Shown: positions 1 to 64,000 of the stretch, piece after piece | Layout: every line of letters begins with the position of its first letter | Numbering within the stretch: position 1 is the stretch's first letter | Assembly: GCA_947650365.1 (NCBI GenBank) | Contig: OX393555.1 | Location: forward strand, 80,543,995-80,607,994 | DNA length: 64,000 nt | From: Chamaelirium japonicum | Taxonomy: Eukaryota; Streptophyta; Magnoliopsida; Liliales; Melanthiaceae | Reading direction: 5' to 3' | Notes under the pieces: generated by a model | What the model was told of the DNA's origin: nothing | The model's database searches: none | What the model saw: the letters and a program-made list of their open reading frames with translations, nothing else | Position numbers and translations under genes: made by a program

Positions 1-2670
1 GGGTCATATTTGATGGCTCTCTCTTTCTCCTATCTCATAACACGTTATCAGTACAAACATGTCGAGCCCAACCGACCAGTCGCAAGAAAACGGAGAGAGA
101 AACAAAGACAGAGGAAAAAGAAGAGAACGGAGATATAAACAAAGATAGAAGAGAGAAGAAGACCTACTCCAGTCCATTGGCCACGGGTATAGGAATGAAG
201 TAATAAGGAATCTAAATTCTAAAACTCCACTTCTCAATAATATAATTAAATCTCACTATTCTCTTCTCTCTTTTCCCATGGATTAGGGTTTTCCATAGAT
301 TGCTTAGGCCCTAAGTAAGCATACCCTATAAATAATATACAACCCCTTTAGGGTGGAGCATGTTTGATGGTGCTCACTTTCTTCTATCTCACAATACGTT
401 ATCAGCAAGAATATGTCGAGCCTAACCGATCAATTACAAGAAAACAGAGAGAGAAATAAAGACAAAAGAGACAGATAAAAAGAGAAAAGAACGAAAAGAT
501 AAACAAAGAGAGAAGAGAGAAGAGAGAAGAAGTCCTGCTCCAGTCCATTGGCCACAAGTATAGGTGTGAAGTAAGAAGAAATCTAAATTCCAAAACTCCA
601 TAGATGAGAGAGAAGTAGAGAGAAGAGAATAGAGAGGTAAATAAAGAGAGAAAAGAGAAGAAGTCCTACTCCAGTCCATTGGCCACGAGTATAGGTATGA
701 AGTAAGAAGGAATCTAAATTCCAAAACTCTACTTCTGTCTTCGTTTCTCTCTCTATTTTCTTACGACTGGTCGAATGGGCTCGACATGTTCGTGCTGATA
801 ATGTGTTGTGAGATGGGATAAAGAGAAAGTCGTCAAATGTGCCCTACCCTAAAGGGGTCGTATATTATTTATAGGGTAAGCTTACTTAGGGCTTAAGCAA
901 TCTATAAGAAACCCAAATCCATAGGAGAAGATAGAAGAGAACGGAGAAATAAATGAAGATAAAAGAGAGAAGAAGTCCTACTCCAGTCCATTGGCTATAG
1001 TTATAGGTGTAAAGTTAGAAGGAATCTATATTCCAAAACTCCACTTCTGTCTTTATTTTTCTCTTTGTTTTTTTACGACTGGTCGGCTGGGCTTGACATG
1101 TTCGTGCTGATAATGTGTTATGTGATGGGATAAAGAGAGAGTCGTCAAACATTCCCAACCCTAAGAGGGTTGTATATTATTTAAAAGGTAAGATTACTTA
1201 AGGCCTAAGCAATCTATAGAAAACCCTAATCCATATGAGAGATAAAAAAGAAAACAAAGAGATTTAATTATATTATTAAGACATGGAGTTTTGGAATTTA
1301 GGTTCCTTCTTACTTTGTACCTATACCTGTGGTAAATGGAAATGAGCAGGACTTCTTCTCTCTTCGTTTATCTCTCTGTTATCTTCTCTCTTCATTTATC
1401 TCTCTATTCTCTTCTCTCTTCTCACAACATGTTATCAGCATGAACATGTCAACCCCAACCGACCAGTTACAAAAAAATAGAGAGAGAAACAAAGACAGAA
1501 GAGAGAAAAGAACGGAGAGATAAATGATGTGAGAAGAGAGAAGAGAGAAGAAGACCTACTCACGTGCATTGGCCATGGGTATAGGTGTGATGTAAAAAGG
1601 AATCTAAAATCCAAAACTCCACTTCTTAATATTTATACGATCCCTTTAAGGTAGGGCACGTTTGATGGCTCTCTTTTTTACTCATCTCATCACACGTTAT
1701 CAGCACGACCATTTCGAGCTCAACCGACCAGTCACAAGAAAACGGAGAGATAAACGAAGACAGAAGAGATAGAAGAAGAGAGAAGAGATCAGAGAGATAA
1801 ACAAAGAAAGAAGAGAGAAGAAGTCCAGCTCTATTCCATTGGTCACGGGTATAAGTGTGAAGTCAGAAAAAATCCGACAACGTGTTGTAAGATGGGAGAA
1901 AGAGAGAGCCGTCAAACATGCCCCATCCAAAAGGGGTTGTATATTATTTATGGTGTAAGCTTACTTAGGGCCTAAGCAATCTATGGTAAACCCTAATCCA
2001 TAGGAAAAGAGGGAAGAGAACGGAGAGATTATAATTATATTATTGAGAAGTGGAGTTTTGGAATTTAGATTCCTTCTTACTTCATACCTATACCCATGGC
2101 GAATAGATTGGAGCAGGACTTCTTCTCTCTTCGTTTATCTTTCTATTCTCTTCTCTCTTCTTCTCTCTTCTCAAAACACATTATCAGCATGAACATGTCG
2201 AGCCCAGCCGACCAGTCACAAGAAAACAAAGAGAAAAATGAAGATAAAAGAGAGAGAGAAAAACGAAGACAGAAGAGAGAGAAGAAAAGGAAATAAACGA
2301 AGAAAGAAGAGAGAAGAAGTCCTGATCCAGTCCATTGACCATGGGTAAAGGTGTGAAGTAGTAAGGAATGTAAATTCCAAAACTACACAGAAGATTAAAA
2401 AGAAGAGAAAAGAGAACAGAGAGATAAATGAAGAGAGAAAAGAGAAGAAGACCTACTCTAGTTCATTATCCACCGTCGGATCTTTCTTTTGGAATAGGGT
2501 TTCTCATAGATTGCTTAAGCCCTAAGTAACCTTACCATATAAATAATATAAAGGATGGGGCATATATGACGGCTCTCTCTTTATCCCATCTTACAATACG
2601 TTATCAGTATGAACATATCGAGCCCAGCCGTTAAATAATTTATTTATCTCTCCCTTCTCTTCTCTCTTCT
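1..2670. repeat. Segmental duplication D1, copy 1 (partner 49827-52508)
   Basis: The same sequence of unit fragments recurs in the same order at 49827-52508, with an offset of about 49.83 kb. Diagnostic shared oddities are GTGCTCACTTTCT/GCGCTCACTTTCT near 371, AAGTCCAGCTCTATTCCATT near 1824, TATTTATGGTGTAAGCTTAC near 1945, and CCGTTAAATAATTTATTTAT near 2628. Homology stops at about 2670. The left end may continue outside the window. Within the copy, units switch strand repeatedly. Confidence 0.85.
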
Positions 2671-2879
2671 GTCTTCTCATAACACGTTATCAGCATGAAC
2701 ATGTCAAGCCCAGTTGACCAGTCACAAGAAACAGAGAGAGAAATAAAGACAGAAGAGAGAAAAAAGAAAAGAGAAAAGAGAACGAAGAGATAAACAAACA
2801 GAGAAGAGAGAAGAAGTCCTGCTCCAGGCCATTGGTCATGGGTATAGCTGTGAAGTAAGAAGGAATCTAAATTCCAAAA
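2671..2879. repeat. Unit fragment between D1 copies
   Basis: This is a single forward unit from the primer-like site near 2687 through the leader, GA tract and CCATTGGTCATGGG block to GGAATCTAAATTCC. It joins the end of the first D1 copy to the second. Nothing else is seen in it. Confidence 0.6.
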
Positions 2880-4995
2880 CTCCACTTCTCAATATTTATA
2901 CGACCCCTTTAGGGGGGGCATATTTGACGGTTCTCTTTCATCCATCTCACAACATGCATGTTATCAGCATGAACATGTTGATCCCAACCGACAAGTCACA
3001 AGAAAATGGAGAGAGAAACAAAGACAGAATAGAGAAGAGAACAAAGAGATAAACGAAGATAGAAGGGAGAAAAAGTTCTACTCTAGTCCAAAACTCCATA
3101 GAAGAGAGAGAAGAAACGAAAAGAGAAAAAGTTCTACTCTAGTCCAAAACTCCACTTCTGTCTTTGTTTCTCTCTCTATTTTTTTACGACTGGTCGGCTG
3201 GGCTCAACATGTTCATGTTGATAATGTGTTGTGAGATAGGACAAAGAGAGACCCGTTAAACGTGCCCCACCATAAAGGGGTTGTATAAATATTGAGAAGT
3301 AAAGTTTTAGAATTTAGATTCCTTCTTAATTCACACCTATACCCATGGCCAATGGACTAGAGCAGGGCTTCTTCTCTCTTCATTTATCTCTTCATTCTCT
3401 TCTCTCTTCTTTTCTCTCTTCAGTCTTTGTTTCTCTCTCCATTTTCTTGCGACCGGTCGATTGGGCTCGACATGTTCGTACTGATAATGTGTTGTGAGAA
3501 GAGAAAAGAAGAAAGAAGAGAACGGAAAGATAAATAAAGAGAGAATAGAGAAGAAATCCTGCTCCAGTCTATTCGTCACGGGTATAGGTATGAAGTAAGA
3601 AGGAATCTAAAATCCAAAACTCCACTTCTCAATAATATAATTAAATCTCCCCGTTCTCTTCTCTCTTCTTTTATAGATTAGGGTTTCCCACAGATTGCTT
3701 AGGCCCTAAATAAGCTTACCTTATAAATAATATACGACCCCTCTAGGGTGGGGCATGTTTGACGGCTCGCACTTTTCCCCATCTCATAATACGTTATCAG
3801 CATGAACATATCGAGCCCAGCCGACTAGTCGTAAGAAAACGGAGAGAGAAACAAAGATAGAGAAGAGAGAAGAAGATAGAAGAGAATGGAGATGTAAACG
3901 AAGATAGAAGGGAGAATAAGTCCTACTCCAGTCCATTGGTCAAGGGTATTGGTGTGAAGTAAGAAGGAATCTGAATTCCAAAACTCCACAGAAGAGAGAG
4001 AAGAAGAGAGAAGAGAAAAAAGAGATAAATAAAGAGAGAAAATAGAAGAAGTCCTACTCCAATCCATTGGCCACGGATATAGGTGTGAAGTAAGAAGGAA
4101 TCTAAATTCTAAAACTTCACTTCTGTCTTCGTTTCTCTCTCCGTTTTCATATGACTGGTCAGATGGGCTCGATATTTTTGTACTGATAATGTATTGTGAG
4201 ATGGGAGAAAGAGAAAGTCGTCAAACATACCCCACCCTAAAGGGGTCGCATATTATTTATAAGGTAAGCTTACTTAGGGCCTAAGCAATCTATGTGAAAA
4301 CCTAATCTATGGGAGAAGATAGAAAAGAACGGAGAAATAAACAAAGAAAGAAGAGAGAAGAAGTTCTGCTCCACTCCATTGGCCACGGGTATAGGTGTGA
4401 AGTTTAGAAGAAATCTAAATTCTAAAACTCCACTTCTATCTTTGTTTCCCTCTCCGTTTTCTTACGACTGGTCGGTTGGGCTCGACATATTTGTGCTAAT
4501 AATGTCTTGTGCGATAGGAGAAAGAGAGAGCCATCAAACATTCCCCACCCCAAGGGGGTCGTATATTATTTATAAGGTTAACTTACTTAGGGCCTAAGAA
4601 ATCTATAGGAAACCATAATCCATATAAGAGATCAAGAAGAGAACAGAGAGATTTAATTGTATTATTGGGAAATAGAGTTTTGGAATTTAGGTTCCTTCTT
4701 AATTCATACCTATACCCGTGGTAAATGGACATGAACAGGACTTCTCTCTTCGTTTATCTCTCCGTTCTCTTCTCTCTTCTTCTTTCTTCTTACATGTTAT
4801 CAGTATAAACATGTCGACCCCAATCGACCAGTCGCAAAAAAAGAAGAGAGAAACGAACACAGAAGAGAGAGAAGAAGAGAAAAAAGAATAGAGAGATAAA
4901 TGAAGAGATAAGAGAGAAAAAGACCTGCTTCAGTGCATTGGCCACGGGTATAGGTGTAAAGTAAGAAGGAATCTAAAATCCAAAACTCCACTTCT
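2880..4995. repeat. Segmental duplication D1, second related copy (partner 48890-51450)
   Basis: This stretch matches 48890-51450 in order. It shares an unusual joint near 3090 and 49090, where CTCTAGTCCAAAACTCC / CTCCAGTCCAAAACTGC skips the usual spacer. Its part 4110-4990 also matches 721-1640, including GGAATTTAGGTTCCTTCTTA and GTAAATGGACATGA. The left end of the window is therefore a partial tandem repeat of itself, and the 49-52 kb region keeps a version spanning both. Internal segments are missing in one or other copy. Confidence 0.75.
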
Positions 4996-5394
4996 TATGG
5001 GAAGTGGAGTTTTGGAATTTAGATTCATTCTTACTTTACACCTATACCCGTGGCCAATGGACTAGAGCATGACTTCTTCTCTCTTCTCTCTTCTCTCTTC
5101 TCTCTTCGTTTATCTCTCTATTTTCTTCTCTCTTCTTTTCTCTCTTCTGTCTTTATTTCACTTTTCATTTTATTGTGACTGGTCAGTTGGGCTCGATATA
5201 TTTGTGCTGATAACGTATTGTGAGATGGGAAAAAGAAAGAGCCGTTAAACGTGCCATATCCTTAAAGGGTCGCATATTATTTATAGGGTAAGCTTACTTA
5301 GGGCCTAAGTAATCTATGGGAAAGGGGTCGTATATTATTTATAGGGTATGCTTACTTAGGGCCTAAGTAATCTATGGGAAACCCTAATCCATGG
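4996..5394 (-). repeat. Reverse unit with doubled promoter segment before the first AT-rich module
   Basis: The tail block, CT tract, leader and primer-like site are read on the - strand, ending in the TATA/telo-box segment. That segment is partly duplicated: GGGTAAGCTTACTTAGGGCC occurs near 5288 and GGGTATGCTTACTTAGGGCC near 5345. The same doubled segment occurs at the matching place near 10700-10800. Confidence 0.65.
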
Positions 5395-6366
5395 GAGAGG
5401 ACCGACGGTGGATAGCCATCCCATCGAACGATCTTATAACAATTGTAATGTTTTAAATTGTTTTAAAGAAAAATATAAATTATTTTTAAAGTAAAAAATT
5501 CGGGTGTACCACATCATCCTTCTTTACTTCTTATTATTTAATTAATTTAATTAGTTTAATAAATTAAATTATTTAATAATTATATAATTAAATAAATATT
5601 TATTTATCTATATAAAAAAATAACTAAATTATTTAAAAAATTTATTTTTATTTAAATATTAAAATAAAAATATATTTATTTGATTATTTAAAAAAATATT
5701 AAGTTATTTAAAAAATATTTTATTATTTATATATTTAAATAATTAAATAATTATTTAAATAACAAGTAAATAGTTATTAAATTATTTTTTATTTTATTAC
5801 TTAATTAAATAATTTATTTTTTTATTAAATTTAATTAAAATTTCATAATTTAATAAAATATTTATTTAATGTTTTAATTATTTAATTATATAATAATTTA
5901 TTTTATTATTATTTATTTAACTATAAAAATATTTAATAATTAAATTATTTATTTGTTTTTGTAAATAATCTATTTAATATATTTATTCACTAAATAAATT
6001 TTTAAATATTTAAATAATAGACTAATTTTTTAATTATTTGATAATAAAATAATATTTTAAGAAATACCAAATAAAATAAATAAATTAAATAAGTATATAA
6101 TTAAACTATTATTTTTTTATTTAATAATTTAGATAATTAAATAGTTACCTAATTTAAATATTTAATAATTTAATAATAATAAATTAATTAATTAATTAAA
6201 TTAAATAACTATATAATTAAATAAGTATATAAATTAATTATTTTATTAAAAATTTAATTAATAAATTATTAAATTATTTCATAATTAAATAATTTATTAA
6301 TTTAATTAAAAAAAATTTAGTACCATTACTATGATAATCATAATAACGTTGACATAATATAATTGA
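5395..6366 (-). repeat. Major AT-rich module, copy 1 (full length)
   Basis: This is about 0.97 kb of nearly pure A/T made of TTTAATTA/ATTTAAATAATT-like words. The left edge is GACGGTGGATAGCCATCC followed by ATCGAACGATCTTA. The right edge is ACTATGATAATCATAATAAC followed by GTTGACATAATA. These two edges recur at the other modules, so the block is one repeated element with defined ends, not drift. It reads on the - strand relative to promoter orientation: the telo-box/TATA segment lies on its left here. No coding capacity is seen. Confidence 0.8.
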
Positions 6367-7080
6367 GAAGTGGAGTTTTGGAATTTAGATCCCTTCTTAC
6401 TTCACACCTTTACCCGTGGCTGATGAATTTAAGTAGGACTCCTTCTCTCTTCATTTATCTCTCTGTTCTCTTCTCTCTTCTTATCTCTCTTCTGTAGAGT
6501 TTTGGAATTTAGATTTTTTCTTACTTCACACCTATACATATGGCCAATGGACTGGAGTAGAACTTGTTATCTCTTCTCTCTATATTTATCGCTTCATTCT
6601 CTTCTCTTGTCTTCTCTCTTTTCTGTCTTCGTTTCCCACTCTATTTTCTTGTGACTAGTCGGTTGGGCTCGAAATATTTGTGTTGATAATATATTATGAG
6701 ATAGGAGAAAGAGAGAGTCGTCAAACATGCCCCACCCTAAAGGGGTCGTATATTATTTATAAGGTAAGCTTACTTAGGGCCTAAGCAATCTATAGGAAAC
6801 CCTAATCCATGGGCGAAGAGAGAAGAGAATAGAGAGATTTAATTAGATTATTGAGAAGTGGAGTTTTTGAATTTTGATTCCTTCTTACTTAACAACTATA
6901 CCCGTAGTGAATGGACTGGAGCAAGACTTCTTCTCTCTTATCTCTTCATTTATCTCTCCGTTCTTTTCTCTCTCCTTCTCCCTTCTTCTCTCTCTTCTGT
7001 CTTCATTTCTCTCTCCGTTTTTTTTATGACTAGTCCATTGGGCTCGACATGTTTGTGCTGATAACGTGTTGTGAGATAGG

Positions 7081-7262
7081 AGATTGCTTATTTATTTTAT
7101 TTATTTTAATTAATATTTCTTTAAATATTATAAAGTGTATCGTTTCTTTAAATATTTAAATAGTATCATTTTAATATTTTTATTTAAATATTTAATTATA
7201 AAATATTATATATTTATTAAATAATTTATATAAATTTATAAGCACAAAAATTATTTTATTTC
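7081..7262 (-). repeat. Minor AT-rich module, copy 1
   Basis: The block starts AGATTGCTTATTTATTTTAT inside a truncated promoter segment and ends at AAGCACAAAAATTATTTTAT. It contains TTAAATATTATAAAGTGTAT. Copies with the same ends are at 12467-12640 and 26408-26590, and an inverted copy is at about 16870-17065. Short edge remnants lie at 24466-24490 and about 44338-44370. Confidence 0.75.
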
Positions 7263-7872
7263 TTTTCTTCTCTTTTTATTTATCTCTTCGTTCTCTTCTC
7301 TCTTCTGTCTTTATTTCTTGCACCGTTTTCTTGTGACTGGTTGGTTAAGCTTGACATGTTTGTGCAGATAACGTGTTGTGAGAAGAGAAAAGAAGAGAAG
7401 AGAACGGAAAGAATAATGAAAAAAAAAAGAGAAGAAGCCTTACTCCAGTCCATTCACCACGGGTATAGGAGTGAAGTAAGAAGGAATCTAAATTCCAAAA
7501 CTCCACTTCGTAATAATCTAATTAAATATCTCCGTTCTCTTCCCTATTCTCCCATAGATTAGTGTTTCCTATAGATTGCTTAGGCCCTAAGTAAGCTTAC
7601 CCTATAAATAAATACGATCCCTTTATAGTGGGGCATGTTTGATGGCTCTCTCTTTCTCCCATCTCATAATTCGTTATCAGTATGAACATGTCGAGCCCAG
7701 CCGACCAGTCGTAAGAAAACGAAGAGAGAAACGAAGACAGAAAAGAGAGAAGAAAAGAGAAGAGAACGGAGAGATAAACAAAGAGAAAAGAGAAAGAAGT
7801 CCTACTCCAGTCCAGTTCGCCATGGGTATAAGTGTAAAGTAAGAAGGAATCTAAATTCTAAAACTCCACTTC

Positions 7873-7985
7873 TCAATAGCATCATCTCAAAGTTATTATG
7901 ATTATCATAGTAAATTTCAAAACTCTCATCATTTTAATTAAATAATTAATTTAATTAAAAAAATTATAGTAATATTATCAATACG
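7873..7985 (+). repeat. Foldback-derived short AT element
   Basis: It begins TCAATAGCATCATCTCAAAG and TTATTATGATTATCATAGTAA, then carries a TTAATTAAATAATTAATTTAATT core and ends ATTATAGTAATATTATCA. Equivalent copies are at 13245-13355, 24187-24290, 27195-27300 and 56470-56578. It shares its left terminus with the major AT module and with the full foldback elements at 33921-34064 and 63050-63193. Confidence 0.65.
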
Positions 7986-9446
7986 AAAAGAGAAGAAATC
8001 CGGCTCCAGTCCATTGGTCATAGGTATACGTATGAAGTAAGAAGGAATCTAAATTACAAAACTCTACTTCTCAATATTTATATGACCTCTTTAGGGTGGG
8101 GCACGTTTGATGGCTCTCTCTTTCTTCCACCTCATAATACGTTATCAGAATGAACATATTAAGCCCAGCCTACCAATCAAGTGAAAACGGAGAAAGAAAC
8201 GAACACAGAAGAGAGAGAAGAAGAGAGAAGAGAAAACGGAAAGAGAAACAAAGACTAAAGAGAAGAGAATAAAGAGATAAACGAAGAGAGAAGAAGTCCT
8301 GTATTAGTCCATTAGCTATGAGTATAGGTGTGAAGTAAGATGGAATCTAAATTTAAAAACTCAACTCTCAGTATTTATACGACCTCTTTATGGTGGTGCA
8401 TATTTGACGACTCTCTCTTTCTTCTATCTCACAAAACGTTATCAGTATGAACATATCGAGCCTAGCCGATCAGTTATAAGAAAATGGAGATAGAGAAAAA
8501 ACAGAAGAGAGAGAGCAAGATAGAAGAGAACGGAGAGATAAACGAAGAGAAAAAAGAGAAGAAGTCCTACTACAGTCCATTGGCCACGGGTCTAGGTAAG
8601 AAGTAAGAAGTAATCTAAATTCCAAAACTCCACTTCTCAATAATATAATTAAATCTCTCCATTCTCTTCTCTCTTTTCCCATGGATTAGGGTTTCCCATA
8701 GACTGCTTAGACCCTAAATAAGCTTACTCTATAAATAATAAATAATATACGACCCCTTTAGGGTAGTGCACGTTTAACAGCTCTCTCTTTCTCCCATCTC
8801 ATAACATGTTATCAGTACGAACATGTCGAGCCCAACTGACCAGTCGTAAGAAAACGGAGAAAGAAACGAAGACATAAGTGAAGTTTTGGATTAGAGTAGG
8901 ATTTCTTCTTACTTCTCTCTTTATTTATCTCTTCATTCTCTTCCCTCTTCTTCTCTCTTTTCTATTGAGTTTTTGAATTTAGATTCCTTCTTACTTTATA
9001 CCTATACCCGTGGCCAATGGATTGGAGCCAGACTTCTTTTCTCTTCTCTTTTCGTTTATTTCTCTGTTCACTTCTCTCTTCTTCTCCCTCTTCTGTCTTC
9101 GTTTCTCATTCTATTTTCTTATAACTGGTCGAGTGGGCTCGATATATTCATGCTGATAACGTGTTATGAGATAGGACAAAGAGAGAGCCATCACACGTGC
9201 CCTACCCTAAAGGGGTCGTATAAATATTAAAAAGTGGAGTTTTGGAATTTAGATTCTTTCTTACTTCACACTTATACCCATGGCCAATGGATTGGAGCAG
9301 GACTTCTTTTCTCTTCTCTCTTCATTTATCTCTCCGTTCTCTTCTATCTTTTTCTCTTTCTTTTATCTTTGTTTCTCTCTTCGTTTTCTTGTGACTAGTC
9401 GGTTGGGCTCAATATTTTTGTGCTGATAACGTGTTGTGAGAAAAGA

Positions 9447-9530
9447 GAAGAGGACCTAAATAAATTAATATAAATTTCTCTAGTTTTAATAATTAAATAG
9501 AAGTATGTCCTTATCTTCTTTCTCTTCTGT
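9447..9530. repeat. Short AT insert marker (CTAAATAAATTAATATAAAT)
   Basis: This is a short AT stretch containing TTCTCTAGTTTTAATAATTA between a GA-rich end and a CT-rich start. It recurs at 14872-14945 and, inverted, at about 20225-20290. It is useful as a marker that 10.8-15.3 kb is a direct copy and part of 16.8-20.3 kb an inverted copy of the higher-order unit. Confidence 0.65.
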
Positions 9531-10809
9531 GGAGTTTTAGAATTAAGATTCCTTATTACTTCACACCTATACCTGTGGCCAATGGACTGGAGCAATACTT
9601 CTTCTCTCTTCTCTCTTCTTTAATCTTTACGTTCTCTTCTCGATTCTTCTCTCTCTTCTCCATTCTCTATTCTCTTCTTCCTTCTTCACTCTCTTTTATG
9701 GAGTTTTGGAATTTAGATTCATTCTTACTTCACACCTATACCCTTGGCCAATGGATTGGAGCAAGACTACTTTTGCCCTTCTCTCTTTGTTTATCTCTCT
9801 GTTCTTTTCTCTCTTCTACCTAAATAATTTAATTAAATAATATAATTATTTAATTGAGGAAGAAACTAAGACAGAAGAGAAAGAAGAAGAGAGAAAAGAA
9901 CAGAGAGATAAATAAATAGAGAAGAGAGAAGAAGTCCTGCTCCAGTCCATTAGCCATGGGTATAGGTGTGAAGTAAAAAGGAATCTAAATTTTAAAACTA
10001 CACAGAAGAGAGAAAAGAAGAGAAAAGATAACGGAGATATATAAAGATATAAGTGGAGTCTTGGAATTTAGAATCCTTCTTACTTCACACCTATACCCGT
10101 GGACAATGGACTGGAGCAGAACTTCTTCTCGATCTCTTCTCTCTTCATTTATCTCTCTGTTCTTTTCTTTTTTCTTCTCTTTTTTCTGTAGAGTTTTGGA
10201 ATTTAGATTTCTTCTTACTTTACACCTATACCCATGGCTAATGGACTAGAGCAGGACTTCTTCTCTCTTCATTTATCTCTCCATTCTCTTCCTTCTTCTT
10301 CTCTCTCTTCGATCTTTGTTTCTTTCTCCATTTTCTTATGACTGGTCGGTTGGGCTCGATATTTTTGTACTGATAAAATGTTGTGAGGTGGAAGAAAGAA
10401 GAGAACAGAGAGATTTAATTATATTATTAAGAAGTGGAGTTTTAGAATTTAGATTCCTTCTTACTTCACACCTATCCCCGTGTCCAATGGACTAGAGCAG
10501 GACTTCTTCTCTTTTCTCTCTTCGTTTATCTCTTTGTTATATTTTCTTTTCTTCTCTCTCTTCTGTCTTCATTTCTCTTTCCGTTTTCTTATGATTAGTC
10601 GGCTGGGCTCGATATGTTCGTGTTGATAATGTGTTATAAGATGGGAAAAAAAGGGTCGTCAAATGTGTCCCACCCTAAAAGGGTCATATATTATTTATAG
10701 AGTAAGCTTACTTAGGGCCTAAGAAATCTATGGAAAAGGAGTTATATATTATTTATAGGGTAACCTTACTTAGGGCCTAAGCAATATATAGGAAACCATA
10801 ATCCATAGG

Positions 10810-11740
10810 AGAGATCAGACGGTGGATAGCCATCCCATCGAACGATCTTAGAACAGTTGTAATGTTTGAAATTTTTTTAAAGAAAAATATAAATTATTTT
10901 TAAAATAAAAAATTAATATTACCTTATCTTCCTTCTTTACATCCTATTATTTAATTAATTTAATTAGTTTAATAAATTAAATAATTAAATAAATATTTCA
11001 TTATTTATATAATTAAATAACTAAATTATTTAAATAATTTATTTATTATTTAAATATTAAAATAAATAAATATTTATTTGATTACTTCAAAAAATATTAA
11101 GTTATTTAAAAAAATATTTTATTATTTATATATTCAAATAATTAACTAATTATTTAAATAATAAGTAAATAGTTATATAATTTATTTTTAATTTTATTAC
11201 TTAATTAAATAACTAATTTTTTTATTAATTTCAATATATATTTTATAATTTAATAAAATAATTATTTAATTATTTAATTGTATAATAAGTTATTTAATTA
11301 TTATTTATTTAACTATAAAATTATTTAATATTTAAATTATTTATTTATTTTAATAAATAATCTATTTAATATATTTCTTCACTAAATAAGTTTTTAAATA
11401 TTTAAATAATTAACTAATTATTTAAATATTTAAAAAGAAAATAATATTTTAAGAAATAACTAATAAAATAAAATAATTAATTAATTATATAATTAAATCT
11501 ATATTTCTTTATTTAATAATTTAAATATTTAAATCGGTATATAATTTAATTATTTTATAATATAATCAAAAATAAATAATTTAAATAATTAAATAAGTTT
11601 AAAAAATTAATTATTTTACAAAAAACATAATTATTAAATTATTTAAATAATTTAATAATTAAATAATTAATTAATTTAATTAAAAAAATATATAAAATTA
11701 TTACTATGATAATCATAATAATGTTGAGATGATACTATTG
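10810..11740 (-). repeat. Major AT-rich module, copy 2 (full length)
   Basis: The left edge is CAGACGGTGGATAGCCATCC and the right edge is ACTATGATAATCATAATAAT followed by GTTGAGATGATACTATTGAG. It keeps the same word order as copy 1, for example TATTTAAATAATAAGTAAAT, with scattered small differences. No gene is seen in it. Confidence 0.8.
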
Positions 11741-12466
11741 AGAAGTAGAGTTTTGAAGTTTAGATTCTTTCTTACTTCACACCTATACCCGTGGCTAATG
11801 GACTTGAGCAGGACTTCTTCTCTCTTCTCTCTTCATTTATCACTTTGTTCTCTTCTCTCTTATTCTTTATCTTCTATAGAGTTTTCGAATTTAGATTCCT
11901 TATTACTTCACACCTATACCTATGGCGAATGGACTGGAACAGGACTTCTTATCTTTTTTCTCTTTGTTTATCTCTTCGTTCTCTTCTCTCTTCTTCTCTC
12001 TATTCTATCTTCGTTTCTCTCACCATTTTCTTGTAATTGGTCGGCTGGGCTCGACATGTTCGTACTGATAATATATTATCTGATGGGAGAAAAAGAGAGC
12101 CGGCATATGTGCCGCACCCTAAAGCGGTCATATATTATTTATAGAGTAAGCTTACTTAATGCCTAAGCAATCTATAGGAAACCCTAATCAATGGGAGAAA
12201 AGAGAAAAGAATAGAGAGATTTAATTATATTATTAAGAAGTAGACTTTTGGAATTTAGATTCCTTCTTACTTCACACCTATACCCGTGGCGAATAGACTG
12301 GAGCAGGACTTCTTCTCTCTTCTCTCTTTCTTTATCTCTCCGTTCTCTTCTCTCTCCTTCTATCTCTTATGTCTTCGTTTCTCTCTTTGTTTTTTGGTGA
12401 CTGGTCAACTGGGCTCGACATGTTGATGCTGATAACGTGTTGTGAGATGGGAAATTACTTATTTTT

Positions 12467-12640
12467 TTTATTTTTTTAATTAATATTTCTTTAAATATTA
12501 TAAAGAATATCATTTCTTTAAATATTTAAATAGTATCATCTCAATATTATTATTTAATTATTTAATTATAAAATATTACATAATTATTAAATAATTTATA
12601 TAAATTTATGAGCACAAAAAATATTTTATTTCTCTTCTTC
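12467..12640 (-). repeat. Minor AT-rich module, copy 2
   Basis: It contains TTTAATTAATATTTCTTTAA, TATTATAAAGAATATCATTT and GAGCACAAAAAATATTTTAT. Position and flanks match copy 1 within the D2 higher-order unit. Confidence 0.75.
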
Positions 12641-13244
12641 TCTCTTTATTTATCTCTCCGTTCTCTTCTCTTTTCTTCTCTCTCTTCTGTCTTCGTTTCT
12701 TGCACCGTTTTCTTCTAACTGGTCGGCTGGGCTCAATATGTTCGTGCTAATAACGTATTGTGAGAAGAGAGAAGAGAACAGAGAGATAAATAAAGAGAGA
12801 AGAGAGAAGTCTTACTCCAGTCCACTCCCCAAGGGTATTGGTGTGAAGTAAGAAGGAATCTAAATTCCAAAACTCTACTTCTCAATAATATAATTAAATC
12901 TCTCCATTCTTCTTTCTTTTCCCATGGATTAGGATTTCCCATAGATTGCTAAGGCCCTAAGTAAGCATACCCTATAAATAATATATGACCCCTTTAGGAT
13001 GGGGCATCTTTGACGGCTCTCTCTCTTTCTACTAACTCACAATACGTTATCAGCACGAACATGTCGAGCCCAGCTTACCAGTCATAAGAAAACAGAGAGA
13101 GAAACGAAGACAAAAGAGAGAAAAAATAAGAAGAAAATAGAAAGATAAATAAAGAGTGAAAAGATAAAAAGTCATGCTCCAGTCTATTCGCCATGGGAAT
13201 AGGTGTCAAGTAAGAAGGAATCTAAATTCCAAAACTCTACTTCT

Positions 13245-13355
13245 CAATAGTATCATCTTAATGTTATTATCATTATCATAGTAAATTCCAAAACTCTCTT
13301 TATTTTAATTAAACGATTAATTTAATTAAAAAAATTATAGTAATATTATCAGCAC
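13245..13355 (+). repeat. Foldback-derived short AT element, D2 copy 2
   Basis: It begins TCAATAGTATCATCTTAATG, continues through TAGTAAATTCCAAAACTCTC, and ends ATTATAGTAATATTATCAGC. It is the direct partner of 7873-7985. Confidence 0.65.
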
Positions 13356-15255
13356 GAAAAGAGAAAAAGTCCTGCTCCAGTCCATTAGCCACGAGTATAG
13401 GTGTAAAGTAAGAAGTAATCTAAATTACAAAACTCTATTTCTCAATATTTATATGATACCTTTAGGGTGGGACATATTTGATGGATCTTTCTTTCTTCTA
13501 CCTCATAATATGTTATCAGCACGAAATATCGAGCACAGCCTACCAGTCACAAGAAAACGGAGAGAGAAACTAAGACAGAAGAGAGGGAAAAAATGAGAAG
13601 AGAAAACAGAGAGAGAAACAAAAACAGAAGAGAGAGAAAAAGAGAGAAGAGAACGAAAAGATAAATGAAGAGAGAAGAAGTCCTGCTCCAGGCCATTGGC
13701 TACAGATATAGGTATGAAGTAAGAAGGAAAATAAATTCCAATACTTAACTTCTTAATATTTATACGACCCCTTTAGGGTGGAGCACATTTAACGTCTCTC
13801 TCTTTCTCCTATCTCACAATACGTTATCAGCATGAACATGTCGAGCCCAATCGATCAGTCACAAAAAAATGGAGAGAGAAATGAAGGCAGAGGAGAAAAA
13901 ACAAGAAAGAAAAGAACGGAGAGATAAACGAAGATAGAAGAGAGAAAAAGTTCTGCTCTACTCCATTAACCACGGGTCTAGGTATGAAGTAACAAGTAAT
14001 CTAAATTCCAAAACTCCACTTCTCAATAATATAATTTACACTCGCCATTCTCTTCTCACTTTTCCCATGGATTAGGGTTTCCTATAGATTGCTTAGGCCC
14101 TAAGTATACTTACCCTATAAATAATAAATAATTTATGACCCCTTTAGGGTGGGGCACGTTTGACGCTCTCTCTTTCTCTTATCCCACAACACGTTATCAG
14201 CACGAATATGTCGAGCCCAGCTGACCAGTCGTAAGAAAACAGAGAGAGAAACGAGGCCAGAAGTGAAGTTTTGGAATTTAGGTTCCTTCTTACTTCACAC
14301 CTATACCCATGGCCAAAGGATTGGATTAAGACTTCTTCTCTCTTCTCTCTTTATTTATCTCTTCATTCTCTTCTCTCTTCTTCTCTTTCTTCTATGGAGT
14401 TTTTGAATTTAGATTCCTTCTTACTTCACAACTCTACCCTTGACCAATGGACTTGAGCAGGACTTCTTCTTTATTGTCTCTTCGTTTATCTTTTTGTCCT
14501 CTTCTCTCTTTTGTCTTTGTTTATCTCTCCGTTTTCTTGTGACTAGCCAGCTGGGCATGATATGTTCGTGTTGATAATGTGTTGTGAGATGGGGGAAATA
14601 GAGAGCCGGCACACGTGCAACACCCCAAAGGGGTCGTATAAATATTGAGAAGTGGAGTTTTGGAATTTAGATTTCTTTTTACTTCATACCTATACCCGTG
14701 GCGATTGAACTGGAGCAGGACTTCTAATCTCTTATCTCTTCGTTTATCTCTTTGTTCTTTTCTCTCTTTTTCTCTTTCTTCTGTTTTTATTTCTCTCTCT
14801 GTTTTCTTATGACTAGTTGGTTGGGCTCGACATGTTTGTACTGATAATGTATTGTGAGAAGAAAGAAGAGAACCTAAATAAAATAATATTAATATCTCTA
14901 GTTTTAATAATTAAATAGAAGTTTGTTCTTATCTTCTTTCTCTTTTGTGGAGTTTTGGAATTTAGATTTCTTATTACTTCACACTTATACCCGTGGCCAA
15001 TGGATTGGAGCAGAACTTCTTCTATCTTCTCTTTTTGTTTATCTTTACGTTTTCTTCTCTATTCTTCTCTCTTTTCTCTCTTCTTCTCTCTCGTCTGTAG
15101 AGTTTTGGAATTTAGATTCCTTCTTACTCCACACCTATACCCGTGGTCAATGGACTGGAGCAGGACTTCTTCTCCCCATCTCTCTTTGTTTATCTCTCTG
15201 TTTTGTTCTCTCTTCTACCTAAATAATTTAATTAAATAACATAATTATTTAATTA

Positions 15256-16869
15256 AGAGAGAAGAGAAGATAAAAGAAAGAAGAGAATAAAGAGATAAAC
15301 AAGGAAAGAAGATAGTAGAAGTCTTACTCAGTCTATTCGCCACTGGTATAGGTGTAAAGTAAGAAGGAATCTAAATTCAAAAACTCTACTTCTCAATATT
15401 TATATGACCTCTTTAGGGTGCGGCACATGTGATGGTCCTCTCTTTCTCCCATCACACAACACGTTATCAACATGAACATGTCGTGCCTAGGCGAGACAAG
15501 AAAACGGAGATAGTAACGATAACAGAAGATAGAGAAGAAGAGAGAAGAGGACAGAGAGATAAATAAAGAGAAAAGAGAGAAGAAGTCTTGATGCAGTCCA
15601 TTGGCCACGGGTATAGATGTGAAGTAAGAAGGAATCTAAATTCTAAAACTCCACTTCTCAATAATATAATTAATCTCTCCATTCTGTTCTCTCTTCTCGC
15701 ATGGATTAGAGTTTCTTATAGATTGCTTAGGCCCTAAGTAAGCTTACCCTATAAATAATATATAACCACTTTAGGGTGGGGTATGTTTGATGACTCTCTC
15801 TTTCTCCCATTTCATAACATGTTATCTGCACGAACATGTCAAGCCCAGCCGACCAGTCGTAAGAAAATGGAGAGAAAAACGAAGACAGAAGTGGAGTTTT
15901 GAAATGTAGATTCCTTCTTACTTCACACCTATACCCATGGTCAAGGGAATAGAGTAAGACATCTTATCTCTTCTCCCTTCATTTATCTCTCTGTTCTCCT
16001 CTCTCTTCTTCTGTCTCTTCTGTCTTCTTTTCTCTCTTTGTTTTCTTGCGACTGGTTGGCTGGGCTCAATATATTCGTGCTGATAACATGTTGTGAGATG
16101 GGAGAAAGGGAGAACCGTCAAACGTGCCCTACCCTAAAGGGGCCGTATATTATTTATAGGGTAGCATAGTTACTGCCTAATCGATCTATGTCAAACCCCA
16201 ATCTATGGGAGAAGAGAGAAGAAAACGGAGAAATTTAATTATGTTATTGAGAAGTGAAGGTTTGGAATTTAGATTCCTTCTTATGTCACACCTATACCCG
16301 TGGCCAATGGACTGGAGCGGGGCTTCTTCTTTTTTCTCTCTTTATTTATCTCTTTATTCTCTTCTCTCTTCTTCTTTCTGTTCTGCCTTCGTTTCTCTCT
16401 CCATTTTCTTGTGACTTGTCGGCTGGGCTCGATATGTTCGTGCTGATAACGTATTATGAAATAGAAGAAATAGAGAGCCGTCAAATAATATTCCCCACCC
16501 TAAAAGGGTCGTATATTATTTAAAGGGTAAGCTTACTTTGGGCATAAGCAATCCATGGAAAACCCTAATCCATAGTAGAATAGAGAAGAGAACGGAGAGA
16601 TATAATTATATTATTGAGAAGTGGAGTTTTGAAATTTAGATTCCTTTTTACTTTATACCTATACTCGTGGCTAATGGACTGGAGCAGGACTTCTTGTCTC
16701 TTCGTTTATCTCTCATTTCTTTTCTCTCTTCTTCTCTCTTTTCTCTTTTCTCTTCTATCAATACGTTATAGCACGAACATGTCGAGCCCAGCTGACAAGT
16801 CAAAAGAAAATAGAGCGAGAAATGAACACAGAAGAGAGAGAAGAAGAGAGAAGAGAAAGAAGATATAAA
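15256..16869. repeat. Mosaic of forward and reverse units
   Basis: There are at least six partial or full units with strand switches. Examples are a forward unit with TTTATATGACCTCTTTAGGG near 15400, a GACAGAAGTGGAGTTTTG joint near 15885 that turns from forward to reverse, and a promoter segment on each strand. Nothing outside the repeat family is seen. Confidence 0.7.
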
Positions 16870-17065
16870 TAAAGAGAGAAGAAGAGAAATAAAATATTTT
16901 TCATGCTCATAAATTTATATAAATTATTTAATAATTTTGTAATATTTTATAATTAAATATTTAAATAATAACGTTGAGATGATACTATTTAAATATTTAA
17001 ATAAATAATATACTTTATAATATTTAAAAAATATTAATTGAAATAAATAAAATTAATAATCATTC
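16870..17065 (+). repeat. Minor AT-rich module, inverted copy
   Basis: The sequence is the reverse complement of the 7081/12467 module. It begins AAATAAAATATTTTTCATGC near the left and ends AAATTAATAATCATTCTCCC. It also carries TAACGTTGAGATGATACTAT, a terminus of the major AT module, so the two AT modules share termini. Confidence 0.7.
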
Positions 17066-17767
17066 TCCCATCTCATAATACGTTATCAGCACGAATATGT
17101 CGAGCCTAGCCGACCAGTCATAAGAAAACGGAGAGAGAAACGAAGACAGAAGAGAGAGTAGAAGAGAGAAAAGAATGGAGAGATAAACAAAGAGAGAAGA
17201 GAGAAGAAGTATTGTTCTAGTCCATTCGCCAGGGGTTTAGGTGTGAAGTAAGAAGGAATTTAAATTCCAAAACTCTACTTCTCAATAATATAATTCAATT
17301 TCTCCGTTCTCTTCACTCTTCTCCCATAGAATTGGGTTTCCTATAGATTGCTTAGGCCCTAAGTAAGCGTACCCTATAAATAATATACGACCCCTTTAGA
17401 GTGGGGCACGTTTGACTGCTCTCTCATTCTCCCATCTCACAATATATTATCTGTATAAATATGTCAAGCCCAACCAACCAGTCATAAGAAAACGGAGAGA
17501 GAAATGAAAACAGAACAGAGAAGACGAGAGAAGAGAATGAAGAGATAAACGAAGAGAGGAGAGAGAAGAAGTCCTACTCCAATCCATTGGCTACAGGTAT
17601 AAGTGTGAAGTAAGAAAGAATCTAAATTCCAAAACTCTACAGAAGAAAGAGAAGAAGAGAGAAAAGAACAAAGAGATAAATGAAGAGAGAAGAAGTCATG
17701 CTCCAGTCCATTGGCCACGGGTATAGGTGTGAAGTAAAAAGGAATCTAAATTTCAAAACTCCACTTC
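17066..17767 (+). repeat. Forward units between two inverted AT modules
   Basis: Forward units carry primer-like sites near 17080 and 17440, a promoter segment near 17330-17400, and repeated tail blocks joined as CCAAAACTCTACAGAAGAAA. The last tail block runs directly into CACTTCTCAATAGTATCATC, the left end of the AT module. Confidence 0.7.
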
Positions 17768-18620
17768 TCAATAGTATCATCTCAACGTTATTATAATTTT
17801 CATAGTAATGTTAATATAATTATTTTAATTAAATTAATTATTTATTAAATTATTAAATAATTTAATAATTTAAATAATATAATAATTAAGATTTTAGTAA
17901 AATAATTAATTTATTTATTTATTTAATTATCTATTTATTTAATTAAATTTATTATTTTATTTATTTATTATTATTATTATATTATAAAATAATTAAATTA
18001 GGTAACTATTAAATTATTTAAATTATTAAATAAAAAAATAATTATTTTAGTATATTATTACTTTATTAATTTATTTTATTAGAATTTTTTTTAAATATTA
18101 TATTATTATGAAATAATTAAATAATTAGTCAATTATTTAAATATTTAAAAACTTATTAGTATAGAAATATATTAAATAGATTATTTAATTAATCAAAAAT
18201 ATAATTTAATTATTAAATAATTTTATAATTAACTAAATAATAATTAAAATAATTTAATATGTAATTTTTTGAATATATAGATAATAAAATATTTTTTTAA
18301 ATAATTTAATATTATTTTAAATAATCAATTAAATATTTATTTATTTTAATATTTAAATAATAAATAAATTATTAAAATTAGTTAGATATTTAATTATATA
18401 GATAATTAAATAATTATTTAATTATTTAAAATTTAATTTATCAAACTAATTAAATTAATTAAATAATAGAAAGTAAAGAAGGAAGATGAGGCATACCTGA
18501 ATTTTTTTGCTTTAAAAATAATTTATATTTTTCTTTATAAAAATTTAAAATATTACAACTGTTATATGATCGTTCGATCGGATGGATATCCACCGTCCAT
18601 CCACCGTCGGATCTCTCCCA
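17768..18620 (+). repeat. Major AT-rich module in promoter orientation (full length)
   Basis: This is an inverted copy relative to 5395-6366. It begins TCAATAGTATCATCTCAACG and ends with CTGTTATATGATCGTTCGAT, then CCACCGTCGGATCTCTCCCA, immediately followed by the telo-box and TATA segment. This copy shows the natural order of the family: AT module, then promoter segment, then primer-like site, on one strand. Confidence 0.8.
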
Positions 18621-21600
18621 TGGATTAGGGTTTCCTATAGATTTCTTAGGCCTAAGTAAGCTTGCCCTATAAATAATATACAACATCTTTAGGGTGGGGC
18701 ATGTTTGATGGCTCTCTCATTCTCCCATCTCATAATATATTACCAGCACAAACATGTCGAGCCCAGCCAACCAGTCACAAGAAAATAGAGAGAGAAATGA
18801 AGACAGAAGAGAGAGAAGAGAATGAAGAGATAAACGAAGAAAAAAGAGAGAAGAAGTCATGCTCTAGTCCATTGGCTATGGGTATAGGTGTGATGTAAGA
18901 AGGAATCTAAATTCCAAAACTCTACTTCTCAATAATATTATTAAATCTCTCCATTCTCTTTTTTTTGCCTATCTCACAACACATTATCAGCACGAACATA
19001 TCGATCCCAGCCGACCAGTCATAAGAAAATTAAGAGAAAAATGAAGACAGAAGAGAGAGAAAAAGAAAGAAGAGAACGAAGAGATAAACGAAGAGAGAAT
19101 CCTACTCCAGTCCATTGGCTACGAGTATAAGTGTAAAGTAAGAAGGAATCTAAATTCCAAAATTCCATTTCTTAATAGTATCATCTCAATGTTATTATGA
19201 TTATCATAGTAATATTATAATAATTTTTTTAATTAAATTTATTATTATTTAATTATTAAAAAATTTTGACGTATGAAAGAATCTAAATTCCAAAACTTCA
19301 CTTCTTAATATTTATACGACCCCTTTAGGGTGGGACTCGTTTGACGGCTCTGTCTTTCTCCCATCTCACAACACTTTATCAGTACGAACATGTCAAGCCC
19401 AGCTGACTTGTCGAAAGAAAATGAAGAGAGAAACGAAGACAGAAAAGAGAGAAGAAGAGAGAAGAGAACATAGAGATAAATAAAGATAAAAGAGAGAAGA
19501 AGTCCTGCTCTAATTCATTGGCCACAGGTATAGGTGTGAAGTAAGAAGGAATCTAAATTCCAAAACTCCACAGAAAAGAGAAGAAGAGATAAGTGGAGAG
19601 ATAAATGAAGAGAAAAAAGAGAAGAAGTGATGCTCCAGTCCATTGGCCATGGGTATAGGTGTAAAGTAAGAAAGAATCTAAATTCCAAAACTTACTTCTG
19701 TCTTCATTTATTTCTCTATCCTCTTCTCTCTTTTTCTATCTCTTCTGTGTAGTATTGGAATTTAGATTCGTTCTTACTTCACACCTTTACCCGTTGCAAA
19801 TATACTAAAGCAGGACTTCTTCTGTTTTCTCTCTTTGTTTATCTTTCCTTTCTCTTCTCTCTTCTTCTTTCTCTTCTGTCTTTGTTTCTCTCTCAAATAA
19901 ATAATTATATTATTTAAATAAATTATTTATATAGAAGAGAGAAAAGAACAGAGAGATAAATGAAAAGAGAAGGGGATAAGAAGTCCTGCTCTAGTCCATT
20001 AGCCATGGGTATAGGTATGAAGTAAAAAGGAATCTAAATTCCAAAACTCTAAAAAAGAGAGAAAAGAAGAGAGAAGAGAAGAAGAGAGAGAGACAAAAAG
20101 AGAAGAGAATAGAAAGATAAACGAAGAGAGAAGAAGTCCTGCACCAGTCCATTGGCTACGGGTATAGGTGTGATGTAATAAGAAATCTAAATTCCAAAAC
20201 TCCACAGAAGAGAGAGAAGATAAGGAGAAACTTCTATTCAATTATTAAAACTAGAGAGATTTAAATTATTTTAATTAGGTTCTCTTCTCTCTCCTTATAA
20301 TACGTTATCAGCACGAACATATCGAGCCCAACCGACCAGCCACTAGAAAATAGAGAAAGAAACGAAGATAGAAAAGAGAGAAAAAGAGAGAAGAGAACGG
20401 AGAGATAAGCGAAGAGAGAAGAAGTCATGCTCTAGTTCATTGGCCACGGGTATAGGTGTGAAGTAAGAAGGAATCTAAATTCCAAAACTTTACTTCTTAA
20501 TATTTATACGAGCCCTTTAGGGTGGGGCACGTATAACGGCTCTCTCTTTCTCCTATCTCACAACACGTTATCAGCACGAACATGTCAAGCCCAGCCGACC
20601 AGTCAAAAGAAAATTGAAAGATAAAAACAGACAAAAGAAACAGAAGAAGAAAAAGGAGAATGGAGAGATAAATGAAGAGAGAAGTAGTCCTGCTCCAGTC
20701 CTTTGACCACGGGTATAGGTGTGAAGTAAGAAGGAATCTAAATTCCAAACTCTACTTCTATCTTCGTTTCTCTTTCCATTTTCTTACGATTGGTCGGCTA
20801 AGCTCGACATATTCGTGCTGATAATATATTATGAGATGGGAGAAAGGGAGAGCCGTCAAACGTGCCCCATCCTAAAGGGATCATATATTATTTATTATTT
20901 ATAGGGTAAGCTTACTTATGGCCTAAGCAATCTATGGGAAACCCTAATCGATGTGAGAAGAGACAAGAGAATGGAGAGAATTAATTATATTATTGAGAAG
21001 TGGAGTTTTGGAATTTAGATTCCTTTATACTTCACATCTATACCCGTGGCCAATAGACTAGAGCAAGACTTCTTCTCTCTTCTCCTTTCATTTATCTCTC
21101 TGTTCTCTTCTCTCTTCTTCTCTCTCTTTTGTCCTTATTTCTATCTTCGTTTTCTTGTGATTGATTGGTTGGGCTTGACATGTTCGTGCTGATAATATGT
21201 TGTGAGATAGGAGAAAGAGAGAGCCGTCAAATATGCCCCACCCTGAAGGGGTCATATAAATATTAAGAAGTTGAGTTTTGGAATTTAGATTCCTTCTTAC
21301 TTCACACCTATACCCATGGCCAATGGACTGGAATAGGACTTCTTCTCTCTTCTCTTTTTATTTATCTCTTCATTCTCTTCTATCTCTTCTGTCTTTGTTT
21401 CTCTCTCCGTTTTATTTTCTCTCTTCTTCTCTTTTTTCTGTCTTCGTTTCTCTCTCTATTTTCTTGTGACTGGTAGGCTGGTCTCGACATATTTGCACTG
21501 ATAATGTGTTGTGATATGGAAGAAAGAGAGAGCCGTCAAACATGCCCCACCCTAAAGGGGTCGTATAAATATTAAGAAGTGGAGTTTTGAAATTTAGATT

Positions 21601-24600
21601 TCTTCTTACTTCACACCTATACCCGTGGCTAATAGACTTGAGCATGACTTCTTCTCTTTTCTGGCTGGTAATTTTACTATAATTTTTTTAATTAAATTAA
21701 TTATTTAATTAAAACGAAGAGAGTTTTAGAATTTACTATGATAATCATAATAACATTGAGATAATATTATTGAGAAGTAGAGTTTCTCTCTTCTCTCTTC
21801 GTTTATCTCTCTGTTCTCTTCTCTTTTCTTCTCTTTCCCTCTTCTCTCTTCATTTCTGTCTCCGTTTTTTGTGACTGGTTGACTGGGTTCGATATGTTCG
21901 TGCTGATAATATATTATGAGATGGGAGAAAGAGAGAGCCGTCAAATATGCCCCACCCTAAAGGGGTCATATATTATTCATATGGTAAACTTACTTAGGGC
22001 CTAAGTAATCTATGGGAAACCCAAATCCATAAGAGAAGAGAGAAGAGAATAGAGAGAGAAGAGATAGAAGAAGACCTATTCCAGTCGATTGGCCACGGGT
22101 ATAGATGTGAAGTAAGAAGAAATCTATAGGAAACCCTAATCCATAGGAAAAGAGAGAAGAGAATAGAGAGATATTATTATATTATTAAGTAGTGGAGTTT
22201 TGGCATTTAGATTCCTTTTTACTTCACACCAATATCCATGGCGAATGGACTAGAGTAGGACTTCTTCTCTCTTCTCTCTTTGTTTATCTCTCCATTCTCT
22301 TCTCTCTTCTTTTCTCTTCTCCCAACACGTTATCAGCATGAACATGTCGAGCCCAACCGACCAGTCATAAGAAAACAGAGAGAAAAATGAAGATAGAAGA
22401 GAGAGAAGAAAAGAGGAGAGAACGGAAAGATAAACGAAGAGAGAAGAGATAAGAAGTCCTACTCCAGTTCATTAGCTACGGGTATAGATGTGAAGTAAGA
22501 ACGAATCTAAATTCCAAAACTCTACTTCTCAATATTTATACGACCCCGTTAGGGTGGGGCATGTTTGATGGCTATCTCTTTCTCCCATCACATAACACGT
22601 TATCAGCTCGACCATGTTGAGCCTAGCCGACCAGTCATAAGAAAATAAAGAGAGACATGAAGACAGAAGTAGAGTTTTAGAATTTAGATTCCTTCTTACT
22701 TCACACCTATACCCATGGTCAAAGGACTGGAGCAGGATTACTTCTCTCTTCTCTCTTTATTTATCTCTCTGTTATAAGAAAACAAAGAAAGAAATGAAGA
22801 TAGAAAAGAGAGAAGAGAACGGAGAGATAAACGAAGAGAGAATAGAGAAGAAGCCCTGCTCCAGGCCATTAGATACTACTATAGGTGTGAAGTCAGAAGG
22901 AATCTAAATTACAAAACTCCAATGAAGAGAGAGAAGAAGAGAGAAGAGAATGAAGAGATAAATAAAAAGGGAAGAGAGAAGAAGTCCTACTCCAGTCCAT
23001 TGACCACGGGTATAGGTGTGAAGTAAGAAAGAAGCTAAATTCCAAAACTCCAATTCTGTCTTTGTTTCTCTCCATTTTCTTGCGACTGGTCAGTTGGGCA
23101 CGACATGTTCGTGCTGATAGCGTATTGTGTGATGGGAGAAAGAGAAAGCCGTCAAACATGCCCCACCCTAAATGGGTCATATATAATTTATAGGGTAAGT
23201 ATTGTGAGATGGGAAAAAGAGAGAGCCGTCAAATTTGCCCTATCCTAAAGAGGTCGTATATTATTTATAGGGTAAGCATACTTAGGGTCTAAGCAATATA
23301 TGGAAAACCCTAATCCATGGAAGAAGATAGAAGAGAACGAAGAGATTTAATTATATTAATGAGAAGTGGAGTTTTGGAATTTAGATTCTTTCTTACTTCA
23401 CACCTATACCCGTGATAACTCTCTCTTTATCCCATCTTATAACATGTTATCAGCACGAACATGTCAAGCTCAGCTGACCAGTCACAATAAAATGAAAAGA
23501 GAAATGAAGACAGAAGAAAGAGGAGAAAAGAGAAGAGAACGGAGAAATAAATAATAAGAGAAGAGAAAAGAAGTCCTGCTCCAGTCCAATAGCCACGGTT
23601 ATAGACATGAAGTAAGAAGGAATCTAAATTTTAAAACTCTACTTCTCAATATTTATATGACCCCTTTAGTGTGGGGCATATTTGACATCTCTCTATTTCT
23701 TCCATCTCACAATACGTTATCAGCATGAACAAGTCTATCCTAGCCGACCAGTCACAAGAAAGCAGAGAAAGAAATAAAGATAGAAGAGAGAGAAGAAGAG
23801 AGAAGAGAACGGAGAGATAAACAAAAAAAGAAAAGAGAAGAAGTCCTGCTCCAGTCCATTGGCCACGGGTATAGGTGTGAAGTTAGAAGGAATCAAAATT
23901 CCAAAACTTTACTTCTCAATATTTATACGACCCCTTTAGGGTGGGGCATATTTGACGGCTTTATCTTTCTCCCATTTCACAATACGTTATTAGTACGAAC
24001 ATATCGAGCCCACTCGACCAGTCACAAGAAAACGGAGAGAGAAACGAAAACAGAAGAGAGAGAGGAAAAGAGAAGAGAATGGAGAGATAAACAAAAAAAG
24101 AAAAGAGAAGAAGTCCTTCTCTAGTCCATTGGCCATGGGTATAGGTGTAAAGTAAGAATAAATCTAAATTCCAAAACTCCACTTCTCAATAGTATCATCT
24201 CAAAGTTATTACGATTATTATAGTAAATTCCAAAACTCTCTTAATTATAAACGATTATTAATTAAAAAAATTATAGTAATAATGTTGAGCTGATACTGTT
24301 AAGTAGTAAAGTTTTGGAATTTAGATTCCTTTTTACTTCACATCTATACCCGTGGTGATAATTAATTAAATAAGTCAAATATTTATAGGGTAAGCTTACT
24401 TAGAGCCTAAGCAATCTATGGGAAACCCTAATCCATAAGAGAGATTCGACGATGGACAGTCATCCGATCAAAATAAATAAAATAAATAAGCAATCTCCTA
24501 TCTCATAATACGTTATCAGCACGAACATTTCGAGCCCAGTCGACCAGTCATAAGAAAACGGAGACAGAAATGAAAACAAAAAGAGAGAAGAAGAACGAAG

Positions 24601-26127
24601 AGAATAGAGAGATAAACGAAGAGAGAAGAAGTTCTGCTCCAATCCATTAGCCATGGGTATAGGTGTGAAGTAAGAAGGAATCTAAATTCCAAAATTCCAC
24701 AGAAAAGAGAGAAGAAGAGAGAAGATAACGGAGAGATAAATAAAGAGAGAAGAGAGAAGAAGTCCTGCTCCAGTCCATTGGCCACGGGTATTTGTGTAAA
24801 GTAATAAGGAATCTAAATTCCAAAACTCCACTTATTAATAATATAATTAAATCACTTTGTTCTCTTCTGTCTCTGTTCTCTTCTCTCTTCTCCTGTGGAT
24901 TAGGGTTTTCTATAAATTGCTTAGGCCCCAAGTAAGTTTACCCTATAAATAATATACAACCCCTTTAGGGTGGGAAAAGTTTGACGACTCTTTTTTTCTC
25001 CTATCTCAATAAGTTATCAGCACGAACATATTGAGCCTAGCCAACCAGTCATAAGAAAATAGAGAGAGAAACGAAGACAGAAGAGAGAGAAGAAGAGAGA
25101 AGAGAACGGAGAGATAAACGAAGAGAGAAGAAGTCCTACTCCAGTTCATTGGCCATGGGTATAGCTGTGAAGTAAGAAAGAATCTAAATTCCAAAACTCT
25201 ACTTCTCAATAATATAATTAAATCTCCCTATTCTCTTCTCTCTTCTCTCATAGATTAGGGTTTCCTATAGATTGCTTAGTCCCTAAGTAAGCTTACCCTA
25301 TAAATAATATAAGACCCCTTTAGGTTGGGGCATGTTTCATGGCTCTCTCTTTCATTCATCTCACAATACCTACCCTATAAATAATATATGACCCCTTTAG
25401 GGTGGGGTACATTTGACGGCTCTCTCTTTCTCCCATCTCATAACATGTTATCAGTACGAACATGTCGAGCCCAGCAGACCAGTCGCAAGAAAATAGAGAG
25501 AAAAACGAAGACAGAAGTGGAGTTTTGGAAATTAGATTCCTTATTACTTCACACCTATAACCGTGGCCAATAAACTAGAGCATGACTTCTTCTCTCTTCT
25601 TTTTTTATTTAACTCTATATTCTTTTCTCTCTTTTTCTCTCTCTTCTGTAGAGTTTTGGAATTTAGATTCTATCTTACTTCACACCTATACCTGTGGCCA
25701 ATAGTTAGAGCAGGACTTCTTCTCTCTTCTCTCTTCGTTTATCTTTTTGTTCTCTTCTCTCTACTTTTCTCTCGTCTATCTTTGTTTCTCTTTCTATTTT
25801 CTTGTGACTGATCGGGTAGGATCGACATGTTCTACTGATAACGTATTATAAGATAAGAGAAAGAAAGAGCCATCAAACATGCCCCACCCTAAAGGGGTCG
25901 TATAAATATTAAGCAGTGGAGTTTTGGAATTTAGATTTCTTCTTACTTTACACTATACCCGTGGCCAATGGACTGAAACAGGACATTTTCTCTCTTATCA
26001 CTTCATTTATCTCTCTGTTATCTTTTCTCTTCTTCTTTCTCTTTTGTCTTCGTTTCTCTCTTCATTTTCTTGTGACTAATCGGCTGGGCTCGACATATTC
26101 GTAAAGATAACGTGTTGTAAAATGGGA
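18621..26127. repeat. Mosaic of units with short AT inserts
   Basis: Forward and reverse units are intermixed, about one per 300-450 bp. Notable inserts are a foldback-like piece at 19170-19265, a short AT insert at about 19895-19930, the inverted 20225-20290 marker, a half foldback at 21675-21780, the foldback block at 24187-24300, and an edge remnant of the major AT module at 24440-24470. No gene is seen. The longest open frames (about 90 codons) are the same peptide families as elsewhere in the array. Confidence 0.7.
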
Positions 26128-26407
26128 GAAACAATAAGCCGTCAAACATGCCCCACCTTAAAGGGGTACTATTAATATTGAGAAGTGGAGTTTTGGAATT
26201 TAGATTCTTTTTTTCTTCACACCTATACCCATAGCCTATAGACAGGAGCAAGACTTCTTCTCTCTTATCTCTTTTTTTAGCTCTTAGTTCTCTTCTCTCT
26301 CCTTCTCTCTCCATCTCTCTCTTCTATCTTCATTTCTCTCTCTGTTTTTTTAAGACTGGTCCATTGGGCTTGACATATTCGTGTTGATAACGTATTGTGA
26401 GATGGGA

Positions 26408-26590
26408 GATTGCTTATTTATTTTATTTATTTCAATTAATATTTTTTTAAATATTATAAAGTATATCGTTTCTTTAAATATTAAAATAGTATCATCTCAA
26501 TATTATCATATAAATATTTAATTATAAAACATTTTATATTTATTAAATAATTTATATAAATTTATATGCATAAAAAATATTTTATTTCTC
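26408..26590 (-). repeat. Minor AT-rich module, copy 3
   Basis: It starts AGATTGCTTATTTATTTTAT and ends CATAAAAAATATTTTATTTC. With its flanks (GGTCCATTGGGCT on the left) it matches 7025-7262, so D3 copy A also contains part of the D2 higher-order unit. The partner copy at 55.9 kb lacks this block. Confidence 0.75.
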
Positions 26591-27194
26591 TTCTTCTCTT
26601 TTTATTTATCTCTCTGTTCTCTTCTCTCTTCTTCTCTCTCTTCTGTCTTCGTTTCTTGTATCGTTATCTTGTGACTGGCCGGTTGGGCTCGACACGTTCG
26701 TGCTGATAACGTGTTGTGAGAAGAGAGAAGAGAATGGAGAGAACAATAAAGAGAGAAGAGAAAAAAAGTCTTACTCCAGTCCATTCGCCACCGGTATAGG
26801 AGTGAAGTAAGAAGGAATCTAAATTTCAAAACTCCAATTCTCAATAATATGATTAAATATCTCCGTTCTCTTCTCTATTCTCCCATGGATTAGGGTTTCC
26901 CATAGATTGCTTAGGCCTTAAATAAGCTTACCCTATAAATAAATACGACCCCTTTAGGGTTGGGCATGTTTGATGGATCTCTTTTTCTCCCATCTCACAA
27001 TTCTTTATCAGCATGAACATGTCGAGCCCAGCTGACCAGTTGCTAGAAAACAAAAAGAGAAACGAAGACAGAAAAGAGAAGAGAACGGAGAGATAAATAA
27101 AGAGAGAAGAGAAAAGAAATACTGCTCCAGTCCATTCACCGTGGGTATAAGTGTGAAGTAAGAATAAATCTAAATTCCAAAACTCCACTTCTTA

Positions 27195-27300
27195 ATAGCA
27201 TCATCTCAAATTTATTATAATTATCATAGTAAATTCCAAAACTCTCTTCGTTTTAATTAAATAATTAATTTAATTAAAACAATTATAGAAATATTATCAG
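27195..27300 (+). repeat. Foldback-derived short AT element, D3 copy A
   Basis: It begins TAATAGCATCATCTCAAATT and ends ATTATAGAAATATTATCAGT. The partner at 56470-56578 is nearly the same. Confidence 0.65.
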
Positions 27301-28280
27301 TACGAAAAGAAAAGAAGTCCTGCTCCAGTCCATTGGCCATGGGTATAGGTGTGAAGTAAGAAAGAATCTAAATTACAAAACTCCACTTTTTAATATTTAT
27401 ATGACCCCTTTAGGGTAGGGCACGTTTGACGGCTCTCTTTTTCTTCCACCTTACAGTACGTTATCAGAATGAACGTACTGAGCCCAACCTACCAGTCAAG
27501 TAAAAATGGAGAGAGAAACAAAGACAGAAGAGAGAGAAGTAGAGAGAAGAGAAAACAAAAAAAGAAACAAAGACAGAAGAGAGAAGAAGAGAGAAGAGAA
27601 TGAAGAAATAAACGAAGGGAGAAGAAGTCCTGCTCCATTCCATTAGCCATGAGAGTAAGAAGGAATCTAAATTCCAAAACTCAACTTCTCAATATTTATA
27701 CGACCCCTTTAGAGTTGGGCATATTTGATGGCTCTCTCTTTCTCCCATCTCACTACACGTTATCAGTACGAACATGTCGAGCCCAATCGATCAGTCGTAA
27801 GAAAATGGAGAGAGAAACAAAGACAGATGGAAGAGAAAGGAGAGATAAACAAAGAGATAAGAGAGAAGAAGTCATGCTCTAGTCCATTGACCATGGGTAT
27901 AAGTATGAACTAAGAAAGAATCTAAATTCTAAAACTCCACTTCTATCTTTGTTTCTCTCTCCGTTTTCTTGCGACTGGTCGGCTGGGCTCGTTATGTTCG
28001 TGCTGATAACTTGTTGTGAGATGGGAGAAAGAGAGTCATCAAACGTGCCCCACCCTAAAGGGGTCGTATATTCTTTATAGGGTAAGCTTACTTAGGACCT
28101 AAGCAATCTATGGAAAACCCTAATCCATAGGAGAAGATAAAAGAGAACAAAGAGATATAATTATATTATTGAGAAGTGGAGTACAGATGTCAAACATGCC
28201 CCACCCTAATGGGGTCATATATTATTTATAGGTTAAGCTTACTTAGGGCCTAAGCAATCTATGGGAAACCCAAATCCATG

Positions 28281-29200
28281 GGAGAGATCCGACGATGGAT
28301 AGTCATCCGATCGAACGATCTCATAGCATTTGTACTATTTTAAATTTTTTTAAAGAAAAATATAAATTATTTCTAAAGCAAAAAATTTAAGTGTGCCTTA
28401 TCTTCCATTTTTACTTCCTATTATTTAATTAATTTATTATTTTAATAAATTCAATAGTTAAATAATGAAATCATTAAATAAATATTTAATTATCTATATA
28501 ATTAAATTATTTAAATAATTTATTTATTATTTAAATATTAAAATAAATAAATATTTATTTGATTATTTAAAAAAATATTAAGTTATTTAAAAAAATATTT
28601 TATTAATTATATATTCAAATAATTAACTAATTATTTAAATAATAAATAAATAGTTATTAAATTATTATTTTATTTTATTACTTAATTAAATAATTAATTT
28701 TTTTATTTTATTTAATATTTAATATTTTAATAAAATAATTTTTTATTTATTTAATTATATATTAATTAATTTAAAATATTATTTATTTAACTATAAAATA
28801 ATTAAATAATTAAATTATTTATTCCTTTAAGTAAATTATCTATTTAATATATTTTTAACTAAATAAATTTTTAAATATTTAAATTTTTGACTAATTATTT
28901 AATTATTTAAAAATAAAATAATAATTATAGAAATAACTAATAAAAAGAATTAATAAATTAATTATATAATTAAATTATTATTTAATAATATACTAATAAT
29001 AAATAAATAAAATAATAAATTTTATTAAATAACTAGATAAATAAGTAATTAAATAAATTAATTAATTTACCAAAAATATAATTATTAAATTATTAAATTA
29101 TTTAAATTATTTAATAAGTAAATAAATACTTAATTTAATTAAAAAAATTATAATAACATTAATATGATAATCATAATAACTTTGGGATGATACTATTGAG
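28281..29200 (-). repeat. Major AT-rich module, copy in D3-A
   Basis: The left edge is GAGAGATCCGACGATGGATA followed by GTCATCCGATCGAACGATCT. The right edge is AATATGATAATCATAATAAC followed by TTTGGGATGATACTATTGAG. The variant CATAGCATTTGTACTATT (elsewhere CATAACAGTTGTAATG) is shared only with 57568-58463 and the inverted copy at 53311-54203. Confidence 0.8.
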
Positions 29201-29334
29201 AAGTAGAGTTTTGGAATTTAGATTCTTCTTACTTCATGCCTATACCTGTGGCGAATGGACTCGAGTAGGACTTCTTCTCTCTTCTCTTTTCATTCATCTC
29301 ATCATTCTCTTCTCTCTTCTTCTCTTAATCGATT

Positions 29335-29432
29335 GTCAATGAATTTTTTGTAATAAAATTAATTTATATTTTTCTTTGAAAAATTTTAAAACAATACAAC
29401 TGTTATAAGATCGTTCGATCGGATGGCAATGA
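29335..29432 (+). repeat. Short remnant of the major AT module edge
   Basis: It reads AATGAATTTTTTGTAATAAA ... CAACTGTTATAAGATCGTTC then GATCGGATGGCAATGAA. Only the promoter-proximal edge of the AT module is left, bounded on both sides by CAATGAATT. Copies are at 58590-58692 and, inverted, at 53088-53182. Confidence 0.65.
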
Positions 29433-31280
29433 ATTGGAGTATAACTTCTTTTCTCTTCTATCTTCGCTTATATCTCTATTCTATTCCCTCTTCTTCTCTC
29501 GCTTTTATCTTCGTTTCTCTCTCCTTTTTCTTATGATTGATCGACTGGGCTCGACATATTCGTGCTGATAACGTATTATAAGATGGGAGAAAAAGAGAGT
29601 CATCAAACGTGCCCCATCTAAAGGGGTCGTATATAATTTATAGGGTAAGTTTACTTAGGGCCTAAGCTATCTATAGAAAACCCTAATCCATGGGATAAGA
29701 AAGAAGAGAATGAAGAGACTTAATTATATTATTGAGAAGTGGCATTTTGGAATTTAGATTCCTTCTCACTTCATATCTATACTCATGGCCAATAGACTAG
29801 AGCAGGTCTTCTTCTTTCTTCTCTCATTGTTTATCTCTCTGTTCTCTTCTCTCTTCTTCTCTCTCTTTTGTCTTCATTTCTCTCTCTATTTTCTTATAAC
29901 TGGTCGGTTAGGCTCGATATGTTCGTACTAATAAAGTATTATGAGATGGGAGAAAGAGAGAGCCGTCAAACATGCCCGACCCTAAATGAGTCGTATAAAT
30001 ATTGAAAAATAGAGTTTTGGAATTTAGATTCTTTCTTACTTCATGCCTATACCCGTGGCTAATGGACTAGAGTAAGATTTCGTCTCTCTTCTCTCTTCAT
30101 TTATTTCTTTGTTCTTTTCTCTTTTCTTCTCTCTCTTTTGTGGAGTTTTAGAATTTAGATTCCTTCTTACTTCACACCTATACCCGTATAAGAAGAAACT
30201 ATTTAAATAATTAATTCTTAATTTTCTTCTCTCTCTTCTGTCTTTGTTTCTCTCTTTGTTTTCTTATGACTGGTTGGCTGGGCTAGACATGTTCGTGCTG
30301 ATAACGTTTTGTGAGATAGGAGAAAAAGAGACCTGTCAAACATGCCCTACCATAAAGGGGTCGTATTTTATTTATAGGGTATGCTTACTTAGGGCCTAAG
30401 CAATCTATGGTAAACCCTAATCCATGGGAGAAGAGAGAAGAGAACGGACAGATTTAATTATTTTATTGAGAAGTAGAGTTTTATAATTTAGATCCCTTCT
30501 TACTATACATCTATACCCATAGCGAATAGACTGGAGTAGGACTTCTACTCTCTTCTCTATTCGTTTATCTCTATATTTTCTTCTATCTCCTTCTCTCTCT
30601 TCTGTCTTCGTTTCTCTCTCTATTTTCTAATAAGTGGTCAGTTGGGCTCGACATATTCGTACTGATAACGTGCTGTAAGATGGGAGAAAGGGAGAGCCAT
30701 CAAACATGCCCCACCCTAATTAGATTTATTCTTACTTTACACCTATACCCGTGGCCAATAGGTTAGAGCAAGACTTCTTCTATCTTCTTTCTACGTTTAT
30801 CTCCCTATTCTCTTCTTTTTTTTTCTCTCTCCTATCTTCCTTTCTCTCTCTATTTTCTTATGACTAGTCGGCTGAGCTTGACATGTTCGTGTTGATAACG
30901 TATTGTGTAATAGAGAAAAAGAGAGCCGTCAAATGTGCCCCACCCTAAAGGGGCTATATAAATATTAAGAAGTGGAGTTTTAGAATTTAGATTATTTCTT
31001 AGTTTACACTTATACCCATGGTGAATTGATTGCAGCAGGACTTCTTCTCTCTTCTCTCTTTATTTATCTCTCCGTTCTCTTCTTTCTTCTTCTCTCTTCG
31101 TTTCTCTCTCTGTTTTTTTATGACTGGTCGGCTGGGCTCGACATATTCGTGCTGATAACGTATTGTGAGATGGGAGAAAGAGAGAGCCATCAAATATGCT
31201 CCACCCTAAAGGGGTTGTATATTATTTATAGGGTAAGCTTACTTAGGGCCTAAGCAATCTAAGGGAAACCCTTATTCATA

Positions 31281-31785
31281 GGAGAGATCCGACGGTGGAC
31301 AGCTATTCGATCGAACAATCTCATAACAGTTGTAATATTTTAAATTTTTTAAAGAAAAATATAAATTATTTTTAAATCAAAAAATTTGGGTGTGCCTTAT
31401 CTTCCTTCTTAACTTTCTATTATTTAATTAATTTAATTAGTTTAATAAATTAAATAGTTAAATAATTAAATAAATATTTAATTATCTTTATAACTAAATA
31501 TTTAAATTATTTATATAATTTATTTAATATTTAAATATTAATTTGATTATTTAAAAAAATTTAAGTTATTTAAAAAAATATTTTATTATTTATATATTCA
31601 AAAAATTAACTTATTATTTAATTAATAAGTAAATAGTTATTGAATTATTATTTTATTTTATTACTTAATTAAATAATTAATTTTTTATTTATTTTAATTA
31701 ATATTTCAAAATTTAATAAGAAAAATTTAATTAATTAATTATATAATAAATTTATTAAAATTATTTTTTTTTTGACTATATCTTC
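31281..31785 (-). repeat. Major AT-rich module, partial
   Basis: A normal left edge (GAGAGATCCGACGGTGGACA) is followed by about half of the AT core. It ends at TTTTTTTTTGACTATATCTT and joins a CT-rich unit. The same partial form is at 60396-60915 in the D3 partner. Confidence 0.75.
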
Positions 31786-32221
31786 TTCTCTCTCTTTTGT
31801 ATTCGTTTCTCTCTCTGTTTTCTTATGACTGGTCGGTTGGGCTTGATATGTTTCTACTATAATGTGTTATGAGATGGAAGAAAGAGAGAGCAATTAAACA
31901 TGCCCCACCCTAATTAGATTTCTTCTTACTTTACACCTATACCCGTGGCCAATAGGTTGGTGTAGGACTTCTTCTATCTTCTCTCTTCGTTTATCTCCCT
32001 GTTCTCTTCTCTCTTTTTTTCTCTCTCATGTCTTCTTTTTTCTCTCTATTTTCTTATGACTGGTAGGTTGGGCTTGACATGTTCGTGTTGATAACGTATT
32101 TTATTTATAGGGTAACCTTACTTAGGGCCTAAGCAATCTATGGGAAACCCTAATCCATGGGAGAGATCCGACGGTGAACAGCCATCCGATCGAACATACC
32201 CCACCCTAAAGGGGTCGTATT

Positions 32222-32560
32222 AATTATTTATTTAAATAATTATTAAATTAATTCTCTTAATTAGTAAGCTTACCTTATAAATATTTAATTATATATAACT
32301 GATTATCACCATGGGTATAGGTGTGAAGTAAGAAGGAATCTAAATTCCAAAACTCTACTTCTCAATAGTATCATCTCAACGATATTATGATTATCATAGT
32401 AATATTACTATAATTTTTTTAATTAAATTAATTATTTATTTAATTACTAAATAATTTAAATAATTTAATAATTAAGTTTACTTATTAATGTGTTGTGAGA
32501 TAGGAGAAAGAGAGAGCCGTCAAACTTGCTCCACCCTAAAGAGGTCGTATAATATAATTA
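32222..32560. repeat. Rearranged AT fragments (TTAATTAGTAAGCTTACCTT; foldback-like end)
   Basis: An edge remnant of the major AT module leads into AT-rich filler, a stray promoter palindrome, and a tail block ending CTCAATAGTATCATCTCAAC plus a short AT core. The D3 partner is at about 61345-61690. No gene is seen. Confidence 0.6.
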
Positions 32561-33247
32561 AGTCTCTCCGTTCTCTTCTCTCTTCTCCCACGGATTAGGG
32601 TTTCCCATAGATTGCTTAGGCCCTAAGTAAGCTTATCCTATAAATAATATATTATACCTTTTGGGTGGGGCACGTCTATGGCTCTCTCTTTCTCTCATCT
32701 AATAACATTTACCCTATAAATAATATTTGACCCCTTTAGGGTGGGGCACTTTTGACGGCTCTCTCTTTCTCCCATCTCACAACACATTATCAGCACGAAT
32801 ATATCGAGCCCAGCCTACCAATCACAAGAAAATGGAAATAGACGAAGATAGAAGAGAAGTTTTTGAATTTAGATTCCTTCTTACTTCACAACTTTACCCG
32901 TGGTCAATGGACTGGAGCAGGACTTCTTCTCTCTTCTCTCTTCTCTCTTTATTTATCTCTCTGTTCTTTTCTTTCTTCTTCTCTCAAATCTCTCCGAAGA
33001 GAGAAGAGAAAAGAAGTCCTTCTCCAATCCATTAGTCATGGGTTCAGGTGTGAAGTAAGAAGGAATCTAAATTCCAAAACTTCATAGAAGTGACAGAAAA
33101 AGATAGAAGAGAACGAAGAGATAAACAAAGACAGAAGAGTGAGATACGATTGGTCGGCTGGGCTCGATAGTAAAAAGTGGCACACCCGAATTGCTTAGGC
33201 CCTAAGTTCAAATATTAAGAGATACACTGTCGGATATCACCTATAGA

Positions 33248-33256
33248 TTAGGGTTT
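33248..33256 (-). promoter_or_regulatory. Telo-box upstream of TATA (representative copy)
   Basis: The + strand reads TTAGGGTTT, so the - strand reads AAACCCTAA, the exact plant telo-box. In known plant promoters (EF1-alpha and ribosomal protein genes) this box is a cis-element. Here it lies about 35 bp upstream of the TATA box and recurs at the same relative place in most full units, for example as GGAAACCCTAATCC in reverse units. It is a short interstitial match, not a telomeric array. Confidence 0.5.
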
Positions 33257-33267
33257 CCCATAGAATA

Positions 33268-33298
33268 CTTAGGCCCTAAGTAAGCTTACCCTATAAAT
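33268..33298 (+). promoter_or_regulatory. Palindromes plus TATA box of the repeat promoter (representative copy)
   Basis: The stretch holds CTTAGGCCCTAAG, a 13-bp palindrome with one unpaired central base, then the 8-bp palindrome TAAGCTTA, then CTATAAATA, a strong plant TATA-box match. The same arrangement is found in most full units on both strands. A start site would be expected roughly 30 bp downstream, in or near the CCCC/GGGG hairpin. Transcription itself is inferred, not seen. Confidence 0.5.
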
Positions 33299-33307
33299 AA
33301 TATACGA

Positions 33308-33323
33308 CCCCTTTAAGGTGGGG
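33308..33323 (+). other. CCCC/GGGG hairpin downstream of TATA (representative copy)
   Basis: The sequence is CCCC, an 8-base loop, then GGGG. In most units it reads CCCCTTTAGGGTGGGG, in which ACCC and GGGT can also pair. This is one of the few GC-rich points of the unit and is well kept across the array despite drift elsewhere. It would lie near the 5-prime end of any transcript from the TATA box. Confidence 0.45.
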
Positions 33324-33361
33324 CATGTTTAATGGCTCTCTTTTTCTCCCATCTCACAACA

Positions 33362-33375
33362 CGTTATCAGCACGA
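33362..33375 (+). other. Primer-binding-site-like motif CGTTATCAGCACGA (representative copy)
   Basis: The site directly follows CATCTCACAACA, which has the CA end expected of an LTR 3-prime terminus. Its reverse complement, TCGTGCTGATAACG, matches what I recall of the anticodon arm of plant tRNA-Ile(AAU), TCGTGCTAATAACG, except at one base. That base is the wobble position, which in the mature tRNA is inosine. Reverse transcriptase reads inosine as G, which would give exactly the C seen here. Priming by an internal or half tRNA is known for Copia elements. The match is from memory and needs checking. Confidence 0.5.
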
Positions 33376-33920
33376 ACATGTCGAGCCCAGTGACCAGTCG
33401 CAAGAAAACGGAGAGAGAAACAAAGACAAAAGAGAGAAGAAGAAAGAAGAGAATGGAGAGATAAATAAAGATAGTAGAGAGAAGAAGTCAGGTTCTAGTC
33501 CATTGGCCACGGTTATAGGTATGCAGTAAGAAGGAATCTAAATTCCAAAACTCTACTTCTTAATAATATAATTAAATCTCTCTGTTCTCTTCTTTCTTCT
33601 CCCATGGATTAAGGTTTTCCATAGATTTCTTAGGCACTAAGTAAGCTTACCCTATAAATAATAAATGACCCCTTTAGGGTGGGGCACGTTTGATGGCTCT
33701 CTCTTTCTCTTATCTCATAACACGTTATCAGCACGAACATGTCGCGCCCAGCTGACCAGTCACAAGAAAACGGAGAGAGAAACGAAGACAGAAGAGAGAG
33801 AAGATAAGAGGAGAACGAAGAGATAAACGAAAAGAGAAGAGAGAAGAAGTTATACTCCAGTCCATACGCCATGGGTATAGGTATGAAGTAAGAAGGAATC
33901 TAAATTTCAAAGCACCACTT

Positions 33921-34064
33921 CTCAATAGTATCTTTTCAATGTTATTATGATTATCATAGTAATATTACTATAATTTTTTTAATTAAATTAATCGTTTAAT
34001 TAAAACGAAGAGAGAATAGAATTTACTATAATAATTGTAATAACGTTGAGATAATATTATTGAG
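33921..34064. repeat. Foldback (MITE-like) element with long terminal inverted repeats
   Basis: The left terminus is CTCAATAGTATCTTTTCAAT, then GTTATTATGATTATCATAGTAA. The right terminus is TTACTATAATAATTGTAATA, then ACGTTGAGATAATATTATTGAG. These ends are inverted copies of each other over about 40 bp. The centre is TTTTTTTAATTAAATTAAT with AAAACGAAGAGAG. It is about 144 bp, non-coding and very AT-rich. The partner is at 63050-63193. The terminus is also the outer end of the major AT module, so the two are related. Confidence 0.65.
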
Positions 34065-34900
34065 AAAACTCCACTTCTCAATATTATAATAAAATCTCTC
34101 CTTTCTCTTCTATCTTCTGCCATGGATTATGTTTTCCTATTGATTGCTTAGGCCCTAAGTAAGCTTACCTTATAAATAATATACAACCCCATTAGGGTGG
34201 GTCATGTTTGACAGCTCTCTCTTTCTCCCATCTCACAACACGTTATATGCACGAACATGTCAAGCCCAGCCGACCCATTATAAGAAAATGGATGAAAAAA
34301 TGAAGCCCGAAGTAGAGTTTTATAATTTAGATTCCTTCTTACCTTACACCTATACCCATGGCTAATTGACTGGAGCAGGACTTCTTCTCTCTTCTCTCTT
34401 CATTTATCTCTCTATTTTCTTCTCTCTTCTTCTCTCTTTTCTATCTTCGTTAAACTCCACTTCTTTTCTTAATAAATGAAGAGAGACACGAAGACAGAAG
34501 AGAGAGAAGAAGAGAGAAGAGAACGGAGAAATAAATGAAGAGAGAAGAGAGAAGAAGTCCTGCTCTAGTCCATTCGCCATGGGTATAGGTGTGAAGTTCT
34601 CTCTTCTATCATCGTTTATCTTTCCGTTCTCTTCTCTCATCTTTCATCTTTATTTGTCTCTCTGTTTTTCTTACGACTGGTCGACTGGGCTCGACATGTT
34701 CGTGCTGATAACGTATTATGAGATGGGAGACTGAGAGAGCCGTCAAATGTGCCCCACCCTAAAGGGATCGTATATTATTTATAGGGTTACTTAGGGCCTA
34801 AGTAATCTATGAGAAACCCTAGTCCATGGGAGAAGAGAGAAGAGAACGGAGAGATTTAATTATATTATTGAGAAGTGGAGTTTTAGATTTCTTCTTACTT

Positions 34901-37900
34901 AACACCTATACCCGAGGATAATGGACAGGAGTAGAACTTCTTCTCTCTTCTTTCTTCATTATCTCTCCATTTGCTTCTCTCTTCTTCTCTTTACTCACAA
35001 CACGTTATCAGCGTGAACATATCAAGCCCAGCCAACCACTATTTAGAATTTAACTAAATTATTTAAATATATTATTTAAATTATTTTTCTTTCCATTCTC
35101 TTCTCTTTTCTTCCCTCTCTTTTGTCTTCGTTTCTCTCTTCAGTTTCTTGTGACTGGTCGGCTGGGCTCGATATGTTCATGCTGATAACGAGTTGTGAGA
35201 AAAAAAAAAGAAGAAAGAAGAGAATAGAGAGATAAACGAAGAAAGAAGAGAGAAGAAATATTACTCTAGTCCATTCGCCACGGGTATAGGTGTGAAGTAA
35301 GAAGGAATCTAAATTTCAAAACTCCACTTCTAAATAATGTAATTAAATCTCTCTATTCTCTTCTCTCTTCTCCCATAGATTAGGATTTTCCATAGATTTC
35401 TTAGGACCTAAGTAAGCTTACTATATAAATAACATATGACCCCTTTATGGTGGGGCACGTTTGATAGCTCTTCCTTTCTCCCATCTCATAACACTTTATC
35501 AGCACGAACATATCGAGCCCAGCTGACCAGTCGCAAGAAAACAGAAACAGAAACGAAGACAGAAGTGGAGTTTTGGAATTGAAATTCCTTCTTACTTTAC
35601 ACATATACCTGTAGCTAATTAACTAGAGCAGGACTTTTTCACTCTTCTCTCTTCGTTTATCTCTCCGTTCTCTTTTCTCTTCTTCTCTTACTTCTGTCTA
35701 CTTTTCTTTATCCGTTTATTTACAGAAGAATGGGACTTTAACGAAGACAGAAGAGAGATAAGAAGCGAGAAGAGAATAGAGAGATAAATAAAGAGAAAAT
35801 AAAGAGAAAATAAAGAACTTCACACCTATACCAGTGGCCAATGGACTGGAGCAGGACTTCTTCTCTCTTTGTTTATCTCTCCATTTTCTTCTCTCTTTTT
35901 CTTTCTCTTTTGTCTTCGTTTCTCTATCCGTTAATATAGAGAAGAAGTGGAGTTTAATGAAGACAAAAGAGATATAAGAAGCGAGAAGTAAACAGAGAGA
36001 TAAATGAAGAGAGAAGAGAGAAGATGTCCTACTCCAGTACATTAGCCACGGGTATAAATGTAGAGTAAGAAGGAATATAAATACTAAAACTCCACTTCTA
36101 TCTTCATTTCTCTTACTATTTTTTTACGACTGGTCAGCTAGGCTCGATATATTCGTAGTGATAATATGCTGTGAGGTGGGAGAAAGAGAGAGCCGTCAAA
36201 CGTGCCCCACCCTAAAGGGGTCGTATATTATTTATAGGAAAAGCTTACTTAGGGCATAAGCAATCTATGAGAAACCCTAATCCATAGACAAAGAGAAAAA
36301 AGAACGAAGGGATTTAATTATATTATTGAGAAGTGGAGTTTTGGAATTTAGAATCTTTCTTAATTCACACCTATACCTGTGGAAAATGGACTGGAACAGG
36401 ACTTCTTCTCTCTTCTCTCTTTGTTATTTGTCTCTCTGTTCTCTTCTCTCTTCTCACAACACAATATCAACATGAACATGTCGAACCTAACCGACCAGTC
36501 ATAAGAAAACAGAGAGAGAAAAGATAAAAGAAGAGAAAGAAGATAACAGAGAGATAAACAAAGAGAGAAGATATAAGAAGTCCTGCTCCAGTCCATTGGC
36601 TACGCGTATAGCTGTAAAGTAATAAAGAATCTAAATTTCAAAACTCTACATAAGAGAAATAAGAAGAGAGAATAGAATGGAGAGATAAATAAAGAGAGAA
36701 GAAGTCCTACTCTAGTCCATTGGCCACGGGTATAGGTGTGACATAAGAAGGAATATAAATTCCTAAACTCCAGTTTTGTCTTTGTTTCTCTCTCCGTTTT
36801 CTTGTGACTGGTCGGCTGGGCTCGATATGTTCGTACTGATAACTTATTATAAGATAGGAAAAAAAAAGAGCCGTCAAACGTGCCCCACCCTTAAAGGGTC
36901 ATATATTATTTATAAGGTAAGATTACTTGGAGCAATCTATAGGAAATCCTAATCCATGGGAGAGATTCGACGGTGGCCCTAATTAAGCTTACCCTACAAA
37001 TAATATATGACCTCTTTAGGGAGGGGCACATTTGATGGCTCTCTCTTTCTCATATCTCATAACACATTATCAGCACAAAAATATCGAGCCCAACCGACCA
37101 GTTACAAGAAAATGGAGAGAGAAATGAAGATATAAATGGAGTTTTGGAATTTAGATTCCTTCTTACTTCATACCTATACCCATGGCCAATGGACTGGAGT
37201 AGGACTTCTTTTATATTCTAACTTCATTTATCTCTCCGTTCTCTCCTCTTTTCTTCTCTCTCTTCTATGGAGTTTCAGAATTTAGATTCATTTTTACTTC
37301 ACACCTATACCCATAGCTAATGGACTGGAGTAGGACTTCTTCTCTCTTCTCTCTTCGTTTATCTTTCCGTTCTCTTATCTCTTCTTCTATCACTTCTGTC
37401 ATTGTTTCTCTCTCCGTTTTCTTATGACTGGTCGGCTGGGCTCGACATGTTTGTGCTAATAAATTGTTAAGACAAGTGAGAAGAGAACAAAGAGATAAAT
37501 GAAGAGAGAAGAGAGAAGAAGTCCTGCTTCAGTCTATTCGCCACAGGTATAGGTGTGAAGTAAGAAGAAATCTAAATTCCAAAACTCCACTTCTCAATAA
37601 TATAATTAAATCTCTCCTTTCTCTTCTTTCTTCTCCCATGGATTAGGGTTTCTCATAGATTGCTTAGGCCCTAAGTAAGCTTACCCTATAAATAATATAC
37701 GACCCCTTTAGGGTAGGGCAAGTTTGATGACTCTCTCTTTATCCCATCTCATAATACGTTATCAGCACGAACATATCGAGCCCAACCGATCAGTCACAAG
37801 AAAATGAAGAGAGAAATGAATACAAAAGAGAGAGAAGAAGAAAGAAAATGACGGAGAAATAAACGAAGATAGAAGAGGCAAGAAGTCCTGCTCCAGTCCA

Positions 37901-39517
37901 TTAGCCACGGTATAGATTTGAAGTAAGAATGAATCTAAATTCAAAAACACCACTTCTTAATATTTAAATGACCCCTTTATGGTGGGGCACGTTTGACGGC
38001 TCTCTCTTTCTCCCATCTCACAACACGTTATCTATATGAACATATCGAGCCCAGCGGACTAGTCACAAGAAAAAGGAGAGAGAAACGAAGATAGAAGAGA
38101 GAGAAGAAAAGAGAAGAGAACAGAGAGATAAATGAAGAGAGAAGAAGTTCTGCTCCAGTACATTAGCCATAGGTATAGGTTTGAAGTAAGAAGGAATCTG
38201 AATTCCAAAACTCCACTTCTTAATAATATAATTAAAAATCTCCGTTCTCTTCTCTCTTCTCCTATGGATTAGGATTTCCCATACATTGCTTAGGCTCTAA
38301 GTAAGCATACCCTATAAATAATACATGACCCCTTTAGGGTAGGGCATATTTGACGGCTCTATCTCTTTCTCCCAAATCACAATACGTTATCAGCACAAAC
38401 ATGTCTAGCCCAGCCGACCAATCGCAAAAAAATGGAGAGAAAAACGAAGACAGGAGAGAAAGAAGAAGAGAGAAGAGAACGGAGAGATAAATGAAGAGAG
38501 AAGAAGTAATGCTCCAGTCCATTGGCCACGGGTATAGGTGTAAAGTAAGGTAGAATCCAAATTCCAAAACTCTACTTCTGTCTTTGTTTCTCTCTCTGTT
38601 TTCTTGCAACTGGTCGACTGGGCTCGATATGTTCATGCTGATAACATATCTAGTTTAATTAAGAAGGAATCTAAAGTCCAAAACTTTACTTCTCAATAAT
38701 ATAATTAAATTTCTCTATTCTCTTCTCTCTTTTCCCATGGATTAGGGTTTCCCATAGAATTCTTAGGCCCTAAGTAAGCTTACCCTATAAATAATATTCG
38801 ACCCCTTTAGGGTAGGGCACGTTTGATAGCTCTCTCTTTCTCCCATCTCATACTTCTTACCCTATAAATAATATACGACTCCTTTAGGGTAGGGCATATT
38901 TGACGGCTCTCTCTTTCTCCCATCTTATAACACGTTATCTTTTGTTTCTCTCCCCGTTTTCTTTATTTCTCTCTCTTTCTCTTATAGTATAAAATAAAAT
39001 AAATAAGTATTGATAGAAAAGAGATAGAAAATCATCTTAAACTAGAAAGAGCAGGACTTTTTCTTTCTTCTCTCTTCTCTCTTCGTTTATCTCTTTACTC
39101 TCTTCTTTCTTTCTCCCATCTCTTAGCATGTTATCAGCATGAACATATCGAGCTTAGCCGACCAATCGTAAGAAAACAGAGAGAGAATCAAATATAGAAG
39201 TAGAGTTTTTGAATTTAAATTTCTTCTTACTTCGTACTTATACCCATGGCTAATGGACTGGAGCGGGACTTCTTCTCTCTTCTATCTTTATTTATCTCTC
39301 CGTTATCTTCTCTATTCTTCTCTCTCTTCTGTCTTCGTTTCTCTCTCCATTTTTTTGCGACTGGTTGGCTGGGCTCGATATGTTCGTGCTGATAACGTAT
39401 GTAAGATGGGAGGAAAATAGGGCCGTCAAACGTGCCCCACCCTAAAAGTGTCGTATATTATTTATAAGTTAAGCTTACTTAGGGCCTAAGCAATCTATGA
39501 CAAACCCTAATCCATGG
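34901..39517. repeat. Mosaic of units, including a locally repeated joint
   Basis: Forward and reverse units fill the stretch. A joint containing AAGAGAGATAAGAAGCGAGAAG-like sequence occurs at about 35746 and, as AAGAGATATAAGAAGCGAGAAG, at about 35966; it is not seen elsewhere. An AT-module edge remnant fused straight into a promoter segment lies at 36961-36990. No gene is seen. Confidence 0.65.
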
Positions 39518-39730
39518 GAGAGGTTCGACTGTGGACAGCCATCCGATCGAACGATCTCACAACAATTGTAATGTTTTATATTTTTTTAAAGAAAAATGTA
39601 AAATATTTTTAAAGTAAAAAATTCGAGTGTGCTTCATCTTCTTTCTTTACTTCCTATTATTTAATTAATTTGATTATTTAATAAATTAAATAGTTAAATA
39701 ATTAAATAATTAATTAAATATTTAATTACC
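39518..39730 (-). repeat. Major AT-rich module, left-edge fragment
   Basis: The left edge (GACTGTGGACAGCCATCCGA, then TCGAACGATCTCAC) and about 130 bp of AT core remain, before the sequence breaks into CTTCTCTCTTCTCAC. Confidence 0.7.
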
Positions 39731-39764
39731 TTCTCTCTTCTCACTTTATTTTATTACTATGATA

Positions 39765-39884
39765 ATTAAGTGGAGTGTTGATACTATAATTTTTTAATTA
39801 AATTAATCATTTAATTAAAATGAAGAGAGAAGAGAATTTACTATTATAATCATAGTAACGTTGAGATGATACTATTGAGAAGTG
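39765..39884 (-). repeat. Foldback-derived element, right half
   Basis: A TTTTTTAATTAAATTAATC core, then AAAATGAAGAGAGAAGAG, then TTACTATTATAATCATAGTA, ACGTTGAGATGATACTATTG. This is the right half of the 33921-34064 type. Confidence 0.6.
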
Positions 39885-39989
39885 AAGTTTTAGAATTTAG
39901 ATTCCTTTTTACTTCGCACCTATACCCGTGGTGAATGGACTGGAGCAAGACTTCTTCTCTCTTCTCTCTTATTTATCTTCGTTTAAATT

Positions 39990-40160
39990 ATTTAATAATT
40001 TAAAAAATTTATAAATTAAGTTTTTAGTAAAATAATTAATTTAAATAAATAAATTTTTTACATGAAAAATATTTAATATTTTTTTTTAAAAAAAATTAAA
40101 ACATTACAACTGTTATGAGATCGTTCGATCGGATGGCTACCTACCATCGGATCTCTCCCG
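39990..40160 (+). repeat. Major AT-rich module, promoter-proximal fragment
   Basis: An AT core fragment ends with ACAACTGTTATGAGATCGTT, CGATCGGATGGCTACC and CATCGGATCTCTCCC, leading into a telo-box/TATA segment in the normal order. It lies opposite to 39518-39730, so the two fragments form an imperfect inverted pair around a reverse unit. Confidence 0.7.
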
Positions 40161-42294
40161 TAGATTAGGGTTTCCCATACATTGCTTAGGCCCTAAGTAA
40201 GCTTGCCCTGTAAATAATATACGACCCTTTAAGGGTGGGGCACATTTGACGGCTCTCTTTTTCTCCCATCTCACAACACATTATTAGCACGAATATATCG
40301 AGCCCCATGGAATCTAATTAAATAAATATTTAATTGATTAAATAACTTCTTCTCTCTTCAATATGTTCGTACTGATAACGTGTTTTGAGATGGGAGAAAA
40401 GAGCCGTCAAACGTGCCCTATCCTAAAGGGGTCATATATTCTTCAAAGAAGAGAGAAGAGAACGAAGAGATAAACAAAGAGAGAAGAGAGAAGAACTCCT
40501 ACTCTAGTCCATTCACCACGGGTATAGTTATGAAGTAAGAAGGAAATTAAATTCCAAAACTCCACTTCTTAATATTTATACGACCCATCAGATCTCTACC
40601 ATCTTATTATTTATTATACTTATTTAATCTCACAACACATTATCAGCACGAACATATCGAGCCCAGCTGACCAGTCACAAGAAAATAGAGAAAGAAACAA
40701 AGACAGAAGAAAGAAAAGAAGAGAGAAGATAACGGAGAGATAAACGAAGAGAAAAGAAAGAAGAAGTCATGCTCCAGTCCATTATCCACGGGTATATATA
40801 TGAAGTAAGAAAGAATATAAATTCCACTTCTGTCTTTATTTCTCTCTCCATTTTCTTATGACTGGCGGCTCGGCTCGACATGTTCATGCTGATAACAAGT
40901 TGCGAGATGGGAGAAAGGAAGAGCTATCAAATATGCCCACCCTAAATGAGTCGTATAAATATTAAGAAGTGGAGTTTTGGAATTTACATTCCTTTTTACT
41001 TTATACCTATACCCGTGGCCAATGGACTGGAGAGGTCACAGGTATATTATTTATTGGATAAGATTACATAGGGCCTAAGCAATCTATGATAAATCCAAAT
41101 CCATGGGAGATTACTTAGGGCCTAAGCAGGACTTCTTCTTACTTCTCTCCTTGTTTATCTCTTTGTTCATTTCTCTCTTTCGCCCATCTCACAACACGTT
41201 ATCAGTACGAACATATCGAGCCCAGCCGACCAGTCGCAAGAAAACGAAGAGAGAAGAGAAGATAAAAGAGAGAGAAGAAGAGAGAAGAGAATGGAAAGAT
41301 TTAATTATATTATTGAGAACTGGAGTTTTGGAATTTAGATTCCTTTTTACTTCACACCTATACCCGTGGCGAATGGACTGGAGCAGGACTTCTTCTCTCT
41401 TCTCTCCTCATTTATCTCTCTGTTCTCTTCTCTCTTCTTCTCTCTCTTCTATTTTCGTTTCTCTCTTCGTTTTTTTGTGATTGAACAGCTGGGCTCGACA
41501 TGTTTGTGCTGAATGGGAGAGATTATTTAACTAATATTATTTATAGTCCTACTCCTTATTTAATCTCTCTTATTCTCTCTCTTCTGTGGAGATTTAGAAT
41601 TTAGATTCCTTCTTACTTCACACTTATACCCGTGGCCAATGGACTGGAGCAGGACTTCTTCTCTTTTCTCTCTTCATTTATCTCTTCGTTATCTTCTCTC
41701 TTCTTCTCTCTTCTTTGGAGTTTTGGAATTTAGATTCCTTCTTACTTCACACCAATACCCATGGCCAATGAACTAGAGTAGGACTTCTTTTCTCTTCCCT
41801 CTTTATTTATCTCTCTGTTCTTTTCTCTCTTCTTCTCTCTCTCTTCTATCTTCATTTCTTTCTCTATTTTCTTGCGACTGGTCGGCTGGGCTTGATATAT
41901 TCATACTGATAACGTGTTGTGAAATGGGAGAAAGAAAGAGCCGTCAAACGTGCTCCACCCTAAAGGGATAATTTATTATTTATAGGGTAAGCTTACTTAA
42001 GGCCTAAATAATCTATGGGAATCCCTAATCTATAGGAGAGATCCGACGATGGACAGTCATTATTCTTACTTCATACCTATACCCATGGCGAATAGACTGG
42101 AGCTGGACTTATTCTCTCTTCTATGTTCTTCTCTTTCTAATTATCGGATAACTGTCTACAATCGGATCATTCCCATGGATTAGGGTTTCGCATAGATTGC
42201 TTAGGCCCTAAGTAAGAAGAAGTCATGCTCTAGTCTATTGGCCACGGGTATAGGTATGAAGTAAGAAGGAATCTAAATTAAAAAACTCCACTTC
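40161..42294. repeat. Mosaic of short, heavily truncated units
   Basis: Units here are shorter than average. AT-module edges survive without the core near 42031-42062 (GAGAGATCCGACGATGGACA) and 42135-42175 (CTGTCTACAATCGGATC). A small AT stretch lies at about 41515-41570. No gene is seen. Confidence 0.6.
41713..42030 (-). mobile_element. Representative reverse unit of the LTR-derived repeat (fossil, non-coding)
   Basis: This is a full unit read on the - strand. On the + strand it begins with GGAGTTTTGGAATTTAGATT, then CTTACTTCACACC, the CCCATGGCCAATG block, a CT-rich tract, and the reverse complement of the leader (GACTGGTCGGCTGGGC). The reverse of the primer-like site lies at 41901-41914 and the TATA region near 41975-41986, followed by GTAAGCTTACTTAAGGCC. 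It is preceded by a second, partial unit on the same strand (41585-41712). The two are joined by fusing the end of one CT tract directly to the next GGAGTTTTGG, which is one of the recurrent junction types of the array. Confidence 0.6.
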
Positions 42295-42648
42295 TCAATA
42301 GTATCTTCTCAACGTTATTATGATTATCATATTAATGATACTATAAATTTTTAAATTAAATTAAAATTTTATTTAATTATTAATTAATTTAAATAATTTA
42401 ATAATTAAGTTTTTATTAAAATAATTAATTTATTTAATTATCTAATTATTTAATTAAATTTATTATTTTATTTATTATTATTATTTTATTATTAAATAAT
42501 TAAATTAGATAACTATTTAATTTTTTAAATAATTAAATAAAGAAATAATGATTTAATTATATAATTAATTTATTAATTTATTTTATTAGTTATTTCTTTA
42601 ATTATTATCTTATTTTTAAATAATTAAATAATTAGTTAATTATTTAAG
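42295..42648 (+). repeat. Major AT-rich module, distal part
   Basis: It starts TCAATAGTATCTTCTCAACG, runs through about 330 bp of AT core (AAATAAAGAAATAATGATTT) and stops at TTATTTAAGCGAAGTAAGAG. The core order matches 43518-43900 and 53311-53640. Confidence 0.7.
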
Positions 42649-43517
42649 CGAAGTAAGAGAACGTAGAGATAAATAATAGTGCCCCACCCTAAAGAATATT
42701 TATAAAAACATTGATTATTTCAAGTTTATAATTAAAAAAGAGAGAGCCGTCAAACGTGCCTCACCCTAAAGGGGTCCTATATTATTTATTGAGAAGTTAA
42801 GTTTTGTAATTTAGACTCCTTCTTACTTCACACTACTTCACACCTATGCCCGTGGCTAATGGATTGGAGCAGGACTTCTTCACTCTTCTCTTTTTGTTTT
42901 TCTATCTATTTTCTAGTGTCTAGTCAGCTAGCCTCAACATATTCGTACTGATAACGTGTTGTGAGATGGGAGCAAGACTTCTTCTTTCTCCTCTCTTCAT
43001 TTATCTCTCTATTCTCTTCTCTCTTCTTCTCTTTATTCTGAGGAGTTTTAGAATTTAGATTCCTTCTTACTTCACACCTATACCCGTAACTAATGAACTG
43101 AAGCAGGATTTCTTCTTTCTTCATTTATCTCTTCATTTTCTTATCTCTTCTTCTCGCTCTTCTGTCTTCGTTTCTCTCTCCGTTTTCTTGCGACTGGTCA
43201 ATTGGGCTCGATATGTTCATGCTGATAGCGTATTATGATGTGGGAGAAAGAGAGAGCCGTCAAACGTGCCCCACTCTAAAACGATAATATATTATTTAGA
43301 GGGTAAGCTTACTTAGGGCCTAAACAATCTTTGGGAAACCCTAATCCATGTGAGAGATCCAACGGTGGACAGCCATCTTTCTTACTTCACACCTATACCC
43401 GTGGTGAATGGACTAGCGTAGGACGTCTTCTCTCTTCTCTCTTCTTCTCTCTCTTATTATCAGATCGCTATCCACCGTCGAATCTCTCCCATTAATTAAG
43501 GCTGACCAGTCATCTTT
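42649..43517. repeat. Mosaic of short units
   Basis: Partial units on both strands, with CTTCACACTACTTCACACC (a short local doubling) near 42830 and AT-module edge remnants at about 43348-43376 and 43455-43500. No gene is seen. Confidence 0.6.
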
Positions 43518-44221
43518 ACATTTTTATGATTATCAAAGTAATGTTACTATATTTTTTAAATTAAATTAATTATTTATTTAATTTTTATTATTTAAATTAA
43601 TTTAATAATTTAAATAATTAAGTTTTTAGTACAATAATTAATTTATTTAATTATTAAATTATCGAGTTATTAAATTAAATTTATTATATTATTTATTTAT
43701 TATTATTATATTATTAAATAATTCAATTAGGTAACTATTTAATTGTTTTAATTATTAAATAAAGAAATAATGATTTAATTATATAATTAATTTATTAATT
43801 CATTTTACTAATTATTATTTATTTTTAATTTATTAAATATTAAGTTAATTATTTAAATATTTAAATATTTATTTAGTGAAGAAATATATTAAATAGATTA
43901 TTTAGTTATTGAATAACTAATTTGTTAATAAATTGAATAAATATTTAAATAAATAAGTAATTAAAGAAATAATGATTATTATAGTAATGTTACTATAATT
44001 TAAAAAAATTAAACTATAATAATTTAATAAATAGGGTTTCTATAATATTTCTTCGTATATGATTTAAATTAATCATCTATTTAATATTAAATAAATTATT
44101 TATTTTACTAAACTTAATAATTAAATTATTTAATTATTTAATAAAAAATTAAATAAATAATTTAATTAAAAAAATTATAGTAACATTACTATGATAATCA
44201 TAATAACATTGAGATGATACT
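43518..44221. repeat. Composite AT-rich module with two distal ends
   Basis: It begins with a distal terminus in + orientation (TTTTTATGATTATCAAAGTA) and ends with the same terminus in - orientation (ACTATGATAATCATAATAAC, ATTGAGATGATAC). The two halves are therefore joined near their middles, giving a head-to-head composite lacking both promoter-proximal edges. The middle (43960-44100) holds TAGGGTTTCTATAATATTTC, a weak trace of a promoter segment. Confidence 0.6.
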
Positions 44222-46221
44222 TTTTTAATTAAATTATAAATGAAGAGAGAAGATAGGAGAAGTCCTGCTCTAGTCTATTTATAGGATAAGCTTACTAATT
44301 AAGAGAATTAATTATATAATTTTATTTAGAAAATATTAATTAAAATAAATAAAATAACTAAAATAAATATGTAACCTCCTATCTCACAATACGTTATCAG
44401 TACGAACTTGTCGAGCCCAGCCAACCAGTCACAAGAAAAAGAAGAGAGAAACAAAAACAGAAGAGATAAAAGAAGAGAGAATAGAACGGATAGATAAACG
44501 AAGAGAGAAGAAAGAAGAAGATCTGCTCCAGTCCATTAGTCACGGGTATAGGTGTGAAGTAAGAAGGAATCTAAATTCCAAAACTCCACTTCTTAATAGT
44601 ATCATCTCAACGTTATTATGATTATCATATTAAATTCTCTTCTCTCTTTGTTTTAATATAATGATTAATTTAATTAAAAAAATTATAGTAGTATTATTAT
44701 GATATATGATTATTTAACTAATTATAACGTTGAGGTGAACGAACAGAAATGGAAGAAAAAAGACTTATATTTAATTGATTACAGGTAGGAGAGATTTAAA
44801 TATGGATTAGGTATGAACATTATTTATAAGAGAGATTTAAATTTTGATTAATTGATTGCAGGACTTCTTCTCTCTTCTCTCTTCTCTCTTCGACATGTTC
44901 GTGCTGATGACGTATTATAAGATAATTTAACATTTAACAATTCTCTTTATGTTTATATCTCCGTTCTTTTCTCGCTTCCTCCCACCTCATAACACGTTAT
45001 TAGCACGAATATGTCGAGCCCAACCTACCAGTCACAAGAAAACAGAAAGAGAAACGAAGACAAAGGGAGAGAAGAAGAGAGAAGAGAACGGAGAGATAAA
45101 CGAAGACAGAAAAGAGAGAAGAAGATAGAAAAGAACAGAGAGATAAACAAAGATAGAAGAGAGAAGAAGTCTTACACCAATCCATTCGCCACAGGTATAG
45201 GTATGAAGTAAGAAAGATGGCTATCCATCGTCGAATCTCTCTTATGGATTAGGGTTTTCTATAGATTGCTTAGGCCCTAAGTAATCTTACCCTATAAATA
45301 ATATATGACTCCTTTAGTGTGGGGCACGTTTGATAGCCCTCTCGTTCTCCCATCATACAATACGTTATCAGCACGAACATGTTGAGCCGAGTCGACTAGT
45401 CAAAAGAAAACAGGGAAAGAAACGAAGACAGAAGTAGAGTTTTGGAATTTATATTTTTTCTTACTTCACACCTAAACCTATGGAGAATGGACTCGAACAG
45501 GACTTCTTCTCTCTTCTATCTTCGATTATCTCTCCGTTCTCTTCTCTCTTCTTCTCTCTCTTCTATCTTCGTTTCTCTCTCTGTTTTCTTGTGACTGGTC
45601 GGCTGGGCTCGACATGTTCATGCTGATAATGTATTATGAGAAGAGAGAAGAAGAGAGAAGTAAGAAGGAATCTAAATTCCAAAACTCCACTCCTCAGTAT
45701 TTATATGTCCCCTTTATAGTGGCACACGTTTGACGGCTCACTCTTTCTCACATCTCACAACACGTTTTCAGTACTAACATATCAAGCCTAGCCAACTAGT
45801 CACAAGAAAACAGAGAGAGAAATGAAGACAGAAGTGGAATTTTGGAATTTAAATTCCTTCTTACTTCACACCTATACTTCATACGGATATAGGTATGAAG
45901 TAAGAAGGAATCTAAATTCCAAAACTCCACAGAAGAGAGAGAAGAAGAGAGAAGAGAGAACGGAGAGAAACAAAGACAGAAAAGAGAAAAGAAAAAAGAA
46001 AAGAACCAAGAGATAAACAAAGATAGAAGAGAGAAGAAGTCCTATTCTATTCCATTGGCCACGGGTATAGGTATGAAGTAAAAAGGAATCTAAATTCCAA
46101 AAGTCCACTTATGTCTTCATTTCTCTCTCTGTTTTCTTACGACTGGTCAGTTGGGCTCGACATATTCGTGCTGTTAATATGTTATGAGATGAAAAAAAAA
46201 GAGAAGAGAACGGAGACATAA
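44222..46221. repeat. Mosaic of units and degraded joints
   Basis: Forward units with primer-like sites lie near 44390, 44996 and 45365. A half foldback at 44598-44720 is followed by a degraded stretch, 44720-44860, where AGAGATTTAAAT occurs twice. Tail blocks in opposite directions meet at about 45840-45935. No gene is seen. Confidence 0.6.
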
Positions 46222-46392
46222 ATATGCCAAGCTTAAATTAAATGAAATTTATTAAACACGTTATTAATAATTTAATTTAATAAATAATATAATAGATATG
46301 TAAATAATTTGAATTTATTTCAAAAAGTAATCAACTAGTTATTTAATTATTTTTTTAGAATTAATAATATAAAGTAAACTAATTAAATAAAT
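46222..46392. repeat. AT-rich stretch unlike the other modules
   Basis: The sequence contains CCAAGCTTAAATTAAATGAA, TTATTAAACACGTTATTAAT and AAAAAGTAATCAACTAGTTA. I do not see the edges of the major, minor or foldback modules. It may be a diverged fragment or an unrelated insertion. No coding capacity is seen. Confidence 0.45.
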
Positions 46393-46785
46393 ATTGAGAA
46401 AGAAGAGAGAAGAAGTCCTGCTCCAGTCCATTCGCCACGGGTGTAGGCGTGAAGTAAGAAGGAATCTAAATTCCAAACCTCTACAGAAGAGAGAGAAGAA
46501 GAGAGAAGAGACTAGAGAGATAAATAAAGAGAAAATAGAGAAGAAGTCTTGCTATAGTCAATTGGCCACAGGTATAGGTATGAAGTAGGAAGGAATCTAA
46601 ATTCCAAAAGTCCACAAAAGAGAAAGAAGAAGAAAAAAAAACAAAGAGAGAAATGAAGACAGAAGAGAGAGAAGAAGAGAGAAGAGAATGGAAAAATAAA
46701 TGAAGAGAGAAGAAATCATGCTCCTGTCCATTGGTCACGGGTATAGGTGTGAAGTAAGAAGGAATCTAAATTCCAAAACTTCACT
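46393..46785 (+). repeat. Forward units before a paired AT-fragment structure
   Basis: Three consecutive forward GA-tract/tail blocks are joined through CCAAACCTCTACAGAAGAGA-type joints. None carries a promoter segment. Confidence 0.65.
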
Positions 46786-46985
46786 TCGCAATAGTATCAT
46801 CTCAACATTATTATGATTATCGTAGTAATATTACAATAATTTTTTTTAATTAAATTAAATATTTATTTAATTATTAAATATTTTAAATAATTTCATAATT
46901 AAGTTTTTAGTAAAATAATTAATTAAATATATTTATTATAGTATAAATAGTTATTGAATTATCTAAATAAAATAAACTATTGTTA
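46786..46985 (+). repeat. Major AT-rich module, distal fragment
   Basis: It starts GCAATAGTATCATCTCAACA then TTATTATGATTATCGTAG, followed by about 150 bp of AT core. It pairs with the inverted fragment 47206-47421. Confidence 0.65.
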
Positions 46986-47205
46986 AAGTTGAGTTTTTGA
47001 AATTTACATTCCTCCTTACTTCATACCTATACCCGTGGTCAATGGACTGGAGCATGACTTCTTCTTTCTTCATTTATCCCTCTGTTCTCTTCTCTCTTCT
47101 TTTCTATTTTCTGTGGAGTTTTGGAATTTAGATTCCTACTTACTTCATACCTATACCCGTGGCGAATGGACTGGAGCAGGACTTCTTCTATCTTCTCTCT
47201 TAATA
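46986..47205 (-). repeat. Reverse units enclosed between inverted AT fragments
   Basis: Two reverse tail/CT blocks, each with a GGAGTTTTGGAATTTAGATT- or GAGTTTTTGAAATTTAC-type start, sit between the two inverted AT fragments, forming the loop of an imperfect inverted repeat. Confidence 0.6.
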
Positions 47206-47421
47206 TTTATTTTATTAGTATACTTTATATTATTAATATTAAAAAAATAATTAAATAACTAAATAATTAAATAATTAAATTAATTAATTATTTTACTAAA
47301 AACTTAAATATTTAAATTATATAATTATTAAATTATATAAGTATTAAATTATTTAATAATTAAATAAATAATTATAGTAACATTACTATGATAATCATAA
47401 TAACGTTGAGATGATACTATT
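47206..47421 (-). repeat. Major AT-rich module, distal fragment (inverted partner)
   Basis: AT core, then ACATTACTATGATAATCATA, ATAACGTTGAGATGATACTA, then the reverse unit GGAGTTTTGTAATTTAG. It is the inverted partner of 46786-46985. Confidence 0.65.
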
Positions 47422-48889
47422 GAGAAGTGGAGTTTTGTAATTTAGATTCTTTCTTACTTCACACCTATACCCGTGGCGAATGGACTAGAGCAAAACTTCT
47501 TCTCTCTTCTCTCTTCGTTTATCTTTTCGTTCTCTTCTCTCCTCTTCTTTCTCTTCTATCTTCGTTTATCTCTATGTTTTCTTCTCTCTTCTATCTTTGT
47601 TTCTCTTTCTCATAGATTGTTTAGGCCCTAAGTTAGCTTATGCTATAAATAATATACAACCCCTTTAGAATGGGGCACTTTTGATGGCTCTTTCTTTCTC
47701 CCATCTCAAAATACGTTATCAATATGAACATATCAAGCCCACCCGACCAGTCATAAGAAAACAGAAAGAGAAACAAAGATAGAAGAGAGGGAAGAAGAGA
47801 GAAGAGAACAAAGAGAGGGGACAGAAGAAGATAGAAGAGAACAGAGAGATAAATAAAGAGAGAAAAGAGAAGAAGTCCTGCTCCAATCCATTGGCCAGGG
47901 GTATAGGTGTGAAATAAGAAGAAATCTAAATTCCAAAACTCTACTTCTATATATTTATACGACCCCATTAGGGTAAGGCTCGTTTGACGGCTATCTCTTT
48001 CTCCCATCTCATAACACGTTATCAGCACGAACATATTGAGCCCAGCCGACCAGTCACAAGAAAATGGAAAGAGAAACGAAGACAGAAGTAGAGTTTTGGA
48101 ATTTAAATTTCTTCTTACTTCATACCTATACTCGTGGTTAATGGACTGGAGTAAGACTTCATCTCTCTTCTCTCTTCGTTTATCTCTCTATTCTCTTTTC
48201 TCTTTTTCTCTCTTCTGTTTTAGTTTCTATCTCCGTTTTCTTATGACTGGTCGGTTGGGCTCGACATATTCATGCTGATAGTATGTTCTGAGATGGAAGA
48301 AAAAGAGAGTCGTCTAATATGCCCCACTCTAAAGGTGTCATATATTATTTATATGATAAGTATTATGAGATGGGAGAATAAGAGAGCCGTCAAACCTGCC
48401 CCACCCTAAAGAGGTCGCATGAATATTGAGAAGTAGAGATTTAGAATTTAGATTCCTTCTTACTTTACACCTATACCTATGGCCAATGGACTGGAGCAGG
48501 ACTTCTTCTCTCTTCTCTTTTCGTTTATCTCTCTGTTATCTTCTCTCTTCTTCTCTTTCTTCTGTCTTCGTTTCTCTCTCTGTTTTTTTCACAATCATAT
48601 ATTAGTTAAATAACATAGAGCAAGACTTTTTCTCTCTTCTCTCTTTGTTTATCTCTTTATTCCCTTCTCTCTTCTCATAACACGATATCAATACGAACAT
48701 ATCGAGCCTAGCTGACCAGTCACAAGGAAACAGAGACAAAAACGAAGACAGAAGAGAGAGAAGAAGAGAAAAGAGAATAAAGAGTTAAACGAAGAGATAA
48801 GAGAGAAGAAGTCCTATTCCACTCCATTGGCCATGGGTATAGCTGTGAAGTAAGAAGGAATCTAAATTCCAAAACTCCACTTTTCAATA
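47422..48889. repeat. Mosaic of units
   Basis: Forward and reverse units, with a promoter segment near 47610-47670 and a rare doubled block AAAGAGAGGGGACAGAAG near 47810. A short AT stretch (CACAATCATATATTAGTTAA) lies at about 48588. No gene is seen. Confidence 0.65.
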
Positions 48890-51800
48890 TTTATACGACC
48901 CTTTTAGGGTAAGGCATATTTGATGGCTTTCTCTCTCTCCCATCTTACAACACGTTATCAGCACGAACATATCGATCCCAACCGACCAGTCACAAGAAAA
49001 CGAAGAGAGAAACAAAGACAGAATAGAGAAGAAGAAAGAAGAGAACAAAGAAATAAACAAAGATAGAAGTGAGAAGAATTCCTGCTCCAGTCCAAAACTG
49101 CATAGAAGAGAAAAAAAAAAAAAAAGAGAACAGAGAGATAAATAAAGAGAGAAGAAATCCTACACCAGTCCATTGGCCACAGGTATAGGTGTGAAATCTA
49201 AATTCAAAAACTCTACTTCTGTCTTCATTTCTCTCTCCGTTTTCTTGGGACTGGTCAGATAGGCTCGACATGTTCGTGCTGATAATCTGTTGTGAGATAG
49301 GACAAAGAGAGACCCATCAAATGTGCCCCACCATAAAGGAGTCGTATAAATATTAAGAAGTGGAGTTTTAGAATTTAGATTCCTACTTACTTCATACCTA
49401 TACTCGTAGCCAATGGACTGGAGTAGGGCTTCTTCTCTCTTCTCTCTTTATTTACCTCTCCATTCTCTTCTCTTTTCTTCTCCCTCTTCTTCTCTCTTTT
49501 GTCTTTGTTTTTTTCTCTGTTTTCTTGCGACTGGTCGGCTGGGCTCGATATGTTCGTGCTGATAATGTGTTGTGAGAAGAGATAAGAAGAGAGAAGAGAA
49601 CGGAGAGATAAACGAAGAGAGAATAGAGAAGAAGTCATGCTCTAGTCCATTCGTCATGGGTATAGGTATGAAGTAAGAAGGAATCTAAATTCCAAAACTC
49701 TATTTCTCAATATTATAATTAAATCTCCACGTTCTCTTCTTTCTTCTCCCATGGATTAGGATTTCCCATAGATTGCTTAGGCCCTAAGTAAGCTTACCTT
49801 ATAAATAATATACGACCCCTTTAGGGTGGGGCTTATTTGATGGCTCTCTCTTTCTCCTATCTCATAACACGTTATCAGCACGAATATATCGAGCCCAGCC
49901 GATCAGTCGTAAGAAAATGGAGAGAGAAACGAATACAGAGGAGAGAATAAGAGAGAAGAGAACAGAGATATAAACGAAGATAGAAGAGAGAAGAAGTCCT
50001 GCTCAAGTCCATTGACCACGGGTATAGGTGTGAAATAAGAAGGAATCAAAATTCCAAAACTCCACTTCTCAATAAAGTAATTAAATCTTTCTATTTTCTT
50101 CTCTCTTCTCCCATAGATTAGGGTTTCCAATAGATTACTTAGGCCCTAAGCAAGCGTACCTTATAAATAATATACGGCCCCTTTAGGGTGGGGCATATTT
50201 GAGGGCGCTCACTTTCTCCTATCTCATAATACATTATCAGCACGAACATGTCGAGCCCAGCCGACCAATTACAAGAAAATGGAGAGAGAAATGAAAACAA
50301 AAAAGAGAGAAGAAAAGGGAAGAGAACGAAGAGATAAACAAAGAGAGAAGAGATAAGAAGTCCTGCTCTAGTCGATTGGCCACAAGTATAGGTGTGAAGT
50401 AAGAAGGAATCTCAATTCCAAAACTCCACAGAAGAGAGAGAAGAGAATAGAGAGATAAATAAAGAGAGAATAGAGAAGAAGTCCTGCTCCAGTTCATTGG
50501 CCACGGGTATAGGTGTGAAGTAAGAAGGAATATAAATTTAAAAACTCCACTTCTGTCTTCGTTTCTCTCTCCATTTTCTTACGACTAGTCGGATGGGCTC
50601 GACATGTTCGTGCTGATAACGTGTTATAAGATGGGAGAAAGAGAAAGTATCAAACGTGCCCTACCTTAAAGGGGTCATATATTATTTATAGGGTAAGCTT
50701 ACTTAGGGCCTAAGCAATCTATGAGAAACCCAAATCCATGGGAGAAGATAGAAAAGAACGGAGAAATAAAATAAAATAGAAGAGAGAAGAAGTCCTGCTC
50801 TAATCAATTGGCCACGAGTATAGGTGTAAAGTTAGAAAGAATCTAAATTCCAAAACTCCACTTATGTCTTCATTTTCTCTCTGTTTTTTTGTGACTGGTC
50901 GGCTGGGCTTGACATGTTCATGCTGATAATGTCTTGTAAGATGGGAGAAAGAGAGAGTCAAACGTTCCCCATCCTAAGGGGGTCGTATATTATTTATAAG
51001 GTAAGATTACTTAGGGCCTAAGCAATCTATTGGAAACCCTAATCCATATGAGAGATAAAGAAAAGAATGGAGAGATTTAATTATATTATTGAGAAATAAA
51101 ATTTTGGAATTTAGGTTCCTTCTTACTTCGTACCTATATCCGTGGTAAATGGACATAAGCATGACTTCTTCTCTCTTATCTCTTCGTTTATCTTTCTGTT
51201 CTCTTCTCTCTTCTTCTCTTTTCTCACAACACGTTATCAGCATGAACATATCGACCCTAACCGACCAGTCGTAAAAAATCGAAGAGATAAACGAAGATCG
51301 AAGAGAGAGAAGAAGAGAGAAAAAAACGGAAAGATAAATGAAGAGAGAAGAGAGAAGAAGACTTGCTCCAGTATATTGGCCACGGGTATAGCCAGTGTAT
51401 TGGCCACGGGTATAGGTGTGATGTAAGAATGAATCTAAAATCCAAAACTCCACTTCTCAATATTTATACGACCCCTTTAAGGTAGGGCACGTTTGACGGC
51501 TCTATCTTTGTCTCATCTCACAATACATTACCAGCATGAATATTTCGAGCTTAACCAACCAGTCACAAGAAAACGGAGAGATAAACAAAGACAGAAGAGA
51601 TAGAAAAAGAAAGAAGAGACCAGAGAGATAAACAAAGAGAGAAAAGAGAAGAAGTCCAGCTCTATTCCATTGACCACGGTATAGGTGTGAAGTAAGAAAG
51701 AATCAGATAACGTGTTATAAGATGGGAGAAAGAGAGAGCCGTCAAACATGCCCCATCCAAAATGGGTCGTATATTATTTATGGTGTAAGCTTACTTAGGG

Positions 51801-52508
51801 CCTAAGCAATCTATAGAAAACCCTAATACATGGAAGAAGAGAGAAGAGCATGGAGAGATTATAATTATATTATTAAGAAGTGGAGTTTTGGAATTTAGAT
51901 TCCTTCTTACTTCACACCTATACCCATGGCAAATGGATTAGAGCAGGACTTCTTCTCTCTTCTCTCTTCGTTTATCTCTCTGTTCTCTTCTCTCTTCTTC
52001 TCTCTTCTCACAACACGTTATCAGCACGAATATGTCGAGCCCAGCCGACCAGTCATAAAAAAACAAAGAAAAAATGAAGATAGAAGTAAGAGAGAAATAA
52101 AGATAGAAGAGAAAGAAGAAGAGGGAAAAGAATTGAGAGATAAACGAAGAGAGAAGAGAGAAGAAGTCCTGCTCTAGTCTATTGGCCACGGGTATAGGTG
52201 TGAAGTAGAAAGGAATCTAAATTCCAAAACTCCATAGAAGATTGTGAAGAAGAAAGAAGAAACAATGAGATAAATAAAGAGAGAAGAAGTCTTACTCTAG
52301 TTCATTATCCATCGTCGGATCTCTCCCCTGGAATAGGGTTTCCCATAGATTGTTGAGGCCCTAAGTAAGCTTACCCTATAAATAATATAAAGGGTAGGGC
52401 ATATTTGACGGCTCTCCCTTTCTCCCATCTTACAACACGTTATCAGTATAAACATATCGAGCCTAACCGTTAAATAATTCATTTATCTCTCCCTTCTCTT
52501 CTCTCTTC
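48890..52508. repeat. Segmental duplication D1, far copy
   Basis: 48890-51450 matches 2880-4995, and 49827-52508 matches 1-2670, so this copy spans both relations. Shared markers include CCCACCATAAAGG near 49329 (near 3268 in copy 2), GCGCTCACTTTCT near 50205, AAGTCCAGCTCTATTCCATT near 51653 and TATTTATGGTGTAAGCTTAC near 51774. The doubled text CCAGTGTATTGGCCACGGGT near 51390 is a small local tandem not seen in the near copies. Its right end abuts the palindrome. Confidence 0.85.
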
Positions 52509-53087
52509 TCATAAACATGCCCCTTTAGGATAGGGCATATTTGACGGCTCTCTCTTTCTCCCATCTCATAATACTTTATCAGTACGAACCTGTCGAGCCC
52601 AGCCGACCAGTTATAAGAAAATAGAGAGAGAAACGAAGACAAAAAAGAGAGAAGAAGAGAAAAGAGAACAGAGAGATAAACAATAAGAGAAGAGAGAAGA
52701 AGACCTGCTCCAGTCTATTGGCCACGAGTATAGGTGTCAAATAAGAAGGAATCTAAATTCCAAAACTCTACTTCTCAATAATATAATTAAGTCTCTTCGT
52801 TCTCTTCTTTCTTCTCCCATTGATTAGGGTTTTCCATAGATAGCTTAGGCCCTAAGTAAGCATACTCTATAAATAATATATAACCCCTTTAGATGGGGCA
52901 CGTTTGATAACTTTCTTTTTCTTCCATCTTACAATATGTTATCAGCACGAATATATCGAGCCCAGTCGATCAATCACAAGAAAACTAAGAGAGAAACGAA
53001 GACAAAAGAGAGAGAAGAAGAGAGCAAAGAACAGAGATATAAACGAAGATAGAAGAGAAAATAAGTCCTACTCTAATTCATTGCCAT

Positions 53088-53182
53088 CCGATCGAACGAT
53101 CTCATAACAGTTAAATTGTTTTAAAATTTTTCAAAGAAAAATATAAATTAATTTTGTTAAAAAAAATTCATTGATAACCGAT
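53088..53182 (-). repeat. Short remnant of the AT module edge (left arm copy)
   Basis: GCCATCCGATCGAACGATCT ... AAAATTCATTGATAACCGAT. It is the inverted partner of 58590-58692. Confidence 0.65.
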
Positions 53183-53310
53183 TGAGAGAAGAAGAGAGAA
53201 GAGAATGATGAGATAAACGAAAAGATAAGAGAGAAGAAGTCCTACTCTAGTCCATTCGCCACAGGTATAGGTGTGAAGTAAGAAGAATCTAAATTCCAAA
53301 ACTCTACTTC

Positions 53311-54203
53311 TCAATAGAAAAATCCCAAAGTTATTATGATTATCATAGTAATGTTATTATAATTTTTTTAATTAAATTAATTATTTATTTACTTATTAAA
53401 TAATTTAATAATTATATTTTTGGTAAATTAATTAATTTATTTAATTACTTAATTATCTCGTTATTTAATAAAATTAATTATTTTATTTATTTATTATTAG
53501 TATATTATTAGATAATGATTTAATTATATATTTAATTTATTAATACTTTTTATTAGTTATTTCTATAATTATTATTTTATTTTAAAATAATTAAATAATT
53601 AGTCAATAATTTAAATAGTTAAAAACTTATTTAGTTAAAACTATATTAAACAGATAATTTGTTTATAGGAATAAGTAATTTAATTATTAAATTAATTTAT
53701 AGTTAAATAAACAATATTTTAAATTAATTATTATATAATTAAAAAATTATTTTATTAAATTATAAAATATTAAATTAAATAAAAAAATTAATTATTTAGT
53801 TAAGTAAAAAAATAAAATAATAATTTAATAACTATTTACTTATTATTTAAATAATTAGTTAATTTTTTGAATATATAATTAATAAAATATTTTTTTAAAT
53901 AACTTAATATTTTTTAAATAATCAAATAAATATTTATTTATTTTAATATTTAAATAATATATAAATTATTTAAATAATTTATTTATATAGATAATTAAAT
54001 ATTTTTTTAATTATTTAATTATTTAACTATTTAATTTATTAAACTAATTAAATTAATTAAATAATAGGAAGTAAAGAAGGAAGATGAGGCACACCTGAAT
54101 TTTTTGCTTTAGAATAATTTATATTTTTCTTTAAAAAAATTTAAAACAGTACAAATGCTATGAGATCGTTCGATCGGATGGCTATCCATCGTCGGATCTC
54201 TCC
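53311..54203 (+). repeat. Major AT-rich module in promoter orientation (left arm)
   Basis: It begins TCAATAGAAAAATCCCAAAG and ends GCTATGAGATCGTTCGATCG, GATGGCTATCCATCGTCGGA. The telo-box and TATA segment follow at 54206-54260 (here CTACAAATAATA in place of CTATAAATA). It is the inverted partner of 57568-58463. Confidence 0.8.
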
Positions 54204-55830
54204 CATGGATTAAGGTTTCCCATAGATTGCTTAGGCTCTAAGTAAGCTTAACCTACAAATAATATACGACCCCTTTGGGGTGGGGCACGTTTGACGTCTC
54301 TACTCCACTTCTTAATAATATAATTATATCTCTCAGTTTTCTTCTATCTTCTCCTATGGATTAGGGTTTTGCATAGATGTCTTAGGTCCTAAGTAAGCTT
54401 ACCCTATAAATAATATACGACTCCTTTAGGGTGGGGCACGTTTGATGACTCTCGCTTTCTCTAGTCTCACAACAAGTTATCAGCACGAACATATCGAGCC
54501 CAGCCGACCAGTCGTAAGAAAACGGAGAGAGAAACAAAGACAGAAGTGGAGTTTTAGAATTTAGATTCTTTCTTAGTTCATACTTATACCCATGGTCAAT
54601 GGACTAGAGCATGACTTCTTCTCTCTTATCTCTTTGTTTATCTCTTCGTTCTCTTTCCTCTGTCTTTGTTTCTCTCTCTATTTTCTTACGACTGGTCGAT
54701 TGGGCTCGACATGTTCGTACTGATAACGTGTTGTGAGATTGGAGAAAGAAAGAGCCATCAAATATGCCCAACCCTAAAAGGGTTGTATAAATATTGAGAA
54801 ATTGAGATTTGGAATTTAGATTCCTTCTTACTTCACACCTATACTCATGGCTAATGAACTGGAGCAGGATTTCTTCTCCCTTCGTTTATTTTTTCATTCT
54901 CTTCTCTCTTCTTCTCTCTTCTGTCTTTGTTTCTTTCTTCGTTTTCTCTTCTCTCTTCTTCTCTCTCTTTTGTTTTTGTTTCTCTCTCCGTTTTCACTTG
55001 ACTGGTAGGCTGGGCTCAATATGTTCATTCTGATAACGTGTTATGAGGTGGAAGAAAGAGAGAGTAGTTAAACGTGTCCTACCCTAAAGGGGTCATATAA
55101 ATATTAAGAAATGAAGTTTTGTAATTTAGATTCTTTCTTACTTCACACCTATACCCATGGCCAATGGACTGGAGCAGGACTTATTCTCTTTTCGTACTGA
55201 TAATATTACTATAATTTTTTTAATTAAATTAATTATTTAATTAAAACAAAGAGAGTTTTGGAATTTACTATAATAATTATAATAACTTTGAGATGATGCT
55301 ATTGAGAAGTGGAGTTTTGGAATTTAGATTTATTCTTACTTCACACTTATACCTATGGCGAATTGACTGGAGCAGTATTTCTTTTCTCTTCTCTCTTTGT
55401 TTATCTCTCCGTTCTTTTCTCTTTTCTATCTTCGTTTCTCTCTTCGTTTTCTTGTGACTGGTCAGCTGGGCTCGACATGTTCATGCTGATAATGAATTGT
55501 GAGATGGGAAAAGAGAGATCCAACAAACATGCCCCACCCTAAAGGGGTCGTATTTATTTATAGGGCAAGCTTACTTAAGGCCTAAGCAATCTATGGGAAA
55601 CCCTAATCCATAGGAGAATTGAGAAGAGAATGGAGATATTTAATTATATTATTGAGAAGTGGAGTTTTGAAATTTAGATTCCTTCTTACTTCACTCCTAT
55701 ACCAGTGGCGAATGGACTGGAGTAAGACTTTTTTTCTCTTCTCTCTTTAATATTCTCTCCGTTCCCTTCTCTCTTCTTCTCTCTTCTCACAACACGTTAT
55801 CAGCACGAATGTGTCGAGCCCAACCGATCA

Positions 55831-55969
55831 GTCACAAGATAACAATGAGCCGTCAAACATGCCCCACCCTAAAGGGGTACTATTAATATTGAGAAGTGGA
55901 GTTTTGGAATTTAGATTCCTTTTCACTTCATACCTATACCCGTAGCCAATAGACACGTTCGTACTGATC
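55831..55969. repeat. Palindrome spacer
   Basis: About 130 bp between the arms. From 55841 it matches 26128-26235 in direct orientation (CGTCAAACATGCCCCACC then GGGGTACTATTAATATTGAG), so it is the first part of D3 copy B. It ends CAATAGACACGTTCGTACTG, where the sequence jumps to a point about 0.4 kb further on in D3 copy A; the right arm begins at that same jump. Confidence 0.75.
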
Positions 55970-56469
55970 GGCTGGGCTTGACACGTTCGTGCTGATAACG
56001 TGTTGTGAGAAGAGAGAAGGAAACGGAGAGAATATTAAAGAGAGAAGAGAAAAAAAGTCTTACTCCAGTCCATTCGCCACTGGTATAGGAGTGAAGTAAG
56101 AAGGAATCTAAATTTCAAAACTCCACTTCTCAATAATATAATTAAATATCTCCATTCTCTTCTCTATTCTCCTATGGATTAGGGTTTCCCATAGATTGCT
56201 TAGGCCTTAAGTAAGCTTGCCCTATAAATAAATACGACCCCTTTAGGGTGGGGCATGTTTGTTGGATCTCTCTTTTCCCATCTCACAATTTGTTATCAGT
56301 ATGAACATGTCGAGCCCAGCTGACCAGTCACAAGAAAACGAAGACAGAAAAGAGAAAAGAACGGAGAGATAAAAAAAGAGTGAAGAGAAAAGAAATACTG
56401 CTCCAGTCAATTCGCCATAGGTATAAGTGTGAAGTAAGAATAAATCTAAATTCCAAAACTCCACTTTTC

Positions 56470-56578
56470 AATAGCATCATCTCAAAGTTATTATAATTAT
56501 CATAGTAAATTCCAAAACTCTCTTTGTTTTAATTAAATAATTAATTTAATTAAAAAAATTATAGTAATATTATCAGTA
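56470..56578 (+). repeat. Foldback-derived short AT element, D3 copy B
   Basis: TCAATAGCATCATCTCAAAG ... ATTATAGTAATATTATCAGT. It is the partner of 27195-27300; the inverted partner in the left arm is at about 55195-55303. Confidence 0.65.
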
Positions 56579-57567
56579 CGAAAAGAGAATAAGTCCTGCT
56601 CCAGTCCATTGGCCATGGGTATAGGTGTGAAGTAAGAAAGAATCTAAATTACAAAACTTCATTTCTTAATATTTATATGACCCATTTAGGGTAGGACACG
56701 TTTGACTGCTCTCTCTTTCTTCCACCTCACAACACGTTATTAGAATGAACATATTGAGCCCAGCCTACCATTCAAGTGAAAACGGAGAGAGAAACAAAAA
56801 CAAAAGAGAGAGAAGTAGAGAGAAGAGAAAACGAAGAAAGAAACAAAGACAGAAGAGAGAAGAAGAGAGAAGAGAATGAAAAAATAAACGAAGGGAGAAG
56901 AAATCATGCTCCAGTTTATTAGCCATGAGTATAGGTGTGAAGTAAGAAGGAATCTAAATTCCAAATCTCAACTTCTCAATATTTATACAACCCTTTTAGG
57001 GTTGGGCATATTTGATGGCTCTTTCTTTCTCCAATCTCACAACACGTTATCAGTACGAACATGTCGAGCCCAATCGACCAGTCGTAAGAAAATAGAGAGA
57101 GAAACAAAGACAGAGGAAAGAGAACGGAGAGATAAACAAAGAGATAAGAGAGAAGAAGTCATGCTCTAGTCCATTGACCATGGGTATAAGTATGAACTAA
57201 GAAAGAATCTAAATTCTAAAACTCCACTTCTGTCTTCGTTTCTCTCTCCGTTTTCTTATGACTGTTCGGCTGGGCTCGATATGTTCGTGCTGATAACTTG
57301 TTGTGAGACTAGAGAAAGCGAGAGTCATCAAACGTGCCCCACCCTAAAGGAGTCGTATATTATTTATAGGGTAAGCTTACTTAGGACCTAAGACATCTAT
57401 GGAAAACCCTAATCCATAGGAGAAGATAGAAGAGAACTGAGAGATATAATTATATTATTAAGAAGTGGAGTAGAGACGTCAAACGTGCCCCACCCCAAAG
57501 GGGTCGTATATTATTTGTAGGTTAAGTTTACTTAGAGCCAAACCAATCTATGGTAAACCTTAATCCA

Positions 57568-58463
57568 TGGGAGAGATCCGACGATGGATAGCCATCCGAT
57601 CGAACGATCTCATAGCATTTGTACTATTTTAAATTTTTTTAAAGAAAAATATAAATTATTCTAAAGCAAAAAATTCAGGTATGCCTCATCTTCCTTCTTT
57701 ACTTCCTATTATTTAATTAATTTAATTAGTTTAATATATTAAATAGTTAAATAATTAAATAATTAAAAAAATATTTAATTATCTATATAAATAAATTATA
57801 TAAATAATTTATTTATTATTTAAATATTAAAATAAATAAATATTTATTTGATTATTTAAAAAAATATTAAGTTATTTTAAAAAATATTTTATTAATTATA
57901 TTTTCAAATAATTAACTAATTATTTAAATAATAAGTGAATAGTTATTAAATTATTATTTTATTTTTTTACTTAACTAAATAATTAATTTTTTCATTTAAT
58001 TTAATATTTTATATTTTAATAAAATAATTTTTTAATTATATAATAATTAATTTAAAATATTGTTTATTTAACTATAAATTAATTTAATAATTAAATTACT
58101 TATTCCTATAAACAAATTATCTGTTTAATATAGGTTTAACTAAATAAGTTTTTAACTATTTAAATTATTGACTAATTATTTAATTATTTTAAAATAAAAT
58201 ATTAATTATAGAAATAACTAATAAAAAGAATTAATAAATTATTTATATAATTAAATCATTATTTAATAATATACTAATAATAAATAAATAAAATAATAAA
58301 TTTCATTAAATAACTAGATAATTAAGTAATTGAATAAATTAATTAATTTACCAAAAATATAATTATTAAATTATTTAATAAGTAAATAAATAATTAATTT
58401 AATTAAAAAAATTATAATAACATTACTATGATAATCATAATAACTTTGGGATTTTTCTATTGA
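57568..58463 (-). repeat. Major AT-rich module, D3-B and palindrome right arm
   Basis: The left edge is GAGAGATCCGACGATGGATA and the right edge is ACTATGATAATCATAATAAC, TTTGGGATTTTTCTATTGAG. The right edge shares the GGGATTTTTCTATTGAG variant with the left-arm copy (CTCAATAGAAAAATCCC) but not with 28281-29200, which supports a recent arm-to-arm origin. Confidence 0.8.
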
Positions 58464-60395
58464 GAAGTAGAGTTTTGGAATTTAGATTTTTCTTACTTCA
58501 CACCTATACTTGTGGCGAATGGACTAGAGTAGGACTTCTTCTCTCTTATCTTTTCGTTTATCTCATCATTCTCTTCTCTCTTCTTCTCTCAATCGGTTGT
58601 CAATGAATTTTTTTTAATAAAATTAATTTATATTTTTCTTTGAAAAATTTTAAAACAATTTAACTGTTATGAGATCGTTCGATCGGATGGCAATGAATTA
58701 GAATAGGACTTATTTTCTCTTCTATCTTCGTTTATATCTCTGTTCTCTGCTCTCTTCTTCTCTCTCTTTTGTCTTCGTTTCTCTTTCAGTTTTCTTGTGA
58801 TTGATCGACTGGGCTCGATATATTCGTGCTGATAACGTATTGTAAGATGAGAGAAAAAGAGAGTTGTCAAACGTGCCCCATCTAAAGGGGTCATATATTA
58901 TTTATAGGGTATGCTTACTTAGGGCCTAAGCTATCTATGGAAAACCCTAATCCATGAGAGAAGAAAGAAGAGAACGAAGAGACTTAATTATATTATTGAG
59001 AAGTAGAGTTTTGGAATTTAGATTCCTTCTTATTTGACACCTATACTCGTGGCCAATAGACTGGAGCAGGTCTTCTTCTCTCTTCTCTCATTGTTTATCT
59101 CTCTGTTCTCTTTTCTCTTCTTCTCTCTTTTTTGTCTTCGTTTCTCTCTCTATTTTCTTATAACTGGTCGGCTGGGCTCGACAGGTTCGTACTGATAAAG
59201 TATTATGAGATGGGAGAAAGAGAGAGCCATCAAACATGCCCTATCCTAAAGGGGTCGTATAAATATTGAAAAATAGAGTTTTGGAATTTAGATTTTTTCT
59301 TACTTTATACCTATACCCGTGGCCAATGGACTAGAGCAGGACATCGTCTCTCTTCTGTCTTTGTTTCTCTTTTTGTTTTTTGATGACTGGTTGGCTGGGC
59401 TAGACATGTTCGTGCTGATAATGTTTTGTGAGATAGAAGAAAGAGAGACCCGTCAAATATGCCCTATCCTAAAGGGGTCGTATTTTATTTATAGGGTATA
59501 CTTACTTAGGGTCTAAGCAATCTATGGTAAACCCTAATCCATGGGAGAAGAGAGAAGAGAACGGAGAGATTTAATTATTTTATTAAGAAGTAGAGTTTTA
59601 TAATTTAGATTTCATCTTACTACACATCTATACCCATGGCGAATAGACTAGAGTAGGACTTCTACTCTCTTCTCTATTCGTTTCTCTTTATTTTCTTCTT
59701 TCTTCTTCTCTCTCTTCTATCTTCGTTTCTCTTTCTGTTTTCTAATAACTGGTCGGTTGGGCTCGACATATTCGTACTGATAACGTGTTGTAAGATGGGA
59801 GAAAGGGAGAGCCATCAAACATGCCCCATCCTAATTAGATTTATTCTTATTTTACACCTATACCCATGGCCAATAGGTTGGAGCAGGACTTCTTCTACTT
59901 CTCTCTTCGTTTATCTCCCTATTCTCTTCTTCTTTTTTTTCTCTCTTCTATCTTCCTTTCTCTCTCTGTTTGCTTATGACTGGTCGGCTGGGCTTGACAT
60001 GTTCGTGTTGATAACGTATTGTGTGATAGAAAAAAAGAGAGCCGTTAAATGTGCCCTACCCTAAAGGGGCCATATAAATATTAAGAAGTAGAGTTTTAGA
60101 ATTTAGATTATTTCTTACTTTACACTTATACCTGTGGTGAATGGACTGGAGTAGGACTTCTTCTCTCTTTATTTATCTCTCTGTTCTATTCTTTCTTCTT
60201 CTCTCTCTTTTGTCTTCGTTTCTCTCTTTGTTTTTTTATGACTGGTCGGTTGGGCTCGATATATTCGTGCTGATAATGTGTTGTGAGATGGAAGAAAGAG
60301 AGAGCCATCAAATGTGCTCTACCCTAAAGGGGTCGTATATTATTTATAGGGTAAGCTTACTTAGGGCATAAGAAATCTATGGGAAACCCTAATCC

Positions 60396-60915
60396 ATAGG
60401 AGAGATCCGACGGTAGACAGCTATTCGATCGAATGATCTCATAACAGTTGTAATATTTTAAATTTTTTAAAGAAAAATATTAAATATTTTTAAAGCAAAA
60501 AATTCGGGTGTGCCTCATCTTCCTTCTTTACTTCCTATTATTTAATTAATTTAATTAGTTTAATAAATTAAATAGTTAAATAATTAAATAAATATTTAAT
60601 TATCTATATAACTAAATATTTAAATTATTTATATAATTTATTTAATATTTTAAATATTAAAATAAATAAATATTAATTTGATTATTTAAAAAATTTAAGT
60701 TATTTAAAAAAATATTTTATTATTTATATATTCAAAAAACTAACTTATTATTTAAATAATAAGTAAATAGTTATTAAATTATTATTTTATTTTATTACTT
60801 AATTAAATAATTAATTTTTTATTTATTTTAATTAATATTTTATAATTTAATAAGAAAAATTTAATTAATTAATTATATAATAAATTTATTAAAATTATTA
60901 TTTTTTTAACTATAT
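60396..60915 (-). repeat. Major AT-rich module, partial, D3-B
   Basis: It starts GAGAGATCCGACGGTAGACA and stops at TTTTTTTAACTATATCTTCT, the same truncated form as 31281-31785, so the truncation predates the D3 duplication. Confidence 0.75.
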
Positions 60916-63049
60916 CTTCTTTTCTCTCTTATGTATTCGTTTCTCTTTCTGTTTTCTTGTGGCTGGTCGGTTGGGCTCGATATGTTTGTGCTATAATGTG
61001 TTGTGAGATAGAAGAAAGAGAGAGCCATCAAACATGCCCTCCTCTAATTAGATTTCTTCTTACTTTACACCTATACCCGTGGCCAATAGGTTGGAGCAGG
61101 ACTTCTTATATCTTCTCTCTTCGTTTATCTCCCTGTTCTCTTTTCTCTTTTTTTCTCTTTCCTATCTTCCTTTCTCTCTCTGTTTTCTTATGACTGGTCG
61201 GCTGGGCTTGACATGTTCGTGTTGATAACGTATTTTATTTATAGGGTAAGATTACTTAGGGCCTAACCAAACTATGGAAAACCTAAATCCATGGGAGAGA
61301 TCCGACGATGGACAGCCATCCGATCGAACATGCCCCACCCTAAAGGGGTCGTATTAATCATTTATTTAAATAATTATTAAATTAATTCTCTTAATTAGTA
61401 AGCTTACCTTATAAGTATTTAATTATATATAATTGATTATCACCATGGGTATAGATGTGAAGTAAGAAGGAATCTAAATTCCAAAACTCCACTTCTCAAT
61501 AGTATCATCTCAACGATATTATAATTATCATAGTAATATTACTATAATTTTTTTAAATAAATTATTTATTTATTTAATTACTAAATAATTTATTAATTTA
61601 AATAATTTAATAATTAAAATGTGTTGTGAGATGGGAGAAAGTGAGAGCCGTCAAACTTGCTCAACCCTAAAGAGGTCGTATAATATAATTAAATCTCTCC
61701 GTTCTCTTTTCTTTTCTCTTATGGATTAGGGTTTCCCATAGATTGCTTAGGCCCTAAGTAAGCTTACCCTATAAATAATATACTACCCCTTTAGGGTGGG
61801 GCACGTTTATAGCTCTCTCTTTCTCTCATCTAATAACATTTATCCTATAAATAATATTTGACCCCTTTAGGGTGGGGCACTTTTGATGGCTCTCTCTTTC
61901 TCCCATCTCACAACACATTATCAGCACGAATATATCGAGCCCAGCCTACCAGTCGCAAGAAAATGGAGAGAGACAAAGATAGAAGAGAAGATTTGGAATT
62001 TAGATTCCTTCTTACTTCATACCTATAACTGTGGTCAATGGACTAGAGCAGGACTTCTTCTCTCTTCTCTTTTCTCTTTTTATTTATCTCTCTATTCTTT
62101 TCTTTTTTCTTCTCTAAAATCTCTCCGAAGAGAGAAGAGAAAAGAAGTCCTTCTCCAATCCATTAGCCATGGGTACAGGTGTGAAGTAAAAAGGAATTTA
62201 AATTCCAAAACTTTATAGAAGTGACAGAAAAAGAGAGAAGAGAACGAAGAGATAAACAAAGACAGAAGAGAGAGATACGATTGGTCGGTTGGGCTCGATA
62301 GTAAGAAGTGGCACACCAAAATTGCTTAGGCCCTAAGTTCAAATATTAAGAGATATACTGTCGGATATCTCCTATAGATTAGGGTTTTCCATAGAATACT
62401 TAGGCCCTAAGTAAGCATACCCTATAAATAATATACGACCCCTTTAGGGTGGGGCATGTTTAATGGCTCTCTCTTTCTCCCATCTCACAACATATTATCA
62501 GTACAAACATGTCGAGCCCAGTGACCAGTCGCAAGAAAACGGAGAGAGAAACAAAGACAAAAGAGAGAATAAGAAAGAAGAGAATAGAGAGATAAACTAA
62601 GATAGTAGAGAGAAGAAGTCATGTTCTAGTCCATTGGCCATGCGAATAGGCATAAAGTAAGAAGGAATCTAAATTCCAAAACTCCACTTCTCAATAATAT
62701 AATTAAATCTCTCCGTTCTTTTTTTTCTTCACCCATAGATTAGGGTTTTTTATAGATTGCTTAGGCACTAAGTAAGCTTACCCTATAAATAATATACGTC
62801 CCTTTTAGGGTGGGGCACGTTTGATGGCTCTCTTTCTCTCATCTCACAACACGTTATTAGCACGAACATGTCGAGCCCAGCTGACCAGTCACAAGAAAAC
62901 GGAGAGAGAAACGAAGACAGAAGAGAGAGAAGATAAGAGGAGAACGGGAAGATAAACGAAAAGAGAAGAGAAAAGAAGTCATACTCCAGTCCATACGCCA
63001 TGGGTATAGGTATGAAGTAAGAAGGAATCTAAATTTCAAAGCACCACTT

Positions 63050-63193
63050 CTCAATAGTATCTTCTCAGCGTTATTATGATTATCATTATAATGTTACTAT
63101 AATTTTTTTAATTAAATTAATCATTTGATTAAAACGAAGAGAGAACAGAATTTACTATAATAATCGTAATAACGTTGAGATGATATTATTGAG
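63050..63193. repeat. Foldback (MITE-like) element, D3-B copy
   Basis: CTCAATAGTATCTTCTCAGC at the left and AACGTTGAGATGATATTATT, GAG at the right form inverted ends. It is the same element as 33921-34064. Confidence 0.65.
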
Positions 63194-64000
63194 AAAACTC
63201 CACATCTAATAATAGAATTAAATCTCTCCATTCTCTTCTATCTTCTCCCATGGATAATGTTTTCCCATGGATTGCTTAGGCCCTAAGTAAGCTTACCTTA
63301 TAAATAATATACAACCCCTTTAGGGTGGGTTACGTTTGACGGCTCTCTCTTTCTCCCATCTCACAACACGTTATTAGCACGAACATATCAAGCCCATCCG
63401 ACCCATCATAAGAAAATGGACAGAAAAACAAAGACAGAAGTAGAGTTTTATAATATAGATTCCTTCTTACTTTACACTTATACCCATGGCCAATTGACTG
63501 GAGCATGACTTCTTCTCTCTTCTCTCTTCATTTATCTCTCTATTTTCTTCTCTCTTTTCTATTTTTGTTAAACTCTACTTCTTTTCTCAATAAATGAAGA
63601 GAGACATAAAGACAAAAGAGAGAGAAGAAGAGAGAAGAGAACGGAGAGATAAACGAAGAGAGAAGAGAGAAGAAGTCCTGCTCCAGTCCATTCGCCATGG
63701 GTATAGGTGTGAAGTTCTCTCTTCTATCATCGTTTATCTCTCCATTCTCTTCTCTCTTCTTTTGTCTTCGTTTGTCTCTCTGTTTTTCTTATGACTAGTC
63801 GACTAGGCTCGACATATTCGTGCTGATAATATACTATGAGATGGGAGAATGAGAGAGCCGTCAAATGTGCCCCCCCTAAAGGGATCGTATATTATTTATA
63901 TGGTTACTTAGGGCCTAAGTAATCTATAAGAAACCCTAATCCATGGGAGAAGAGAGAAGAGAATGGAGAGATTTAATTATATTATTGAGAAGTGAAGTTT

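What the first reader, a model, noticed from the sequence alone, without database searches (positions are those of the whole stretch)
52512..59255. Large, recent palindrome with arms of about 3.3 kb and a spacer of about 130 bp
The left arm 52512-55830 is the reverse complement of 55970-59255. Private variants are shared at the outer end (CATAATACTTTATCAGTACG, AACCTGTCGAG), the middle (CTCAATAGAAAAATCCC) and the inner end (CTCCTATACCAGTGGCGAAT). Sampled differences are about 1-3 percent. Such a structure could extrude a cruciform, give hairpin RNA of several kb, and be prone to gene conversion. The arm differences argue against a simple fold-back read artefact.
Basis: seen in the sequence. Interest (0 to 1): 0.75.

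Follow-up and report, generated by a model that had tools for sequence, protein, structure and literature searches.

The report
Core of a giant plant palindrome
The 3.3-kb mirror-image repeat is real and is only the middle of a much larger mirror-image block, roughly 300 kb long, that occurs at many places, several of them near chromosome ends, in what is very probably the genome of the lily relative Chionographis japonica, and its two halves have drifted apart with no copying of one onto the other detected where it was tested.

Summary
The palindrome is real: 52520-55832 is the reverse complement of 55963-59254 at 97.07% over 3314 columns, with a 130-bp spacer. It is not a stand-alone 3.3-kb element. 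It looks short because the left arm lacks about 57 kb at window 52511-52519; beyond that the symmetry resumes. Six probes show blocks with markers in mirror order (G E C F B A | A B F C E G), 213-360 kb between outermost probes, at 8 single-axis places (68 of 68 hits in order; the core itself was listed in 5 of 8). Near the ends of contigs C2 and C4 the inner part forms six axes in a row.

In five C2/C4 palindromes arms cluster by side, not by locus; site patterns for the window copy agree, though its right arm and both C163 arms are unresolved in the tree. So the palindrome most likely formed once and was copied whole. The C4 arms are evenly 98.07% identical over 30.4 kb without long identical runs: no recent arm-to-arm gene conversion there. 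Best reading: a segmental duplication without detected genes in satellite-like DNA, spread by ectopic exchange; formation and spread are inferred.

The parts
52520..55832 (+). Left inner arm of the palindrome; groups with the arm type that faces away from the contig end in the C2/C4 copies
   Evidence: 97.07% reverse complement of 55963-59254; tree position 94/95 and 94/92, just short of the usual threshold; in a four-way alignment 10 sites group by arm, 1 by locus, 2 crosswise
55833..55962 (.). 130-bp spacer, itself a piece of the local repeat family; alike in all seven palindromes compared, once the two C2 copies are turned round
   Evidence: alignment of spacers
55963..59254 (-). Right inner arm; unresolved in the trees
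59255..64000 (-). Right arm continuing outward; its left-arm partner is missing here but present on C4
   Evidence: derived sites of the C7 right arm flank shared with the C4 right arm 21, against 8 and 2 for the alternatives
52511..52519 (.). Deletion junction of the left arm: about 57 kb present in the right arm (C7:80,603,248-80,660,419) is missing here; a few filler bases
   Evidence: alignments on either side; junction letters
35047..52510 (+). Outer left arm, mirror image of C7:80,660,419-80,677,989 outside the window
   Evidence: 97.3-97.9% in three pieces, about 17 kb
26660..37942 (+). Older, diverged direct copy (about 91.5%) of the right arm region; used as outgroup. Its part from 35047 on also belongs to the outer left arm
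42001..44500 (+). Probe F: 40 copies of 2.1 kb or more listed genome-wide, on opposite strands on the two sides of block axes

Best explanation
The 3.3-kb palindrome is the centre of a giant palindromic segmental duplication without detected genes of its own, 312-328 kb between outermost probes in the three blocks where both ends were found and no deletion is known, in satellite-like DNA that is partly subtelomeric. Shown: mirror order of six probes around one axis in 8 blocks; rows of six axes on C2 and C4; in the C2/C4 copies one arm type per side, so that palindrome arose once and was copied whole within and between contigs; even arm divergence on C4; about 57 kb missing from the left arm of the window copy, present in its right arm and on C4. 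Supported but less firmly: the window copy descends from the same palindrome. Inferred: the first palindrome arose by an inverted duplication (fold-back repair or sister-chromatid fusion between inverted copies of the repeat family); copies spread by ectopic exchange or break-induced copying; unequal exchange built the six-fold rows. I think it has no dedicated function and adds to heterochromatin.
For: Arms and spacer. C4 copy with arms of 30.6 kb or more, and C7 asymmetry explained by one deletion (outer probe pairs put the C7 midpoint 28.5 kb from the core axis, half of 57 kb). Probe maps (ordered: 68 of 68 hits in mirror order in 8 blocks). Tree with two arm clades for the five C2/C4 palindromes, each 99/98. 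Derived sites in two C7 right-arm stretches shared with the C4 right arm 32, against 11 and 3 for the alternatives. Spacer alike in 7 of 7 after turning the C2 copies. Young retrotransposon in one arm with a 5-bp target duplication and the empty site on C4. No Pfam family for the left arm read in one frame; the three open frames over 250 codons in 194 kb of C7 all lie in that retrotransposon.
Against: Several blocks are megabases from contig ends (C3 3-6 Mb, C7 4-5 Mb, C2 11 Mb, C10 14 Mb), so 'subtelomeric' fits only part of them. In the tree the window's left arm has support just under the usual mark; its right arm and both C163 arms are unresolved, and by plain identity the window's right arm is closer to its own left arm (98.00%) than to four of the five end-side arms. 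The core was listed in only 5 of 8 single-axis blocks; in C2 near 111.37 Mb and in C163 the probe pairs do not all agree on one axis. The two C3 blocks may be one block duplicated. Outer ends were not reached, so a discrete mobile unit is not excluded. No reads were examined.
Confidence: 0.78

Rival explanations
1. Assembly artefact: fold-back or chimeric contigs, or haplotype copies joined in inverse orientation.
For: The region is highly repetitive; two C3 blocks sit 1,513,352-1,513,354 bp apart in 6 of 7 probe pairs, which may be a false duplication. No reads were available.
Against: C4 arms differ by about 2% evenly; the C7 arms carry a 57-kb deletion and insertions on one side only; the same axis recurs on several contigs with side-specific sites. 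No N in the fetched 194 kb of C7 and 70 kb of C4.
Confidence: 0.04
2. A giant mobile element with very long inverted repeats that transposes as a unit.
For: Same anatomy at many dispersed places; conserved axis and spacer.
Against: No long open frame outside inserted retrotransposons in the C7 and C4 stretches read; homology is still present at the outermost probe, with 91-93% relatives near several contig ends; the C2 and C4 rows mirror each other with respect to the contig ends, as exchange between chromosome ends would give.
Confidence: 0.08
3. A palindrome kept alike by arm-to-arm gene conversion, as on sex chromosomes.
For: Arms are 97-98% alike; the two C163 arms (98.16%) are about as close to each other as to others.
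Against: In five C2/C4 palindromes arms cluster by side, not by locus; 10 sites by arm, 1 by locus, 2 crosswise; even divergence and longest identical run 268 bp against about 355 expected under random placing.
Confidence: 0.03
4. A functional source of hairpin RNA or small RNA that helps silence chromosome ends.
For: Inverted copies of one family throughout; the published subtelomeric satellite CjSat5 carries H3K9me2 in Chionographis japonica (passage seen), if this family is CjSat5.
Against: No transcription data here; the link to CjSat5 is not tested; dispersed inverted repeats would give such RNA without the giant palindrome.
Confidence: 0.1

Closest known systems
Subterminal heterochromatic caps of chimpanzee and gorilla (pCht satellite with segmental-duplication spacers; PMC12926204, passages seen)
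   Same: A duplicated segment of one origin multiplied within satellite at the ends of many chromosomes; ectopic exchange between non-homologous ends is discussed.
   Different: There the segment is about 32 kb inside a simple 32-bp satellite; here the segment is itself a palindrome of about 300 kb built of a complex repeat family, and part of the copies are megabases from the ends.
Willow W-chromosome palindromes W.P1 and W.P2 (PMC7023750, passages seen)
   Same: Large plant palindromes (42.7 kb and over 165 kb) with arms of high identity disrupted by insertions and deletions.
   Different: Those lie in a sex-determining region, carry genes and show limited gene conversion; here no genes were detected, no conversion was seen where tested, and copies lie on several contigs.
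CjSat5, subtelomeric satellite of Chionographis japonica (PMC10264360 and PMC12722358, passages seen)
   Same: Reported at subtelomeres and at the ends of chromosome 2 of this species, where the C2 row lies if C2 is that paper's chromosome 2.
Satellites grown from retrotransposon sequence (Lathyrus, PMC7004042, passages seen)
   Same: Repeat arrays derived from LTR-retrotransposon pieces; the unit here has a TATA-like stretch and an LTR-end-like motif (my reading, recalled, not tested).
   Different: Those are short tandem arrays inside one element lineage that expanded; here complex units in both orientations.

Membership tests
Giant palindrome (inverted segmental duplication) | Two long arms of high identity around a short spacer | tested here: met
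   3.3 kb, 97.07%; C4 arms of 30.6 kb or more
Giant palindrome (inverted segmental duplication) | Mirror order of independent markers around the axis | tested here: met
   68 of 68 hits in 8 blocks, out of 168 main-family hits mapped; the strand convention comes from the C7 and C4 copies, so part of the 10 C7 hits are in order by construction
Gene-converting palindrome (sex-chromosome type) | Arms of one locus closer to each other than to the same arm elsewhere | tested here: not met
   Not met for five C2/C4 palindromes nor in the shared-site counts for the window copy; by identity alone inconclusive for C163 and for the window's right arm
Gene-converting palindrome (sex-chromosome type) | Contains genes kept in the arms | tested here: not met
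   no Pfam match for the left arm read in one frame; no open frame over 250 codons outside the retrotransposon in the C7 and C4 stretches; intron-split genes were not sought
Subtelomeric segmental duplication | Copies at ends of several chromosomes | tested here: inconclusive
   C2 0.27-1.36 Mb and C4 0.28-1.34 Mb from the contig ends; others 3-14 Mb inside
Mobile element with long terminal inverted repeats | Fixed outer ends with target-site duplication | not tested
Breakage-fusion-bridge inverted ladder | Alternating head-to-head and tail-to-tail copies | tested here: met
   C2 and C4 rows alternate in strand across six axes each; some expected hits are not in the capped lists
Breakage-fusion-bridge inverted ladder | Tail-to-tail joins are themselves fold-back axes | not tested
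   those stretches could not be fetched
CjSat5 | Sequence match to the published monomer | not testable with these tools
   no consensus in the passages read; supplementary tables not readable here

The most novel reading that the evidence does not exclude
In this plant, whose chromosomes attach to the spindle along their whole length, giant fold-back palindromes can form and persist because an inverted duplication at a chromosome end does not create a chromosome torn between two centromeres. The block is then a polar, self-spreading unit: it passes between chromosome ends keeping its orientation toward the end, and its inner palindrome multiplies into rows of six. The related monocentric Chamaelirium luteum should lack such palindromes.
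Probability: 0.18. Interest if true: 0.75.

Novelty: new variant of a known kind. Interest (0 to 1): 0.55.

Why it matters
Large palindromes are best known from sex chromosomes, where gene conversion keeps their arms alike. Here is a family of palindromes of about 300 kb at several places in a plant genome; in the copies tested the arms evolve separately while whole palindromes are copied within and between chromosomes. That allows a test of how palindromes form, persist and spread without conversion, and of whether holocentric chromosomes tolerate inverted duplications better than monocentric ones. It also warns that a short palindrome seen in a window may be the core of a far larger structure.

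Tried and rejected
A stand-alone palindrome of 3.3 kb with true ends at 52520 and 59254: rejected, since on C4 the symmetry runs on for 30 kb or more and on C7 one deletion explains the left end. RNA families: none in the window at the gathering threshold. A protein-coding origin: none found. Arm-to-arm conversion: rejected for the core and the C4 arms. Centromere satellite of 23 or 28 bp: in the 194 kb of C7, among tandem repeats of period 18-33, only one 28-bp row of 2.4 copies and two 19-bp rows inside the inserted retrotransposon. A ginger origin of the genome was guessed; a literature search for it was empty and the contig lengths then pointed elsewhere.

Rows dropped before the counts: five hits at 93% (C36, C80, C43 twice, C5); two at 93-94% (C43, C3:93.70 Mb); twenty-one at 91-93%; and the shorter or weaker rows. 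Of the 168 hits mapped (A 20, B 29, C 35, E 24, F 40, G 20), 68 lie in the 8 single-axis blocks; the rest lie in the C2 and C4 rows (38 and 41), C10 (13), a half block on C3 (4), and C1, C164, C255 (1, 1, 2). One A hit (C7, minus) was added from window coordinates since one search did not list it, which shows that the lists are lower bounds, as the tool says. The core probe A was listed in 5 of the 8 single-axis blocks, at 4 of 6 axes on C2 and at 4 of 6 on C4.
Full report
OBSERVATION. Self-comparison of the window finds 55963-59254 as the reverse complement of 52520-55832: 97.073%, 3314 columns, 74 mismatches, 3 gap openings. The spacer is 55833-55962. The window as a whole is a mosaic of one repeat family on both strands: a 21-bp motif matches 100 times and a 30-bp TATA-like motif 51 times (up to 3 mismatches), with none in shuffles. 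Rfam gives nothing at the gathering threshold and the left arm read in one frame matches no Pfam family.

WHERE. The window is C7:80,543,995-80,607,994 of a genome of 1,518,659,071 bases in 3253 contigs. A plastid rbcL is present; its best solved relatives are entries 1wdd and 5wsk, which I recall as rice and wheat. The twelve longest contigs sum to 1090.67 Mb (my addition) and the eighth is 81,106,678 bases. A published assembly of the holocentric lilioid Chionographis japonica has 12 scaffolds of 1090.73 Mb in total with N50 81.11 Mb; its primary assembly has 3786 contigs and 1,526,137,861 bp (PMC10264360, passages). I take the genome to be that species (NCBI name Chamaelirium japonicum).

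THE REAL SIZE. A search with the left arm listed 18 further copies of 2.4 kb or more, twelve of them as six plus/minus pairs about 135 bp apart (17 candidates were scored, so this is a lower bound). On C4 the copy centred near 94,000,700 has arms of at least 30.6 kb, to the limit of what I fetched. On C7 the left arm stops matching at window 52520, and from 52510 leftward it matches the right arm again, 57 kb further out, at 97.3-97.9%. So the window's palindrome looks short only because the left arm lacks about 57 kb; since both C4 arms carry the first part of that stretch, a deletion on C7 is the simpler reading. Window 26660-37942 is an older direct copy of the right arm region (about 91.5%).

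BLOCKS. Six probes (A the left arm; B, C, E, F, G stretches from C4, C7 and the window) were mapped over the genome. Of the main-family hits, 168 were ordered (dropped rows are listed in Tried and rejected). In 8 single-axis blocks (two on C2, two on C3, two on C7, C163, C207) 68 of 68 hits stand in mirror order, G E C F B A then A B F C E G, with 213-360 kb between outermost probes. The strand convention comes from the C7 and C4 copies, so part of the 10 C7 hits are in order by construction, and the two C3 blocks may be one block duplicated. The core probe A was listed in 5 of the 8 (both C3, C163, C7 near 80.6 Mb, and one side on C2 near 111.38 Mb). In C2 near 109.92 Mb and in C207 the probe pairs agree on the axis within 1 kb. 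In C163 they spread over 333-351.5 kb, and in C2 near 111.37 Mb the core lies some kb from the midpoint of the four outer pairs, so those blocks are uneven. In the window's block three outer pairs put the midpoint near 80,627 kb and the core pair near 80,598.5 kb, as a 57-kb loss from one arm requires. Near the start of C2 (0.27-1.36 Mb) and the end of C4 (93.56-94.62 of 94.90 Mb) the outer probes E and G occur once at each end and six axes lie between them; C10 (59.13-59.86 Mb) has two axes. The C4 axes are 137-164 kb apart; measured C2 spacings are 163-175 kb and, for the last, about 132 kb (my arithmetic). In outline the C2 and C4 rows are mirror images with respect to their contig ends.

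ORIGIN AND COPYING. A tree of 14 inner arm segments of about 1.37 kb from seven palindromes plus an outgroup puts the arms of the five C2/C4 palindromes that face away from the contig end in one clade and those that face the end in another, each 99/98; the C4 94.137-Mb and C2 0.776-Mb copies are nearest to each other in both arms, 99.71% and 99.49%. The window's left arm joins the away-facing clade with 94/95, just under the usual mark; its right arm and both C163 arms are unresolved. By plain identity the window's right arm is closer to its own left arm (98.00%) than to four of the five end-facing arms, and the C163 arms are 98.16% alike. With full arms (10 rows, only one sure end-facing arm among them) the window's left arm has 94/92. 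In the four-way core alignment 10 sites group by arm, 1 by locus, 2 crosswise. In two stretches outside the core the C7 right arm shares 21 and 11 derived sites with the C4 right arm, against 8 and 3 uniting the two C4 arms and 2 and 1 uniting C7 with the C4 left arm. The spacer is alike in the seven palindromes aligned, once the two C2 copies are turned round, while the older copy in the window leaves it after about 14 bp. The simplest reading: one palindrome arose, its arms diverged, and whole palindromes were copied.

NO CONVERSION SEEN. The C4 arms are 98.07% identical over 30,435 aligned positions, 97.0-98.9% in 1-kb steps; the longest identical run is 268 bp, where random placing of the differences would give about 355. 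Recent conversion tracts are therefore not visible there. The divergence corresponds to very roughly one to two million years at substitution rates that I recall; not tested.

LATER CHANGES. A retrotransposon lies in the C7 right arm and not at that place on C4: 753-bp repeats 99.73% alike, CTTCT on both sides, the empty site in C4, with reverse transcriptase, RNase H and integrase domains in one open frame. A second pair of 1608-bp direct repeats at 98.6% lies nearby. These insertions and the deletion speak for real, independently ageing arms.

MECHANISM. Shown: symmetry, whole-block copying among the C2/C4 palindromes, independent arms there. Inferred: formation by fold-back or sister fusion within inverted repeats of the family; spread by ectopic exchange between chromosome ends; growth of rows by unequal exchange or bridge cycles. 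I see no sign of a dedicated function. Cruciforms and hairpin RNA were not tested.

COMPARISON. Nearest in behaviour are the subterminal caps of chimpanzee and gorilla, where a duplicated segment multiplied inside satellite at chromosome ends (PMC12926204, passages). Nearest in shape are the willow W palindromes (PMC7023750, passages), which carry genes and show conversion. For this species CjSat5 is reported as subtelomeric, with H3K9me2 (PMC10264360, passages), and as enriched at the ends of chromosome 2 (PMC12722358, passages); whether it is this family is untested. In PMC10264360 the find function counted 'palindrom' once (the short centromere monomers) and 'inverted' and 'segmental' not at all; in PMC12722358 it counted none of 'palindrom', 'inverted' and 'segmental dupl'. 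In what was listed I saw no report of giant palindromes in this plant.

VERDICT. Observation confirmed; interpretation partly supported; the thing is bigger and of another kind than first thought: a new variant of a known kind, the palindromic segmental duplication.

Noticed in passing
G000:C3 95.36-95.58 Mb and 96.87-97.09 Mb: Two blocks repeat with an offset of 1,513,352-1,513,354 bp in 6 of 7 probe pairs (the seventh 1,513,290): a recent copy or a false duplication in the assembly.
   Followed up: no
G000:C1 105,031,018-105,052,468: Interstitial telomere repeats, first on one strand then on the other, deep inside a chromosome-size contig (listing capped).
   Followed up: no
C7:80,625,177-80,638,195 (outside the window): Young retrotransposon with long terminal repeats, reverse transcriptase and integrase domains, in the right palindrome arm of C7 and absent at that place on C4.
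   Followed up: partly
C7:80,612,479-80,617,523 (outside the window): A pair of 1608-bp direct repeats 98.6% alike, probably another long-terminal-repeat element in the same arm.
   Followed up: no
C3 99.71, C5 0.42, C6 0.42-0.44, C7 0.44, 1.13 and 85.41-85.44 Mb: Older relatives (91-93%) of probe G within about 1.1 Mb of contig ends, on C6, C7 and C44 in inverted pairs about 27 kb apart.
   Followed up: no
window 26660-37942 against 55963-64000 and beyond: A direct duplication with a 29.3-kb offset, about 91.5% identical, so probably older than the palindrome.
   Followed up: partly
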